From positions 1 to 41,718 of IMG/VR virus record IMGVR_UViG_3300008450_000102: a stretch of 41,718 nt of DNA, one strand, 5' to 3'. The translations under genes were made by a program, and so were the position numbers. The notes beneath the pieces are model-generated. The model was not told where the DNA came from. It saw nothing but the letters and a program-made list of their open reading frames with translations, and ran no database searches. Below are positions 1 through 41,718 of the stretch, piece by piece. Each line of letters opens with the position of its first letter. Position 1 is the stretch's first letter. The stretch is from a virus.

Positions 1-37
1 GAACAAACGTAAATATAATTTGTCATGGAGCACGCTA

Positions 38-169
38 ATGAAACTATTCTACACGCTTATAATCGGCTTCACACTCGGCGTCCTTCTCTCAGGATGCTCG
101 TCTAAACGTCAACTGATGAAAGACTGCGAGTTTCTTCACACAGGGTATTACACGTGCAAGAAGCCTTAG
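38..169 (+). CDS. Small lipoprotein, 43 aa
   Basis: The N-terminus is basic and then hydrophobic and ends in a lipobox (LLSGC, Cys near residue 20), so the product should be lipidated and exported. Serines follow the Cys, with no Asp at +2, which suggests outer-membrane sorting in a Gram-negative cell. The mature part is only about 24 residues and contains two further Cys. GGAG lies about 9 bases before the ATG. A frame open from base 3 stops at 36-38 and overlaps this ATG as TAATG; it may be the tail of an upstream gene. The small size fits an Rz1-type outer-membrane spanin subunit or an exclusion lipoprotein, but the sequence does not decide between them. Confidence 0.6.
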   Translation: MKLFYTLIIGFTLGVLLSGCSSKRQLMKDCEFLHTGYYTCKKP

Positions 170-930
170 ACGTCATTGAATTAGCGTTATCTAAATACAA
201 GCATCCATCAGGCATGCTTTCTAATCGGTCAGATACTGGCCGTCTTGATAACGATAATCCAGTGCTTCAGCTTGCTGTGTTTGCAGCGCTGACAAGACGT
301 CTACTTGGCTCTGTGCCAGATAGCGTGAAGGCTTGGTGTGGGGAGGCTCTTGATGTTAGCCGCAAGTCTAAGGCGATTTGGCATCGAAGCCCTGAGCACG
401 GAGCCCAGGTGCTCAATAGCCATGACAACTATGCAGCTATTGCAGTGCTTGAGCCTTTGGGATGTGGACGTTTTGCAACTGAGATCTGTGAAGTAGGTGA
501 GCTAACAGGCTTTGTGTTTGATAACCGAGATTACTCAGATCCAAATCAGTATTACGACATCAAGGCAGCAAGACAGCTAGGCGATGTAGCTCTCTATAAA
601 ATCTGCTGCACAGAGCCAAGAATGCCTAATTTACTTGAGACTGTTTGGATGACGCTAGGGCTTTTAATACTTGCGCTAAAGCCAATGAATTTTCATCATC
701 ATCTTGGATGGCTTAGGCTTGAGGCACTGCGTATTAGGCTTGCAGAGCGCGTGATGCAGAAGCCTTGGGCGGTAGTTAATGCATGCAGTTTACTTGCAAT
801 TCTAGCTTATGATTTGTCGATGCAGATCCGCTATAAGTCTAGGTTTTCAGCCGTTTTTCGTTATTATAGTAGTGACGACAAGCATCCAATTCGTCAGCTA
901 GCTAAGCTTCTTGATGCGAGGGTAAATTAG
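154..930 (+). CDS. Phage protein of unknown function, 258 aa
   Basis: This is an intact frame with a GTG start that overlaps the end of the lipoprotein gene by 16 bases; CAGGG lies just upstream. The protein is rich in helices and aromatic residues. A conserved-looking centre holds SHDNYAAIAVL (about residues 88-98) and later FHHHLGWLRLEALRIRLAE. The mixture of helical hairpins and exposed His/Asp resembles phage proteins with an alpha/alpha-barrel-like fold, but that is a weak impression. It stops directly before the next start (930/931), so it is co-transcribed with a membrane coiled-coil protein in the late region. No signal peptide is present. Confidence 0.6.
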   Translation: MQEALDVIELALSKYKHPSGMLSNRSDTGRLDNDNPVLQLAVFAALTRRLLGSVPDSVKAWCGEALDVSRKSKAIWHRSPEHGAQVLNSHDNYAAIAVLEPLGCGRFATEICEVGELTGFVFDNRDYSDPNQYYDIKAARQLGDVALYKICCTEPRMPNLLETVWMTLGLLILALKPMNFHHHLGWLRLEALRIRLAERVMQKPWAVVNACSLLAILAYDLSMQIRYKSRFSAVFRYYSSDDKHPIRQLAKLLDARVN

Positions 931-1161
931 ATGAAGATAACTGAGGGAACTCTGATACCAATTAGCTTAGTAATAACGATTGTAGGCGGCGCATCATGGC
1001 TCACTACGATTCATGCAGGCGAGAAAAAGAATGCGGAAAATATTCTTGAGATCAAAGCACAGTCTAAAGAGTTCTCAGATAAAGTAGATCATAAACTTGA
1101 TACGGTTTTAGACAGGTTAGCTCGTATCGAGGAACAACTTAAGCAAATAGGAGATAAATAA
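931..1161 (+). CDS. Membrane-anchored coiled-coil protein, 76 aa
   Basis: One N-terminal membrane segment (about residues 8-25, LIPISLVITIVGG) is followed by a charged helix with heptad-like spacing (DKVDHKLDTVLDRLARIEEQL). This is the architecture of XhlA-type haemolysin/holin-associated proteins and of some inner-membrane spanin or anchor proteins. It starts at the base after the previous stop and is followed by a GGAGATAA ribosome site for the next gene. A lysis-accessory role is inferred only from architecture and from the lipoprotein gene nearby. Confidence 0.6.
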   Translation: MKITEGTLIPISLVITIVGGASWLTTIHAGEKKNAENILEIKAQSKEFSDKVDHKLDTVLDRLARIEEQLKQIGDK

Positions 1162-1162
1162 C

Positions 1163-1492
1163 ATGGCTAAATCATCTGCTTGGGGTCTTAAATCAGGCTC
1201 AAAGACACTCACGACTGCTTCAACTGTTTATGCATTAGGAACTGGCTTAGCTATGAGCGAGCTTTATGTGATGGCAGGATCTGGAAACACTGGAGATGCT
1301 TATATCGGCGGATCTGATGTTAGCTCAACGACTGGTATTTTGTTGTCAAAGACAGTGCCTCTTAAGCTTCCTCATGTACTAGCTGCTGGATTTGGCGAAA
1401 GCTATGATTTAGCTGGCGTGTTTGTTGTAGGAACTCAAAACGGTGATACCGTTAAATTCTTCTACGCAAACAAATTTGATGTTGAAGTTTAA
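1163..1492 (+). CDS. Small beta-rich virion-type protein, 109 aa
   Basis: The ATG is preceded by AGGAG. The protein is Gly/Ser/Thr-rich with alternating hydrophobics typical of a small beta-sandwich. The segment AYIGGSDVSSTTGILL resembles a short module common in phage accessory structural proteins, of the type 'xVYIGdsdVsxttG', which is usually annotated as hypothetical, decoration or tail-tip. Its place directly before the adaptor and nozzle genes supports a virion role. There is no signal peptide or membrane segment. Confidence 0.55.
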   Translation: MAKSSAWGLKSGSKTLTTASTVYALGTGLAMSELYVMAGSGNTGDAYIGGSDVSSTTGILLSKTVPLKLPHVLAAGFGESYDLAGVFVVGTQNGDTVKFFYANKFDVEV

Positions 1493-1518
1493 TTTTTAAA
1501 GGCTTGGAGGGCTAAGAT

Positions 1519-2517
1519 ATGAGTTCATCTAGTGGCTTTGGAACAGGATCATTTGGCTCATCTGCTCTTGGCACCATGCCTTTTTTCAATGCATCATCAC
1601 TGATTGATGCAGTCTTGTATGCAACGGGTCACTCATCACCTGCATCTGAGACTAATAAACGTCGTGCGCTCGTGCAGTTTATGAACAACAGATATCAAGA
1701 GATCTGTATGGGCACTCATTGGCGCTGGCTTAAAGCAGCTTATGATTTCAATCTTGATGCGCCTTATACAACTGGCACGATTGATGTCACTGAAGGCGAT
1801 GAGACAATTACTGGCACATCTACTGCATGGTCATCAACGCTCGTTAAGCCAAAAGACATCTTGTTTGCTGAAGGCCAGTCAACTGTTTATCACGTATCAA
1901 GTCTCACGAGTTCAACGAGCTTAGAGCTTGAAACTAAATATGCTGAAGACACTGATACGGCATTAAGTTACACGCTTGCAAGAAATCAGTATCAACTTCC
2001 AAAAGAAACAGATCATCTGCTTTCCTTTATCGTTGATTCGTCTGCTGCATTAGTGCCGATGGGCGTTATTGATTTTAGACGCCTTCAGGCGCAAGATCCA
2101 ACACGCACTGGACGGCCAGAATGCTATGCGCTCATCAGACGAGATACTGATGACGATTCTGTTTATGTAGAAGTCTATCCTTCTCCTGATAAGCGGTATC
2201 AGTGTCATATCGATTACACAGTTAGAATTATGTACTTGGAGGATGATGAAGATGAGTATCCTATTATCCCTGATCGCTACAGAGCTGTGCTTTACTATGG
2301 CATGCTCTCTGAATTCTACTCATACCTCAGAGATCCATCTGGAGCACAATTAGCGCAGAATAATTATCTTAATTTCTTAAATCAGATGAGAAATGACTCT
2401 CAGTTAACTGACGACAGGCTTCAGTTTATGCCTGCAAGAAATTACAGACGCAGAATGCCTCAGACTGGAAGAGGTCGAGGAATTACAAACATTCAAGACT
2501 TTGGCAGAGAAGGCTAG
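1519..2517 (+). CDS. Head-to-tail adaptor (tail tubular A / gp4-like)
   Basis: GGAGGG precedes the ATG. The helical N-terminal part (about residues 25-75) contains NKRRALVQFMNNRYQEICM and a Trp-rich HWRWLKAAYDF. A beta insert follows (TGTIDVTEGDETITGTST), and the C-terminal part carries IIPDRYRAVLYYGMLSEFY. This helix, beta insert, helix layout is typical of podovirus adaptor proteins that sit below the portal. At 332 aa it is longer than P22 gp4 and closer to adaptors with an inserted beta domain. The next gene is the probable nozzle, as expected for an adaptor-nozzle pair. The family call rests on pattern and synteny. Confidence 0.7.
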   Translation: MSSSSGFGTGSFGSSALGTMPFFNASSLIDAVLYATGHSSPASETNKRRALVQFMNNRYQEICMGTHWRWLKAAYDFNLDAPYTTGTIDVTEGDETITGTSTAWSSTLVKPKDILFAEGQSTVYHVSSLTSSTSLELETKYAEDTDTALSYTLARNQYQLPKETDHLLSFIVDSSAALVPMGVIDFRRLQAQDPTRTGRPECYALIRRDTDDDSVYVEVYPSPDKRYQCHIDYTVRIMYLEDDEDEYPIIPDRYRAVLYYGMLSEFYSYLRDPSGAQLAQNNYLNFLNQMRNDSQLTDDRLQFMPARNYRRRMPQTGRGRGITNIQDFGREG

Positions 2518-2526
2518 GATTCTTAG

Positions 2527-4131
2527 ATGGCTAAAACATCTACTACAAAGATATACAACTTCTTTGACCAAAAAAAGGCACTGCAAGGCGGATTAAACGT
2601 AACAGATGATCCGCTGATTGTTGGCCCTAATGAGATGACTGTGGCAAAGAACGTGCTTATCGGTCAGTCTCTGGCTCGACAAAAAAGGCCAGGTCTTGAA
2701 AATTATCATACAGGAAACTTTGAAGGCACAGCTTCATATCCAGCGTCAGGTGTTCCGATTCGTGGAATCTTGCAATACTATCGCTACGGCTCTGGTACTG
2801 GAGAAGTCTATGAAGATATTTTCCTACATCAATCAGATAAAGTTTGGTCAATTGGCACTCGTACTTCTGAAGGCATCAATCAAACTGGAAGCCTAACACT
2901 CTCAACAACAGGAATTCCTAGCTATCAGGTGTTTGAGGGTATTTTGTATTTTGTTACCTCTGAGACTGCTGATGGCTATAATAAGTGGAACGGATTAGCT
3001 GAGCCGCCAGGCGTTGCTGAAGCTGCAACTGCGCCGCTTGATGGAGTTGGAAAGCTTCTTGGCAACTATTTTGGCCGCATGCTTATGGCTGGTAATCCCG
3101 ACTTTCCTTTCAGGGTTTACATGTCAGCAGCGTTAGACGCTGAAGACTGGTCAGGCATGGATGCAACATCGTTTGATTTGACGTATGACGGCGATCCAAC
3201 TGGAGTTACTGCAATATTTCCAGAATTAGATGGCAGAGTATTTATTGCAACTCGTAGGAGTATTTATGAGTTATCAACTACTGATCCAGCTAATCTTAAT
3301 AACTTCTCTATTCGCCGTGTTACTCGCGGAATCGGCTGTGTAGGGCAAGGAACAGTAGTAGCAACTCCTAACGATGTCTTGTTTGCCTCAGATCGCGGTA
3401 TTCACTCAATCAAGAAAGTTGTAGTTTCAGATCAGTCTGAGATCTCATTCTTAAGCCGAGATATTCAGAATCTGTGGGTTAGTCTTCTTAATGCACAGCG
3501 CCTCAATCAAGCGCAGGCTACTTGGGAAGAAACGCAAAACTTATACGTTATTACAGTGCCAGTTGCAGGTGAATTAACTAACAGTACCGTTCTTTGTTAC
3601 AATTTGACGTTCGGCTATTGGACACTGTGGGAAGATGTTGATGCTAGAAGCTTAAACACCGTTTTAATATCTAATCGTCAGTATATTTTAGCAGGAAGAG
3701 AAGATGGCAAAGTAGCCTTCTTTAATCCATCTGAAACAACTGATTTTGGCACAGGTTATTCATTTATCATGAAGACAGGAAAATTCTTCCCTGATTCAAT
3801 GATGACAAATCAGTTTAGATTCACAGCTGTTACAATTATGGTTTCAGCAACTCAGCCTTCAACTATTTCACTCGGTTGGTTTGTTGACTCTGTAAACGGC
3901 ACAAGAACTGGATCAAGAGCCCAGAATATCGGAGCTGATTCTGATGCATTGGGGTCTACATTCGTTCTTGGCTCAAGTCGTCTAGGCATTGGATCTTTTG
4001 TGCCTGTTAGGTTTTCAATCGAAGAAACTGGGTATAACATTCAGTTGCAAGTTACAGCTGGCGGAACGTCAGATATTAAATTTTTAGGCTACATTTTGGA
4101 GGTAGAAGATGCCGACCCTGTTTACACGTAA
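2527..4131 (+). CDS. Tail nozzle, beta-propeller type (tail tubular B / gp10-like)
   Basis: The N-terminus has the hallmark opening of phage nozzle proteins: QGGLNVTDDPLIVGPNEM, followed by RQKRPGLENYHTG, which matches the usual 'GGLN..d.p....p.e...a.N......lrkRpG' pattern. The rest is beta-rich with repeated blades, for example RVFIATRRSIYELS, NDVLFASDRGIHSI and REDGKVAFFNP. It should form the lower tail tube beneath the adaptor. The length (534 aa) is in the range for this class. AGGA precedes the ATG, and the 3' end overlaps the next gene by 23 bases. Confidence 0.8.
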   Translation: MAKTSTTKIYNFFDQKKALQGGLNVTDDPLIVGPNEMTVAKNVLIGQSLARQKRPGLENYHTGNFEGTASYPASGVPIRGILQYYRYGSGTGEVYEDIFLHQSDKVWSIGTRTSEGINQTGSLTLSTTGIPSYQVFEGILYFVTSETADGYNKWNGLAEPPGVAEAATAPLDGVGKLLGNYFGRMLMAGNPDFPFRVYMSAALDAEDWSGMDATSFDLTYDGDPTGVTAIFPELDGRVFIATRRSIYELSTTDPANLNNFSIRRVTRGIGCVGQGTVVATPNDVLFASDRGIHSIKKVVVSDQSEISFLSRDIQNLWVSLLNAQRLNQAQATWEETQNLYVITVPVAGELTNSTVLCYNLTFGYWTLWEDVDARSLNTVLISNRQYILAGREDGKVAFFNPSETTDFGTGYSFIMKTGKFFPDSMMTNQFRFTAVTIMVSATQPSTISLGWFVDSVNGTRTGSRAQNIGADSDALGSTFVLGSSRLGIGSFVPVRFSIEETGYNIQLQVTAGGTSDIKFLGYILEVEDADPVYT

Positions 4132-5053
4132 AATTATTTCATTAGGACTTGTACTCTCATTTGGTGTACAAGCTGCAACTGTTTCAAGAGTAACAAGCTT
4201 TTCTGATGGAGAAGTCTTGTTTGCTGCTGATCTTGAATCAGAATTTAACAACCTCGTTGATAACATCAACTCTCTTGATAACGATAACCTAGCATCAGGA
4301 GCTAACATTTCTCCAAGCAAGATATCTGCAACGATTGCAGGAGATGGCATTGCTCGTAACGGTGCAACTGGAATTTTAGAAGTTAACGACGATAACTCGA
4401 CTCTTGAAATTTCAGGTGACGTACTTCAAGTTAAAGATGACGGCATCACAGTTTCCAAGATTGCAGAGCAAGCAGCGTTATCTGTGCTTGGTAACGGCAC
4501 TAATGCTACTGCAAACGTGACAGCATTAACAGCTGCAACTGACGGCCATGTACTTCGCCGTAGCGGTACAGCTGTTGCGTTTGGAACTGTTGCAACAGAT
4601 GGAATCGCAGATGGAGCTGTAACGCAGGCTAAGAGGGCTGCTTTAGGTCAGCAAATTAGCTCTTCTGGCAGCGGTGTGTTTACGACGACAAGCACAAGCG
4701 CTGTTGATGTAACAAATTTATCAGTAACAATCACAACTACAGGTAGGCCTGTTTATATTGGGCTAATACATGATAGCTCAATTTCTTCTCTTAGCTATAT
4801 TGGATGTAGTGATCTTGATAATGGCTGTCAGAGTGAAGTAAAGATTCTTAGAGATGCAACTTTAATTAGTAATTCGTTTCTTTGGAGTCAGAGTGTTGGC
4901 TCGTCTACAAGCTTTCACATGGTTCCAACCTCTTCCGTAAATCATATAGATACTCCAGCGGCAGGAACGTACACTTATAAAATACAAACTCTAGCAGGCT
5001 CTGGCGACACTGCTCATGTTATTTACGCTAAACTCGTAGCCTACGAGCTTTAA
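4109..5053 (+). CDS. Tail-fibre-like protein with N-terminal Sec signal peptide
   Basis: Residues 1-22 form a good signal peptide (basic start, hydrophobic core ISLGLVLSFG, cleavage after VQA). The next stretch is a classic phage tail-fibre N-terminal module (RVTSFSDGEVLFAADLESEF, then NNLVDNINSLDNDN), followed by SGANISPSKIS, a Gly/Thr-rich beta shaft and a C-terminal beta domain (about 190-314) with two Cys. GGAGG precedes the ATG, which lies inside the nozzle gene. The export signal on a fibre is unusual, because virion fibres are normally cytoplasmic before assembly. It may be an exported adhesin or a fibre with a membrane step. Confidence 0.75.
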   Translation: MPTLFTRKIISLGLVLSFGVQAATVSRVTSFSDGEVLFAADLESEFNNLVDNINSLDNDNLASGANISPSKISATIAGDGIARNGATGILEVNDDNSTLEISGDVLQVKDDGITVSKIAEQAALSVLGNGTNATANVTALTAATDGHVLRRSGTAVAFGTVATDGIADGAVTQAKRAALGQQISSSGSGVFTTTSTSAVDVTNLSVTITTTGRPVYIGLIHDSSISSLSYIGCSDLDNGCQSEVKILRDATLISNSFLWSQSVGSSTSFHMVPTSSVNHIDTPAAGTYTYKIQTLAGSGDTAHVIYAKLVAYEL

Positions 5054-5055
5054 TC

Positions 5056-5481
5056 ATGAAAATTCGCCGAGTAGAAGATACAGACATAGCTGAAATCAGT
5101 CGCTGGTTTCAGAGTATTCAGTGGGATCTACCTGCTGTAGAACGTGCTTTGCCGCGAGATGGCTATGTAGCTGAGAATGATGACGGCGTGCTTATTGCTT
5201 GTGCTTGGCTCTATGTGACTGGTAGCTCAGTTAGCTTTGTGCAGTGGACGAATACGAATCCAGATGTCAAAGAAGCAGAGCAGTCAGAGGGCCTAAGCCT
5301 TATCATCAAGACGCTGCAAGAGATGGCACCAAATCTTAATCCTCCTATTAAGTCTTTGTGCATTTATACAAAGAATGAAAAGTTTAAAGAGAAGCTTAAG
5401 CAGTTAGACTTCAGATCAAATTTTGGCTTTTATCAAAATACATGGGTAGCAAAAAATGAGTCTAAAGCTGATAAAGTATGA
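5056..5481 (+). CDS. GNAT-like protein 1, 141 aa
   Basis: The start MKIRRVEDTDIAEISRWF is the typical first strand and helix of GNAT acetyltransferases. It continues to a beta strand (SSVSFVQWTNTNPDV) and a late helix-strand pair, but the usual acetyl-CoA P-loop (Q/RxxGxG/A) is not clear, so activity is uncertain. It aligns along its length with the next gene, for example VSFVQWTNTNPDV..QSEGL here against VCFLEHIATNQEL..QSKAL. Such genes occur among tail and internal-virion genes of other podoviruses. The gene overlaps its paralogue by 26 bases. Confidence 0.6.
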   Translation: MKIRRVEDTDIAEISRWFQSIQWDLPAVERALPRDGYVAENDDGVLIACAWLYVTGSSVSFVQWTNTNPDVKEAEQSEGLSLIIKTLQEMAPNLNPPIKSLCIYTKNEKFKEKLKQLDFRSNFGFYQNTWVAKNESKADKV

Positions 5482-5863
5482 CCGAGCTGAGCATTATGAT
5501 CTAATTGCCAAGTGGTATGCAGCTAAAGGCGATACGCCTGTAACTGACTGGCTTCCTGACACCACGTATTTATGTATGGATGAAAAGCATGGATTTAGTG
5601 GCGTAGGCAGCCTACTGCTCACTAACTCAGCCGTCTGTTTTCTAGAGCATATTGCGACAAATCAAGAGTTATCTGAGACAACTCAGTCAAAAGCTTTAAG
5701 ATTTATCGTCCTAAGTTTAGAGCAAATAGCCAAAAATGCAGGATATAAAGTTATACTAGGGCTTGTGCCAGAAGATCATTTCTCATTGGCAGAGTTCTAC
5801 AAAAGACAGGGAGCTTTGCTTGGATCAAAGCTTATGCGAGTAGCTTTTAAATATTTTCAGTAG
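5456..5863 (+). CDS. GNAT-like protein 2, 135 aa
   Basis: This is the tandem paralogue of the preceding gene, with the same order of elements: an N-terminal LIKYDRAEHYDLIAKWY helix, a central VCFLEHIATNQEL strand, and a helix with LRFIVLSLEQIAKNAGY. The final HFSLAEFYKRQGA resembles the last helix of GNAT folds. A canonical acetyl-CoA binding loop is again not obvious. The ATG sits inside the first GNAT gene, which implies translational coupling. The pair probably arose by local duplication; the substrate is unknown. Confidence 0.6.
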   Translation: MSLKLIKYDRAEHYDLIAKWYAAKGDTPVTDWLPDTTYLCMDEKHGFSGVGSLLLTNSAVCFLEHIATNQELSETTQSKALRFIVLSLEQIAKNAGYKVILGLVPEDHFSLAEFYKRQGALLGSKLMRVAFKYFQ

Positions 5864-5872
5864 GAGGATTTC

Positions 5873-6790
5873 ATGGGTTTAGAAACAGCAGCATTAGTGA
5901 GCATGGGAGCTGGTGCATTAGGCGGAGCGGCTAAAGGCGCTAAAGGCACGCCTAGCCAGACTGTTACAACTAAAAATTCTATGGCTCCTGCTGGCGCTCA
6001 AGAAGCAGCGCTCCAAAGCCAAAGCCTGCAAAACTATCAGCAAGCTCAAAATATTGCTCAAGGCTTAGAGGGCGGATTTGGCTCAGCTCAAGGCTACCAA
6101 GATTTAGCTCGTCAAGCAGGCCAAGGCATCATGAGCGGTCAGGCCTTTAACGTCACGCCAGAAGAGCAGGCTCGTATTCAAGGCCTACGTGACGCCCTGA
6201 TTCAACAAGGCACGGCCAACATCGGCTTTAATACTCAGCAGGGTCTTCAGCAAGTTGCAGGCTCTGCTGCTGGACGAGGTCTTCGAGGCCAAGCTTTATC
6301 TAGCATGCAGGGCCAAGTCCTACAGAATCAGCAGCGTGTAGTAGGCGATGTAGCAAATCAAGCAAACACGATGGCAGCTCAGCAGTATCTACAAACTCCG
6401 CTTCAAAGAATTCAGGCGCAATCTGGCCTTATTGGCCAAGGCATGAGCCTGGCTGATCAGCTCAGACAAAATGCATTTGCTAATCGCCAAGCGCTCCAAG
6501 ACCCTGCCCTCATGCAGTATTTGTTTAGAGAGCGTGCTGCTAATTCTACAAGCTCTCAGACGACTCCTGGACAAAAAGGCGGATTCTGGGGTGCTGTAGG
6601 AGGAGCGTTAGGCGGTGCAGGTCAGGGCTTTGGAGTTGGAGCTAACATTGCTTCTGGGCTTCGAGATCTTAGCGCTGGAAATACTCCATCGGCAGGATAT
6701 GGATATGGAACGAGTGCTGCTGGAAATTCAGGACAATCAACAACTGGAAAAATTATGGCAGGTCCATACGATTACTTGATGCCGCAATAA
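5873..6790 (+). CDS. Internal virion / DNA-ejection-type protein 1, 305 aa
   Basis: TAGGAGG precedes the ATG. The composition is strongly Ala, Gly and Gln-rich (QQGLQQVAGSAAGRGLRG, LQNYQQAQNIAQGLEGG), with a short hydrophobic Gly/Ala segment at the N-terminus and a glycine-zipper-like stretch near residues 240-265 (WGAVGGALGGAGQGFGVGA). Such composition, and a position as first of three similar genes after the nozzle, is typical of podovirus ejection proteins (P22 gp7/gp20/gp16 group), which leave the capsid and form a conduit across the envelope. The assignment rests on composition and synteny, not on a motif. Confidence 0.65.
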   Translation: MGLETAALVSMGAGALGGAAKGAKGTPSQTVTTKNSMAPAGAQEAALQSQSLQNYQQAQNIAQGLEGGFGSAQGYQDLARQAGQGIMSGQAFNVTPEEQARIQGLRDALIQQGTANIGFNTQQGLQQVAGSAAGRGLRGQALSSMQGQVLQNQQRVVGDVANQANTMAAQQYLQTPLQRIQAQSGLIGQGMSLADQLRQNAFANRQALQDPALMQYLFRERAANSTSSQTTPGQKGGFWGAVGGALGGAGQGFGVGANIASGLRDLSAGNTPSAGYGYGTSAAGNSGQSTTGKIMAGPYDYLMPQ

Positions 6791-6800
6791 GGAGAATTTT

Positions 6801-7958
6801 ATGGGTCTTAGAGATTATTTAGCGAGTCTTCAATCAGGTGTGCAAGGCGCTCAAGCTGGCGCTGAAGCTGCAAGTCAAATTCGTCAGCAAGCACTGCTTC
6901 AAGACTTAAGCGCACAGGCTCCTGAGCTTTTAGATCAGGGTAAATTTAATGACGTTGCAGCTATGGCGGCAGGTGCAGGTGATATGAGTCTACTCAGACA
7001 GCTTGCATCAAATCAGCAAGAGGCAGCTTTAAAACCAAAAGCTGTTCCGTTTACTGAAGCACAACTTATTGCTCAAGGCGTCCCAGCAGACAAGGCTAAA
7101 GTATTTGGTCAACTGCCTGACTTAGCTATGCAAAAAGAAGCAGTAGCAAATTACGAATCAACAAGATCAGCTGGACTGACTCAAAAAGGATTAAGCCTTC
7201 AAGAGCAGGCTCAAGGCCGTCTTGCTGAAGAATCTGTTCAAAAGCAACGTGCAGCTAGTGGCAAGATTATTGGCGATTGGGAGAAGAATGATTCAGAAGA
7301 GCGTCGTGCAATTGAAAAAGTAAACGCTGCTCTTAAATCAAACTCGCAAACAGGTGATGCAATCGTAGTTAACTTTATTGCAAGAGCTATGGCTGGCGAA
7401 AAAGGCCCTCTTGCTGAAGGCGATATCACTCGTCTTATCGGCACCTCGTTTGCTGGAGATGCAGCAAGAGCGCAAAACTACTTGCAGTCTATTGCGCAGC
7501 CTACAGCGTCTGCTGAGCAGCGACGTGTTTACAGGCAGCTACTTGAGCTTGCTCAGAGTAACTACAAAACTTGGCGAGCTGATTCAGCTGCTAAAGCATT
7601 TAGTCAGGCTATTGAAAATAATCCTAAGCTTGCTAAAGACGGCAAGCTTGATCCATCTCTTAAAAACAAAGCTAAACGATTAGGCGTTGAAGTTGATCTT
7701 GATCCTGACACTGGCGCACCTGTCGTCAATGTTGGAACTAAAGCTGCTCCTCAGAATCCAGTGAATCCTGAAACTGGAGCACCTGATATCAATATTCTTG
7801 AGCAGCAAATTGAGCTGATTCAAGATCCTAATGTAAAAGCTAAAGCAAAAGCTAAGATTCAAGATGCTAAGAAAAAAGCTGCATCAGGCAATCCGCTTAA
7901 CGCTGATGCGCTAAATGCATTTGCTACTCAGATTAAAACCTATCTTCCTACTAAATAA
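6801..7958 (+). CDS. Internal virion / DNA-ejection-type protein 2, 385 aa
   Basis: AAGGAG precedes the ATG by seven bases. The protein is largely helical and Gln/Ala-rich (YLASLQSGVQGAQAGAEAA), with coiled-coil-like central segments (about residues 110-180) and a Lys-rich C-terminal helix (NVKAKAKAKIQDAKKKAA). There is no signal peptide or enzyme motif. Second of three in a row, it most likely corresponds to the middle ejection protein of P22-like podoviruses. The family call is inferred. Confidence 0.6.
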   Translation: MGLRDYLASLQSGVQGAQAGAEAASQIRQQALLQDLSAQAPELLDQGKFNDVAAMAAGAGDMSLLRQLASNQQEAALKPKAVPFTEAQLIAQGVPADKAKVFGQLPDLAMQKEAVANYESTRSAGLTQKGLSLQEQAQGRLAEESVQKQRAASGKIIGDWEKNDSEERRAIEKVNAALKSNSQTGDAIVVNFIARAMAGEKGPLAEGDITRLIGTSFAGDAARAQNYLQSIAQPTASAEQRRVYRQLLELAQSNYKTWRADSAAKAFSQAIENNPKLAKDGKLDPSLKNKAKRLGVEVDLDPDTGAPVVNVGTKAAPQNPVNPETGAPDINILEQQIELIQDPNVKAKAKAKIQDAKKKAASGNPLNADALNAFATQIKTYLPTK

Positions 7959-7970
7959 GGAGTCTAACTA

Positions 7971-9959
7971 ATGGCTGATGAGAATGATCCGTTTGCAGGA
8001 ATAAACTTGGTTGATGAGTCAGCTAAACCAGCTGTTAGAACGACTCCTTTAACGATGGAGGAGCGTCTTATTGTGCAGAATCTTTTTGATACTCAGCCAG
8101 AAAGACGCAAGGCCTACATGGAGCAAATTGGCTTTGAGCTTGATCCTAATGATACAAATAAATATAGACCTCTTGGCTCACAGTTAGAGTTTCAAGCTGA
8201 GATTGATCCTGGCACTAGCATTTTGTTTGCTCCTGGCGGACTGAAGGAAAAGTTTTTTGCTATTGCTGAAGAAACTGGGAAAGATGCTGCTGATCTTATT
8301 GGTGATCTTGCATCTAGTGTTATATCTACAGCTGGACAGGCAGCAGGAGCTGCTTTTGGCCGAGGCGCAGGTAGCGCAGCATCTCCTACTGGAATGATTG
8401 TTGGCGGTATTATTGGCGGCATTACTGGAGGCGCTCTAGGCCAGCAAGCAGCAGAAGAAGCTAAGACGTCTATTGGTGATTTGTATCTAGATAAGAACAT
8501 TCCGCCTGACAGAAAGATTCAAGCAGTACAGGCTTTAATTGCAGGAGTTGCTCCTGTCATGATTCAAAAAGGCGCTAAAGTCGCAAAGCAGGGCTTCCAA
8601 GGCCTCTTGTCAACAAGAGCTAATGCTATTGCTAATGCTGCTAAGTCTGCTGGCGGCGGTGTCACAGATGAGCTTTTAGCTAAGGCTTCTAATAATCCTG
8701 AGATGTTCACGAAAGAAGCTGTTGAAGGTGCAACTGAGCGTTTAGGTAAAACGTATAAAGACATCTTTGGAATTGCTGACGATAAAGCTATTACGCCAAA
8801 ATCCACTCGTGCTATTGCTCCTGATTCGCTGTTTGGCAAAGCTGTAGCTCCACTAAACAAAGAAGCTACTGAAGAAGTATCTAAACTTTCTAAAATGCCA
8901 GAAGCTAACTGGAAAGCGTCCGATCTTCTTGGGCCTATTAATAGGCAAATTGAAGCATTGTCAGATGTATTTGAGCCTACTGTAGATCAAAAGGCTGCAT
9001 TGCTGTATCTGAAAGATAAAAAGAAAACTATTGAAAACAAAGCAAGCGAGGTTTTAGCAAGCAAGATTCCTAGTAAATCAGCAGCTAAAATTGCAGAGGA
9101 AGAGGCTCAATTAGCACTAACTCCTGGCGCCACTGCTGCAATGAAGAAAGCTCCAAAGCCTCAGCCTATTAAATTTACTGAAGATCAGTTAATGAATGCT
9201 GAATTTAATTTTAAACAAGGCCGAGAGTTTTTAAAAACTTTGCAAGATGATGCATTTGACCGTGAAGTTGCAGGCTCAGGCTACTTAAGACAATACGCTG
9301 GCGGTCTAAGACAACTAGCTGACCAAAAAGCAGGCGCTCTTGGTTCAAAACTTCCTGAGATCAACGCTAAACGCGCTCAGATCCTAGGGCTCTTTGATCA
9401 AGCTAAATCAACAGTAACGCCTCAAAAGCTCACATCAGCATTTATCGGTGATGACACGATTGCAAAACAGGACACTCAGCTTGTTCTTAAAGCCATGGAA
9501 GATATGGGCATTGCTCCTGGTATTAGTCAGTCAGTTGAATCTGGAGCTATGCAGCGTGTACTTGAAAATGCCTACAAGAATCCTAAAGCTTTTGGATCAG
9601 GCCGTGTTCAAGGCGCTATGATTTCAGAGGGTATATCTGGCGGCGTTAAAGGCGCTCTTGGAGGCGGAGCTGTAGGCTCTGTAGTTGGCGCTCCTGGTAC
9701 TGGAGCTTTAATTGGCGGCGTTACAGGGGCTGTTAGAGGCGTTAAACAAGGCGCTATGATGGCAAGACCTGAAGTAGCTATTCCTGCTCTTGCTGAAAAT
9801 ATAGCTAAACAGAGAGCTTTAGAGGCGGCTATAAACAAGCCTCTTAGCCAGCAGGTATCAGTACCTGTGCAGCAAGCAGGACAGACTCTAATGCGAAATA
9901 CGCTAGCACCTGAAACAGTGCCTGAGGATAATGATCCGTTTAAAGATATTGAGTTTTAA
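7971..9959 (+). CDS. Internal virion / DNA-ejection-type protein 3, 662 aa
   Basis: AAGGAG precedes the ATG. This is the largest of the three ejection-type proteins. Two glycine-zipper membrane-active segments are clear: about residues 130-165 (GGIIGGITGGALGQQAA) and about 560-600 (GGAVGSVVGAPGTGALIGG). Between them are long charged helices. The first residues contain NDPFAGI and the last contain NDPFKDIEF, so a short acidic motif occurs at both ends. Glycine zippers in the largest internal protein fit a membrane-spanning ejection role. No lytic transglycosylase motif was seen. The gene ends the plus-strand late module. Confidence 0.65.
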   Translation: MADENDPFAGINLVDESAKPAVRTTPLTMEERLIVQNLFDTQPERRKAYMEQIGFELDPNDTNKYRPLGSQLEFQAEIDPGTSILFAPGGLKEKFFAIAEETGKDAADLIGDLASSVISTAGQAAGAAFGRGAGSAASPTGMIVGGIIGGITGGALGQQAAEEAKTSIGDLYLDKNIPPDRKIQAVQALIAGVAPVMIQKGAKVAKQGFQGLLSTRANAIANAAKSAGGGVTDELLAKASNNPEMFTKEAVEGATERLGKTYKDIFGIADDKAITPKSTRAIAPDSLFGKAVAPLNKEATEEVSKLSKMPEANWKASDLLGPINRQIEALSDVFEPTVDQKAALLYLKDKKKTIENKASEVLASKIPSKSAAKIAEEEAQLALTPGATAAMKKAPKPQPIKFTEDQLMNAEFNFKQGREFLKTLQDDAFDREVAGSGYLRQYAGGLRQLADQKAGALGSKLPEINAKRAQILGLFDQAKSTVTPQKLTSAFIGDDTIAKQDTQLVLKAMEDMGIAPGISQSVESGAMQRVLENAYKNPKAFGSGRVQGAMISEGISGGVKGALGGGAVGSVVGAPGTGALIGGVTGAVRGVKQGAMMARPEVAIPALAENIAKQRALEAAINKPLSQQVSVPVQQAGQTLMRNTLAPETVPEDNDPFKDIEF

Positions 9960-9966
9960 GAAAGCT

Positions 9967-10076
9967 GCCTGACTTGATCTTGTGGTGACTTAGGAACGTC
10001 CATAAATCTTGGGGGAAGTATGGTTAATGAAACTTATTGATGTTTAGGAACAAATTGAACCAAAATCAAGTCAGGC
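9967..10076. repeat. Long inverted repeat in the intergenic region after the ejection genes
   Basis: A perfect 12-bp inverted repeat (GCCTGACTTGAT at 9967-9978, ATCAAGTCAGGC at 10065-10076) extends inward by three more pairs after one mismatch. It encloses about 78 bases that carry the direct repeat TTAGGAAC (9990-9997 and 10044-10051). The 246-base gap 9960-10205 lies between convergent genes and holds no convincing reading frame. Near its right edge are two small hairpins (GAGCTAA-aga-TTAGCTC at 10187-10203, and ATTAAATAA/TTATTTAAT just beyond). No T-run follows the long stem, so a simple terminator is unlikely. A structured RNA or small mobile element is possible. Confidence 0.55.
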
Positions 10077-10205
10077 TGAAAACTTGTTAGCGAGTCATAA
10101 GCCTAATTGCAAGCCTTAATTTAAAGCTTCCATCATCAAGCATTCTAACTTGCTGAAAATCTATTAGCTTTGCGTTAACTGCTCTAGAGCTAAAGATTAG
10201 CTCGA

Positions 10206-11231
10206 TTAAATAACGCATTTATTTAATACCTCTCGCCACTCGTCAGCAGCTTTAGTTGATAGACGCTCAGTTAATACATACTCTGCTGCACGTTTGCCGA
10301 TTTCTTTTAATTCTGATTGATTGTCGTATGCCCAACAAAGCTGCTCATACCAAGACTTATAGCCGTCTTTGTTGTTTTCAGCATAAAGCATGACGTTTCT
10401 ATCTTTATGACGAATGAAATCAGATCTAGGTGATGCAATAATTGGAATGTGATTAGGAGCCATCTCAAGTAATTTGAGATCTGATTTTGCATTGTTGAAG
10501 TTACAATCAGTCAGGCCTACTAAACACACATCAAACGGATATGTTGCAGACACTGCTGGATAGTCTAAAAATTCACATGGCTCTGGCTCATAGATAATCT
10601 GTGTGCCAAATTCTTTAAGCAAGATTTCAGGGCAGAGAATGTGAAAGTAGGCTTTTGCATCTGGCTTTTCTCTCAGGAATCTTCTGAGATCATCTAAGAA
10701 AGTAAAATACTGATCGCCTCTGTGAGACTGGCCGCCAGTCCAGCCAACAGTAAACGCATTCTTGTAGGGTTTAGCCCGTGGCTTATAGCCTTCATACACA
10801 TCAGCTGATATGGAATTAGAGATGACTGAATGATTTCTATTTAGATGACCAAGTCTATACTTTAGAAACTCAGTTGAATAGACAACATGACTTGATGACT
10901 GAATGATTTGATTGAGTCTATTTGTTCTAAACGACAAGTAATCTGGATGATCTGACGGTAGTTCGTTCACTAGATCATCGACATCAATGATGACAGGTAT
11001 TCTGTAATGAGTTCTAAAGCGCTCGATGACATGAAGATAGGCATCATTCCACGGCTGGCTTAGAACCAGTGCATCTAGATAAAATGCATCTGAATGTCTG
11101 ATATCCTTGACGTCAAACGTCACGAATTCAAATTCATGACGTAGGTGACGCAGAGGCAGATGGAGGCGTTGATAAACAAGGCCATGCGAGCAGTTGAAAC
11201 TAGCAATCCCGATTCGTTTCTTTTTTTCCAT
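10206..11231 (-). CDS. GT-B (GT4-like) glycosyltransferase
   Basis: The 341-aa protein has two Rossmann-like halves. The N-terminal half includes IPVIIDVDDLV and HVVYSTEFLKYRL. The C-terminal half starts near TVGWTGGQSHRGD and contains the donor-site region KSDLKLLEMAPNHIPIIAS, the usual 'KsdlKllEmaa..iPviaS' pattern of GT4-like enzymes. It would transfer a sugar from a nucleotide-sugar donor. I chose the ATG at 11231 over an upstream TTG; no strong ribosome site is seen, and the start lies inside the preceding nuclease gene. The target (host surface glycan, virion protein or DNA) cannot be told. Confidence 0.8.
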   Translation of the reverse strand: MEKKKRIGIASFNCSHGLVYQRLHLPLRHLRHEFEFVTFDVKDIRHSDAFYLDALVLSQPWNDAYLHVIERFRTHYRIPVIIDVDDLVNELPSDHPDYLSFRTNRLNQIIQSSSHVVYSTEFLKYRLGHLNRNHSVISNSISADVYEGYKPRAKPYKNAFTVGWTGGQSHRGDQYFTFLDDLRRFLREKPDAKAYFHILCPEILLKEFGTQIIYEPEPCEFLDYPAVSATYPFDVCLVGLTDCNFNNAKSDLKLLEMAPNHIPIIASPRSDFIRHKDRNVMLYAENNKDGYKSWYEQLCWAYDNQSELKEIGKRAAEYVLTERLSTKAADEWREVLNKCVI

Positions 11232-11574
11232 AAGCAAGCAGTAGCAAATTTATCATGTCATCTAAAGCTAAAAAGCAAAGATCAGGGCTTCTTTTTGTGA
11301 TCTTGATAATTCCCATCGGAATATCTGTGCATTTTAATTTGCCTTCTGCTGCTTGAAGCCAGACGGCATGAGGAGTTGTAGACCAACGTCCAAGATTTTT
11401 ACACTGAATTGCAAACGGAAGATCAGTGAGAATGTCTACAGATGCTTGCTGAGTTTCTTGAACATTGCGACGAGCATTAGGATCAAGGCCAGATTCACGC
11501 AGTCTGATTGCTATGTATCTCTCATATGAGTGGCCTTTTTGGCGTGCAAAGTTTTTTGATTTAGATTTTTTCAT
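11200..11574 (-). CDS. PD-(D/E)XK nuclease, Holliday-junction-resolvase-like
   Basis: This 124-aa protein has the order expected of small archaeal-type resolvases and related phage nucleases: GHSYERYIAIRLRESG with Glu18, then ASVDIL with Asp47, then the strand AIQCKN with Gln57-x-Lys59, then a helix. The QxK form of the motif is common in this group. It lies downstream of the RecE-like and SSB-like genes, which fits processing of recombination intermediates or of branched DNA before packaging. GGGAGGG precedes the ATG and sits in a structured leader. The 3' end overlaps the glycosyltransferase start by 32 bases. Confidence 0.7.
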   Translation of the reverse strand: MKKSKSKNFARQKGHSYERYIAIRLRESGLDPNARRNVQETQQASVDILTDLPFAIQCKNLGRWSTTPHAVWLQAAEGKLKCTDIPMGIIKITKRSPDLCFLALDDMINLLLLAYGKKETNRDC

Positions 11575-11693
11575 GAGTGCCCTCCCAGCAAATAAGACGA
11601 CCTAGTAGCTGCATTCCCCAAATATCTGCTGGGCAAAAATGAATAAAAAACAGCAAATACTTCCCTATACAGCTACTAGGTCTTTTTTGTTAC
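11575..11693 (-). promoter_or_regulatory. Structured leader of the nuclease gene with alternative pairings
   Basis: Read on the minus strand, a 13-base arm (GACCTAGTAGCTG, 11682-11670) pairs perfectly with CAGCTACTAGGTC (11611-11599). Inside it TATTTGCTG (11660-11652) can pair with CAGCAGATA (11633-11625), with one G-U pair. A second TTTGCTGGG next to the ribosome site GGGAGGG (about 11592-11580) can pair instead with CCCAGCA of the same central segment. The two pairings exclude each other, and the second would mask the ribosome site. This looks like an RNA switch between the SSB-like and nuclease genes. The T-run on the plus strand (from 11683) might alternatively act as a plus-strand terminator. 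Confidence 0.5.
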
Positions 11694-12074
11694 TTAAAAC
11701 TGGATTTGATCTTCAGCTGTATCACTATGGTCAGTAGCTGCTACAGTTTCGCTAAATCCAGCAAGCTTATCAGTCTTGTCTACTTCGATCTTGAATTGGC
11801 AGATAGCTTGGCCGCGTTTGTTCTTAGTGTCATCAAGACGTGTGAAACGATAGTAGAAGCCAGGCTTGTTGTTATTCTTGAAAAAGAATTTGAGCGAGCC
11901 ATGAGGAGAGAGAATGAACTGCTCGCCTTTTTTGGTTTGCATGCAAATCTGATCGATTTCAGGATAGAGACCAGAATTTTGTTTTCCAGTTACATATCCT
12001 TCGATGAACTCACCAACTTTGATTTCGTTTGATTTCTTGTAGTTTTTAATTCCAGACACTGTTTCAAAAGCCAT
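11694..12074 (-). CDS. Single-stranded-DNA-binding-like protein
   Basis: The 126-aa beta-rich protein ends in an acidic tail (DHSDTAEDQIQF) with a terminal Phe, the arrangement of phage gp2.5-type and bacterial SSB tails that recruit partner proteins. The body has aromatic and basic strands (GSLKFFFKNNNKPGFYYRFTRLDD) suited to ssDNA binding. I chose the ATG at 12074, which has GAGGTGAGGAG upstream, rather than an in-frame GTG at 12092. It follows the RecE-like exonuclease by four bases, as expected for an exonuclease/ssDNA-binder pair. No RecT/Bet annealase is seen, and this protein might take that role. Confidence 0.65.
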   Translation of the reverse strand: MAFETVSGIKNYKKSNEIKVGEFIEGYVTGKQNSGLYPEIDQICMQTKKGEQFILSPHGSLKFFFKNNNKPGFYYRFTRLDDTKNKRGQAICQFKIEVDKTDKLAGFSETVAATDHSDTAEDQIQF

Positions 12075-12078
12075 AAAT

Positions 12079-12927
12079 TTAGAACTCCTCACCTCGTTTA
12101 ATCATTTCAAGTGGAGAAGACTTGTACCATGTAGGTAGGTCGATCTCCGAAACTTCAGTCGTCAATCCAGGCCAGGTGTTGCTCTGTTTTGCTTTCTGAA
12201 ATTTGTTAAGTAGAACTTTATACTCATGTCTGCCGATGTCAATGAGGTTTGGTGCAGCTTTATAAACACAAGACAAATACGGTGCTTCAGTTTCAACTGT
12301 TGCCCAATAAAATTCTTTAACTTCAACTTCTCCTTGCGATGCGTTAACAAGTCCATCGATGTAATACGCAACTTGTCTTTGATATGCATAATCTGTCACT
12401 GAGTTTGGAAACTTCACTGCATTAGCTGTCGTCTTAACGTCAAGAATAAATGCATCTTTGACATAAGCATCAGTGCGGCCTTTGCACAGAGCTTGAGTAT
12501 CAGGATCAGTCCAAAACATTGATGACTCAACTTTCCAAGACTTCTCTGCTTCTTTAACAAACGGATGAGATAACAGTGAATCTCCTGCAAATCTCACTCT
12601 ATCGTATGTTTCTTGATTGATAAATTTAATGCCTAGCTGCTCTGATTGAAGAGCCTCAGATGCTGCTTGCTCTTTGCCTTTTACTGTCCTTCGATCTGAG
12701 ATGCTTGATACTTTGTATTCTTTGATCCAGTTTTCTGGCTCAAGCACATAAGTATGAATCATGATTCCGATTTCTTGAGACTTAGAAGGCGGTCTTCTAT
12801 TGCCTAAGATATATTCCCACTCATACTTTTTTGGCGCCTGAGCAAACACGTTTAGCTCTGATACCGAAATGTGATCTATTATTGCCCTGTATTCATTATT
12901 TTCTATTTCGTATATTCCTGTTTTCAT
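12079..12927 (-). CDS. RecE-like exodeoxyribonuclease VIII
   Basis: The 282-aa protein carries the nuclease core of the RecE C-terminal/DUF3799 family: a His in GIMIHTYVLEP (His58), RTDAY (Asp153), ILDVKTT (Asp163-x-Lys165) and the Tyr/Gln-rich helix AYQRQVAYYIDG (about 181-192). It would degrade the 5' strand of double-stranded DNA ends to give 3' tails for annealing or recombination. It heads a minus-strand run with the SSB-like protein and the resolvase-like nuclease. No ribosome site is evident before the ATG, and only 40 bases separate it from the divergent glycosyltransferase gene. Confidence 0.85.
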   Translation of the reverse strand: MKTGIYEIENNEYRAIIDHISVSELNVFAQAPKKYEWEYILGNRRPPSKSQEIGIMIHTYVLEPENWIKEYKVSSISDRRTVKGKEQAASEALQSEQLGIKFINQETYDRVRFAGDSLLSHPFVKEAEKSWKVESSMFWTDPDTQALCKGRTDAYVKDAFILDVKTTANAVKFPNSVTDYAYQRQVAYYIDGLVNASQGEVEVKEFYWATVETEAPYLSCVYKAAPNLIDIGRHEYKVLLNKFQKAKQSNTWPGLTTEVSEIDLPTWYKSSPLEMIKRGEEF

Positions 12928-12967
12928 TTTTGTTGGTTTAAAAGCAAAACTTGATTAAGTAAAGCTG

Positions 12968-13792
12968 ATGCGCAAAAGATTACTAATCGCAATTCCTAAC
13001 TACATGAAAGAAGATAAAGATGTCAGAATGCTGCTTCGCTGCATTAGCTCGATAAGACTGCACGAGCCGCTGATGATCTTTCATGTTGTAGTCTTTGACG
13101 ATGCATCTCCATACTTCACTGAAACTGCAATGTACGAAATTCTTTCAACTGGTACGAAGATTATTCGCAGTGATGAAAACGGCGGATATTCAAAAACTGT
13201 AAACAAAGCATTCCACTATGCAAGAGAAAATAAATACGACTTTGTTTTAACTCTAAATTCTGACTGCGAGATTCTAACTTCTTTCTACAGAAGAATCGTG
13301 CAGCTATTTAATTATGATCCAAAGATTGCGGTCATTGGCGGCTTATGTCTTTATCCAAGCGGCAGAATTCAATCAGCTGGAATTCAGCCAGATATTAAAG
13401 GCGTACCTCACCAACCAGGTAGAAACTCACACTATGTTCTAGATAATTCTCATGGAGCAAATCAGTCTAAATACGTCTGGGGAGTTACTGGAGCATTCCA
13501 GTTTATTGATATCAAAGCCTGCTTTAATATCGGCCTATATTCTGAAAACTATAAGATGAGCTATGAAGACGTGGAATTTTGTCAGCGTGTTTGGATGTCA
13601 GGCTATAGATGCTTTTATGACAGCCTAATTGCTACAAATCACTGTGAATCAGTGTCTAGAGGATATCATCTAGGGAAGAATGAGCTTGAGAGCCTTGAGC
13701 AGTGGCACCAAGACTTCTCTGAAGCAAAGCATCGACTGGTAAATGATCTCGTAGCTTCTGCAAATTCTGAAAGCCAAAATCAATCGTCTTAA
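12968..13792 (+). CDS. GT-A (GT2 family) glycosyltransferase
   Basis: The motifs are in the right order: IAIPNY at the start, VVFDDASP (43-48), [14 protein letters not shown] (68-81), TLNSDCEI with the metal-binding NSD (about 97-99), [10 protein letters not shown], then [17 protein letters not shown] and a late NHCES. This is the layout of rhamnosyl/GT2-type enzymes. The gene is a lone plus-strand gene among minus-strand ones, like a moron gene, and has no strong ribosome site. Its last 137 bases overlap the convergent gene 13656-14216. Confidence 0.85.
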
Positions 13793-14216
13793 TGCATTTT
13801 TGCACCATGATAAGGCCAAGTAAAACTTGCTGGCCTTTGTAGGTGATTTCTTTAATTTGATCTATTGGTGTTGTTGCATCTTGAATCAAAGTTACATCTT
13901 CAAGAAGATGAAATACATAAGCTTTGGTGTCTTGGCTCTGGGCTTTGAGCTTTTGGAGTTTGATGAGATCGCAGCCTATGAATTTAGTATTCTTTAAATC
14001 TCGCTGAGTATGATGCTTGAGTTCAACAAGCTTGGGAATTGAATTTGGCTTTAGTAAATCAATAAGCCAGTAATCAAACGTATTAAAGTCTTGATGACAT
14101 CTAACAAGCTTATGCGTCTTTGAATACTTGGCGTTAAACTTCTCTAAAAACAAGCTTTCAGTTAACGATTCTTTAGATATTGGTTTAGTGATTACTTGTG
14201 GTCTGTCGTTAAACAT
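13656..14216 (-). CDS. PD-(D/E)XK nuclease-like protein, 186 aa
   Basis: The central part has FDYWLIDLL (Asp near 48-49) followed by [10 protein letters not shown] (Glu65-x-Lys67), the spacing of a PD-(D/E)XK core. [16 protein letters not shown] comes next, a helix common after the core in phage nucleases of this fold, and then [11 protein letters not shown]. The C-terminal 45 residues are Gln/Ser-rich and are encoded antisense to the end of the glycosyltransferase gene, so they may be an extension. It begins two bases after the lipoprotein gene stop. The nuclease call comes from the motif pattern only. Confidence 0.55.
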
Positions 14217-14218
14217 TT

Positions 14219-14536
14219 TTACTTCTTAGGACGTCCTAGCTTTTTAAGCCAGCTTTCAATGTACTTATTTTCTGCTGCTTTGAATTCGATGATTCTGCGA
14301 GAGCAGTATGAAAAAACTGCTTCATATTCAGTCTCGCCGTTTGAACATCTATCAGGATTTGGAAACTGTTTACAGCTAACAACACGATATATGCCTAGGC
14401 TTTTAAGCTCTGGTACGTTTTGGCAAACAGATGCTGGAAGCTGATCGAATTGCCACAATTGGCCCTCGACTTCTTGACGACTGACGCAAGAAGCTAGCAT
14501 CAAGATGCATGAAATTTTAATGATATTCATTTTCAT
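14219..14536 (-). CDS. Lipoprotein, possible outer-membrane spanin subunit, 105 aa
   Basis: The N-terminus MKMNIIKISCILMLASC is a type II signal with lipobox LASC (Cys17), with Val-Ser after it. The mature part has four further Cys (VCQN, SCKQ, RCSN, YCSR), which suggests disulfides in the periplasm, and a basic C-terminus (KKLGRPKK). It overlaps the gene before it by four bases (ATGA) and is third in a minus-strand set of small membrane-type genes. This is reminiscent of a holin/spanin cassette, although the mature part is longer and more Cys-rich than a typical Rz1. Confidence 0.65.
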   Translation of the reverse strand: MKMNIIKISCILMLASCVSRQEVEGQLWQFDQLPASVCQNVPELKSLGIYRVVSCKQFPNPDRCSNGETEYEAVFSYCSRRIIEFKAAENKYIESWLKKLGRPKK

Positions 14537-14772
14537 GATTGCGGCTTTCTGGGGCGAGTCACCATGTCGTCAGTATTGTCAGGAAGTCCAGGTTTCATGT
14601 GCAGGACTTCTTCAATTAGACGCTGATCCTTCTCAGCTATCATCTTTAGCCATGCTTTACTGAAATCTCTGTCGAATTTTGCATTGGCATATGCCAGCAC
14701 TAAATCTCGAAACATCTGATCAAGTACAGGTACGGCTTTAAATATAGCGATGATAGCTGAGATCCACTGCAT
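14533..14772 (-). CDS. Small protein with hydrophobic N-terminus, 79 aa
   Basis: A hydrophobic or amphipathic helix (MQWISAIIAIFKAVPVLDQMF) is followed by a charged helix (SKAWLKMIAEKDQRLIEEVL) and a Pro-rich tail. It lies between a one-pass membrane protein and a lipoprotein and shares an ATGA overlap with the latter. An inner-membrane spanin or holin-accessory role fits the context, but no family was recognised. Confidence 0.55.
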   Translation of the reverse strand: MQWISAIIAIFKAVPVLDQMFRDLVLAYANAKFDRDFSKAWLKMIAEKDQRLIEEVLHMKPGLPDNTDDMVTRPRKPQS

Positions 14773-14776
14773 AAAA

Positions 14777-14980
14777 TTATGCTTGAGGCTTCTGGCCTAC
14801 TAAGCCTTTGACGAAATCAAGGACTTTCTTGATTCCAACAAGGACAACTTCAATCGTTGATCCAGGCTTAACTAATTCAGTCTTGCCAAGAAAGAACTCA
14901 ACACACATCAAGATGAAAACCATCCAGACGTCTACTTGAGCGGATTGAAAGAATGCGATTACTTTGTTGATAATTTCCAT
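14777..14980 (-). CDS. Small membrane protein, holin candidate, 67 aa
   Basis: There is one clear membrane segment (about residues 17-32, VDVWMVFILMCVEFFLG) and a second weaker amphipathic helix (TIEVVLVGIKKVLDFVKGLVG), ending in a basic tail. AGGGGAG (in TAGGGGAGATATTAAAC) precedes the ATG. Size, hydrophobicity and position at the head of a three-gene set with a lipoprotein support a holin-like call, but other small membrane functions are equally possible. Confidence 0.55.
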   Translation of the reverse strand: MEIINKVIAFFQSAQVDVWMVFILMCVEFFLGKTELVKPGSTIEVVLVGIKKVLDFVKGLVGQKPQA

Positions 14981-15012
14981 GTTTAATATCTCCCCTAGGT
15001 TAGATAATAAGA

Positions 15013-15321
15013 CTAATTGAAACTGTCATCTAAGGCTAGCTCTGGCGCTATTCTTTCTTCCACAGCTGTTTCTCGCCACAAGATACGAATCACACAGCTA
15101 ACTGGAATCACAATTCCCTCGCACTCAGAGTTGTCAGTGATATCTTCACAAAACATAACTTTGACGACATCTCGCATTTTTGCAACAAGACCTGAGTATC
15201 TAAGAATCTTTAAATCAGCATCTCCGAAGAATTCTTCTCGTGTTTGGGTTTCATGAGTGCAAAGATCATAGTATTCAACTGTCCCGTATTTGACTGTTAT
15301 TACATCCATCTCAGTTTTCAT
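15013..15321 (-). CDS. Hypothetical protein, 102 aa
   Basis: I do not recognise a family. The protein is acidic and mixed alpha/beta, with VKYGTVEYYDLCTHETQT early and a hydrophobic strand-rich segment (CEGIVIPVSCVIRILW) late. It starts 14 bases after the stop of the GroES-like gene and so is probably in the same transcript. Confidence 0.5.
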   Translation of the reverse strand: MKTEMDVITVKYGTVEYYDLCTHETQTREEFFGDADLKILRYSGLVAKMRDVVKVMFCEDITDNSECEGIVIPVSCVIRILWRETAVEERIAPELALDDSFN

Positions 15322-15335
15322 GAGACTAGATTATC

Positions 15336-15728
15336 TCAGTCTCTTGGCATTTGTTTTTCTACTGTAGAAATTTCATAGTCGTCATCAATAGCCAGAAGAC
15401 TGTCTTCTAGAATTATCGATACTTGCACATCTCCATCAACGCTCTGCACAAACTCTTTCAGACGACTAAATTCAGGTCTATCTTTCAAGTCATCCCAGAT
15501 GCTTAAATCTGTTGGATCAAGCTGAAAGCTATCATCAATCCAGCCGTGAGAGCCCATCGGATGCTGCTCCTTACAGAGTTGTCCACAGGCTACAACCCAT
15601 ACTTCTTCTGCACGATTGTAGGCTGATCTTCTAGCGTTGCCTTTAAATAATATTGAGCCTTCTAGCCTTCGACGCACAGGCACTGAGAAAACAATGATTC
15701 GGTTCATTAGAGGTTTATAGTTTTTCAT
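15336..15728 (-). CDS. GroES-like co-chaperonin candidate, 130 aa
   Basis: The start NYKPLMNRIIVFSV matches the GroES opening 'i.PL.drViV', followed by a likely mobile-loop segment (RRRLEGSILFKG) and a strand AEEVWVVACGQ that parallels 'rGeVvAVG.G'. The C-terminal part has VDGDVQVSIILED and ends LLAIDDDYEIS, close to the 'evlimsEsDilAi' end of GroES but rearranged. Phages such as T4 (gp31) encode GroES analogues that let GroEL fold the capsid protein. The mobile loop lacks a clean GGI(V/L) tripeptide, so this is a moderate call. It is divergent from the HNH gene, with only 12 bases between. Confidence 0.5.
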   Translation of the reverse strand: MKNYKPLMNRIIVFSVPVRRRLEGSILFKGNARRSAYNRAEEVWVVACGQLCKEQHPMGSHGWIDDSFQLDPTDLSIWDDLKDRPEFSRLKEFVQSVDGDVQVSIILEDSLLAIDDDYEISTVEKQMPRD

Positions 15729-15740
15729 GCGATTCTCAAT

Positions 15741-16205
15741 ATGATGCAGAAACCTAAAACGTCAAGAAGTAAAGAAGCTGAGAATTGGTATCAGAATATT
15801 GAAAAGAAATCAGAAGCTTTAGGAATCTGCTTTCACAAAGCAAGAAGAAAGCTAGTTAACATGTTAGTCAAAAAAGCATTTGAGCATGAAGACGGCAATG
15901 TCTACTGCGTCAGATGTGGTGAAATTATTGATTCAGAATTTCACATCGATCATATTGATGCTTGGCTCTTCTCAACTAATCCACAAGAAAAATATTTCGA
16001 TCTATCAAACATTGGCCTATCGCATCCTATCTGCAACAGTCTATCGCGCCGAAATCATAGAACCTATACACAAGAAGAAGCAGCTATACGCAGCGCAGTG
16101 AAGCATCGTCTTTATCAACGTCGTGGTTATCTCAAGAGAAAAAATCAGTTGCATAAGGAGAATCCTCATGTCAAAGATGCCAAAAGCAAAAAGAAAAATT
16201 CTTAA
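15741..16205 (+). CDS. HNH endonuclease
   Basis: A zinc pair CVRCG (Cys56, Cys59) is followed by HIDHIDAW (catalytic His region 68-71), LSNIGLSHPICN (Asn90, His95, Cys98) and a basic tail. This is the beta-beta-alpha metal fold of HNH nucleases with a structural zinc. It may be a free-standing homing or recombination nuclease next to the replication genes. The ATG has no clear ribosome site. The 3' end overlaps the replication gene by 38 bases. Confidence 0.8.
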   Translation: MMQKPKTSRSKEAENWYQNIEKKSEALGICFHKARRKLVNMLVKKAFEHEDGNVYCVRCGEIIDSEFHIDHIDAWLFSTNPQEKYFDLSNIGLSHPICNSLSRRNHRTYTQEEAAIRSAVKHRLYQRRGYLKRKNQLHKENPHVKDAKSKKKNS

Positions 16206-16689
16206 AGCTTTCACAGGGGGATTTGTGAAATTCAAAATCGGCTACATTCCGAGGGACGAATCGTTCATCGTTTTCACTGGCAATCAAATCATCGAGAAAG
16301 ATTTATCTGAAGATGCTGCTACCAGGCTTGCTCAGTTTCTTAATTGCCAAGAATATTTGAATACAGATCAAAAGGCTCGTGCAGTCAGAGCACAGCCGTT
16401 ACCTGATTTTGATTTCGATAGAATTTATGAACTATATCCAAGACGTATCGGAAAAAAAACTGGCATCGAACGACTCAAGAAAACTATTACGACAATCGAA
16501 AAGTATGAGCTACTAGAATCAGCTGTTAGGCATTATGCTTCTGAGATGCAGAATACAGAGGAAAAATTCATCAAGCATTTTAGTAGCTGGGTTTCGTGTT
16601 GGCATGATTGGATTCCAGAAGGCGTAACTACAAGCAGTAAAGAATCTCAGCTATCTCTAGATGACATTACAAATATGATGAATCAGTAA
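16168..16689 (+). CDS. Replication initiator / helicase-loader-like protein, 173 aa
   Basis: I chose the ATG at 16168 because AAGGAG lies seven bases upstream; a longer frame from 16123 is less likely. The C-terminal half has FDRIYELYPRRIGKKTG, then a helix-rich block and KHFSSWVSCWHDW. The pattern 'YP+..GK..a...' followed by 'yi.hf.tfl....W' is typical of the C-terminal domain of phage replisome-organiser (O/DnaD-like) proteins. It overlaps the helicase gene by one base (TAATG), which supports a loader/helicase pair that draws on the host replisome. Confidence 0.7.
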   Translation: MSKMPKAKRKILKAFTGGFVKFKIGYIPRDESFIVFTGNQIIEKDLSEDAATRLAQFLNCQEYLNTDQKARAVRAQPLPDFDFDRIYELYPRRIGKKTGIERLKKTITTIEKYELLESAVRHYASEMQNTEEKFIKHFSSWVSCWHDWIPEGVTTSSKESQLSLDDITNMMNQ

Positions 16690-17687
16690 TGTCTAGCATT
16701 TTAAATTCTCTTGAAAGAGAAATCATTATTGATGAGGTACTTGATGCTGCTCGTACTAATCTCACAGAATTCGGTAATCCGTTTCTTGACGACGCTCTAC
16801 TTGGCATATTGCCTAATGACTTATGCGTAATTGGAGGCCTTCCAGGTTACGGCAAATCGCAATTTGCTGCATCAATTGCTGCCTACAATGCATCAGTAAA
16901 AAAGAAAAACGTAGTCTTCATTGCTCTTGAAGCTGAGCCGAATGAAGTAGAGATGAGGCTTCGCTACTCGATTGAAGCGCACCTGTACTTCAAAGATCAA
17001 AACCGCAATAGAGCTTTGACTGTTAACTATAGAAAGTGGCGATTAGGATTACTGCAAAATGATTTTAAAAAGTACAAAGAAGAAGCAATATCAATTTTCA
17101 TACAACGGTATTCCAGTTTACATACAGTTTACCGTACAGAGCAGTACGGAATTAAAGATTTTGAGCGCAATTTGGATGAAGCTAAAGAATTTGGCGATCT
17201 GTTCATCGCAGATCATTTGCATTTCTTTGATCTTGAATCTGGGAAGAATGAGAATTCAGAAGTCGGAGCGATAATGAAAAAGATTCGCTCACTCAATCTT
17301 TTTTATAACAAGCCGTTTATCGTCTTAGCTCATTTGCGCAAGAATGAACAAGTCATGGTGCCGAGTCTGCAAGACTTTCATGGCACATCAGATATTGGAA
17401 AGATTGCTACCGTTGCCGTCATGCTTTCTCGTGATCCAGAAGGCTATGATGCTAAAAATCAGGTGCAGAAAACTATTATCTCGATACCAAAATCAAGAAC
17501 TGGCGGACTAGGAAATCTTGTGGGCTGTCTCGATTACTCTATACAACATCAAGGATATCTGCCTAATTACTCACTCGCTAAAGTTTTACGATTCAAAGAT
17601 AAAGAGAAATTGGAGCCACTAAATGAAGAAGAAATCCCAGGTTGGGCAGAAAGAGCCAAAGCCAAAATTCAAGATCCAAAACGCTGA
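16689..17687 (+). CDS. DnaB-type replicative helicase
   Basis: The RecA-type motor motifs are clear: Walker A GGLPGYGKSQ (49-58), NVVFIALEAEP with the catalytic Glu (about 81), Walker B LFIADHLHFFD (171-181), and the sensor-like strand IVLAHLRKNE (211-220). At 332 aa it is short because it lacks the N-terminal DnaB/primase-interaction domain, as in many phage DnaB-like helicases. It would unwind the template 5' to 3' at the fork. It is coupled to the upstream loader-like gene, and no primase or polymerase gene was found. Confidence 0.85.
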   Translation: MSSILNSLEREIIIDEVLDAARTNLTEFGNPFLDDALLGILPNDLCVIGGLPGYGKSQFAASIAAYNASVKKKNVVFIALEAEPNEVEMRLRYSIEAHLYFKDQNRNRALTVNYRKWRLGLLQNDFKKYKEEAISIFIQRYSSLHTVYRTEQYGIKDFERNLDEAKEFGDLFIADHLHFFDLESGKNENSEVGAIMKKIRSLNLFYNKPFIVLAHLRKNEQVMVPSLQDFHGTSDIGKIATVAVMLSRDPEGYDAKNQVQKTIISIPKSRTGGLGNLVGCLDYSIQHQGYLPNYSLAKVLRFKDKEKLEPLNEEEIPGWAERAKAKIQDPKR

Positions 17688-17838
17688 GCTTGCTCGCGAT
17701 CTGCTTGCTCGAATCGCGCTTCACTCCATCGATGTATACAAGCATCTAGATGCAGCGCATAAGTATTTTCCATCAACCAACGTGAGACTTCTTGAAATTT
17801 ATGAATCAGCCGAAAAGAAACAAGAGTCTTTGTTCTAG
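17623..17838 (+). CDS. Small basic protein overlapping the helicase end, 71 aa
   Basis: The ATG lies inside the last 65 bases of the helicase gene with GGAG about ten bases upstream. The N-terminus is basic (MKKKSQVGQKEPKPKFK) and the rest is predicted helical (ELARDLLARIALHSIDVYKHL). No family was recognised. Because most of the frame lies beyond the helicase stop and has a ribosome site, it is probably real. Confidence 0.5.
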   Translation: MKKKSQVGQKEPKPKFKIQNAELARDLLARIALHSIDVYKHLDAAHKYFPSTNVRLLEIYESAEKKQESLF

Positions 17839-17857
17839 CCAGCCATGGCCCAAAAAC

Positions 17858-17876
17858 TCCTTGCTCGCGCGCGTAT
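17858..17876 (+). repeat. Direct repeat copy 1, beside the lipoprotein gene
   Basis: TCCTTGCTCGCGCGCGTAT occurs here and at 18203-18221. Both copies have TGGCCCAAA shortly before and CCTAATAG shortly after, so the repeated cassette is about 45-53 bp with small length differences. The two copies bracket the lipoprotein gene 17885-18145. Confidence 0.75.
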
Positions 17877-17884
17877 ATGAAGGC

Positions 17885-18145
17885 CTAATAGCTGTAAATA
17901 TTTACTCTGTGCTGCTGGATGACTGGCTGCTGAGGTTGCTGGCGGCATAATTCTCCTGCTAATCCGCATCTAGAAATCTGACTTCCAATATTTGCAGCAT
18001 TATTTCCTGACTGCTGAATTCTCTGCATTCTTAAATGCCTCTCATACGGTGATTCAGAATATCCTCCGCCCCCATAGCCGTAGTCTGAGGCACAAGCTGA
18101 GAGAACCAAGATTTTAGTGATTAGGATCAAGTTTACTAGTTTCAT
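17885..18145 (-). CDS. Lipoprotein, Gly/Tyr and Gln-rich, 86 aa
   Basis: The ATG at 18145 is chosen because AAGGAG lies seven bases upstream; a longer frame from 18199 has none. The signal is basic then hydrophobic (MKLVNLILITKILVLSAC) with lipobox LSAC. The mature part starts with ASDYGYGGGGYSESPYE and later has two Cys (RCGLAGELCRQQ) and a Gln-rich tail. It is a lone minus-strand gene, convergent with the helicase operon and flanked by 19-bp direct repeats, which suggests a moron-type insert. The function is unknown; a host-envelope change in the lysogen or infected cell is possible. Confidence 0.7.
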   Translation of the reverse strand: MKLVNLILITKILVLSACASDYGYGGGGYSESPYERHLRMQRIQQSGNNAANIGSQISRCGLAGELCRQQPQQPVIQQHRVNIYSY

Positions 18146-18202
18146 GTCGTTTCTCCTTTTTAATTCAAAGCCCTCTGGCCACCTGGCCCAAAGGCTCAAA
18201 AA

Positions 18203-18221
18203 TCCTTGCTCGCGCGCGTAT
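18203..18221 (+). repeat. Direct repeat copy 2, beside the lipoprotein gene
   Basis: This is the second copy of the 19-bp repeat described at 17858-17876. It lies upstream of the lipoprotein start, so it could also carry that gene's control region. Confidence 0.75.
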
Positions 18222-18237
18222 GAATAGCCCTAATAGG

Positions 18238-18382
18238 AGACTATTCAAGCCCTCATTGGCATTTGGGACATTGGGCCTAGAATTTTTAAAAAATTTGTAA
18301 AAATTTTAAAAAATCCTAAAATATGCATTCATCAAATCTTAATATTAAGAACATGTTAACAAATCGTTAAGGCCTCAGGGCC
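18238..18382. other. AT-rich non-coding stretch beside the recombinase gene
   Basis: The stretch holds an A/T-only core of near-repeats (about 18279-18325), a perfect 12-bp palindrome CTTAATATTAAG (18338-18349), a small inverted repeat TTAAC-aaatc-GTTAA (18356-18370), and the direct repeat GGCCTCA (18371-18377, 18379-18385) that runs into the recombinase stop. Position next to a tyrosine recombinase makes an attachment or resolution site possible; an origin is the other option. No reading frame is credible. Confidence 0.35.
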
Positions 18383-18946
18383 TCAATACCTCTCAGCCAG
18401 GATACTGTGCAATGACTCATGATTAAATGACGTCATATAGCGCTGAGTTGAAGCCACTGTGGTGTGGCCTAATGCTTCCTTGACGGCATATACGTCCTTG
18501 GTCTTGTCGTACACCTTTTTGGCCACAGTGTGCCTTAAGCCGTGTAGGCCTGGTAGTCTTTGACCTGGCCAGATATGGGCCTTGAGTCTTTGAAATTTGA
18601 ACCTCAGCATTCGGGTCAATGAGTCAACATTTACTGTGTCGCTCAGTATACTGACCAAGAAGTCATTAGGCTTCAAATTCATATCCTCAACGATTTTTGC
18701 AATTCGCTGAGTGAGTCTGAGCCCTAGTGGACATGTCCTTGACTCTGAGCCTTTAGAGGCCTTGTGCAGAGTGAATCGTTTGGCCTGGAAATCGATATCA
18801 AAGATCTGGATCCTGAGCAGCTCATCAGCTCTGACTCCAGTTAAGGCAAGAATTTCAATCAATATGTGCTCAGGGCTCAGAGGATCTTGATCCAGGGCGT
18901 GATATATTTTTTTCATTTGATCTGGTGTGAAATATTTAAGCTTCAT
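18383..18946 (-). CDS. Tyrosine recombinase, catalytic domain only
   Basis: All active-site elements are present: Arg39 in ALTGVRADELLRI, a Lys in the TLHKASKG hairpin (62 or 65), HGLRH (His135, Arg138), GHTT (His161) and the nucleophile Tyr170 in TQRYM. The protein is 187 aa and lacks the arm-binding and SAM-like core-binding domains found in phage integrases. A 75-aa gene directly upstream is coupled by ATGA and might supply the missing part. Roles could be integration, dimer resolution or inversion. It closes a minus-strand operon of five genes. Confidence 0.85.
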   Translation of the reverse strand: MKLKYFTPDQMKKIYHALDQDPLSPEHILIEILALTGVRADELLRIQIFDIDFQAKRFTLHKASKGSESRTCPLGLRLTQRIAKIVEDMNLKPNDFLVSILSDTVNVDSLTRMLRFKFQRLKAHIWPGQRLPGLHGLRHTVAKKVYDKTKDVYAVKEALGHTTVASTQRYMTSFNHESLHSILAERY

Positions 18947-19170
18947 GACGCCGCCTTTTTATTCTCAAGCAAAAAGACTCTGTGCCACTCAAGGAAGTCT
19001 TTTTTTGTGATTTTTGAACGATTGTCGAACGGGCCGAATTTAGAATTTCTTGCCTGTTTGACTAAATTCAATGTTTGTCTGTCTGTTCCAAGATTTTCAA
19101 TGTTCCATGAGTCATTGAAACTGGCTTCGTTGGTTAATTGATTTTTCAATGCGTTAGTTAAATATTTCAT
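18943..19170 (-). CDS. Small protein coupled to the recombinase, 75 aa
   Basis: GAGGAG precedes the ATG, and the stop overlaps the recombinase start as ATGA. The protein is helical and polar, ending KITKKDFLEWHRVFLLENKKAAS; the 'ITKKDF..W...L' helix is like the last helix of a SAM-like core-binding domain. It may be a separately encoded N-terminal domain of the recombinase, or an unrelated small accessory protein. No excisionase-type winged helix was recognised. Confidence 0.6.
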   Translation of the reverse strand: MKYLTNALKNQLTNEASFNDSWNIENLGTDRQTLNLVKQARNSKFGPFDNRSKITKKDFLEWHRVFLLENKKAAS

Positions 19171-19173
19171 AAA

Positions 19174-19419
19174 TTACTCCTCAATGAAACAGGATGAAAC
19201 TTCGGATTCATTTAGCAGGCCGCCGAAATAATTGCTCACACAGCGGCAGTCTAAAAGCATTCCGTCAATTTGAGTTTCGTGATTCAAATCATGATCAACG
19301 AAATCTTTGCGAATCGGTCTTTGCTTAACTTCATAAGATTTGTTTGCCCAGTAAACTGTTTTGCCTTGCTTTAAGGCGTCATGGATCTGCTTGATTGAAG
19401 TCATTTTGATTTGAGTCAT
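19174..19419 (-). CDS. Hypothetical protein, 81 aa
   Basis: The ATG at 19419 has AGGGGA seven bases upstream and is preferred to a longer frame from 19500. The sequence opens MTQIKMTSIKQIHDALKQGKTVYW, a form often seen in small phage proteins that begin with a helix followed by a beta hairpin. Two Cys occur close together (DCRCVSNYF). The function is not recognised. It lies in the same operon as the recombinase. Confidence 0.55.
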   Translation of the reverse strand: MTQIKMTSIKQIHDALKQGKTVYWANKSYEVKQRPIRKDFVDHDLNHETQIDGMLLDCRCVSNYFGGLLNESEVSSCFIEE

Positions 19420-19438
19420 ATTATTGTCCCCTCTGCTG

Positions 19439-19699
19439 TTAACCGTTAAGGATACATTGACGAAGTGTGCGGACTTCATCGGTGTATGATTGACCAGCAC
19501 AATATTCCCACTGGCCTTTGTCGTTTTTGGTCAAGCGTTCAAAAATCCCGTACGCTGGAATGATTGACGGCGAGTAAATAAGGATTGATCGAAGTCTGTT
19601 AAATGTTTTAATTCTGCAACGATGACCAACGATTTCGAGAATGCCGTCAACGTCTGATTCGGTTAAGCTTGTTTTTAAGTCATTGAATGAGTTTTTCAT
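19439..19699 (-). CDS. Hypothetical protein, 86 aa
   Basis: AAGGA precedes the ATG. It is a mixed alpha/beta protein with an acidic N-terminal helix (DLKTSLTESDVDGILEIVG) and a beta-rich centre (IPAYGIFERLTKND). I do not recognise a family. It is the second gene of the minus-strand operon leading to the recombinase. Confidence 0.55.
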   Translation of the reverse strand: MKNSFNDLKTSLTESDVDGILEIVGHRCRIKTFNRLRSILIYSPSIIPAYGIFERLTKNDKGQWEYCAGQSYTDEVRTLRQCILNG

Positions 19700-19733
19700 A
19701 TTGTTTTGTCCTTTTTTGCTTTTTGTTTTGGAG

Positions 19734-20276
19734 TTAGGCGGATTGAACAGCTTGAGACCTAACGAGTTTGCCTAAATTACGTTTCAAGCTGAGCACAGAG
19801 CAAGTCATCCACACATTTTCGTAACTCATACTCACATAAACACAGTCAGATTTTTTGTCCCAATAAGCATCAATATTACGCGCTAAATATGTGCGCTCAT
19901 CGTCAGTCAAATCGAGGTCATTTAGCTCCTCAATCTGGATTTCTTGTTCACCAAGGCCCCAAGACTCAACGGCATTATTAGGTATGTAAATGCCGTCAAC
20001 TTCAATGTTGACTGACTTCTTGAGGGCTTCAATGATCAATGAATCACTAACGCCCTGAGTTTTGGCCTTAAGAACATAAGCCCGCAAGTCTGATGAATGC
20101 CGCTCATCAAGAAGATAAGAAAAATCTTCAACAGAGCGTTTTGATTCAAACATATAGAAATGAGCATCGCCGCACAGAGGATTTGAGCGCTCATTTTCAA
20201 TGTGGCTTGATACAAGATCATTGATGGATTCGATGATGACGTCTAGCATTTCGGTTCTGATATTGTTGTTGTTCAT
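19734..20276 (-). CDS. Hypothetical acidic protein, 180 aa
   Basis: AAGGAG precedes the ATG by about 11 bases. It is an acidic, helix-rich protein with several Asp/Glu clusters (EEIQIEELNDLDLTDDER-like region near 110-128) and aromatic residues near the C-terminus (VYVSMSYENVWMTC). No motif was recognised. It is first in the five-gene operon and faces the repeat-rich non-coding region, so its promoter should lie at about 20290-20400. A weak candidate there is TTGATT with TATTGT, but the spacing is only 15. Confidence 0.55.
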   Translation of the reverse strand: MNNNNIRTEMLDVIIESINDLVSSHIENERSNPLCGDAHFYMFESKRSVEDFSYLLDERHSSDLRAYVLKAKTQGVSDSLIIEALKKSVNIEVDGIYIPNNAVESWGLGEQEIQIEELNDLDLTDDERTYLARNIDAYWDKKSDCVYVSMSYENVWMTCSVLSLKRNLGKLVRSQAVQSA

Positions 20277-21079
20277 TTTGCCTATTCTCCTTGTTTGTTT
20301 GGCTCACTGCGTTACAAGTACAATATGCCACAGATCAAAGAATCAATGCAACAAAAAAAATCAGGTTTTAAAACGAAGCGGACGATTTTAGGGGTTTTGG
20401 CCTTATGAATCAACGACTTACGCTATCAGGTTTTTTTTGTATTCCGGATAAAATATTGTGCACAGCGTAAATAAGCGCCCTAGATAAGACTCAAACTCAC
20501 AGATTCACAACTCATTAGGCCTCAGAGCGCTGAAGCCTGAGCAGTCTAGATATGTGTGGTCTGAGGGCCTAGGGCTCAGGCAGTCAGGCAGTCTTATATA
20601 TGTGAGGCATTGACGCATTGATGCAGAGGCTCAGCGCGCTGTGCTATAGGCCTCAGGGAGTCAGGGGTCAGGGATGCAGAGCGGTCATGACGTCAGGCGT
20701 CAGAGCGTCAGGCATACAGGGATGCATGACGACAAGCAGTCAAGCATCAGAGCATGCAGGGATTCGTATCATTCAGAGCCTAAATACAGGTCAGATCAAT
20801 AGACAAAAATGCTGGTAAAGTTGCAAGAATTTTATCAAGTTAACACTGTCAACATATGTTTTTATGCATCAAGCCCCAATGCATAATGTGCATAATTCAA
20901 TGATCCCCAGTACTTATGGATCCGCGTCTATACAGAAGCGGAGGCCCTAACCATCAGCAACGTAGTGTATGTAGTTGAAATGATTAGTGCTGTTATTTGT
21001 TTTATTAGGATTAAATTAATTAACGCGGGGTGGCACGCCTTCCACCTACCCTACCTACTCCAGATTTATGGTTGTACCC
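20277..21079. other. 803-bp non-coding region with many short repeats
   Basis: No reading frame here is convincing. Landmarks are two copies of ATCAGGTTTT (20359-20368, 20425-20434); a 250-base block (about 20510-20770) packed with TCAG/TCAGG words, including CAGGGAT at 20669, 20717 and 20757 (the first two as CAGGGATGCA); GCATAAT twice in tandem (20881-20887, 20890-20896); and a small stem TCCGC/GCGGA near 20920-20942. The left edge must hold the promoter of the minus-strand operon. Size, repeats and the lack of genes suit an origin, packaging site or attachment region, or a non-coding RNA. Nothing decides among these. Confidence 0.5.
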
Positions 21080-21784
21080 CTAAACTGAGTTTGCAGTATT
21101 TCTCGACTCGTTGCGCAACAATCTCCGCACCTTGATATCCGCTCGCTCTTTCCCTGTAGCCTCGAAGCATCGTTGCCAAGTTAACCTGCCTTTAGAATTA
21201 TGCTTCACAACCCTAATACTATTATGATTCCTACCTGTCAGCTGACAAGCCGTCATGAGATCTAGTTTCATTCCACAATGCCAGACGTAAACAGTGTTTC
21301 TTTTATTCCTACCCTGCACGATGCTATCAGCCCAGACGCAATTTTCTGGCGAATAGTGACCGTTAACGTCTTTCCTCTCAAGGCTGTAGCCATGAGGCCT
21401 CACGCCCATGTCGGCTTTAAATTGATCGAACGATTTCCAAGCATCACAGACTTTAATACCTCTGCCACCGTAATAACGAAACTCATGGTTACTAGGATTA
21501 TTACATCTATTCCACATACTATAAAACGTAGAGCGAATATGGTCTTTAGCTTTCTTAATTCTTTTTCTATAAAACGATGTAGCCCAAACAAAATTACCAG
21601 GCCCTAGAGGCTTAGTAGGATCTACTTGCTTTAGCCCGTGGCCTTGAGGCCTTAAGCCAACATCGGCATTGAACGTGTAGAAGTCTAGCCATGCGTTATC
21701 GATGCTGTACTGTCCACTTTTAATTAGCATCTTCCAGTAAGGATAAAGTTTATACGTCCATATTGGCTTTAATTTCTGTTTCAT
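21080..21784 (-). CDS. HNH-like / homing-type DNA-binding protein with duplicated domain, 234 aa
   Basis: Residues about 88-153 show a domain common in phage and mobile genes: STFYSMWNRCNNPSN, YYGGRGIKVCDAW, FKADMGVRPHGYSLERKD, then HYSPENCVWAD. Residues about 14-70 are a degenerate copy of the same domain (FNADVGLRPQGHGL, GPGNFVWAT) that has lost the GGRGI part. The C-terminal part (MTACQLTGRNHNSIR) looks like a NUMOD-type helix-turn-helix. This is most likely a free-standing homing-type nuclease or a derivative. It starts inside the preceding gene and ends beside the repeat-rich region. Confidence 0.6.
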   Translation of the reverse strand: MKQKLKPIWTYKLYPYWKMLIKSGQYSIDNAWLDFYTFNADVGLRPQGHGLKQVDPTKPLGPGNFVWATSFYRKRIKKAKDHIRSTFYSMWNRCNNPSNHEFRYYGGRGIKVCDAWKSFDQFKADMGVRPHGYSLERKDVNGHYSPENCVWADSIVQGRNKRNTVYVWHCGMKLDLMTACQLTGRNHNSIRVVKHNSKGRLTWQRCFEATGKERADIKVRRLLRNESRNTANSV

Positions 21785-21959
21785 CTACTTCCTTGTCTAC
21801 TGGCTCCTTAAGCTCAAGGCCTGTGGCGCCTGTCAGCTCATTAAACGAGACTTTCACGATGTCAGAGATCTTGGCGTCTGGATACTTGCGCGCTAAGGCC
21901 ACGAGCCGAGAGAAAGTCCTACGATACATCTCTACTTGCTTGTTTACCGACAGAATCAT
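21750..21959 (-). CDS. Hypothetical protein, 69 aa
   Basis: The protein has a basic helical N-terminus (QVEMYRRTFSRLVALARKYPDAK) and an acidic tail (DKEVDETEIKANMDV). It overlaps the upstream lipoprotein gene by ATGA and the downstream HNH-like gene by 35 bases, which supports a real, coupled gene. No family was recognised. Confidence 0.5.
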   Translation of the reverse strand: MILSVNKQVEMYRRTFSRLVALARKYPDAKISDIVKVSFNELTGATGLELKEPVDKEVDETEIKANMDV

Positions 21960-22210
21960 TTGACTGCCTGCTTCTTGGGCGCCTTGGCTTTTTGAGCCTT
22001 GGCATCACGAGCCTTCTGCATCTTGAGTTTAATCTTCTCGACATCAGTTAAGCAGTATTGTCCTTTGCTTGATTGAGGCTTGAGCACTGTGAAGCAGAGT
22101 TTTTCTTTTTCTGATTCTTTGAGCTTTTGAATCACGCCGTCTAGCATCGAGGGCTTTGAAGCACAGGCGCTAAGAAGCATGAGTAGGGGCATACTTGTTT
22201 TTAGATTCAT
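21956..22210 (-). CDS. Lipoprotein with charged helical body, 84 aa
   Basis: AAGGAG precedes the ATG. The signal MNLKTSMPLLMLLSAC ends in lipobox LSAC (Cys16), followed by Ala-Ser. The mature part is a charged helix (MLDGVIQKLKESEKEKLC) and a Lys/Ala-rich C-terminus (KARDAKAQKAKAPKKQAVK) that could bind peptidoglycan or nucleic acid. Two Cys remain in the mature part. This is the fourth lipoprotein gene in the window. An outer-membrane spanin or exclusion factor is possible. Confidence 0.65.
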   Translation of the reverse strand: MNLKTSMPLLMLLSACASKPSMLDGVIQKLKESEKEKLCFTVLKPQSSKGQYCLTDVEKIKLKMQKARDAKAQKAKAPKKQAVK

Positions 22211-22238
22211 GTTTGTAATCTCCTTCTTGCAAACTTGT

Positions 22239-22994
22239 TTATGCAGTGTGTTGATCTTGTAGCCAGTCAGCTAGTGACATGGCTTCGGGTCTCACGATTG
22301 CGTAATGCTTCCACGCTAGATATTCGGCGTCTCTGTCTTCTAGATCCTGAAGATCATCATGCTCTCGCAGCATGTAGCCGTGCATTTTAGCCTTGTTTAA
22401 TGCGTCTAGAATATTGCCTTCTGTGCCGCCGTAATAGCTAAACGTCTTGCGGAAAAGACGCCAAGGAAACGTGCGTGCAAACATCAGCATAGGCCAGCCG
22501 CCTGGCCATATGAGCTTTGCGCACTTGACGCCTGCAACGTCTAGGTGCTCTGTTTGCTGACAGAGTGCGTTGTCTGTCCTGCTGCAATTGATTGTGACAA
22601 ATCCGCATTTTGAGTCGTGAGCCATGACGTCAAGAGCGTCACTCAGCCATGTGCTTCTATCTGGCTTTGTATCTGCGTCATAGCAGACGATAGCATCATA
22701 GCTTTTAGATGCCAGCATCTTGTGCGCCTGAATCAGATTGCCGTCTTGGCCCTGGTTGGGCATGACGCATAGATTAATTGAGCGCTTTGATGCAATCATC
22801 TGAAGCTCGATGAAGTTAGTCTCTGGCGTTGGGATCGGATAGCCCAGAGCGAATAGATAGAAGTCAACATCGATATCTTTTAGATTTGTCTCTGAATAAA
22901 AGCGCTCTATGGCTCTTTCGATTCTGACGCCGTTGTCAAATCCCAGCATCACAATGCCTATTTTGTAGGTTTTGTTACCTAGATTAGAGGTCAT
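22239..22994 (-). CDS. GT-A (GT2-like) glycosyltransferase
   Basis: The 251-aa protein has an N-terminal nucleotide-sugar fold (KIGIVMLGFDNGVRIERAIE), CVMPNQGQDGNLIQA (the region preceding the DXD), and VCYDADTKPD with the DAD metal motif (about 106-108). The acceptor half has WPGGWPMLMFART and a late acidic HDDLQDLEDRDAEYLAW. It overlaps the methyltransferase gene by 11 bases, so the two are likely to act on one glycan. Confidence 0.75.
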   Translation of the reverse strand: MTSNLGNKTYKIGIVMLGFDNGVRIERAIERFYSETNLKDIDVDFYLFALGYPIPTPETNFIELQMIASKRSINLCVMPNQGQDGNLIQAHKMLASKSYDAIVCYDADTKPDRSTWLSDALDVMAHDSKCGFVTINCSRTDNALCQQTEHLDVAGVKCAKLIWPGGWPMLMFARTFPWRLFRKTFSYYGGTEGNILDALNKAKMHGYMLREHDDLQDLEDRDAEYLAWKHYAIVRPEAMSLADWLQDQHTA

Positions 22995-23502
22995 ATGGAA
23001 GCCTTGCTAAAGCCATCAGTCCAGGCTGTCCTACTGTGTCTTTGACTCGTGTCATATCGAATACTGTGAAGCCTGAAAGCAAGACTTCTTTAAACGAGTC
23101 TTGCGAGAATCTGTAGTAGTCTTTGGGATATCCGTGATAGCCAAATCCATATGTCGGCACTGACAAGAAGAAGTATGCGCCTGGCTTCATGAGTTTTTTG
23201 ATTGCTGTCATCGTTTCCCAGAATCTAGGATCATGCTCTAAGACTTCAAGACACACGACTGCATCAAAGCTTCTGGCCCAGTCTTCAGAGAGTTCTAGAA
23301 GCTGAGTAGGCGTTGCAACTATGTCCACGCCTTTAGCTTCCTGCATGTCGATGCCTATGTATTCAGTTGTCTTAGCTAGATTTGTAAACAGGCCACGCAC
23401 TGATCCGTTAACGTCTTGACTGCCTACTTCTAGAACTCTTGGAAGTCTGAGGCCATAGCTTTCGATGTACTGCTTTACGTTGTCAAAGATTGCAGGAGTC
23501 AT
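22984..23502 (-). CDS. Class I SAM-dependent methyltransferase
   Basis: Motif I is RVLEVGSQDVNGSVR (about 22-36), followed by the acidic YIGIDM (Asp52) and motif post-II FDAVVCLEVLEHD, then a strand AYFFLSVPTYGFGYHGYP. The pattern is that of small Rossmann methyltransferases beside glycosyltransferases. I chose the ATG at 23502, coupled by ATGA to a tiny upstream frame, rather than an in-frame TTG at 23532. The neighbouring glycosyltransferase suggests sugar O-methylation. The substrate is inferred. Confidence 0.75.
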   Translation of the reverse strand: MTPAIFDNVKQYIESYGLRLPRVLEVGSQDVNGSVRGLFTNLAKTTEYIGIDMQEAKGVDIVATPTQLLELSEDWARSFDAVVCLEVLEHDPRFWETMTAIKKLMKPGAYFFLSVPTYGFGYHGYPKDYYRFSQDSFKEVLLSGFTVFDMTRVKDTVGQPGLMALARLPYDL

Positions 23503-23585
23503 AGAAGCTGGATTATTAGGCACACAATGCAAATCAGCAAGCAGAAAATCAGCAGAATCATGTGTGCTCTGGCGTCGTAATCCAT
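23499..23585 (-). CDS. 28-residue membrane peptide, possible holin-like
   Basis: The frame starts six bases after the amidase stop and ends as ATGA over the methyltransferase start. The peptide has a polar start (MDYDARAH) and then a nearly continuous hydrophobic helix of about 20 residues (ILLIFCLLICIVCLIIQLL). No Shine-Dalgarno is obvious, so translation would rely on coupling to the amidase. Its place beside two cell-wall enzymes suggests a lysis role. It is short enough to be chance, but both junctions are exact. Confidence 0.4.
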   Translation of the reverse strand: MDYDARAHMILLIFCLLICIVCLIIQLL

Positions 23586-23590
23586 GGCGT

Positions 23591-24301
23591 CTAGTCTACT
23601 AGGCTTTTAATCTTTTGGCGTAATGCTGTCATACTCATGGATAAAGAGCCGCCTGGATCGTTCTTGCGTCCGTATGGTACTGCCACTTCGTGATGCCCGA
23701 CTACGTTTTCAATCTTAAACACGTCTGGATTGTTTTTATGTAGCCAGACAAGTAGAGAGATGAGTGATGTCTCTTGAGCTGTGGTGTACTTGTGGAAGTA
23801 GCCAGTAGGGTCAAGCGCATCTCGTTTTTCTTTGATATGTCTGACTTGCTCTGGTTCATAAATCTCACCGAACCATGAAACGTATTTATCTTTGAGCGGC
23901 TTCACAGATCCAGCGTTGCAGATCTCAATTCCAACAAGCTTGCTTGATACAGAGCTGCCTAGGTCTTTCCAATTAGAAGTACCTGCATGATAACCCCAAT
24001 CAGAGAGTGGAAAATTCTGATACACAAGTCCATCTTTATCGATAACAAAGAACATGTATCCGTTTTTGATACCGCCTTCGACTGTGTTCTTTGCGTTCTT
24101 AGCTCCAAGTAGTGAACGGCCAGCAGTGAAATGAACTACTGCTCCCTCTGGATAGCCTTTTGCGTACTTGCCACGAGACTTCATTGGAGCGATTTTAGCT
24201 TCCATAGCCGGATACCAGAGCAGCTTTTTAGGCTCGTCTACATTGGGACGTTCACCGTCTTGTTTGCTGAATAAACTTTTTAACCAATTCATAAATTTCA
24301 T
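23591..24301 (-). CDS. N-acetylmuramoyl-L-alanine amidase (Amidase_2/PGRP fold), endolysin
   Basis: The 236-aa protein has the zinc and catalytic residues of the T7-lysozyme family: His57 in AVVHFTAG, His203 in VGHHEVAVPYG, and Lys213-x-Asp215 in RKNDPGG, where many relatives have K-x-C/D. WGYHAGTSNW and KLVGIEICNAG match the core strands. It would cut the bond between MurNAc and L-Ala. There is no clear signal peptide, so a holin or similar is needed for access. The start overlaps the upstream gene as TAATG. Confidence 0.85.
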   Translation of the reverse strand: MKFMNWLKSLFSKQDGERPNVDEPKKLLWYPAMEAKIAPMKSRGKYAKGYPEGAVVHFTAGRSLLGAKNAKNTVEGGIKNGYMFFVIDKDGLVYQNFPLSDWGYHAGTSNWKDLGSSVSSKLVGIEICNAGSVKPLKDKYVSWFGEIYEPEQVRHIKEKRDALDPTGYFHKYTTAQETSLISLLVWLHKNNPDVFKIENVVGHHEVAVPYGRKNDPGGSLSMSMTALRQKIKSLVD

Positions 24302-24870
24302 TATCCCTGCTTTTCGACAAGAATGTAGCAGAATGTTTTTTGGCCTGCATCTTTTAGCAGCTTGTAACCTGTTTTTTTGAAATCATCCCACTGGTCAACT
24401 GGGACGGTCTGGCAGCCGAGGGAGCTTGTGCCATTGGTAGAACCAGAATGTATATTTATGCCAAAATCTCCAGTGTCTTCGTAATTGCCAGCAGTGCCGT
24501 CGCGTACAACAGTAACAGGAGCGGCTTGTCTAAATGCCTCATAGCCGCGATGCAAACCAGTCTTGTATCTCCAAGCCCCAGCTTTCAAACTAGCCATGCC
24601 TTTTTCAGCTCCACGGCCTCGACCTTTGCGATACGAACTAGGATCACAATTGCCGTTGTAAGAAGCGAGAAAACCAGTAGTAAGATTGCACCAGAAAAAA
24701 GCATCATCGTATATACCTCTGTCGTTTTTGCCTTTAACGCCCATCGAGTCTTGGTAGTAGCCACGCACGCCGATGAGAATTACAGCGTCCTTGCCGATGG
24801 CTTTTTTATTTTCTTCGATAATTGAGTTTAGCCACAGGAATCCGTTTTCAGGCTTTTTCTTTGGTTTCAT
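24301..24870 (-). CDS. L,D-transpeptidase (YkuD)-fold cell-wall protein
   Basis: The C-terminal half contains FGINIHSGSTNGTSSLGCQTVP: His141, Ser150, Gly152 and the nucleophile Cys153, matching the HxG...SxGC signature of YkuD enzymes. The N-terminal half has VILIGVRGYYQDSMGVKG. Similar small proteins in phages are often annotated as murein-modifying or lysis-related. It is paired with the amidase (one-base overlap), so joint action on peptidoglycan is likely. GAGGG precedes the ATG, with a hairpin just upstream. No signal peptide is seen. Confidence 0.7.
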   Translation of the reverse strand: MKPKKKPENGFLWLNSIIEENKKAIGKDAVILIGVRGYYQDSMGVKGKNDRGIYDDAFFWCNLTTGFLASYNGNCDPSSYRKGRGRGAEKGMASLKAGAWRYKTGLHRGYEAFRQAAPVTVVRDGTAGNYEDTGDFGINIHSGSTNGTSSLGCQTVPVDQWDDFKKTGYKLLKDAGQKTFCYILVEKQG

Positions 24871-24880
24871 ATTTCCCTCT

Positions 24881-24901
24881 AAGCTGTAATTAGCACAGCT
24901 T
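24881..24901 (-). promoter_or_regulatory. Hairpin next to the ribosome site of the lysis genes
   Basis: A perfect 7-bp stem (AAGCTGT, 7-base loop, ACAGCTT) ends one base from the GAGGG ribosome site of the L,D-transpeptidase-like gene. It could be an operator or an RNA hairpin affecting translation of the lysis pair. Confidence 0.4.
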
Positions 24902-24910
24902 CTTAATTAC

Positions 24911-24942
24911 AAAAAGGCTTGTTGGTGACATTGTGCCAACAA
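24911..24942 (-). terminator. Rho-independent terminator of the small-gene operon
   Basis: On the minus strand TTGTTGG, a 10-base loop and CCAACAA form a 7-bp stem, followed by GCC and TTTTT. It lies about 50 bases after the last gene of the operon that starts at 26778 and before the lysis genes. Confidence 0.6.
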
Positions 24943-24990
24943 CTTGGGATATCTGTTTCATAGGTAGCATATAGTAGAAATTAAAATCAT

Positions 24991-25464
24991 TTATGTTTTA
25001 GTGAGTTTCTCCAAAGCTTCACGAATAGCAATTCCAACTTTAGAATGCATTCCTTGATGATGTGGCGCCGCTAACTCCAACGCCTCTCTAGCTATTTGCA
25101 GATCAGCTTCGAGCTTAGCGATTCGTTCCTCAGACAACACAACAACAGCTTCTCGCCTGTAGTCCAGCTCTGCAATCTTCTCCTCAGCTTTTTTTAGTTG
25201 GGATTGTAGGTTTAGAATACAGCGATTGAATTGTATGGCCATAAAAGAAACTGCGTGTGTATCAATTAGGTATGGGCCACGACTACCTCTAATCTCCTCG
25301 TTAATCGAACGAGCTTTAACATCGTGTTCCATCTCGACACGTCTAGCCTCACCAACTGAATGAACTAATACAGTGGCGTTTATTTCTTTAGCAGCTTTAC
25401 AAATTGCCGTTGTCTTTCCTGACCGTACTGGCATTTGTGAAATCATTTCTATTTGTTCAAACAT
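24991..25464 (-). CDS. P-loop-like protein with coiled coil, 157 aa
   Basis: The ATG at 25464 (with AGGG upstream) is preferred to a longer frame from 25557. The start has SQMPVRSGKTTAICKAAKE, a Walker A-like loop, then ATVLVHSVGEARR, and PYLIDTHAV, a possible Walker B-like strand. These resemble the first part of a phage helicase or terminase-type ATPase. The second half is a coiled coil (QSQLKKAEEKIAELDYRRE) and the C-terminal helix EALEKLTKT. It lacks the rest of a motor domain, so it may be a regulator or a remnant. Last in its operon, just before the terminator. Confidence 0.55.
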   Translation of the reverse strand: MFEQIEMISQMPVRSGKTTAICKAAKEINATVLVHSVGEARRVEMEHDVKARSINEEIRGSRGPYLIDTHAVSFMAIQFNRCILNLQSQLKKAEEKIAELDYRREAVVVLSEERIAKLEADLQIAREALELAAPHHQGMHSKVGIAIREALEKLTKT

Positions 25465-25465
25465 A

Positions 25466-25768
25466 TTACACCCTACCCTCAGATGCTTTGTCGTCCGATA
25501 GGGCTGCATTGATATTGATGCAAAAAGGATGATGGGAAGATCCACAAAACTCATCATGGATAATTTCTTTTGCTTCCTCTAAATCTTTCCTTAGTAATTC
25601 TGTTTCTAATCGGTGAGCTTTAAATCCTGCACTGTATGCTTCTGCTAAATGAGAATAAGAAAAACACTCGCCACAAGCTGGGCACTCTTGCTTGTGATTT
25701 TTTAAGCCGTAATCTGTAGCCTCTATAGCCAACCGCTCAAGCTCTTGCTCTGATTTAGGTGGGTTCAT
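25466..25768 (-). CDS. Small zinc-ribbon-like protein, 100 aa
   Basis: The stretch CPACGECFSYSHLAEAYSAGF has a CxxCxxC pattern near residues 29-35; a further FC...HHPFC occurs later, so a zinc-binding role is possible. The ATG overlaps the preceding stop (ATGA). Such EAL/Cys-containing small proteins are common in phage early operons. The function is unknown. Confidence 0.5.
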   Translation of the reverse strand: MNPPKSEQELERLAIEATDYGLKNHKQECPACGECFSYSHLAEAYSAGFKAHRLETELLRKDLEEAKEIIHDEFCGSSHHPFCININAALSDDKASEGRV

Positions 25769-26043
25769 TCTACAGCCTCATAAGTAGCTTCAAAGATGTC
25801 TGGCTTGCATGGGTAGATTTCGCCCTGTATTCCTTTGATGATATATTCATATCCATAAGACGTACTAAATTCGCCTTCTAAAGTTTTTATCAACAAGCCG
25901 TCGGGTGGATCTTTTTTAGGGTCGCTTCCTCTCCAGTGATATTTAACCACGCCCGAATCAAGCGCATCTTTAAACCACTGAGGCTCTACCTCGTAACCAA
26001 AAATAAATGCTTCAATGACTACTGGTTTCTTTCTGTATTTCAT
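25765..26043 (-). CDS. Conserved small phage protein, 92 aa
   Basis: The start MKYRKKPVVIEAFIFG and end YIIKGIQGEIYPCKPDIFEATYE match a widespread phage hypothetical family (opening MKYRKKPVVIEA, closing with the 'IIKG..GE.YPCKPDIFE.tYe' block). Its role is not known. AGGGG precedes the ATG. It lies in the early-type operon. Confidence 0.75.
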   Translation of the reverse strand: MKYRKKPVVIEAFIFGYEVEPQWFKDALDSGVVKYHWRGSDPKKDPPDGLLIKTLEGEFSTSYGYEYIIKGIQGEIYPCKPDIFEATYEAVE

Positions 26044-26046
26044 CCC

Positions 26047-26421
26047 CTACCCCTCTTTGCTCATGCGGGACTTGAGCCAGTTGATAGTATCGATAGCTTT
26101 ACGTCTAAATTCAAATGATTCACTCTCAATAAATATTTTATCTTCATTATGTAAAGAGATAACTAGAGGCTTTGCGTAAGTTTCCAACGCTTCAATAGCT
26201 ACTCGAAGTTGCTCATCTTTATTTATTATTCGTGCGCGAAGGTTATCTGCATGTTTAGCACAACATGCATGCCCATCTCTAAAGCCATCCTCATAATTAC
26301 CTATCGAAGATGCTTCGCGGATGGCTCTGGCTATTGTTGCAGACAACGCAATTCCACTTGGTGATATTGGATCCATAAATTTAGCTGATATTTCGTCAGC
26401 AACATCTTCAACGCTTTTCAT
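26047..26421 (-). CDS. Hypothetical early-operon protein, 124 aa
   Basis: This is a helical protein with an N-terminal ISAKFMDPISPSGIALSATI segment, a Cys/His pair (HACCAKHADNLRARI) and a C-terminal helix (AIDTINWLKSRMSKEG). A central RVAIEALETYAK resembles the 'ALe.ya' helices of Ead/Ea22-like phage proteins. It overlaps the RHH gene by 14 bases. The function is unknown. Confidence 0.5.
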   Translation of the reverse strand: MKSVEDVADEISAKFMDPISPSGIALSATIARAIREASSIGNYEDGFRDGHACCAKHADNLRARIINKDEQLRVAIEALETYAKPLVISLHNEDKIFIESESFEFRRKAIDTINWLKSRMSKEG

Positions 26422-26590
26422 CTTTATTTCTCATCGACTCAATCACTTCGTGTGTATCAATAAGCCATCGGATAAATTCAGATACCTGTACTTTGTTTGC
26501 TTTTGCTAACTTTTCAAGTAAAGCCATCTTTGACGGCTCAATCCTGAGCACTATCTGAGCCGTTTTCCTTTCTACTTTTGTGGGCTTCAT
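26408..26590 (-). CDS. Ribbon-helix-helix DNA-binding regulator, 60 aa
   Basis: The protein has a beta ribbon (TAQIVLRIEP, about 10-19) followed by two helices (SKMALLEKLAKANK and SEFIRWLIDTH), the layout of Arc/MetJ-type regulators that bind operators as dimers. It is second in the operon, just after the promoter, so autoregulation is plausible. Its start is coupled to the previous gene by TAATG. Confidence 0.7.
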   Translation of the reverse strand: MKPTKVERKTAQIVLRIEPSKMALLEKLAKANKVQVSEFIRWLIDTHEVIESMRNKDEKR

Positions 26591-26778
26591 TACGCCACCT
26601 CTTTTAGAGCTGATACTGGGAGCGCAAATTCTCCACTAGATGTTTCACTATAGTTGTTCGGATTAACACATTTAACTTGTGCGTAAAGATTTTCGCCAAT
26701 GATTCTAAATCCGAGGATAACAAAAACACCGCAAACTTGACCTTTAACGATTTGATTTATTGAAAATTTGTTTTGCAT
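26590..26778 (-). CDS. Small beta-rich protein, 62 aa
   Basis: The ATG at 26778 has AAGGAG eight bases upstream and is preferred to an in-frame ATG at 26808. The sequence FSINQIVKGQVCGVFVILGF and the end FALPVSALKEV suggest a small beta barrel of a type frequent in phage early operons. It is the first gene after the 26815-26843 promoter. Confidence 0.6.
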   Translation of the reverse strand: MQNKFSINQIVKGQVCGVFVILGFRIIGENLYAQVKCVNPNNYSETSSGEFALPVSALKEVA

Positions 26779-26814
26779 TTTGTTTTCTCCTTTGTTTGTG
26801 TTGCTCATGATTCT

Positions 26815-26843
26815 ATTATAAATAATTGCAATGCAAAAAGCAA
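26815..26843 (-). promoter_or_regulatory. Sigma70-type promoter
   Basis: On the minus strand TTGCTT (26843-26838), a 17-base spacer, and a perfect TATAAT (26820-26815). It points at the gene starting at 26778, leaving a leader of about 30 bases with AAGGAG. It should drive the operon down to 24991. Confidence 0.7.
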
Positions 26844-26883
26844 TACAAAAAGTAGTGCATAAGTGCTTGAAATGTCGTTTTTT

Positions 26884-27165
26884 CTATTTAAATGTCGATT
26901 TAATCCACTTAATGGCGAAATAAAACCCAATATATCGGTCGTGTTGGCGTTCTGGTGCATGTTTTAGGCTCATTGATTCAGCGGCTTTCTCCATCTCATC
27001 CTCACTGGGCATCTCAACCTTAGCCGCTTCTTGGAGGGCTTTAGAAATTTCATCTAATAATATACTGTCGAAAGAAATTACTTTATCTGATTCATATTGT
27101 TCAACATTAGCCATACGCTCATATGCGTGATCCACTATCTGCTGAGCCTTCTGTCTTGCGTTCAT
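26884..27165 (-). CDS. Hypothetical protein, 93 aa
   Basis: The ATG at 27165 (GGAAGGAA upstream) is preferred to a GTG at 27180. The protein is helical and acidic (KALQEAAKVEMPSEDEMEKA) with RYIGFYFAIKWI near the end. The stop of the gene before it overlaps this ATG as ATGA. No family was recognised; it ends the upstream minus-strand operon just before the 26815-26843 promoter region. Confidence 0.5.
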   Translation of the reverse strand: MNARQKAQQIVDHAYERMANVEQYESDKVISFDSILLDEISKALQEAAKVEMPSEDEMEKAAESMSLKHAPERQHDRYIGFYFAIKWIKSTFK

Positions 27166-27347
27166 TTTGGTTCCTTCCACAGCGGCAAATTTATATTAAG
27201 ACTAAAGCCAGACAGCGAAACAACAATGCAAAGACAATTCCATAACTGAGGATTGTCATATGTCTTCTGAAATTTATGCTGGCTAATATGAAAGCCAGCG
27301 CCAATGCTAAAGCCAGTCCAATATAATTTTACAATTTGCAAATCCAT
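27162..27347 (-). CDS. Small membrane-type protein, 61 aa
   Basis: AGGAAGG precedes the ATG. There are two moderately hydrophobic stretches (LYWTGFSIGAGFHI and CLCIVVSLSGFSLNI), so a two-helix membrane hairpin is possible. It is coupled to the next gene by ATGA. The function is unknown. Confidence 0.5.
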   Translation of the reverse strand: MDLQIVKLYWTGFSIGAGFHISQHKFQKTYDNPQLWNCLCIVVSLSGFSLNINLPLWKEPK

Positions 27348-27349
27348 AA

Positions 27350-27616
27350 CTAGCCTTCCTGCTCTTCGACAAGTTTGATGACTCTGTAATTGTTTGATTT
27401 ATATTCTTTAACAAACTCGTCAGCTTCTTCTTTTGTCCTGTGATTTCCAAAGACGTGATTACATGATTCATCATATATGGCCCAAGTATATAAAGGCTCT
27501 CGCTTCTCAGCTTCAGCGCAGAGGGATTGCCAATGATGTTCTGGAGATTTTAAAACATTCAAATCATACACCCAACGCTTGAACGCGGCGAATGTTAGTT
27601 CTATCTTGTCTTTCAT
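27350..27616 (-). CDS. Hypothetical protein, 88 aa
   Basis: The ATG at 27616 with GGAAGGAG five bases upstream is preferred to a longer frame from 27664. The sequence has a Trp/Tyr-rich centre (WQSLCAEAEKREPLYTWAIY) and a C-terminal NNYRVIKLVEEQ. No family was recognised. The start is coupled to the upstream stop (ATGA). Confidence 0.55.
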   Translation of the reverse strand: MKDKIELTFAAFKRWVYDLNVLKSPEHHWQSLCAEAEKREPLYTWAIYDESCNHVFGNHRTKEEADEFVKEYKSNNYRVIKLVEEQEG

Positions 27617-27798
27617 ACCTGCTCCTTCCAATAAAACTGCAAACTTGCATAATCTTCTGGGCACAAAATCACTGCAACATTCTTCGCTACATTCACGTCA
27701 CAATATACTGTTAACTTGAAATCATCTTGCTGCTTGAGCCAGGCTAAGAAGTCTTGAATAGAAACAGTCGATACTAGGTTGACTTGCATGTCGTTCAC
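27613..27798 (-). CDS. Hypothetical protein, 61 aa
   Basis: The GTG start overlaps the previous stop as GTGA, with GGTGAG upstream; an ATG three codons in is the alternative. It is a small alpha/beta protein (IQDFLAWLKQQDDFKLTVY, then VAVILCPEDYASL). The function is unknown. Confidence 0.45.
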   Translation of the reverse strand: MNDMQVNLVSTVSIQDFLAWLKQQDDFKLTVYCDVNVAKNVAVILCPEDYASLQFYWKEQV

Positions 27799-28247
27799 AA
27801 TCTCACCGCTCTTTCTAAATCAGCTTTCGACAATCCGTCAGCTGTATCCATGTTTTCATAAATGCTTGCGCTCTTGTAACTAGAATCACGAATCACATAC
27901 ATCCGTTTAAGTTTCTGAAATTTCCATACTGTAACGCCAAGTTTATAAGCTGCTTGAGGCACATTTTCCGTTGAATCTATAGCGGCAAGTACCTCTTCTT
28001 TTGTCGGCAAGATTTCTTGTGGGCCATCTTTCACGTAATACGGAATGCCTGCTTTACGTCGCAAATTTCTTGATTCCGTAATCGTGCGCTTTAGATTATT
28101 GTCTTTTAAAAACTTGCGTACAAGAGCCTCTTTGATCTTGAGCTTAATCGCAATAGATCCTGATCCATGTCCTAGATTCCATAGATTCATCATGTTTTCT
28201 TCATCTTGTTTAGTCACAAGTTGCCCAGCTGCTCCATACAGTCTCAT
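27795..28247 (-). CDS. Helix-turn-helix DNA-binding protein, 150 aa
   Basis: AAGGAG precedes the ATG. Two HTH-like units are visible: NLWNLGHGSGSIAIKLKI with ALVRKFLKDNNL (about 21-52), and EEVLAAIDSTENVPQAAYKLG with VTVWKFQKLKRMY (about 83-117). Two homeodomain-like HTH units suggest a regulator; the helices also resemble those of small terminase-like or recombinase DNA-binding domains. It is co-transcribed with the small genes downstream. Confidence 0.6.
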   Translation of the reverse strand: MRLYGAAGQLVTKQDEENMMNLWNLGHGSGSIAIKLKIKEALVRKFLKDNNLKRTITESRNLRRKAGIPYYVKDGPQEILPTKEEVLAAIDSTENVPQAAYKLGVTVWKFQKLKRMYVIRDSSYKSASIYENMDTADGLSKADLERAVRL

Positions 28248-28434
28248 ATTTATCTCCTTTTTTGCTTGTGATTACTGAAATAGGATCGCCATAGCCCTCT
28301 GGATCAAATCCAAGGCGACTTTGCTCGTCGATAATTTCCTCACGAGTTGGCACTGTATCTGTGATCATGAGATATCGATTGAATCTTGCTTTTGGTGATC
28401 CATCACCACGTAACAGTATTTTTGACGTCTGCAT
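28210..28434 (-). CDS. Small conserved phage protein, 74 aa
   Basis: The ATG at 28434 is chosen over a TTG at 28446. EEIIDEQSRLGFDPEGYGDP and the C-terminal YETVWSSWATCD match a small phage protein type that has an 'E.f..q..lGF.P.GYG.P' block and ends with W.S...CD. Its role is unknown. It overlaps the HTH gene by 38 bases. Confidence 0.6.
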   Translation of the reverse strand: MQTSKILLRGDGSPKARFNRYLMITDTVPTREEIIDEQSRLGFDPEGYGDPISVITSKKGDKYETVWSSWATCD

Positions 28435-28447
28435 CTTAGCCCCCAAG

Positions 28448-28780
28448 CTAGACAGGTTTCATTCTTCTTTTGACAAGTCTTTCCAGATAGCAGGATTCAA
28501 GTAAAGAAATTTCTTCATACGAGATTGATTTCTTTTTGTCGTTAGTGCCGACACGTTTAGCAGGCATGCCTTGATACACTGTCCACTCAGTTAACACGTC
28601 TTTTTTCTTGACGTGAGTGAATGATTCAATAATCGCTCCTGGCGGAATAATGCAGCCATCATCTATCTTCACAAATTCTTTTATTTCAGCATGCGCGAAT
28701 ATGTAGACATCTTTGCCGATAGAAACAAATTGACTTGCAACTTGTGCGTCTAGTTCTTGAGTGTACGTTTCATTAGCCAA
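28448..28780 (-). CDS. Left-handed beta-helix (hexapeptide) acyltransferase-like protein, 110 aa
   Basis: Hexapeptide turns are visible (SIGKDVYIFAHAEI, VKIDDGCIIPPGAIIES) and the coil ends in VYQGMPAKRVG, the standard 'v.G.PAk.iG' close of LbetaH acetyltransferases. At 110 aa it has only a few coils, so it is short for an active trimeric enzyme and may be a minimal or partial form. It overlaps the formyltransferase gene by 31 bases, which suggests a shared amino-sugar substrate. Confidence 0.65.
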   Translation of the reverse strand: MANETYTQELDAQVASQFVSIGKDVYIFAHAEIKEFVKIDDGCIIPPGAIIESFTHVKKKDVLTEWTVYQGMPAKRVGTNDKKKSISYEEISLLESCYLERLVKRRMKPV

Positions 28781-29457
28781 GATGGAAATTTGGCTAATAC
28801 TTCCTTGTCGTATCTGTCACCTAGTTTTTTTGAATACTCAGCATGCAGTGTAAATTCTGGCGCAAGAAGCCCGTGCTCTAGACCAAATAACGCCTCTATC
28901 ATGCCATCTAGTTCAACTGTTTGATGACGCAGAAAGACTGAGTGAATTGTGTCAGTTGGATAGAGCGGCACGATTTTAGTGAACAGTAATTTTCCTGCAT
29001 CAATTTTACTATCGATTAGGTGAAATGAGACTGCTGGATCTATATCCCATAAAATTGCTTTTTTTAAATTATCAAGACCTCTGTTAATTGGCAGAAGACC
29101 TGGATGCATGTTGAGGATGCCATGAGGCAAAGCGTCTATGGTCTTTTGCTTTAGGATTCTAGCGCCCAGGATGACGCCAAAATCGCAATTATGTTTTTTG
29201 ATGGCTTCTATTGCAGTTTCCGAATCATGATCTGCGATAATGTAGGTTATTTGCAGGTATCCAAGTAGCTTTTGCCAGTTAGAGAGTGACTGCGCTTGTT
29301 TGGGCGAAACTCCAATTGAGTCAGGATTAGGCTCTAGCTCTTTGGCTGGCTGAGCTATGACGATTTTTGGATGATAGCCACTGGTTATGAGTTTCAATAA
29401 TCCGTTTTGGCATTTAGCATGGTCAAAAGCATACGTGAAAACGCAGAGATTTTTCAT
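28750..29457 (-). CDS. Formyltransferase-family protein (sugar N-formyltransferase-like)
   Basis: The 235-aa protein contains the catalytic block GILNMHPGLLPINRG with Asn and His of the Asn-His-Asp triad, and HLIDSKIDAGKLL with the Asp. The preceding strand GVILGARILKQKTID is also typical. The length fits a stand-alone N-formyltransferase rather than Met-tRNA formyltransferase, which carries a C-terminal domain. It would transfer formyl from N10-formyl-tetrahydrofolate to an amino sugar. I chose the ATG at 29457 over a GTG at 29466; no strong ribosome site is seen. Confidence 0.75.
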   Translation of the reverse strand: MKNLCVFTYAFDHAKCQNGLLKLITSGYHPKIVIAQPAKELEPNPDSIGVSPKQAQSLSNWQKLLGYLQITYIIADHDSETAIEAIKKHNCDFGVILGARILKQKTIDALPHGILNMHPGLLPINRGLDNLKKAILWDIDPAVSFHLIDSKIDAGKLLFTKIVPLYPTDTIHSVFLRHQTVELDGMIEALFGLEHGLLAPEFTLHAEYSKKLGDRYDKEVLAKFPSWLMKRTLKN

Positions 29458-29513
29458 GCAAGACACGTTACACTTAAAATCAGGTTAACCAAATATTTGA
29501 AGGAGATAAATTT

Positions 29514-29726
29514 ATGTCAGATCCGTTTGAGTCAGAGAAAAAGTGGAGCAATGTGCAATCAGCACGCAGCAAAGGCAAGAAAGAGTGGCAGCCATCATCA
29601 GGAGTAGATCAGAAAAAAGCAGAAGCTTTCCAAGCTGGCTTTAATCAATCACCTCGTCAGGTGTTGTGGGATGCAATCGACATTTTGGCTGGAAAAAAGA
29701 AGAAAGTTAAACCTGCTGGCGAGTAG
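29514..29726 (+). CDS. Small charged protein, 70 aa
   Basis: GAAGGAG precedes the ATG. The protein opens MSDPFESEKKW, is polar and basic, and ends with a Lys run (GKKKKVKPAGE). It is the only plus-strand gene between 17.8 and 31.2 kb and is divergent from the formyltransferase gene. The function is unknown; a DNA-binding or virion-packaged role is possible from its charge. Confidence 0.6.
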   Translation: MSDPFESEKKWSNVQSARSKGKKEWQPSSGVDQKKAEAFQAGFNQSPRQVLWDAIDILAGKKKKVKPAGE

Positions 29727-29822
29727 TTAGTAGAAAATAGCGGCGTAGGTCTTGGCAAATATCAAAAAGGCATTTGCGAAGATCTGCGCTGTTACGTATC
29801 CAGTTGCTATTTTGTAGATCAT
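29727..29822 (-). CDS. Possible 31-residue membrane peptide
   Basis: The peptide (MIYKIATGYVTAQIFANAF then LIFAKTYAAIFY) is hydrophobic with small residues spaced as in a membrane helix. It converges exactly with the plus-strand gene that stops at 29726. Only a weak ribosome site (GAGATGAT) precedes it. A chance frame cannot be excluded. Confidence 0.3.
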   Translation of the reverse strand: MIYKIATGYVTAQIFANAFLIFAKTYAAIFY

Positions 29823-29863
29823 GTAACTATCATCTCAGATTCTAACGCTGAGAGTCAAGAATA

Positions 29864-30025
29864 TTAGTATTTAGCCTTTTTTCCTTTAGATTTCTTAGAC
29901 TTGCCAGCAAGAGACAATGCGATCGCAACAGCTTGCTTTTGCGGCTTGCCTTCTTTCATGCTTTTACGAATGTTACTTGAAACGGCTTTTTTGGATTTGG
30001 CTTTAGCGCCTTTAATTAACGGCAT
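29864..30025 (-). CDS. Small Lys-rich DUF6496-like protein, 53 aa
   Basis: The protein has SSNIRKSMKEGKPQKQAVAI followed by ALSLAGKSKKSKG. This matches the small phage/bacterial family whose core is 'sxnIr....gkpqkQAvAIAls.A'. AGGAG precedes the ATG by four bases. It overlaps the end of the upstream gene by 14 bases. The role is unknown; the positive charge suggests nucleic-acid contact. Confidence 0.7.
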   Translation of the reverse strand: MPLIKGAKAKSKKAVSSNIRKSMKEGKPQKQAVAIALSLAGKSKKSKGKKAKY

Positions 30026-30509
30026 AATTATCTCCTAGTTCTCTGATAAATATTGAATCTGAAAATACAACATTATTTGGATCTTTACACAAGAGCTTTA
30101 AAAGCCTGTGTTCAACTTCTTCCATGTGAAGAAATGAATCAGGCCGCATCGGTTTTAAGTCTTTAAGGCTAACATTTAAAATAGTTGCAAATGCTTGTAG
30201 CCAGTCAACATCAGGCTCTGGCGTCACGCTGATTGCTTTAAACTTCATGTATTCAATTTCACTAATTTGAAAATCTGAGAAAGGAGCGCCCACTCTGAGT
30301 GCAATGCCTTGCTTGTCAAATAAAAAGTCAACTGGCACTCCTTTAATGAGCCTGCCTAACATATAGCCTTTGATGCCATATCTAATCATAGCTGCAACAA
30401 ACATTTTACGGCCTGAAGTACCAGGCTGCTTCCAATGCCTGACATAATTTTCATGCTGTGGAAATCTGCTGATTAAACGAACTTTGAATTTCTTCTTCTT
30501 TTTTGCCAT
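30012..30509 (-). CDS. Hypothetical basic protein, 165 aa
   Basis: The N-terminus is a Lys run (MAKKKKKFKVRLISRF), followed by a mixed alpha/beta body with GIKGYMLGRLIKGVPVDFLFD and a C-terminal HMEEVEHRLLKLLCKDP helix. No motif was recognised. It lies just downstream of the CTAG palindrome cluster, which could hold its promoter or operator. Confidence 0.5.
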   Translation of the reverse strand: MAKKKKKFKVRLISRFPQHENYVRHWKQPGTSGRKMFVAAMIRYGIKGYMLGRLIKGVPVDFLFDKQGIALRVGAPFSDFQISEIEYMKFKAISVTPEPDVDWLQAFATILNVSLKDLKPMRPDSFLHMEEVEHRLLKLLCKDPNNVVFSDSIFIRELGDNYAVN

Positions 30510-30558
30510 GCGTCAGCGGCTTAGCGATTTTTTTTACACTAATCAAGAGCTTTCAACA

Positions 30559-30652
30559 CTCTAGATATCTAGACGTATAGATACTATGAATCATGTAGTC
30601 TAGAGCTCTAACGCTCTAGATATCTAGTATACTAGAGCACTAGTATCTAGTG
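30559..30652. repeat. Cluster of CTAG-containing palindromes
   Basis: CTCTAGATATCTAG occurs twice (30559-30572, 30614-30627), each containing the perfect palindrome CTAGATATCTAG. Between and after them are TAGAGCTCTA (30601-30610), CTAGTATACTAG (30624-30635, overlapping) and CACTAG-tat-CTAGTG (30638-30652). Eight CTAG words fall within about 90 bases. The 231-base gap 30510-30740 lies between two minus-strand genes and has no reading frame. An operator array, recombination site or origin-type element is possible. Confidence 0.7.
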
Positions 30653-30740
30653 AAACTCAGGCTTGTTGAGTGGTTCCAAACCGCTAAAGCGATTCTATGA
30701 TATTTTAAACATCTGTCAATAAAAAATTTCATGTCTTTTG

Positions 30741-31166
30741 CTACTCTATTGCCTTAATGATCTGAATCTTCAAATCAATCAGCTCTTCATCAGCTAATCG
30801 CTCAATTCTCTCGTGACTGAGCCATCTGTCGTAATCCAGCGTAAAATGCCGTTTATTGAGAATTGGCTTTTTCTTGCCGTTTGGTACTTCCAAGTAATAA
30901 TCGTTCAATAGCGAGCCTTTTGAGAGCCTATTCATGTTGATACACAGGTTCTCTATCCAATGTGCATCACAATCAGGTGCGCCTAAGGCTAAAATCTTCT
31001 CGTCTTTCCACACAATCCAGCCTGCTCCAGTAAATGTGAATTGCATTTTGCCAGTATGCGGCAAATCTGAAGGCAATACGTTACCGATGTACCTCTTGAT
31101 TGTCGTTTGCACCCATAGATTTGGGTCTTGAGCCTTCATCTTGTTGAAGAAATTGAACGTTTTCAT
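30741..31166 (-). CDS. Hypothetical protein, 141 aa
   Basis: The protein has a Trp-rich beta segment (TFTGAGWIVWKDEKILALGA) and a C-terminal helix (LADEELIDLKIQIIKAIE). No family was recognised. No strong ribosome site precedes the ATG; a Met at residue 10 is an alternative start. It is divergent from the terminase region, so the 31167-31234 gap probably holds promoters for both directions. Confidence 0.45.
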   Translation of the reverse strand: MKTFNFFNKMKAQDPNLWVQTTIKRYIGNVLPSDLPHTGKMQFTFTGAGWIVWKDEKILALGAPDCDAHWIENLCINMNRLSKGSLLNDYYLEVPNGKKKPILNKRHFTLDYDRWLSHERIERLADEELIDLKIQIIKAIE

Positions 31167-31234
31167 GAAGATAATCTTGCCACAATTTGATTTTTTAGCA
31201 ATTTCAGCGACAATAAGACCTAGATAGGACGCAT

Positions 31235-31372
31235 ATGATTCAAATGAGATCGAATTTTTCTAAATTGTTACTCACAAAAAAGAAAAAACCGAAAAAACAG
31301 CGTCCTGAAAAGGAAAAACAAGATGCTAAGAGTCAGAAAACTCAAGCTAAGAAGCTTAAAATCAAAAAGTAG
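31235..31372 (+). CDS. Lys-rich 45-residue protein before the terminase genes
   Basis: AGGA lies five bases before the ATG. The peptide is extremely basic (LLTKKKKPKKQRPEKEK and QAKKLKIKK). It ends eight bases before the small-terminase start, so it is probably translated. A DNA-binding or packaging-related role is inferred only from charge and place. Confidence 0.5.
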   Translation: MIQMRSNFSKLLLTKKKKPKKQRPEKEKQDAKSQKTQAKKLKIKK

Positions 31373-31380
31373 GGCCTCTC

Positions 31381-31986
31381 ATGTCTAAAGAAGACGTGAA
31401 ATCAAAGCTCGACAAGCTTGCCGACGAGTTTGGTGAACCTAAAGAGCCCAAAAGGCCTATAGCTCAAGATCCTCTGCGCCCAGTCAAAGAGTATGAAGAG
31501 CGCAGATATCAACCTGGCCGCAAGATGAAAGCATCTTGGATCGATGCCAAGCATCAAGAAGAAAAAATGATTGAGGCGATTGATGATCTAAGAGCTATGA
31601 AGCGTCTGGCTCCTACTGTCATGAAGCTTCTGAAAAAGAAGATACCGCTAGATCAAGCCATCAAGGAAACAAGTAGCGAAACATTCTTGATGCTCATGAA
31701 GATGGCATTCACTGAAGGCAATCCTAAAGTCAAATCAAACGTCTTGATGCATATGCTTTCGCTTGCTGGATATTCTGCAACACAGAAGCATCAAATTGAG
31801 CGCATTGATCCAGACTCACCGCGCGAAGCTCTATTGTCTATGATCGCTGGCGCTAAAGATGACTTGAGTAAAGAAGGCATTGAAGTCGTGGATAATAGAA
31901 ATCTAGATGACTCTAACTCAGAGCCTACTGACGTTATTGAAGACGATGATGATGAAGACATAGATGATGTAGGCTATGAAACTTGA
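31381..31986 (+). CDS. Probable terminase small subunit
   Basis: Directly upstream of the large terminase gene and overlapping it by 11 bases. The 201-aa protein has a charged N-terminus, a helical middle (LRAMKRLAPTVMKLLKKKI, then ETFLMLMKMAFTEGNPKVKS) that resembles helical repeat or HTH segments of small terminases, and a strongly acidic tail (DVIEDDDDEDIDDVG). It would recognise the packaging site and load the motor. The call is mainly from position. Confidence 0.6.
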   Translation: MSKEDVKSKLDKLADEFGEPKEPKRPIAQDPLRPVKEYEERRYQPGRKMKASWIDAKHQEEKMIEAIDDLRAMKRLAPTVMKLLKKKIPLDQAIKETSSETFLMLMKMAFTEGNPKVKSNVLMHMLSLAGYSATQKHQIERIDPDSPREALLSMIAGAKDDLSKEGIEVVDNRNLDDSNSEPTDVIEDDDDEDIDDVGYET

Positions 31987-33991
31987 TCTTTCGGATATTG
32001 AAAATAAGTCACAGGAAGAATTAGTTGCAATCGCACAGCAGGTTATGCTGCTGAAGAAAGCTAGAAGATCTAAGCGTCTTGAAGACTATTCAAACACGAT
32101 GCATGAAGGCCAGCTTGCATTTCACAAGAATCGCAAGCGCATTAGATACGTGTGGGCTGGCAACAGATGTCTTCGTGAATCAACTAAAATCTGGACGTCT
32201 GATGGCTTGCAGGAAATTGGCAGCATCAAAGAAAACAGCTGCTTTATTTCGCTGGATACTGAGCGCAATACTTTTGATTACTCGTTTGGCGGAGTGCCGT
32301 TTAAAAAAGGCAAAGATAACCTGTATCGAGTAGTTCACGAGCATGGTGAATTTTATTCATCACTAGCTCACAGAATTTACTGTGAAGACGGTGAGTATCA
32401 TTCAATCGGTGAAATGATTGATGGAGAAAAACTTAAAGCAAGATTTCTAGACGTTAAATCTCCAACTCAATTCAATGCAAACGAGTTAGCGTTTTCACAG
32501 ATACTTGCAATCGAAAAGCAATCAAAGCCTGAGTGGTATTGGGATCTTCCTATTATCGACACTAATAACTATTTAGACGAATCAGGCATTGTTCACAGTA
32601 ATTCAGGCAAAACAACTGCTGGCGCTGTAGAACATATCTGGCGAGCAACAGGCACTCACCCATATTACAAAGGCACGGTACCTATCAAAACAGCAGTAGT
32701 TGGCCCTGACTTTGAAAACTGGGGAAAATCTGTATTTGAGCCAAAGATAAATGAGTGGACTGCGCCACAGATGATCAGAAAGATTGATCGACATCAAAAC
32801 GGCGCGATTAAACGAATCTTCTGGACGTGTGGATCGACTACTGACGTGTTTTCTTGGGATCAAGATCCTATGGTATTTGAAGGCTCAGACTATGATTTAG
32901 TCTGGTTTGATGAGCCGCCTCCTGAAAAGATTTACAAAGCTCTATGGCGCTCGTGTGTTGATCGCGGCGGTACAATGTATATGACAGGCACGCCTCTTAT
33001 GTCGCCTTGGATGTATAAAGTCTATCAGCAGATCAAAGACAATAATGATCCAATTCGCTGGTACATAAAATTCAATTCCAAAGTAAATGCAAAGAATATA
33101 GGCGGAGGCGATGAGAAGCTGGGACTAAAGCGCCTTGAAGAGCTTGCATCTGAGTACACAGAAGAAGAAAAAGCAGCTCGTATTGACGGCGATTTCGTAC
33201 AGCTTCAAGGCCTCATCTTCAAGAATTGGGATCGCGATAAGCATTACATCAATGCGTTTCCTATTCCGCATCATTGGCCTATTTATGAATCAATCGATCC
33301 GCATCCAAATAAGCCGTGGGCTGTAACCTGGACTGCTATTGCGCCAAATAATTCAAAGATTCTTGTGCAGAGCATGTACTGTGAAGGCGTTATTGATGAG
33401 ATTGCAAATCAGATAATCTATGCGCGTGGCAGGATTGAAATTAAAGATAATCTCAAGCCTAAGATTGTTAGAACGCTAATAGATAACGCGTCATCTGTAC
33501 CTCTATGGCAAAAATCTCAGACTGATCCAACGGCAAGACGAATATCCGTTAGAGAAGAGCTTGAGAATATGATTGGGCCAAGAGGCGCAGGTGGGCCTAG
33601 AGTTGAAGTATGTCCTAAGAATGTGCAGCATAAAATTGAGATTTTAAAGCAGTGGCTGCATATAAAAGACCGAAACGGTGTCCAAAGACCAGATTTCTTT
33701 GTATTCTGTAACGGTCAAAACGAGGATTTTGTCGAAGAAATCGAAAACTACGTTTGGGATCGGTATAAAAGTCGTCATGATGCAGGACTAAAAGACAGGC
33801 CAGTCAAAAAGAATGATGATTTACTTGATTCAGTGATGCAGGTGGGTCTTGTGCTTGGTTCGCAAGTGCGCGAACATAGTGAAGATTCAGTTAGCCTGAT
33901 TGATGGCTTGTCTACTTATGGAGGAGATTCAACTAATGGCTCAAGACGATATTTCAAAGCGCGACAAGGCCCTATCAGCTGGCAAGATTGA
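31976..33991 (+). CDS. Terminase large subunit with in-frame mini-intein
   Basis: The reading frame of 671 aa contains an intein of 145 residues (65-209). Removing it joins AGNR to SGKTT and restores a terminase Walker A. Walker B is YDLVWFDE (306-313), motif III is TGTP (337-340), and the C-terminal nuclease domain starts near YESIDPHPNKPW (Asp441), with later acidic residues in LIDNASS and NDDLLDS. The spliced protein is 526 aa, a normal size. It would cut the concatemer and pump DNA through the portal. The start lies inside the small-terminase gene and has only a weak ribosome site. Confidence 0.9.
   Translation: MKLDLSDIENKSQEELVAIAQQVMLLKKARRSKRLEDYSNTMHEGQLAFHKNRKRIRYVWAGNRCLRESTKIWTSDGLQEIGSIKENSCFISLDTERNTFDYSFGGVPFKKGKDNLYRVVHEHGEFYSSLAHRIYCEDGEYHSIGEMIDGEKLKARFLDVKSPTQFNANELAFSQILAIEKQSKPEWYWDLPIIDTNNYLDESGIVHSNSGKTTAGAVEHIWRATGTHPYYKGTVPIKTAVVGPDFENWGKSVFEPKINEWTAPQMIRKIDRHQNGAIKRIFWTCGSTTDVFSWDQDPMVFEGSDYDLVWFDEPPPEKIYKALWRSCVDRGGTMYMTGTPLMSPWMYKVYQQIKDNNDPIRWYIKFNSKVNAKNIGGGDEKLGLKRLEELASEYTEEEKAARIDGDFVQLQGLIFKNWDRDKHYINAFPIPHHWPIYESIDPHPNKPWAVTWTAIAPNNSKILVQSMYCEGVIDEIANQIIYARGRIEIKDNLKPKIVRTLIDNASSVPLWQKSQTDPTARRISVREELENMIGPRGAGGPRVEVCPKNVQHKIEILKQWLHIKDRNGVQRPDFFVFCNGQNEDFVEEIENYVWDRYKSRHDAGLKDRPVKKNDDLLDSVMQVGLVLGSQVREHSEDSVSLIDGLSTYGGDSTNGSRRYFKARQGPISWQD
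32168..32602 (+). other. Mini-intein inserted in the terminase Walker A
   Basis: The first residue is Cys65. Block A reads CLRESTKIWTSDG; block B lies around HGEFYSSLAHRIYC, with Ser129-x-x-His132 in the TxxH position; block F is WYWDLPIIDTNNYL; the end is GIVHSN with terminal Asn209 and Ser210 as the +1 residue. The linker between blocks B and F is only about 50 residues, so there is no homing-endonuclease domain. The penultimate residue is Ser, with His shifted one place, unlike the usual His-Asn. Splicing is inferred from the intact motifs and the exact host motif. Confidence 0.88.
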
Positions 33992-36152
33992 TGAAGAGTA
34001 TATTGCAGGTCTTGCTATTGATGGCTGGGAAAAGGCCAATGAGCAGCGCTCGCATTATCTTGATTCACAAGAAAAGTTTGAAGCAGCTTGGCGTGATTTA
34101 ACAAGCCAAGAAGCAGATGGGCCTTGGGAAAATTCCGCTAATTTCAAGTCAAAAATGATTTTGAAATACGGAAAAGCAACGCATGCTCGTTTATGGCAGC
34201 TGTTTTCTAATCCATCAGGTTTCTACAATGCTGAAGCTCGCACTGAAGTATTTAAAGACTATGAGCCGCAAGTTAAGCGTTTCATGGACTTTGTTATCGA
34301 GTCTTTTGCAAACGGAAAGCTTGGATGCAAAGCTGAATTTGATACTTGGCTTTGGGATGTTGTTTTCAAAGGCTCAGGATATCTGAAAGCTTATTGGAAG
34401 CGTGAAGTACACGAGTATGAAGAAGTAGTACCTACGTTTGAGGTAACTGAGAAGATTGTGTTTGATAAATTCTCTCAGACTGGCAATCCAATGAGCGAGT
34501 CTAAGCTTGTTGAAAAAGAACAAGTCAGAGTTGACATTGTTTCCACTCCTCAAGTGCGCCGTATCGTGTGGGAAGATGTTTGTATGCCTATGGGCTATGA
34601 TGATCCGCAAGAAGCGCCGTGGGTTGAGCATCGCGTATTCATGGATAGCTCCGATATGAAGCAAAAGGCTAAAGACGGCATCTTCTATGCTGACGCTGTT
34701 GAAGAAGCTTTAGAATCCTATGAAGCAAGTCGCTATGATCAAACAGATGAAACTGGCGATATTAAGCGTGCTCGCTTAGAGCTTGATGGAAACAATATTG
34801 ATTTGACTGCATTTGAAGGCAATCAGCATGTCGTATTTGAGTGGTACGGAAAAGCCTATGTAGATAAAGACCGTGATGAAGATGATGATGCAGATGAAGA
34901 TTTAGACAAGATGCCTAAAGAGATTGTTGCTTGGGTGCATAAGGCAACTAAGCGCGTATTAGGCTGGACTTATTTGCACAGAATTTCTCCTGGAGGCATT
35001 AGGCCTATCTTTAAAGGCGATTTTGTTAAGTTTCCTGATAGGCAAAACGGCGTAGGTGTTGCAGAGCTTATTTACGAAGAGCAGCGTTATGATCAAGCTG
35101 TAACTAACATGCGAATTGATAACGGCACGCTGGCATCTATTCCTATGTTTGCATATCGCCAAAGCTCTGGCCTTAAGCCGCAAACGATGCGCGTTCGCCC
35201 AGGTCACGGCATTCCAGTTGATGATGTCAATGACATGAAAGTCTTCCAATTTCCGTTTTTGCAAGGATTTGGATATCAAGAATCAGCTCTCATGGAATCT
35301 AAGGCTGAAGGCCTACTTGCAATCTCTGAGATTCAGCTTGGCCGTGCTCCTGATAAAGTAGGCGCACTCCGCAATGCTACAGGCTCAAACCTGCTTGCGT
35401 CTGAGTCTGGCATTCAGCTTGAGATTCATTTTGACCGAGTTGCAAGATGCATTAACCGTTTGCTCCAATTCCTATTCAGACTGAGCCGTGAGCGCATGCC
35501 GCACACGCTCTATTATCGTGTGACAGGTGAGCGAGGCGAGCCTATTTTCGGAAAAGTCAATCGTGAAGATCTTAAAGGCGAGTATGACTTCAAGATTTCT
35601 GTTGATATCTTAGGTCAGTCACAGCTTGAAAAGCAGCAGCAATCAGTGCTTTTGATGCAAACGCTGATGAATCCTGCTTTCTCGCAAACAGGTGTTGTGA
35701 CTCCAGATAACTTCTACAACTTGGCTAAAAACTTCCTGAAAGCACATCGCCTTGGCAGAATTGATGACTACATCACCAAGCCTCAAGGATACCAAGACAA
35801 GATCACTCCATCTGAGCGTCTATATAGACTCTCGTTTGGATTGTTTAACAATCCTCCTATCGAGTCTACTGTTAGACTTGATGAGAATCATGAAGCAGCA
35901 ATGCAGGCTTATGACGCATTTGAGCAATCCGATTTATTTGGTCTTTTGACTCAAGAAGCAGTTGCGGCTTTGCAAAAACTGCGTGAAGCTCATGCATCTA
36001 TGCTTGAAGCACAACAGGCTGGCGGAAATGCAAACTTAACAGGTGTTCAAGTACCTCGTGGCGGATTTGTAGGCATGGGTGCTCAAGGCGGCGGTGAGAT
36101 GGCCGCATTAATGCCTAATGAAGTTGGGCAGGCAGTAGGTCCAGTTGTCTAA
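33936..36152 (+). CDS. Portal protein
   Basis: The ATG at 33936 has GGAGGAG upstream and is chosen over an in-frame ATG at 33900. At 738 aa it is the size of P22-type portals. The N-terminus has an acidic/aromatic segment (AWRDLTSQEADGPWENSANF), the middle has QRYDQAVTNMRIDNGTLASI and ALRNATGSNLLASESGIQLE, and the C-terminus is long and helical with a Gly-rich tail. It would form the dodecameric vertex through which DNA enters and leaves. It overlaps the terminase gene by 56 bases. Confidence 0.85.
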   Translation: MAQDDISKRDKALSAGKIDEEYIAGLAIDGWEKANEQRSHYLDSQEKFEAAWRDLTSQEADGPWENSANFKSKMILKYGKATHARLWQLFSNPSGFYNAEARTEVFKDYEPQVKRFMDFVIESFANGKLGCKAEFDTWLWDVVFKGSGYLKAYWKREVHEYEEVVPTFEVTEKIVFDKFSQTGNPMSESKLVEKEQVRVDIVSTPQVRRIVWEDVCMPMGYDDPQEAPWVEHRVFMDSSDMKQKAKDGIFYADAVEEALESYEASRYDQTDETGDIKRARLELDGNNIDLTAFEGNQHVVFEWYGKAYVDKDRDEDDDADEDLDKMPKEIVAWVHKATKRVLGWTYLHRISPGGIRPIFKGDFVKFPDRQNGVGVAELIYEEQRYDQAVTNMRIDNGTLASIPMFAYRQSSGLKPQTMRVRPGHGIPVDDVNDMKVFQFPFLQGFGYQESALMESKAEGLLAISEIQLGRAPDKVGALRNATGSNLLASESGIQLEIHFDRVARCINRLLQFLFRLSRERMPHTLYYRVTGERGEPIFGKVNREDLKGEYDFKISVDILGQSQLEKQQQSVLLMQTLMNPAFSQTGVVTPDNFYNLAKNFLKAHRLGRIDDYITKPQGYQDKITPSERLYRLSFGLFNNPPIESTVRLDENHEAAMQAYDAFEQSDLFGLLTQEAVAALQKLREAHASMLEAQQAGGNANLTGVQVPRGGFVGMGAQGGGEMAALMPNEVGQAVGPVV

Positions 36153-36168
36153 TATATTGGAGTTTTAT

Positions 36169-36546
36169 ATGGCAGTATTTGAATATATTAAGTCATTATT
36201 TAAAAAGAAGACTTATACGCAGCAGCTTCTTAGTTACAACATTGCAGATTTATCAAGTCAGATGGATTCTCTGTCTATTGATATCTTCCGCTGTCGTACA
36301 GAAGATTCGATGCGAGTGCTCAAGAAGGTTGTGCAAACTGCACGTAATATCCAGCTTCTTGAGACAAATCGTGCTGAGCCGTCAAAAGTCATGCATCATA
36401 TCGGCAGACTTGATGCGCTCAGCGATCTAGCAGCATTTATCGAGATGAGTCTTGATCCAGAGATTTATTCTCGAAAAGTGGAAAAACAAGCGCCTAGAAC
36501 AAAGCTTTTAGTGCGTAATAACCCAAAATCTAACGCAGTAATATAA
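36169..36546 (+). CDS. Hypothetical protein after the portal, 125 aa
   Basis: GGAG precedes the ATG at 36169. The protein is helical with a basic N-terminus (FEYIKSLFKKKTYTQQLL) and a segment IGRLDALSDLAAFIEMSL. Position between portal and scaffold suggests a head accessory or assembly factor. No family was recognised. Confidence 0.55.
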   Translation: MAVFEYIKSLFKKKTYTQQLLSYNIADLSSQMDSLSIDIFRCRTEDSMRVLKKVVQTARNIQLLETNRAEPSKVMHHIGRLDALSDLAAFIEMSLDPEIYSRKVEKQAPRTKLLVRNNPKSNAVI

Positions 36547-36558
36547 GGAGAAATTAAC

Positions 36559-36711
36559 ATGGTGAATCCAGTAACAGGCGGTCTAGCTGTCATGAAACGT
36601 GCAGCGGATCAGAAAAAAGGCAAAGCTGAAGAAGTAAAAAAAGGCGAAAAGCCAATGAAAGTAGCTAAAAAAGCTATGAAAACTAAAACAAAAATGAAGG
36701 CTAAGAAGTAA
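36559..36711 (+). CDS. Lys-rich 50-residue protein in the head module
   Basis: AAGGAG lies eight bases before the ATG. The peptide starts MVNPVTGGLAVMKRAADQKK and then runs through Lys/Ala/Met repeats (KVAKKAMKTKTKMKAKK). This histone H1-like composition suggests binding to DNA, possibly in the capsid. The strong ribosome site and tight spacing support a real gene. Confidence 0.6.
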   Translation: MVNPVTGGLAVMKRAADQKKGKAEEVKKGEKPMKVAKKAMKTKTKMKAKK

Positions 36712-36761
36712 AGCAGGTTTGCTTTATTCATTAGATTCACTATTCTAGGGAGGGGTATTCA

Positions 36762-37454
36762 ATGAATGAATCCCAAAATTACGGCGAAGAACAAGAAACG
36801 TTCGAGCAAGCTGAAGAAACGGCAACAGGCGGCAAGGCCAATGAGATCGAAGAACTCAAAGGCGATATTAGTTACATTAAAGAATTGTTGATGCAGAAAA
36901 CTGCTCCAGCAACTCAGACAGTAGCTAAAGATGACATCGAAATCGATGCAAGTACGCTTGAAAGATTTAAAGCTGATCCTAGTGAGCTTATTAAGTACAT
37001 TAAGAACACAGCTGAAAAATCAAAGCTTGAGATCAAGAAAGAAGCTGCAAAGCAGTCTTGGGACAGACAAGCAGAAGAAAAGTTTCCGCTGATCAAAACA
37101 AACAAAGATTTTCAGAAGAAAGTCGCAAGTCAAATTCGCGAATTTACGCAGACTGGCGAGTATTCTAAAGATGATCCGATGCTTGTTTACCGAGCAGCGC
37201 AGATTGTATCTGCTGAGTTTGCTACTCAAAATCGCAGCAATAGAGAATCTCAAAATTTTACGACATCAGCAGAAGGTCGTACTAGCGTTTCACGAGAATC
37301 ATCGACTCAAAAGACTAAGATTTCCGACAATGATCCCAGAGTAAATTTTGCAAAACTTATGGGAGTTAGTGGCGAGAAATTGGAACGGTTCAAGAGTCAA
37401 CTGGGGCCCTATGTGGCTCCGATTCGTAAACAGGCTAGGAGGCTTGCAAAATGA
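36762..37454 (+). CDS. Scaffolding-type protein
   Basis: The 230-aa protein is highly charged and helical, with an acidic N-terminus (ESQNYGEEQETFEQAEE), coiled-coil segments (IEELKGDISYIKELLMQK) and a basic C-terminus (VAPIRKQARRLAK) that could contact the capsid protein. Acidic-to-basic polarity and placement between portal and capsid genes are the usual features of podovirus scaffolds. GGGAGGGG lies upstream of the ATG. The 3' end overlaps the next gene by ATGA. Confidence 0.7.
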   Translation: MNESQNYGEEQETFEQAEETATGGKANEIEELKGDISYIKELLMQKTAPATQTVAKDDIEIDASTLERFKADPSELIKYIKNTAEKSKLEIKKEAAKQSWDRQAEEKFPLIKTNKDFQKKVASQIREFTQTGEYSKDDPMLVYRAAQIVSAEFATQNRSNRESQNFTTSAEGRTSVSRESSTQKTKISDNDPRVNFAKLMGVSGEKLERFKSQLGPYVAPIRKQARRLAK

Positions 37455-37873
37455 GCGACGTAAAAACAAAAAACAATCTGAAATTTGTAACACATAGACC
37501 GCGAGATAAGAGTGATCCTGGTTTTAAAATCGTAGGATGTAAACTTCGCTGGCTGGCATCTAATCAGACTGAAGATCGCCCTGGCCGAATCTTCCGCATT
37601 TTGCGAAAGAGCGATTTACCGCCTGAGATTTTGAAACAGATGGAATTCCATAATCGGGATATGTTTAACAAAGATGAAGTTATTCGTAATAGAGAGTTAG
37701 TGCTTGCTTGGGCTCCTGATGAAGCTGTTGCAGAGCATAAAAAAGAATTAGCTGAAGCTGCTAGACGTCAGATGGCTTTAGTTACTTCTCGTGCTGCACC
37801 TGGAAACAATCGCAATATGCGAGTCGAGGAAGCTGAAGTCAGTCAGGCAGGCGAAGAGTATTTTAAACAGTAA
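37451..37873 (+). CDS. Hypothetical head-module protein, 140 aa
   Basis: The start is coupled to the scaffold stop by ATGA. The protein is mixed, with a beta-like N-terminal half (FKIVGCKLRWLASNQTEDRPGR) and a helical C-terminal half (VAEHKKELAEAARRQM). No family was recognised. Position suggests an assembly or capsid accessory role. Confidence 0.55.
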   Translation: MSDVKTKNNLKFVTHRPRDKSDPGFKIVGCKLRWLASNQTEDRPGRIFRILRKSDLPPEILKQMEFHNRDMFNKDEVIRNRELVLAWAPDEAVAEHKKELAEAARRQMALVTSRAAPGNNRNMRVEEAEVSQAGEEYFKQ

Positions 37874-37897
37874 CAATTTAGCTATGGGGAGGATTTT

Positions 37898-38395
37898 ATG
37901 GCTAATGTGAACGCACCTTTCGGTGCACGCCTTATCGATTCGGAAGGCAAAGAAATTCGAGTCAAACGATACGTTAAAAAAACTGGTAGCGCTATTTACG
38001 CAGGTGACTTCGTAAAAATCGCATCCACTGGCGATGTAGAAGTTGCTTCTGCATCAGGTCAGCTTTTGGGTGTTGCTTTGGAATACAAAGCAGCAACTAG
38101 CACTGACAGCATTGCAGTTATTGATGATCCTGAAGCAATCTTCGAGATCCAAGCATCTGCTAACCTTGTTGCAGGTGACGTTTTCGCTAACGCGCAAATC
38201 GTTGCTACAACTGGCGACACTGTTAAATTGACATCCAAGCATGCTTTGGATTCAGCTAACATTGCTGACACTGCAACTCACCAACTCAAGATTCTTGGAC
38301 TCTCTGCTATTGCGTCTAACGAGTACGGCTCGTATGCAAAAGTAAAAGTTAAGATCAACAACCATGCATTCCGTGCTGGCGTATTAGGCGCTTAA
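37898..38395 (+). CDS. Probable capsid decoration/accessory protein, 165 aa
   Basis: The protein is beta-rich and small, starting MANVNAPFGARLIDSEGKE, with GDFVKIASTGDVEVASASGQ and LLGVALEY, a pattern of beta-tulip or barrel decoration proteins that sit just before a major capsid gene. TGGGGAGG precedes the ATG. It probably decorates or cements the capsid. Confidence 0.6.
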   Translation: MANVNAPFGARLIDSEGKEIRVKRYVKKTGSAIYAGDFVKIASTGDVEVASASGQLLGVALEYKAATSTDSIAVIDDPEAIFEIQASANLVAGDVFANAQIVATTGDTVKLTSKHALDSANIADTATHQLKILGLSAIASNEYGSYAKVKVKINNHAFRAGVLGA

Positions 38396-38417
38396 TAGGA
38401 ATAGGGGAGGATAAAAT

Positions 38418-39347
38418 ATGTCTATTGCACTTCGTAGTAATTATAGTGATTTAGTTCTTGAAGACGCGCTTCCAGCATTGGAGTTCATCGCTGAAGATGA
38501 ATTTCAGTCGTTTGAGCCACGTTACGAGAAGATCTTTAACGTAAAAGATATGCGCACTGCTATCGCGCAATCTACTCAAGTTTCTAGCCTTCAGCCTGCA
38601 GGCAGCGTTGGCGAAGCTGAGCAGATTCCGCTCCAACGCGTTTACCAAGGTTACGATAAGACCTATACCGCTGTTAAATACGGTATCATGATGGCTTCTA
38701 GCCAAGAGCTTATCGATGACTTGGAATACGACGTTATGGCTGCGAATCCTCGCAAGCTCACACGCGCATTCATGAGCACTGTTGAGATCACCTCTGCTAA
38801 CGTGTTTAACACTGGTTTCTCGGCTCTTGGTCCTGACGGCAAAGCTCTCTTTGCACAAGATCACCCTCTTCTTGCTCCTGGCGGCGGAACTGCTTCCAAC
38901 ACGCTCGCAACTCCTGCTGACTTGGCTGCTACGTCTGTTAAAAACATGATCACGCTGCTTCGTTCGCAAGTTGACACTGCTGGAAACAAAATCATGATCA
39001 ACCCACGTCAACTCCTCGTAGCTCCTGCTAACGAGTTCTTGGCGTATGAGATCTTGAAGTCAGTTATGCTTCCTGATTCTGCTAACGCATCTGTTAACTC
39101 GATTAACAGCATCGGATCGCAGTACAAGATTGATCCTATCGTCTGGGATTACTTGACCGATGAAGACGCATTCTTCCTTCTTGGCGACAAGATGGATCAC
39201 ATGGCGTGCTTCTACTGGCGCAAGCGTCCTGAGCTTTCAACTGATATGGATTTCAAAACTGAAGTTGCTCTCACGAAACTCGTGGGTCGATTTGCAGTTG
39301 GATACAGCGACTGGCGCGGTATCGTCGGAACTGAAGGCAACGGCTAA
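38418..39347 (+). CDS. Major capsid protein (HK97 fold)
   Basis: The 309-aa protein has an N-terminal arm, a spine helix region (IPLQRVYQGYDKTYTAVKYG, then GIMMASSQELIDDLEYD), a P-loop-like segment (PDGKALFAQDHPLL) and a C-terminal A-domain (KIMINPRQLLVAPANEF and YWRKRPELSTDMDFKTEV). The 'alf..dHp' block is common in Mu-type gpT-like capsid proteins. It is last in the head module, followed by a strong terminator, as for a highly expressed gene. GGGGAGG precedes the ATG. Confidence 0.85.
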   Translation: MSIALRSNYSDLVLEDALPALEFIAEDEFQSFEPRYEKIFNVKDMRTAIAQSTQVSSLQPAGSVGEAEQIPLQRVYQGYDKTYTAVKYGIMMASSQELIDDLEYDVMAANPRKLTRAFMSTVEITSANVFNTGFSALGPDGKALFAQDHPLLAPGGGTASNTLATPADLAATSVKNMITLLRSQVDTAGNKIMINPRQLLVAPANEFLAYEILKSVMLPDSANASVNSINSIGSQYKIDPIVWDYLTDEDAFFLLGDKMDHMACFYWRKRPELSTDMDFKTEVALTKLVGRFAVGYSDWRGIVGTEGNG

Positions 39348-39369
39348 TTAGCGGTTAGTATGTTTCGAG

Positions 39370-39402
39370 GGGGCTGGGGCTTAGGCTTCAGCCCCTATTT
39401 TT
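39370..39402 (+). terminator. Strong Rho-independent terminator after the capsid gene
   Basis: GGGGCTG (39370-39376) pairs with CAGCCCC (39389-39395); a second GGGGCT (39376-39381) can pair with the same 3' arm. TATTTTT follows. The terminator should end high-level head-gene transcription about 25 bases after the capsid stop and before the fibre genes. Confidence 0.85.
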
Positions 39403-39415
39403 CTATGAGGGCTGT

Positions 39416-41080
39416 ATGAAGAAAAAGATATTGATCGCTCTATCAATGCTTGCAGGCATTGCGTTTGCTGCAAGTAGTTTTACAACGCATTATAATTTAG
39501 AAAAATCTGCTGACGGTGATACTAACTGGGGGTCAGCTTATAGATCAAACATGGATACGATTGACACGCAGATCTATTCTGCAAGTCAAACGGTTGATAA
39601 TCACATTGCAGACACGACTGATGCGCATGATGCATCTGCGATTTCTGCAACATCTGGAAGCTTAGTATGCTTAACTGAAGACAACGTGCAAGATTATCTT
39701 GACTGTCTTGATGGACAGTTAGGAGCTGTAACTGGCGGAACTGTAGTTACGACAAACACGGTGCAGACAATTACAGCAAGCAAGACGTTTAGCGCTCTTC
39801 AGACGTTTACTAACGGACTGACGTTAACTGGCGGCACGCTGACACTACCGTTTTCAACAGGGCTTCTTCATTCAGACGGCTCTGGCGTTATTACGTCAAG
39901 TCTTTTAGTCAACGCTGATGTAGATGCAGCAGCAGGAATCACGTATTCAAAGCTTAGTTTAACTGACGGTATTGTAAATGCTGACGTAAATTCAGCAGCA
40001 GCTATTGCGTATTCTAAGCTTAATCTGTCATCTAGCATCACGTCTTCTGACATAACTAACGGAACAATCGTAAATGATGACATTAGTGCATCAGCTGCAA
40101 TTGTAGATACAAAGCTTGCAACTATTTCGACGTCTGGGAAAGTATCAAACTCTGCAACAACTGCAACTGCTTCAAATACTGCATCAGCTATTGTTGCTCG
40201 TGACTCAGACGGAAACACAACAGCAACAAACTTTATTTCAGCAACAACAGCTAACACTGCAAGTGGAACTATTACACTCACTAAATCTTCTTCGAGAATA
40301 CAGGTTTTTTCAGGCGGAGGAGGCGGTTTTGATGTAGTTCTTCCTGATGCAACTACTCTTAGAAACGGATCTACTTATGAGTTAAATCATAACGGATCAG
40401 GCGTTATGACTGTTAAATATAACGATGGGTCTACTCTGAATACTTTTGGAGCAGGGTCTGATGTTAGAATAATTTTAACTAGTAACTCTACATCTAACGG
40501 CGTATGGGATCAGCATTCTTGGATTCCTAGCACAAGTAAACATGACTCTTCAGGATTAGCTGTAACTGGAGTTATATCTGCAAGCTCAACTATTGGAGTC
40601 ATTGAAACAGGCGGCGGAACAGATCAAGTTAAATTTGCAGGCCCAGCGTCCACAACTGGCTACACGATTACGCTGCCAGGATCGGCACCGACTGCAAACA
40701 CAGCTCTTGCGTATGACGGATCAAATTATGTTTGGTCGTCTGCTGGCGGCTGGACGACTTATGCAAACGAAAACATTTCAGCTAGTGGCTCAGTTACAAC
40801 AAGCACGACGGTAGGGCAGCAAGTTAGACGCGTTACTGGAAATGCTGCGGCTGTGACGCTATCTACAACGCCTTTTGGCGCTGTAGGCGGTTGGTCTGAC
40901 GGCTTGGTAGTTCGTCTTATCGGTCAATCATCAACAAACACTGTGACAGTAGTTCATAACGATGCAGCCAAAGGCGCAATCCTAAACGGTGACTGTGTGC
41001 TCGGTCAGTATGACGTGATTGAGCTTCAATACGACTCAACTGCTGACCGCTGGATTGAAATTGCAAGGAGTATTAAATAA
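39416..41080 (+). CDS. Tail-fibre-like protein with N-terminal Sec signal peptide, 554 aa
   Basis: Residues 1-18 are a signal peptide (MKKKILIALSMLAGIAFA, cleavage before ASS). They are followed by the common tail-fibre opening FTTHYNLEKSADGDTNWGSA. The shaft holds repeats of about 25-28 residues with 'VNADVxxAAxIxYSKL' (about 164-235), then Ser/Thr-rich beta segments and a C-terminal domain near SGSVTTSTTVGQQVRR. The protein is Thr/Ala/Ser-rich, as expected for trimeric beta-helical fibres. It is the second of three such exported fibre-like genes, and overlaps the next by one base (TAATG). Confidence 0.75.
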   Translation: MKKKILIALSMLAGIAFAASSFTTHYNLEKSADGDTNWGSAYRSNMDTIDTQIYSASQTVDNHIADTTDAHDASAISATSGSLVCLTEDNVQDYLDCLDGQLGAVTGGTVVTTNTVQTITASKTFSALQTFTNGLTLTGGTLTLPFSTGLLHSDGSGVITSSLLVNADVDAAAGITYSKLSLTDGIVNADVNSAAAIAYSKLNLSSSITSSDITNGTIVNDDISASAAIVDTKLATISTSGKVSNSATTATASNTASAIVARDSDGNTTATNFISATTANTASGTITLTKSSSRIQVFSGGGGGFDVVLPDATTLRNGSTYELNHNGSGVMTVKYNDGSTLNTFGAGSDVRIILTSNSTSNGVWDQHSWIPSTSKHDSSGLAVTGVISASSTIGVIETGGGTDQVKFAGPASTTGYTITLPGSAPTANTALAYDGSNYVWSSAGGWTTYANENISASGSVTTSTTVGQQVRRVTGNAAAVTLSTTPFGAVGGWSDGLVVRLIGQSSTNTVTVVHNDAAKGAILNGDCVLGQYDVIELQYDSTADRWIEIARSIK

Positions 41081-41718
41081 TGAAAAAGCTAATTGGCCTT
41101 TTACTTTTAGCCACAGTGGCTCAGGCCGCCACTATTTCTTCTAACTATGACCAAATGTTTCTTAACGCTAATGCTGAGAGAAACTATTTGCTCAATTCTG
41201 GAGCTGAGAAAAATGATGCAAACGTCACTGACTCAAGCTCGATTCATTCAAGAAGCACAAGCTCGCCTCTAATTGGCGTAGCTTCACATTTGATTGACGG
41301 CACTAACTCAAGTCAGAACGTAGACTTTGCAGCAAGTAACTTAGAGTCTGGCCTTCTTGGAACTCAGTGCGAGGCACTGTTTCTTGTTAACGGTGATGCT
41401 TCGTTATATACGGCAACGGTTCGTATCAACTCAGCCGACGTTACAACGGCGCAAACGCTGCCTAATACTGGCTCGTATTCACAGCCTGTTAGTATCGTGT
41501 TTCCATGTGGAACGTCTGGCGTTTCGCCTGTTCTTCGTATCACAAGCACGAGTGCATCTGCTGCTGCCATCAAGCTAGATAGTATTTATTTTGGCAAGGC
41601 TGTGAGTCTTGGGACGGTTAATCAGGTTGGGGATTGGCAGAGTTATACGCCTACTTTGGTTGGAAGCTCAAACGGTCTTGCTTGGTCAAACTCAACAACC
41701 ACGGGGCGTTGGAGGCAA
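41080..41718 (+). CDS. Tail-fibre-like protein with signal peptide, 3' part outside the window
   Basis: AAGGAG precedes the ATG. The signal peptide is MKKLIGLLLLATVAQA (cleavage before ATI). The mature part starts TISSNYDQMFLNANAERNY and continues into a beta-sandwich-like region with two Cys, then GDWQSYTPTLVGS, a module found in phage fibres and fibre-like surface proteins, usually followed by more sequence after 'WRR'. The frame is open at the window edge after 213 codons. If the window is circular it would stop three codons into the start, which looks too early for this domain. Confidence 0.7.
   Translation, partial: MKKLIGLLLLATVAQAATISSNYDQMFLNANAERNYLLNSGAEKNDANVTDSSSIHSRSTSSPLIGVASHLIDGTNSSQNVDFAASNLESGLLGTQCEALFLVNGDASLYTATVRINSADVTTAQTLPNTGSYSQPVSIVFPCGTSGVSPVLRITSTSASAAAIKLDSIYFGKAVSLGTVNQVGDWQSYTPTLVGSSNGLAWSNSTTTGRWRQ

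Follow-up and report, generated by a model that had tools for sequence, protein, structure and literature searches.

Tailed phages are assumed to produce and attach their fibres in the cytoplasm. A search of the open-access literature (subscription papers being mostly outside its scope) returned no paper on signal peptides of tailed-phage virion fibres or on an assembly route involving them, which is no proof of novelty; the proteins described here suggest that the trafficking of a phage tail fibre can include an unexpected step. Ordinary fibres of Caudoviricetes, of which those on contigs L031, L032, and L137 to L141 and the proteins UOF79079 and UOF78236 are the relevant examples, have the same N-terminal module or stalk motifs as the fibres F1 and F0 of this study and occupy the same place among the tail genes, but in them Met stands right before the module and the signal peptide (SP) is missing. 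The lambda protein Lom is exported and its gene lies among tail genes (PMC12309495); F0, F1, and F2 are like it in carrying a signal peptide on a protein encoded there; Lom is an outer-membrane beta barrel, whereas F0 and F1 are fibres with fibre anchors and F2 opens with a jelly roll. The MATs of Bdellovibrio are phage-fibre-like proteins composed of a signal peptide and then a beta-rich N-domain of ∼130 residues that is reported to have no PDB homologue (PMC10769870). The fibres studied here also join a signal peptide to a phage-fibre-like protein, but they lie in a phage structural cassette whereas MATs are encoded by the bacterium, and the mature parts of F1 and F0 open with short fibre modules, while the first domain of F2 looks like CBM4.

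The window, that is, the whole stretch of DNA analyzed, is IMG/VR record IMGVR_UViG_3300008450_000102 (41,718 bases, IMG/VR class linear, GC content of 42%). It encodes a large terminase, an SU10-type portal and adaptor, a major capsid protein (MCP), and a nozzle-type tail protein, and judging by the gene order of relatives, its structural cassette starts at 31,381, reaches the contig end, and resumes at 1 to 9,959. F0, F1, and F2 are its only tail-fibre candidates. F1 sits right after the MCP gene, the start codon of F2 overlaps the stop of F1, and F0 directly follows the nozzle-type gene, overlapping its end. As it stands in the window, F2 has 213 aa, which match the start of a 676-aa homologue on contig L044. 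When the two contig ends were joined, F2 ran into a stop after 3 codons and so gained no further sequence; the record is a linear piece with its break inside F2. The features are as follows (a slash marks the predicted cut).

38418..39347, + strand: major capsid protein (MCP), the clade-finding marker
39416-41080, + strand: F1
39416..39469, + strand: Sec signal peptide of F1, MKKKILIALSMLAGIAFA/A, score 5.11
39470..39643, + strand: N-terminal fibre module of F1, ASSFTTHYNLEKSADGDTNWG...DTIDTQ...HIADTTDAHDASAI, from alignment
39644..41080, + strand: stalk and tip of F1, from comparison with L044
39668..39706, + strand: Cys pair C85-x11-C97 of F1 in a VQ..LD helix motif, a spacing common to 7 of 8 F1 homologues
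41080-end, + strand: F2
41080..41127, + strand: Sec signal peptide of F2, MKKLIGLLLLATVAQA/A, score 5.01
41128..41718, + strand: mature N-terminal domain of F2, CBM4-like jelly roll (low-confidence model) with Cys pair C97/C143, open at the contig end
2527..4131, + strand: tail protein of the nozzle or "stabilization" type, upstream of F0
4109-5053, + strand: F0
4109..4174, + strand: Sec signal peptide of F0, MPTLFTRKIISLGLVLSFGVQA/A, score 4.93
4175..5053, + strand: mature F0 fibre, 292 aa with 2 Cys, its N-module and stalk homologous to SP-free genes

Signal peptides were called with a home-made Sec/SPase I script that asks for a positive n-region, a hydrophobic h-region, an AxA motif, and no second transmembrane segment. 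OmpA (5.08) and DsbA (4.88) were recovered, LacI and LacY were rejected, and PhoA was missed, so the script is conservative. Among all ORFs of the window, the clean Sec/SPase I substrates were F0 (VQA/A), F1 (AFA/A), and F2 (AQA/A) only. This agrees with the preliminary description, which had the ORFs and coordinates of the three proteins right and had placed their cleavage after VQA, AFA, and AQA, the same sites as those returned by the script. Apart from these, the script flagged a single ORF of the window, of 84 aa and with a lipobox. Small lipoprotein-like ORFs lie at 38-166 (+), 14219-14536 (-), and 21956-22210 (-), and, taken with an amidase gene at 23591-24301 (-), are a hint that the host is diderm.

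The signal peptides recur throughout the relatives of the window. Viral contigs scanned with the MCP fell into a close clade, with MCPs 60 to 85% identical (cutoff, at least 60%), and a wide family, with MCPs 30 to 40% identical. Wherever a contig of the close clade extends beyond the MCP gene, it encodes an SP-bearing F1 homologue (9 of 9 contigs), versus none of 33 control fibres from other phages that share the stalk or N-module of F1. The mature F1 module, used as query in an independent scan, gave nine contigs, all in this clade. Signal peptides are likewise present on the F0 homologues (3 of 3: the window, L050, and L051) and on the F2 homologues (3 of 3: the window, L044, and L049). The F1 homologue of L038 was missed by a version of the script requiring a Shine-Dalgarno word and passed a relaxed version; its signal is plain by sequence (MTKRILIALLLISGVAIA/ASSY). 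The relatives that carry SP-bearing fibres have genome GC contents of 42 to 52%. Across the loci of the MCP family, signal peptides were called in 39 of 423 genes downstream of the MCP gene versus 11 of 669 upstream of it (Fisher P = 1.5e-8), with 8 calls in 1,276 opposite-strand ORFs, and the placement of the signals is not due to chance.

We then compared the mature proteins with fibres from outside the clade. PHROGs and Pfam gave no family for F0, F1, or F2; the F1 module had a weak match to a PHROG tail fibre (E = 0.004), and a single-sequence AF2 model of F1 (pLDDT of 35) was too poor to use. Among the ORFs compared, the profile of the mature F1 N-terminus matched, outside the clade, SP-free fibres only, the hits being in L032 and L031 (E = 3e-11 to 6e-9), and in Pseudomonadota the F1 N-module was found in five places in 4 of 299 genomes, every time SP-free. 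In the SP-free relatives (L031, L032, and L137 to L141), only a few residues at most precede the module, and its start coincides with the predicted cut position of F1 (M/ADTYTANYNFTKPEPGTAGW versus AFA/ASSFTTHYNLEKSADGDTNW). When the F0 profile was run against 2,920 ORFs, its top match outside the clade was the SP-free protein UOF79079 of the circular phage MW202601, encoded by the third gene after the nozzle gene and matching the F0 N-module with an E value of 1.4e-5 in that genome; UOF78236 of the complete phage MW202524, an SP-free fibre encoded shortly after the nozzle gene, is 56% identical to the F0 stalk over 55 residues. F1 and F0 thus have the N-terminal anchor module common to virion-type fibres, and their profiles bear out the earlier claim that at least two of the three proteins continue as phage fibres. 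An anchor shared with virion-type fibres was not found for F2, which opens instead with a beta-rich domain. Fibres without a signal peptide are retained by MW202601 and MW202524, the closest complete relatives, and by two prophages of the wider capsid family in Pseudomonadota, so the virion design does not depend on export. By homology, the signal peptides appear to be additions to otherwise ordinary phage fibres. Comparison of F1 with its L044 homologue gave 80% identity in the tip and only 50% over the first 191 residues, so F1 is a mosaic whose tip and N-terminal part diverge unequally, as in receptor-binding fibres.

The cysteines of the mature proteins, which played no part in SP scoring, set the SP-bearing fibres apart. 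The C-x11-C pair in the VQ..LD helix motif is kept in 7 of 8 F1 homologues (in the window, F1 contains one more Cys, at position 527, that lacks a partner), C97 and C143 of F2 are invariant in 3 of 3, and the F0 homologues have two Cys each, at positions that do not align. SP-free fibre-like proteins overall have fewer Cys, less often paired: in the fetched loci, at least two Cys were present in 42 of 42 SP-bearing versus 49 of 106 SP-free fibre-like proteins (P = 1e-11) and an even number in 35 of 42 versus 30 of the 84 SP-free proteins having any Cys (P = 5e-7), figures that are approximate, as "fibre-like" denotes a composition filter, contig ends cut some of the proteins short, and the SP-free controls include some other virion proteins or miscalled starts. 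In MCP-family loci only, the corresponding P values were 3e-8 and 7e-4. Counted by sequence cluster, at least two Cys were found in 15 of 15 SP-bearing versus 20 of 35 SP-free clusters (P = 0.002), and an even number in 14 of 15 versus 12 of 31 (P = 0.0004). Such Cys pairing fits folding in an oxidizing compartment.

On these sequence grounds, we consider it very probable that the fibres are really exported and cleaved. We propose that F0, F1, and F2 serve a tailed phage as fibre-type proteins for receptor binding and have acquired Sec/SPase I signals. During infection, the precursors would be made, pass through SecYEG, and be cut at AxA; cleavage of F1 would restore the N-terminus that an ordinary fibre has after Met loss. 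The fibres would fold and form their disulfides in the periplasm, while capsids with their nozzle would be assembled in the cytoplasm. At lysis, fibres and particles would meet and the free N-terminal module would dock on the tail. Fibres and tailspikes of T4 and P22 can attach in vitro to finished particles, which makes attachment at lysis plausible. The preliminary description had listed adhesins, exclusion factors, and fibres with an envelope-linked assembly step; as a list of options it was right, and homology, gene order, and the match between cut and module start favour the last. Gene content is consistent with a presence of the fibres in virions: the near-full-length relatives G001 and G002 (38 and 42 kb) have no fibre-like genes other than F1 and F0, both with signal peptides, so no SP-free virion fibre was found there. 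As a whole, the proposal of virion-type fibres with an added export step, which undergo periplasmic oxidation and are attached to virions at lysis, has in our estimate an even chance of being right, and export combined with incorporation into virions is about equally balanced. The broader statement that a tailed-phage lineage matures its receptor-binding fibres outside the cytoplasm, by Sec translocation, periplasmic oxidation, and addition to particles only at lysis, we make tentatively, at slightly less than even probability.

An export signal and paired Cys throughout the clade would mean either periplasmic maturation and joining at lysis or free fibres outside the cell. The second reading, in which the SP-bearing proteins are exported and never enter the virion, coating the cell or being released as decoys or exclusion factors that block receptors, superinfection, or readsorption to debris, is one we hold with clearly less than even confidence. 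The evidence for export (signal calls, conservation, Cys, and the signal-like evolution described below) bears on it identically, Lom shows that a gene among the tail genes can code for an exported product (PMC12309495), and surface-acting proteins would suit both the CBM4-like fold of F2 and an SP-bearing polysaccharide deacetylase encoded in L101. L044 has an SP-free fibre-like gene (15695-16443, running to the end) in the cassette that also holds its SP-bearing F1 and F2, so receptor binding need not fall to SP-bearing fibres alone. Against this reading stand the two near-full-length relatives without any other fibre, the N-modules, which begin at the cut and by which ordinary virion-type fibres are anchored, and the position of F0 next to the nozzle gene, in a region whose fibres are SP-free in MW202601. 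With exported virion fibres, as with released ones, an SP already attached would offer bacteria a ready-made route to acquire secreted fibre adhesins.

Hydrophobic N-termini could in principle also mediate docking, and the segments might then be uncut virion-docking N-termini, or relics, that are not used as signals. We aligned eight F1 homologues at the cut: the n- and h-regions are 27% identical and the total SP length varies from 18 to 26 residues, versus 53% identity, free of gaps, over the 42 residues after the cut, with AxA present in 8 of 8 and a net charge of +2 or +3 in 8 of 8. From this pattern, the N-terminal segments of F1 evolve like signal peptides, which a docking helix is not expected to do: such a helix should conserve length and sequence, and both vary here while AxA, charge, and hydrophobicity stay. 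Homologous SP-free modules, moreover, manage without a hydrophobic segment, and Cys pairing fits an oxidizing compartment, so that we regard a docking or relic role as unlikely.

It is more unlikely still that the fibres are the phage counterpart or source of the Bdellovibrio MAT adhesins and that the host is a Bdellovibrio-like predator, a link raised in the preliminary description that we find unsupported: MATs are likewise phage-fibre-like with a signal peptide before a beta-rich domain (PMC10769870), an arrangement F2 shares, but F1 has no match among the PDB sequences of MAT structures and no sequence similarity to the solved MAT tips, the first domain of F2 resembles CBM4 folds whereas the MAT N-domain is reported to have no PDB homologue, the window has no S74 domain (which only 13 of 21 MATs have), and the capsid search matched no Bdellovibrio phage.

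When the model of the first F2 domain (pLDDT of 56) was compared with the PDB, CBM4 jelly rolls matched at E = about 6e-4 to 8e-4, but phage tail proteins and further beta sandwiches scored similarly, so that the likeness weakly suggests a fold class only. The domain had no match in 398 Pseudomonadota genomes, in a search run without a positive control. A capsid scan of bacterial genomes gave one match, of 30% identity, on an 8.7-kb contig in a Thioalkalivibrio MAG, and we therefore assign no host.

In the wide MCP family, many cassette proteins carry signals on sequences that are unrelated, and L101 has four in a row. If fibres do mature outside the cytoplasm, these signal-bearing cassette proteins of the more distant relatives point to use of such a route by several lineages. 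The SP-bearing gene of L101 that encodes the polysaccharide deacetylase (Pfam E = 4.5e-15) is a postcapsid cassette gene at 12700-13974. In distant lineages (L043, L058, L061, L066, L071, L072, and L090), Gln often stands directly after the cut, the residue in the window clade being A; the Gln may reflect a different host group.

Several other genes of the window were recorded. PADLOC returned no match. The large terminase (31976-33991) has an intein-like insert of ∼140 aa at its Walker A site (approximately 32168-32593, AGNR/C...HSN/SGKTT, slashes here marking the insert borders); the inserts at this site are larger in L038 and G001, and G002 has none. Downstream of F0 lies a pair of small related genes, GNAT-like by eye (5056-5481 and 5456-5863), that is also found in L050 and L051. 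A formyltransferase-like gene is located at 28750-29466, and a family-2 glycosyltransferase gene at 12968-13792 has homologues in G001 and G002.
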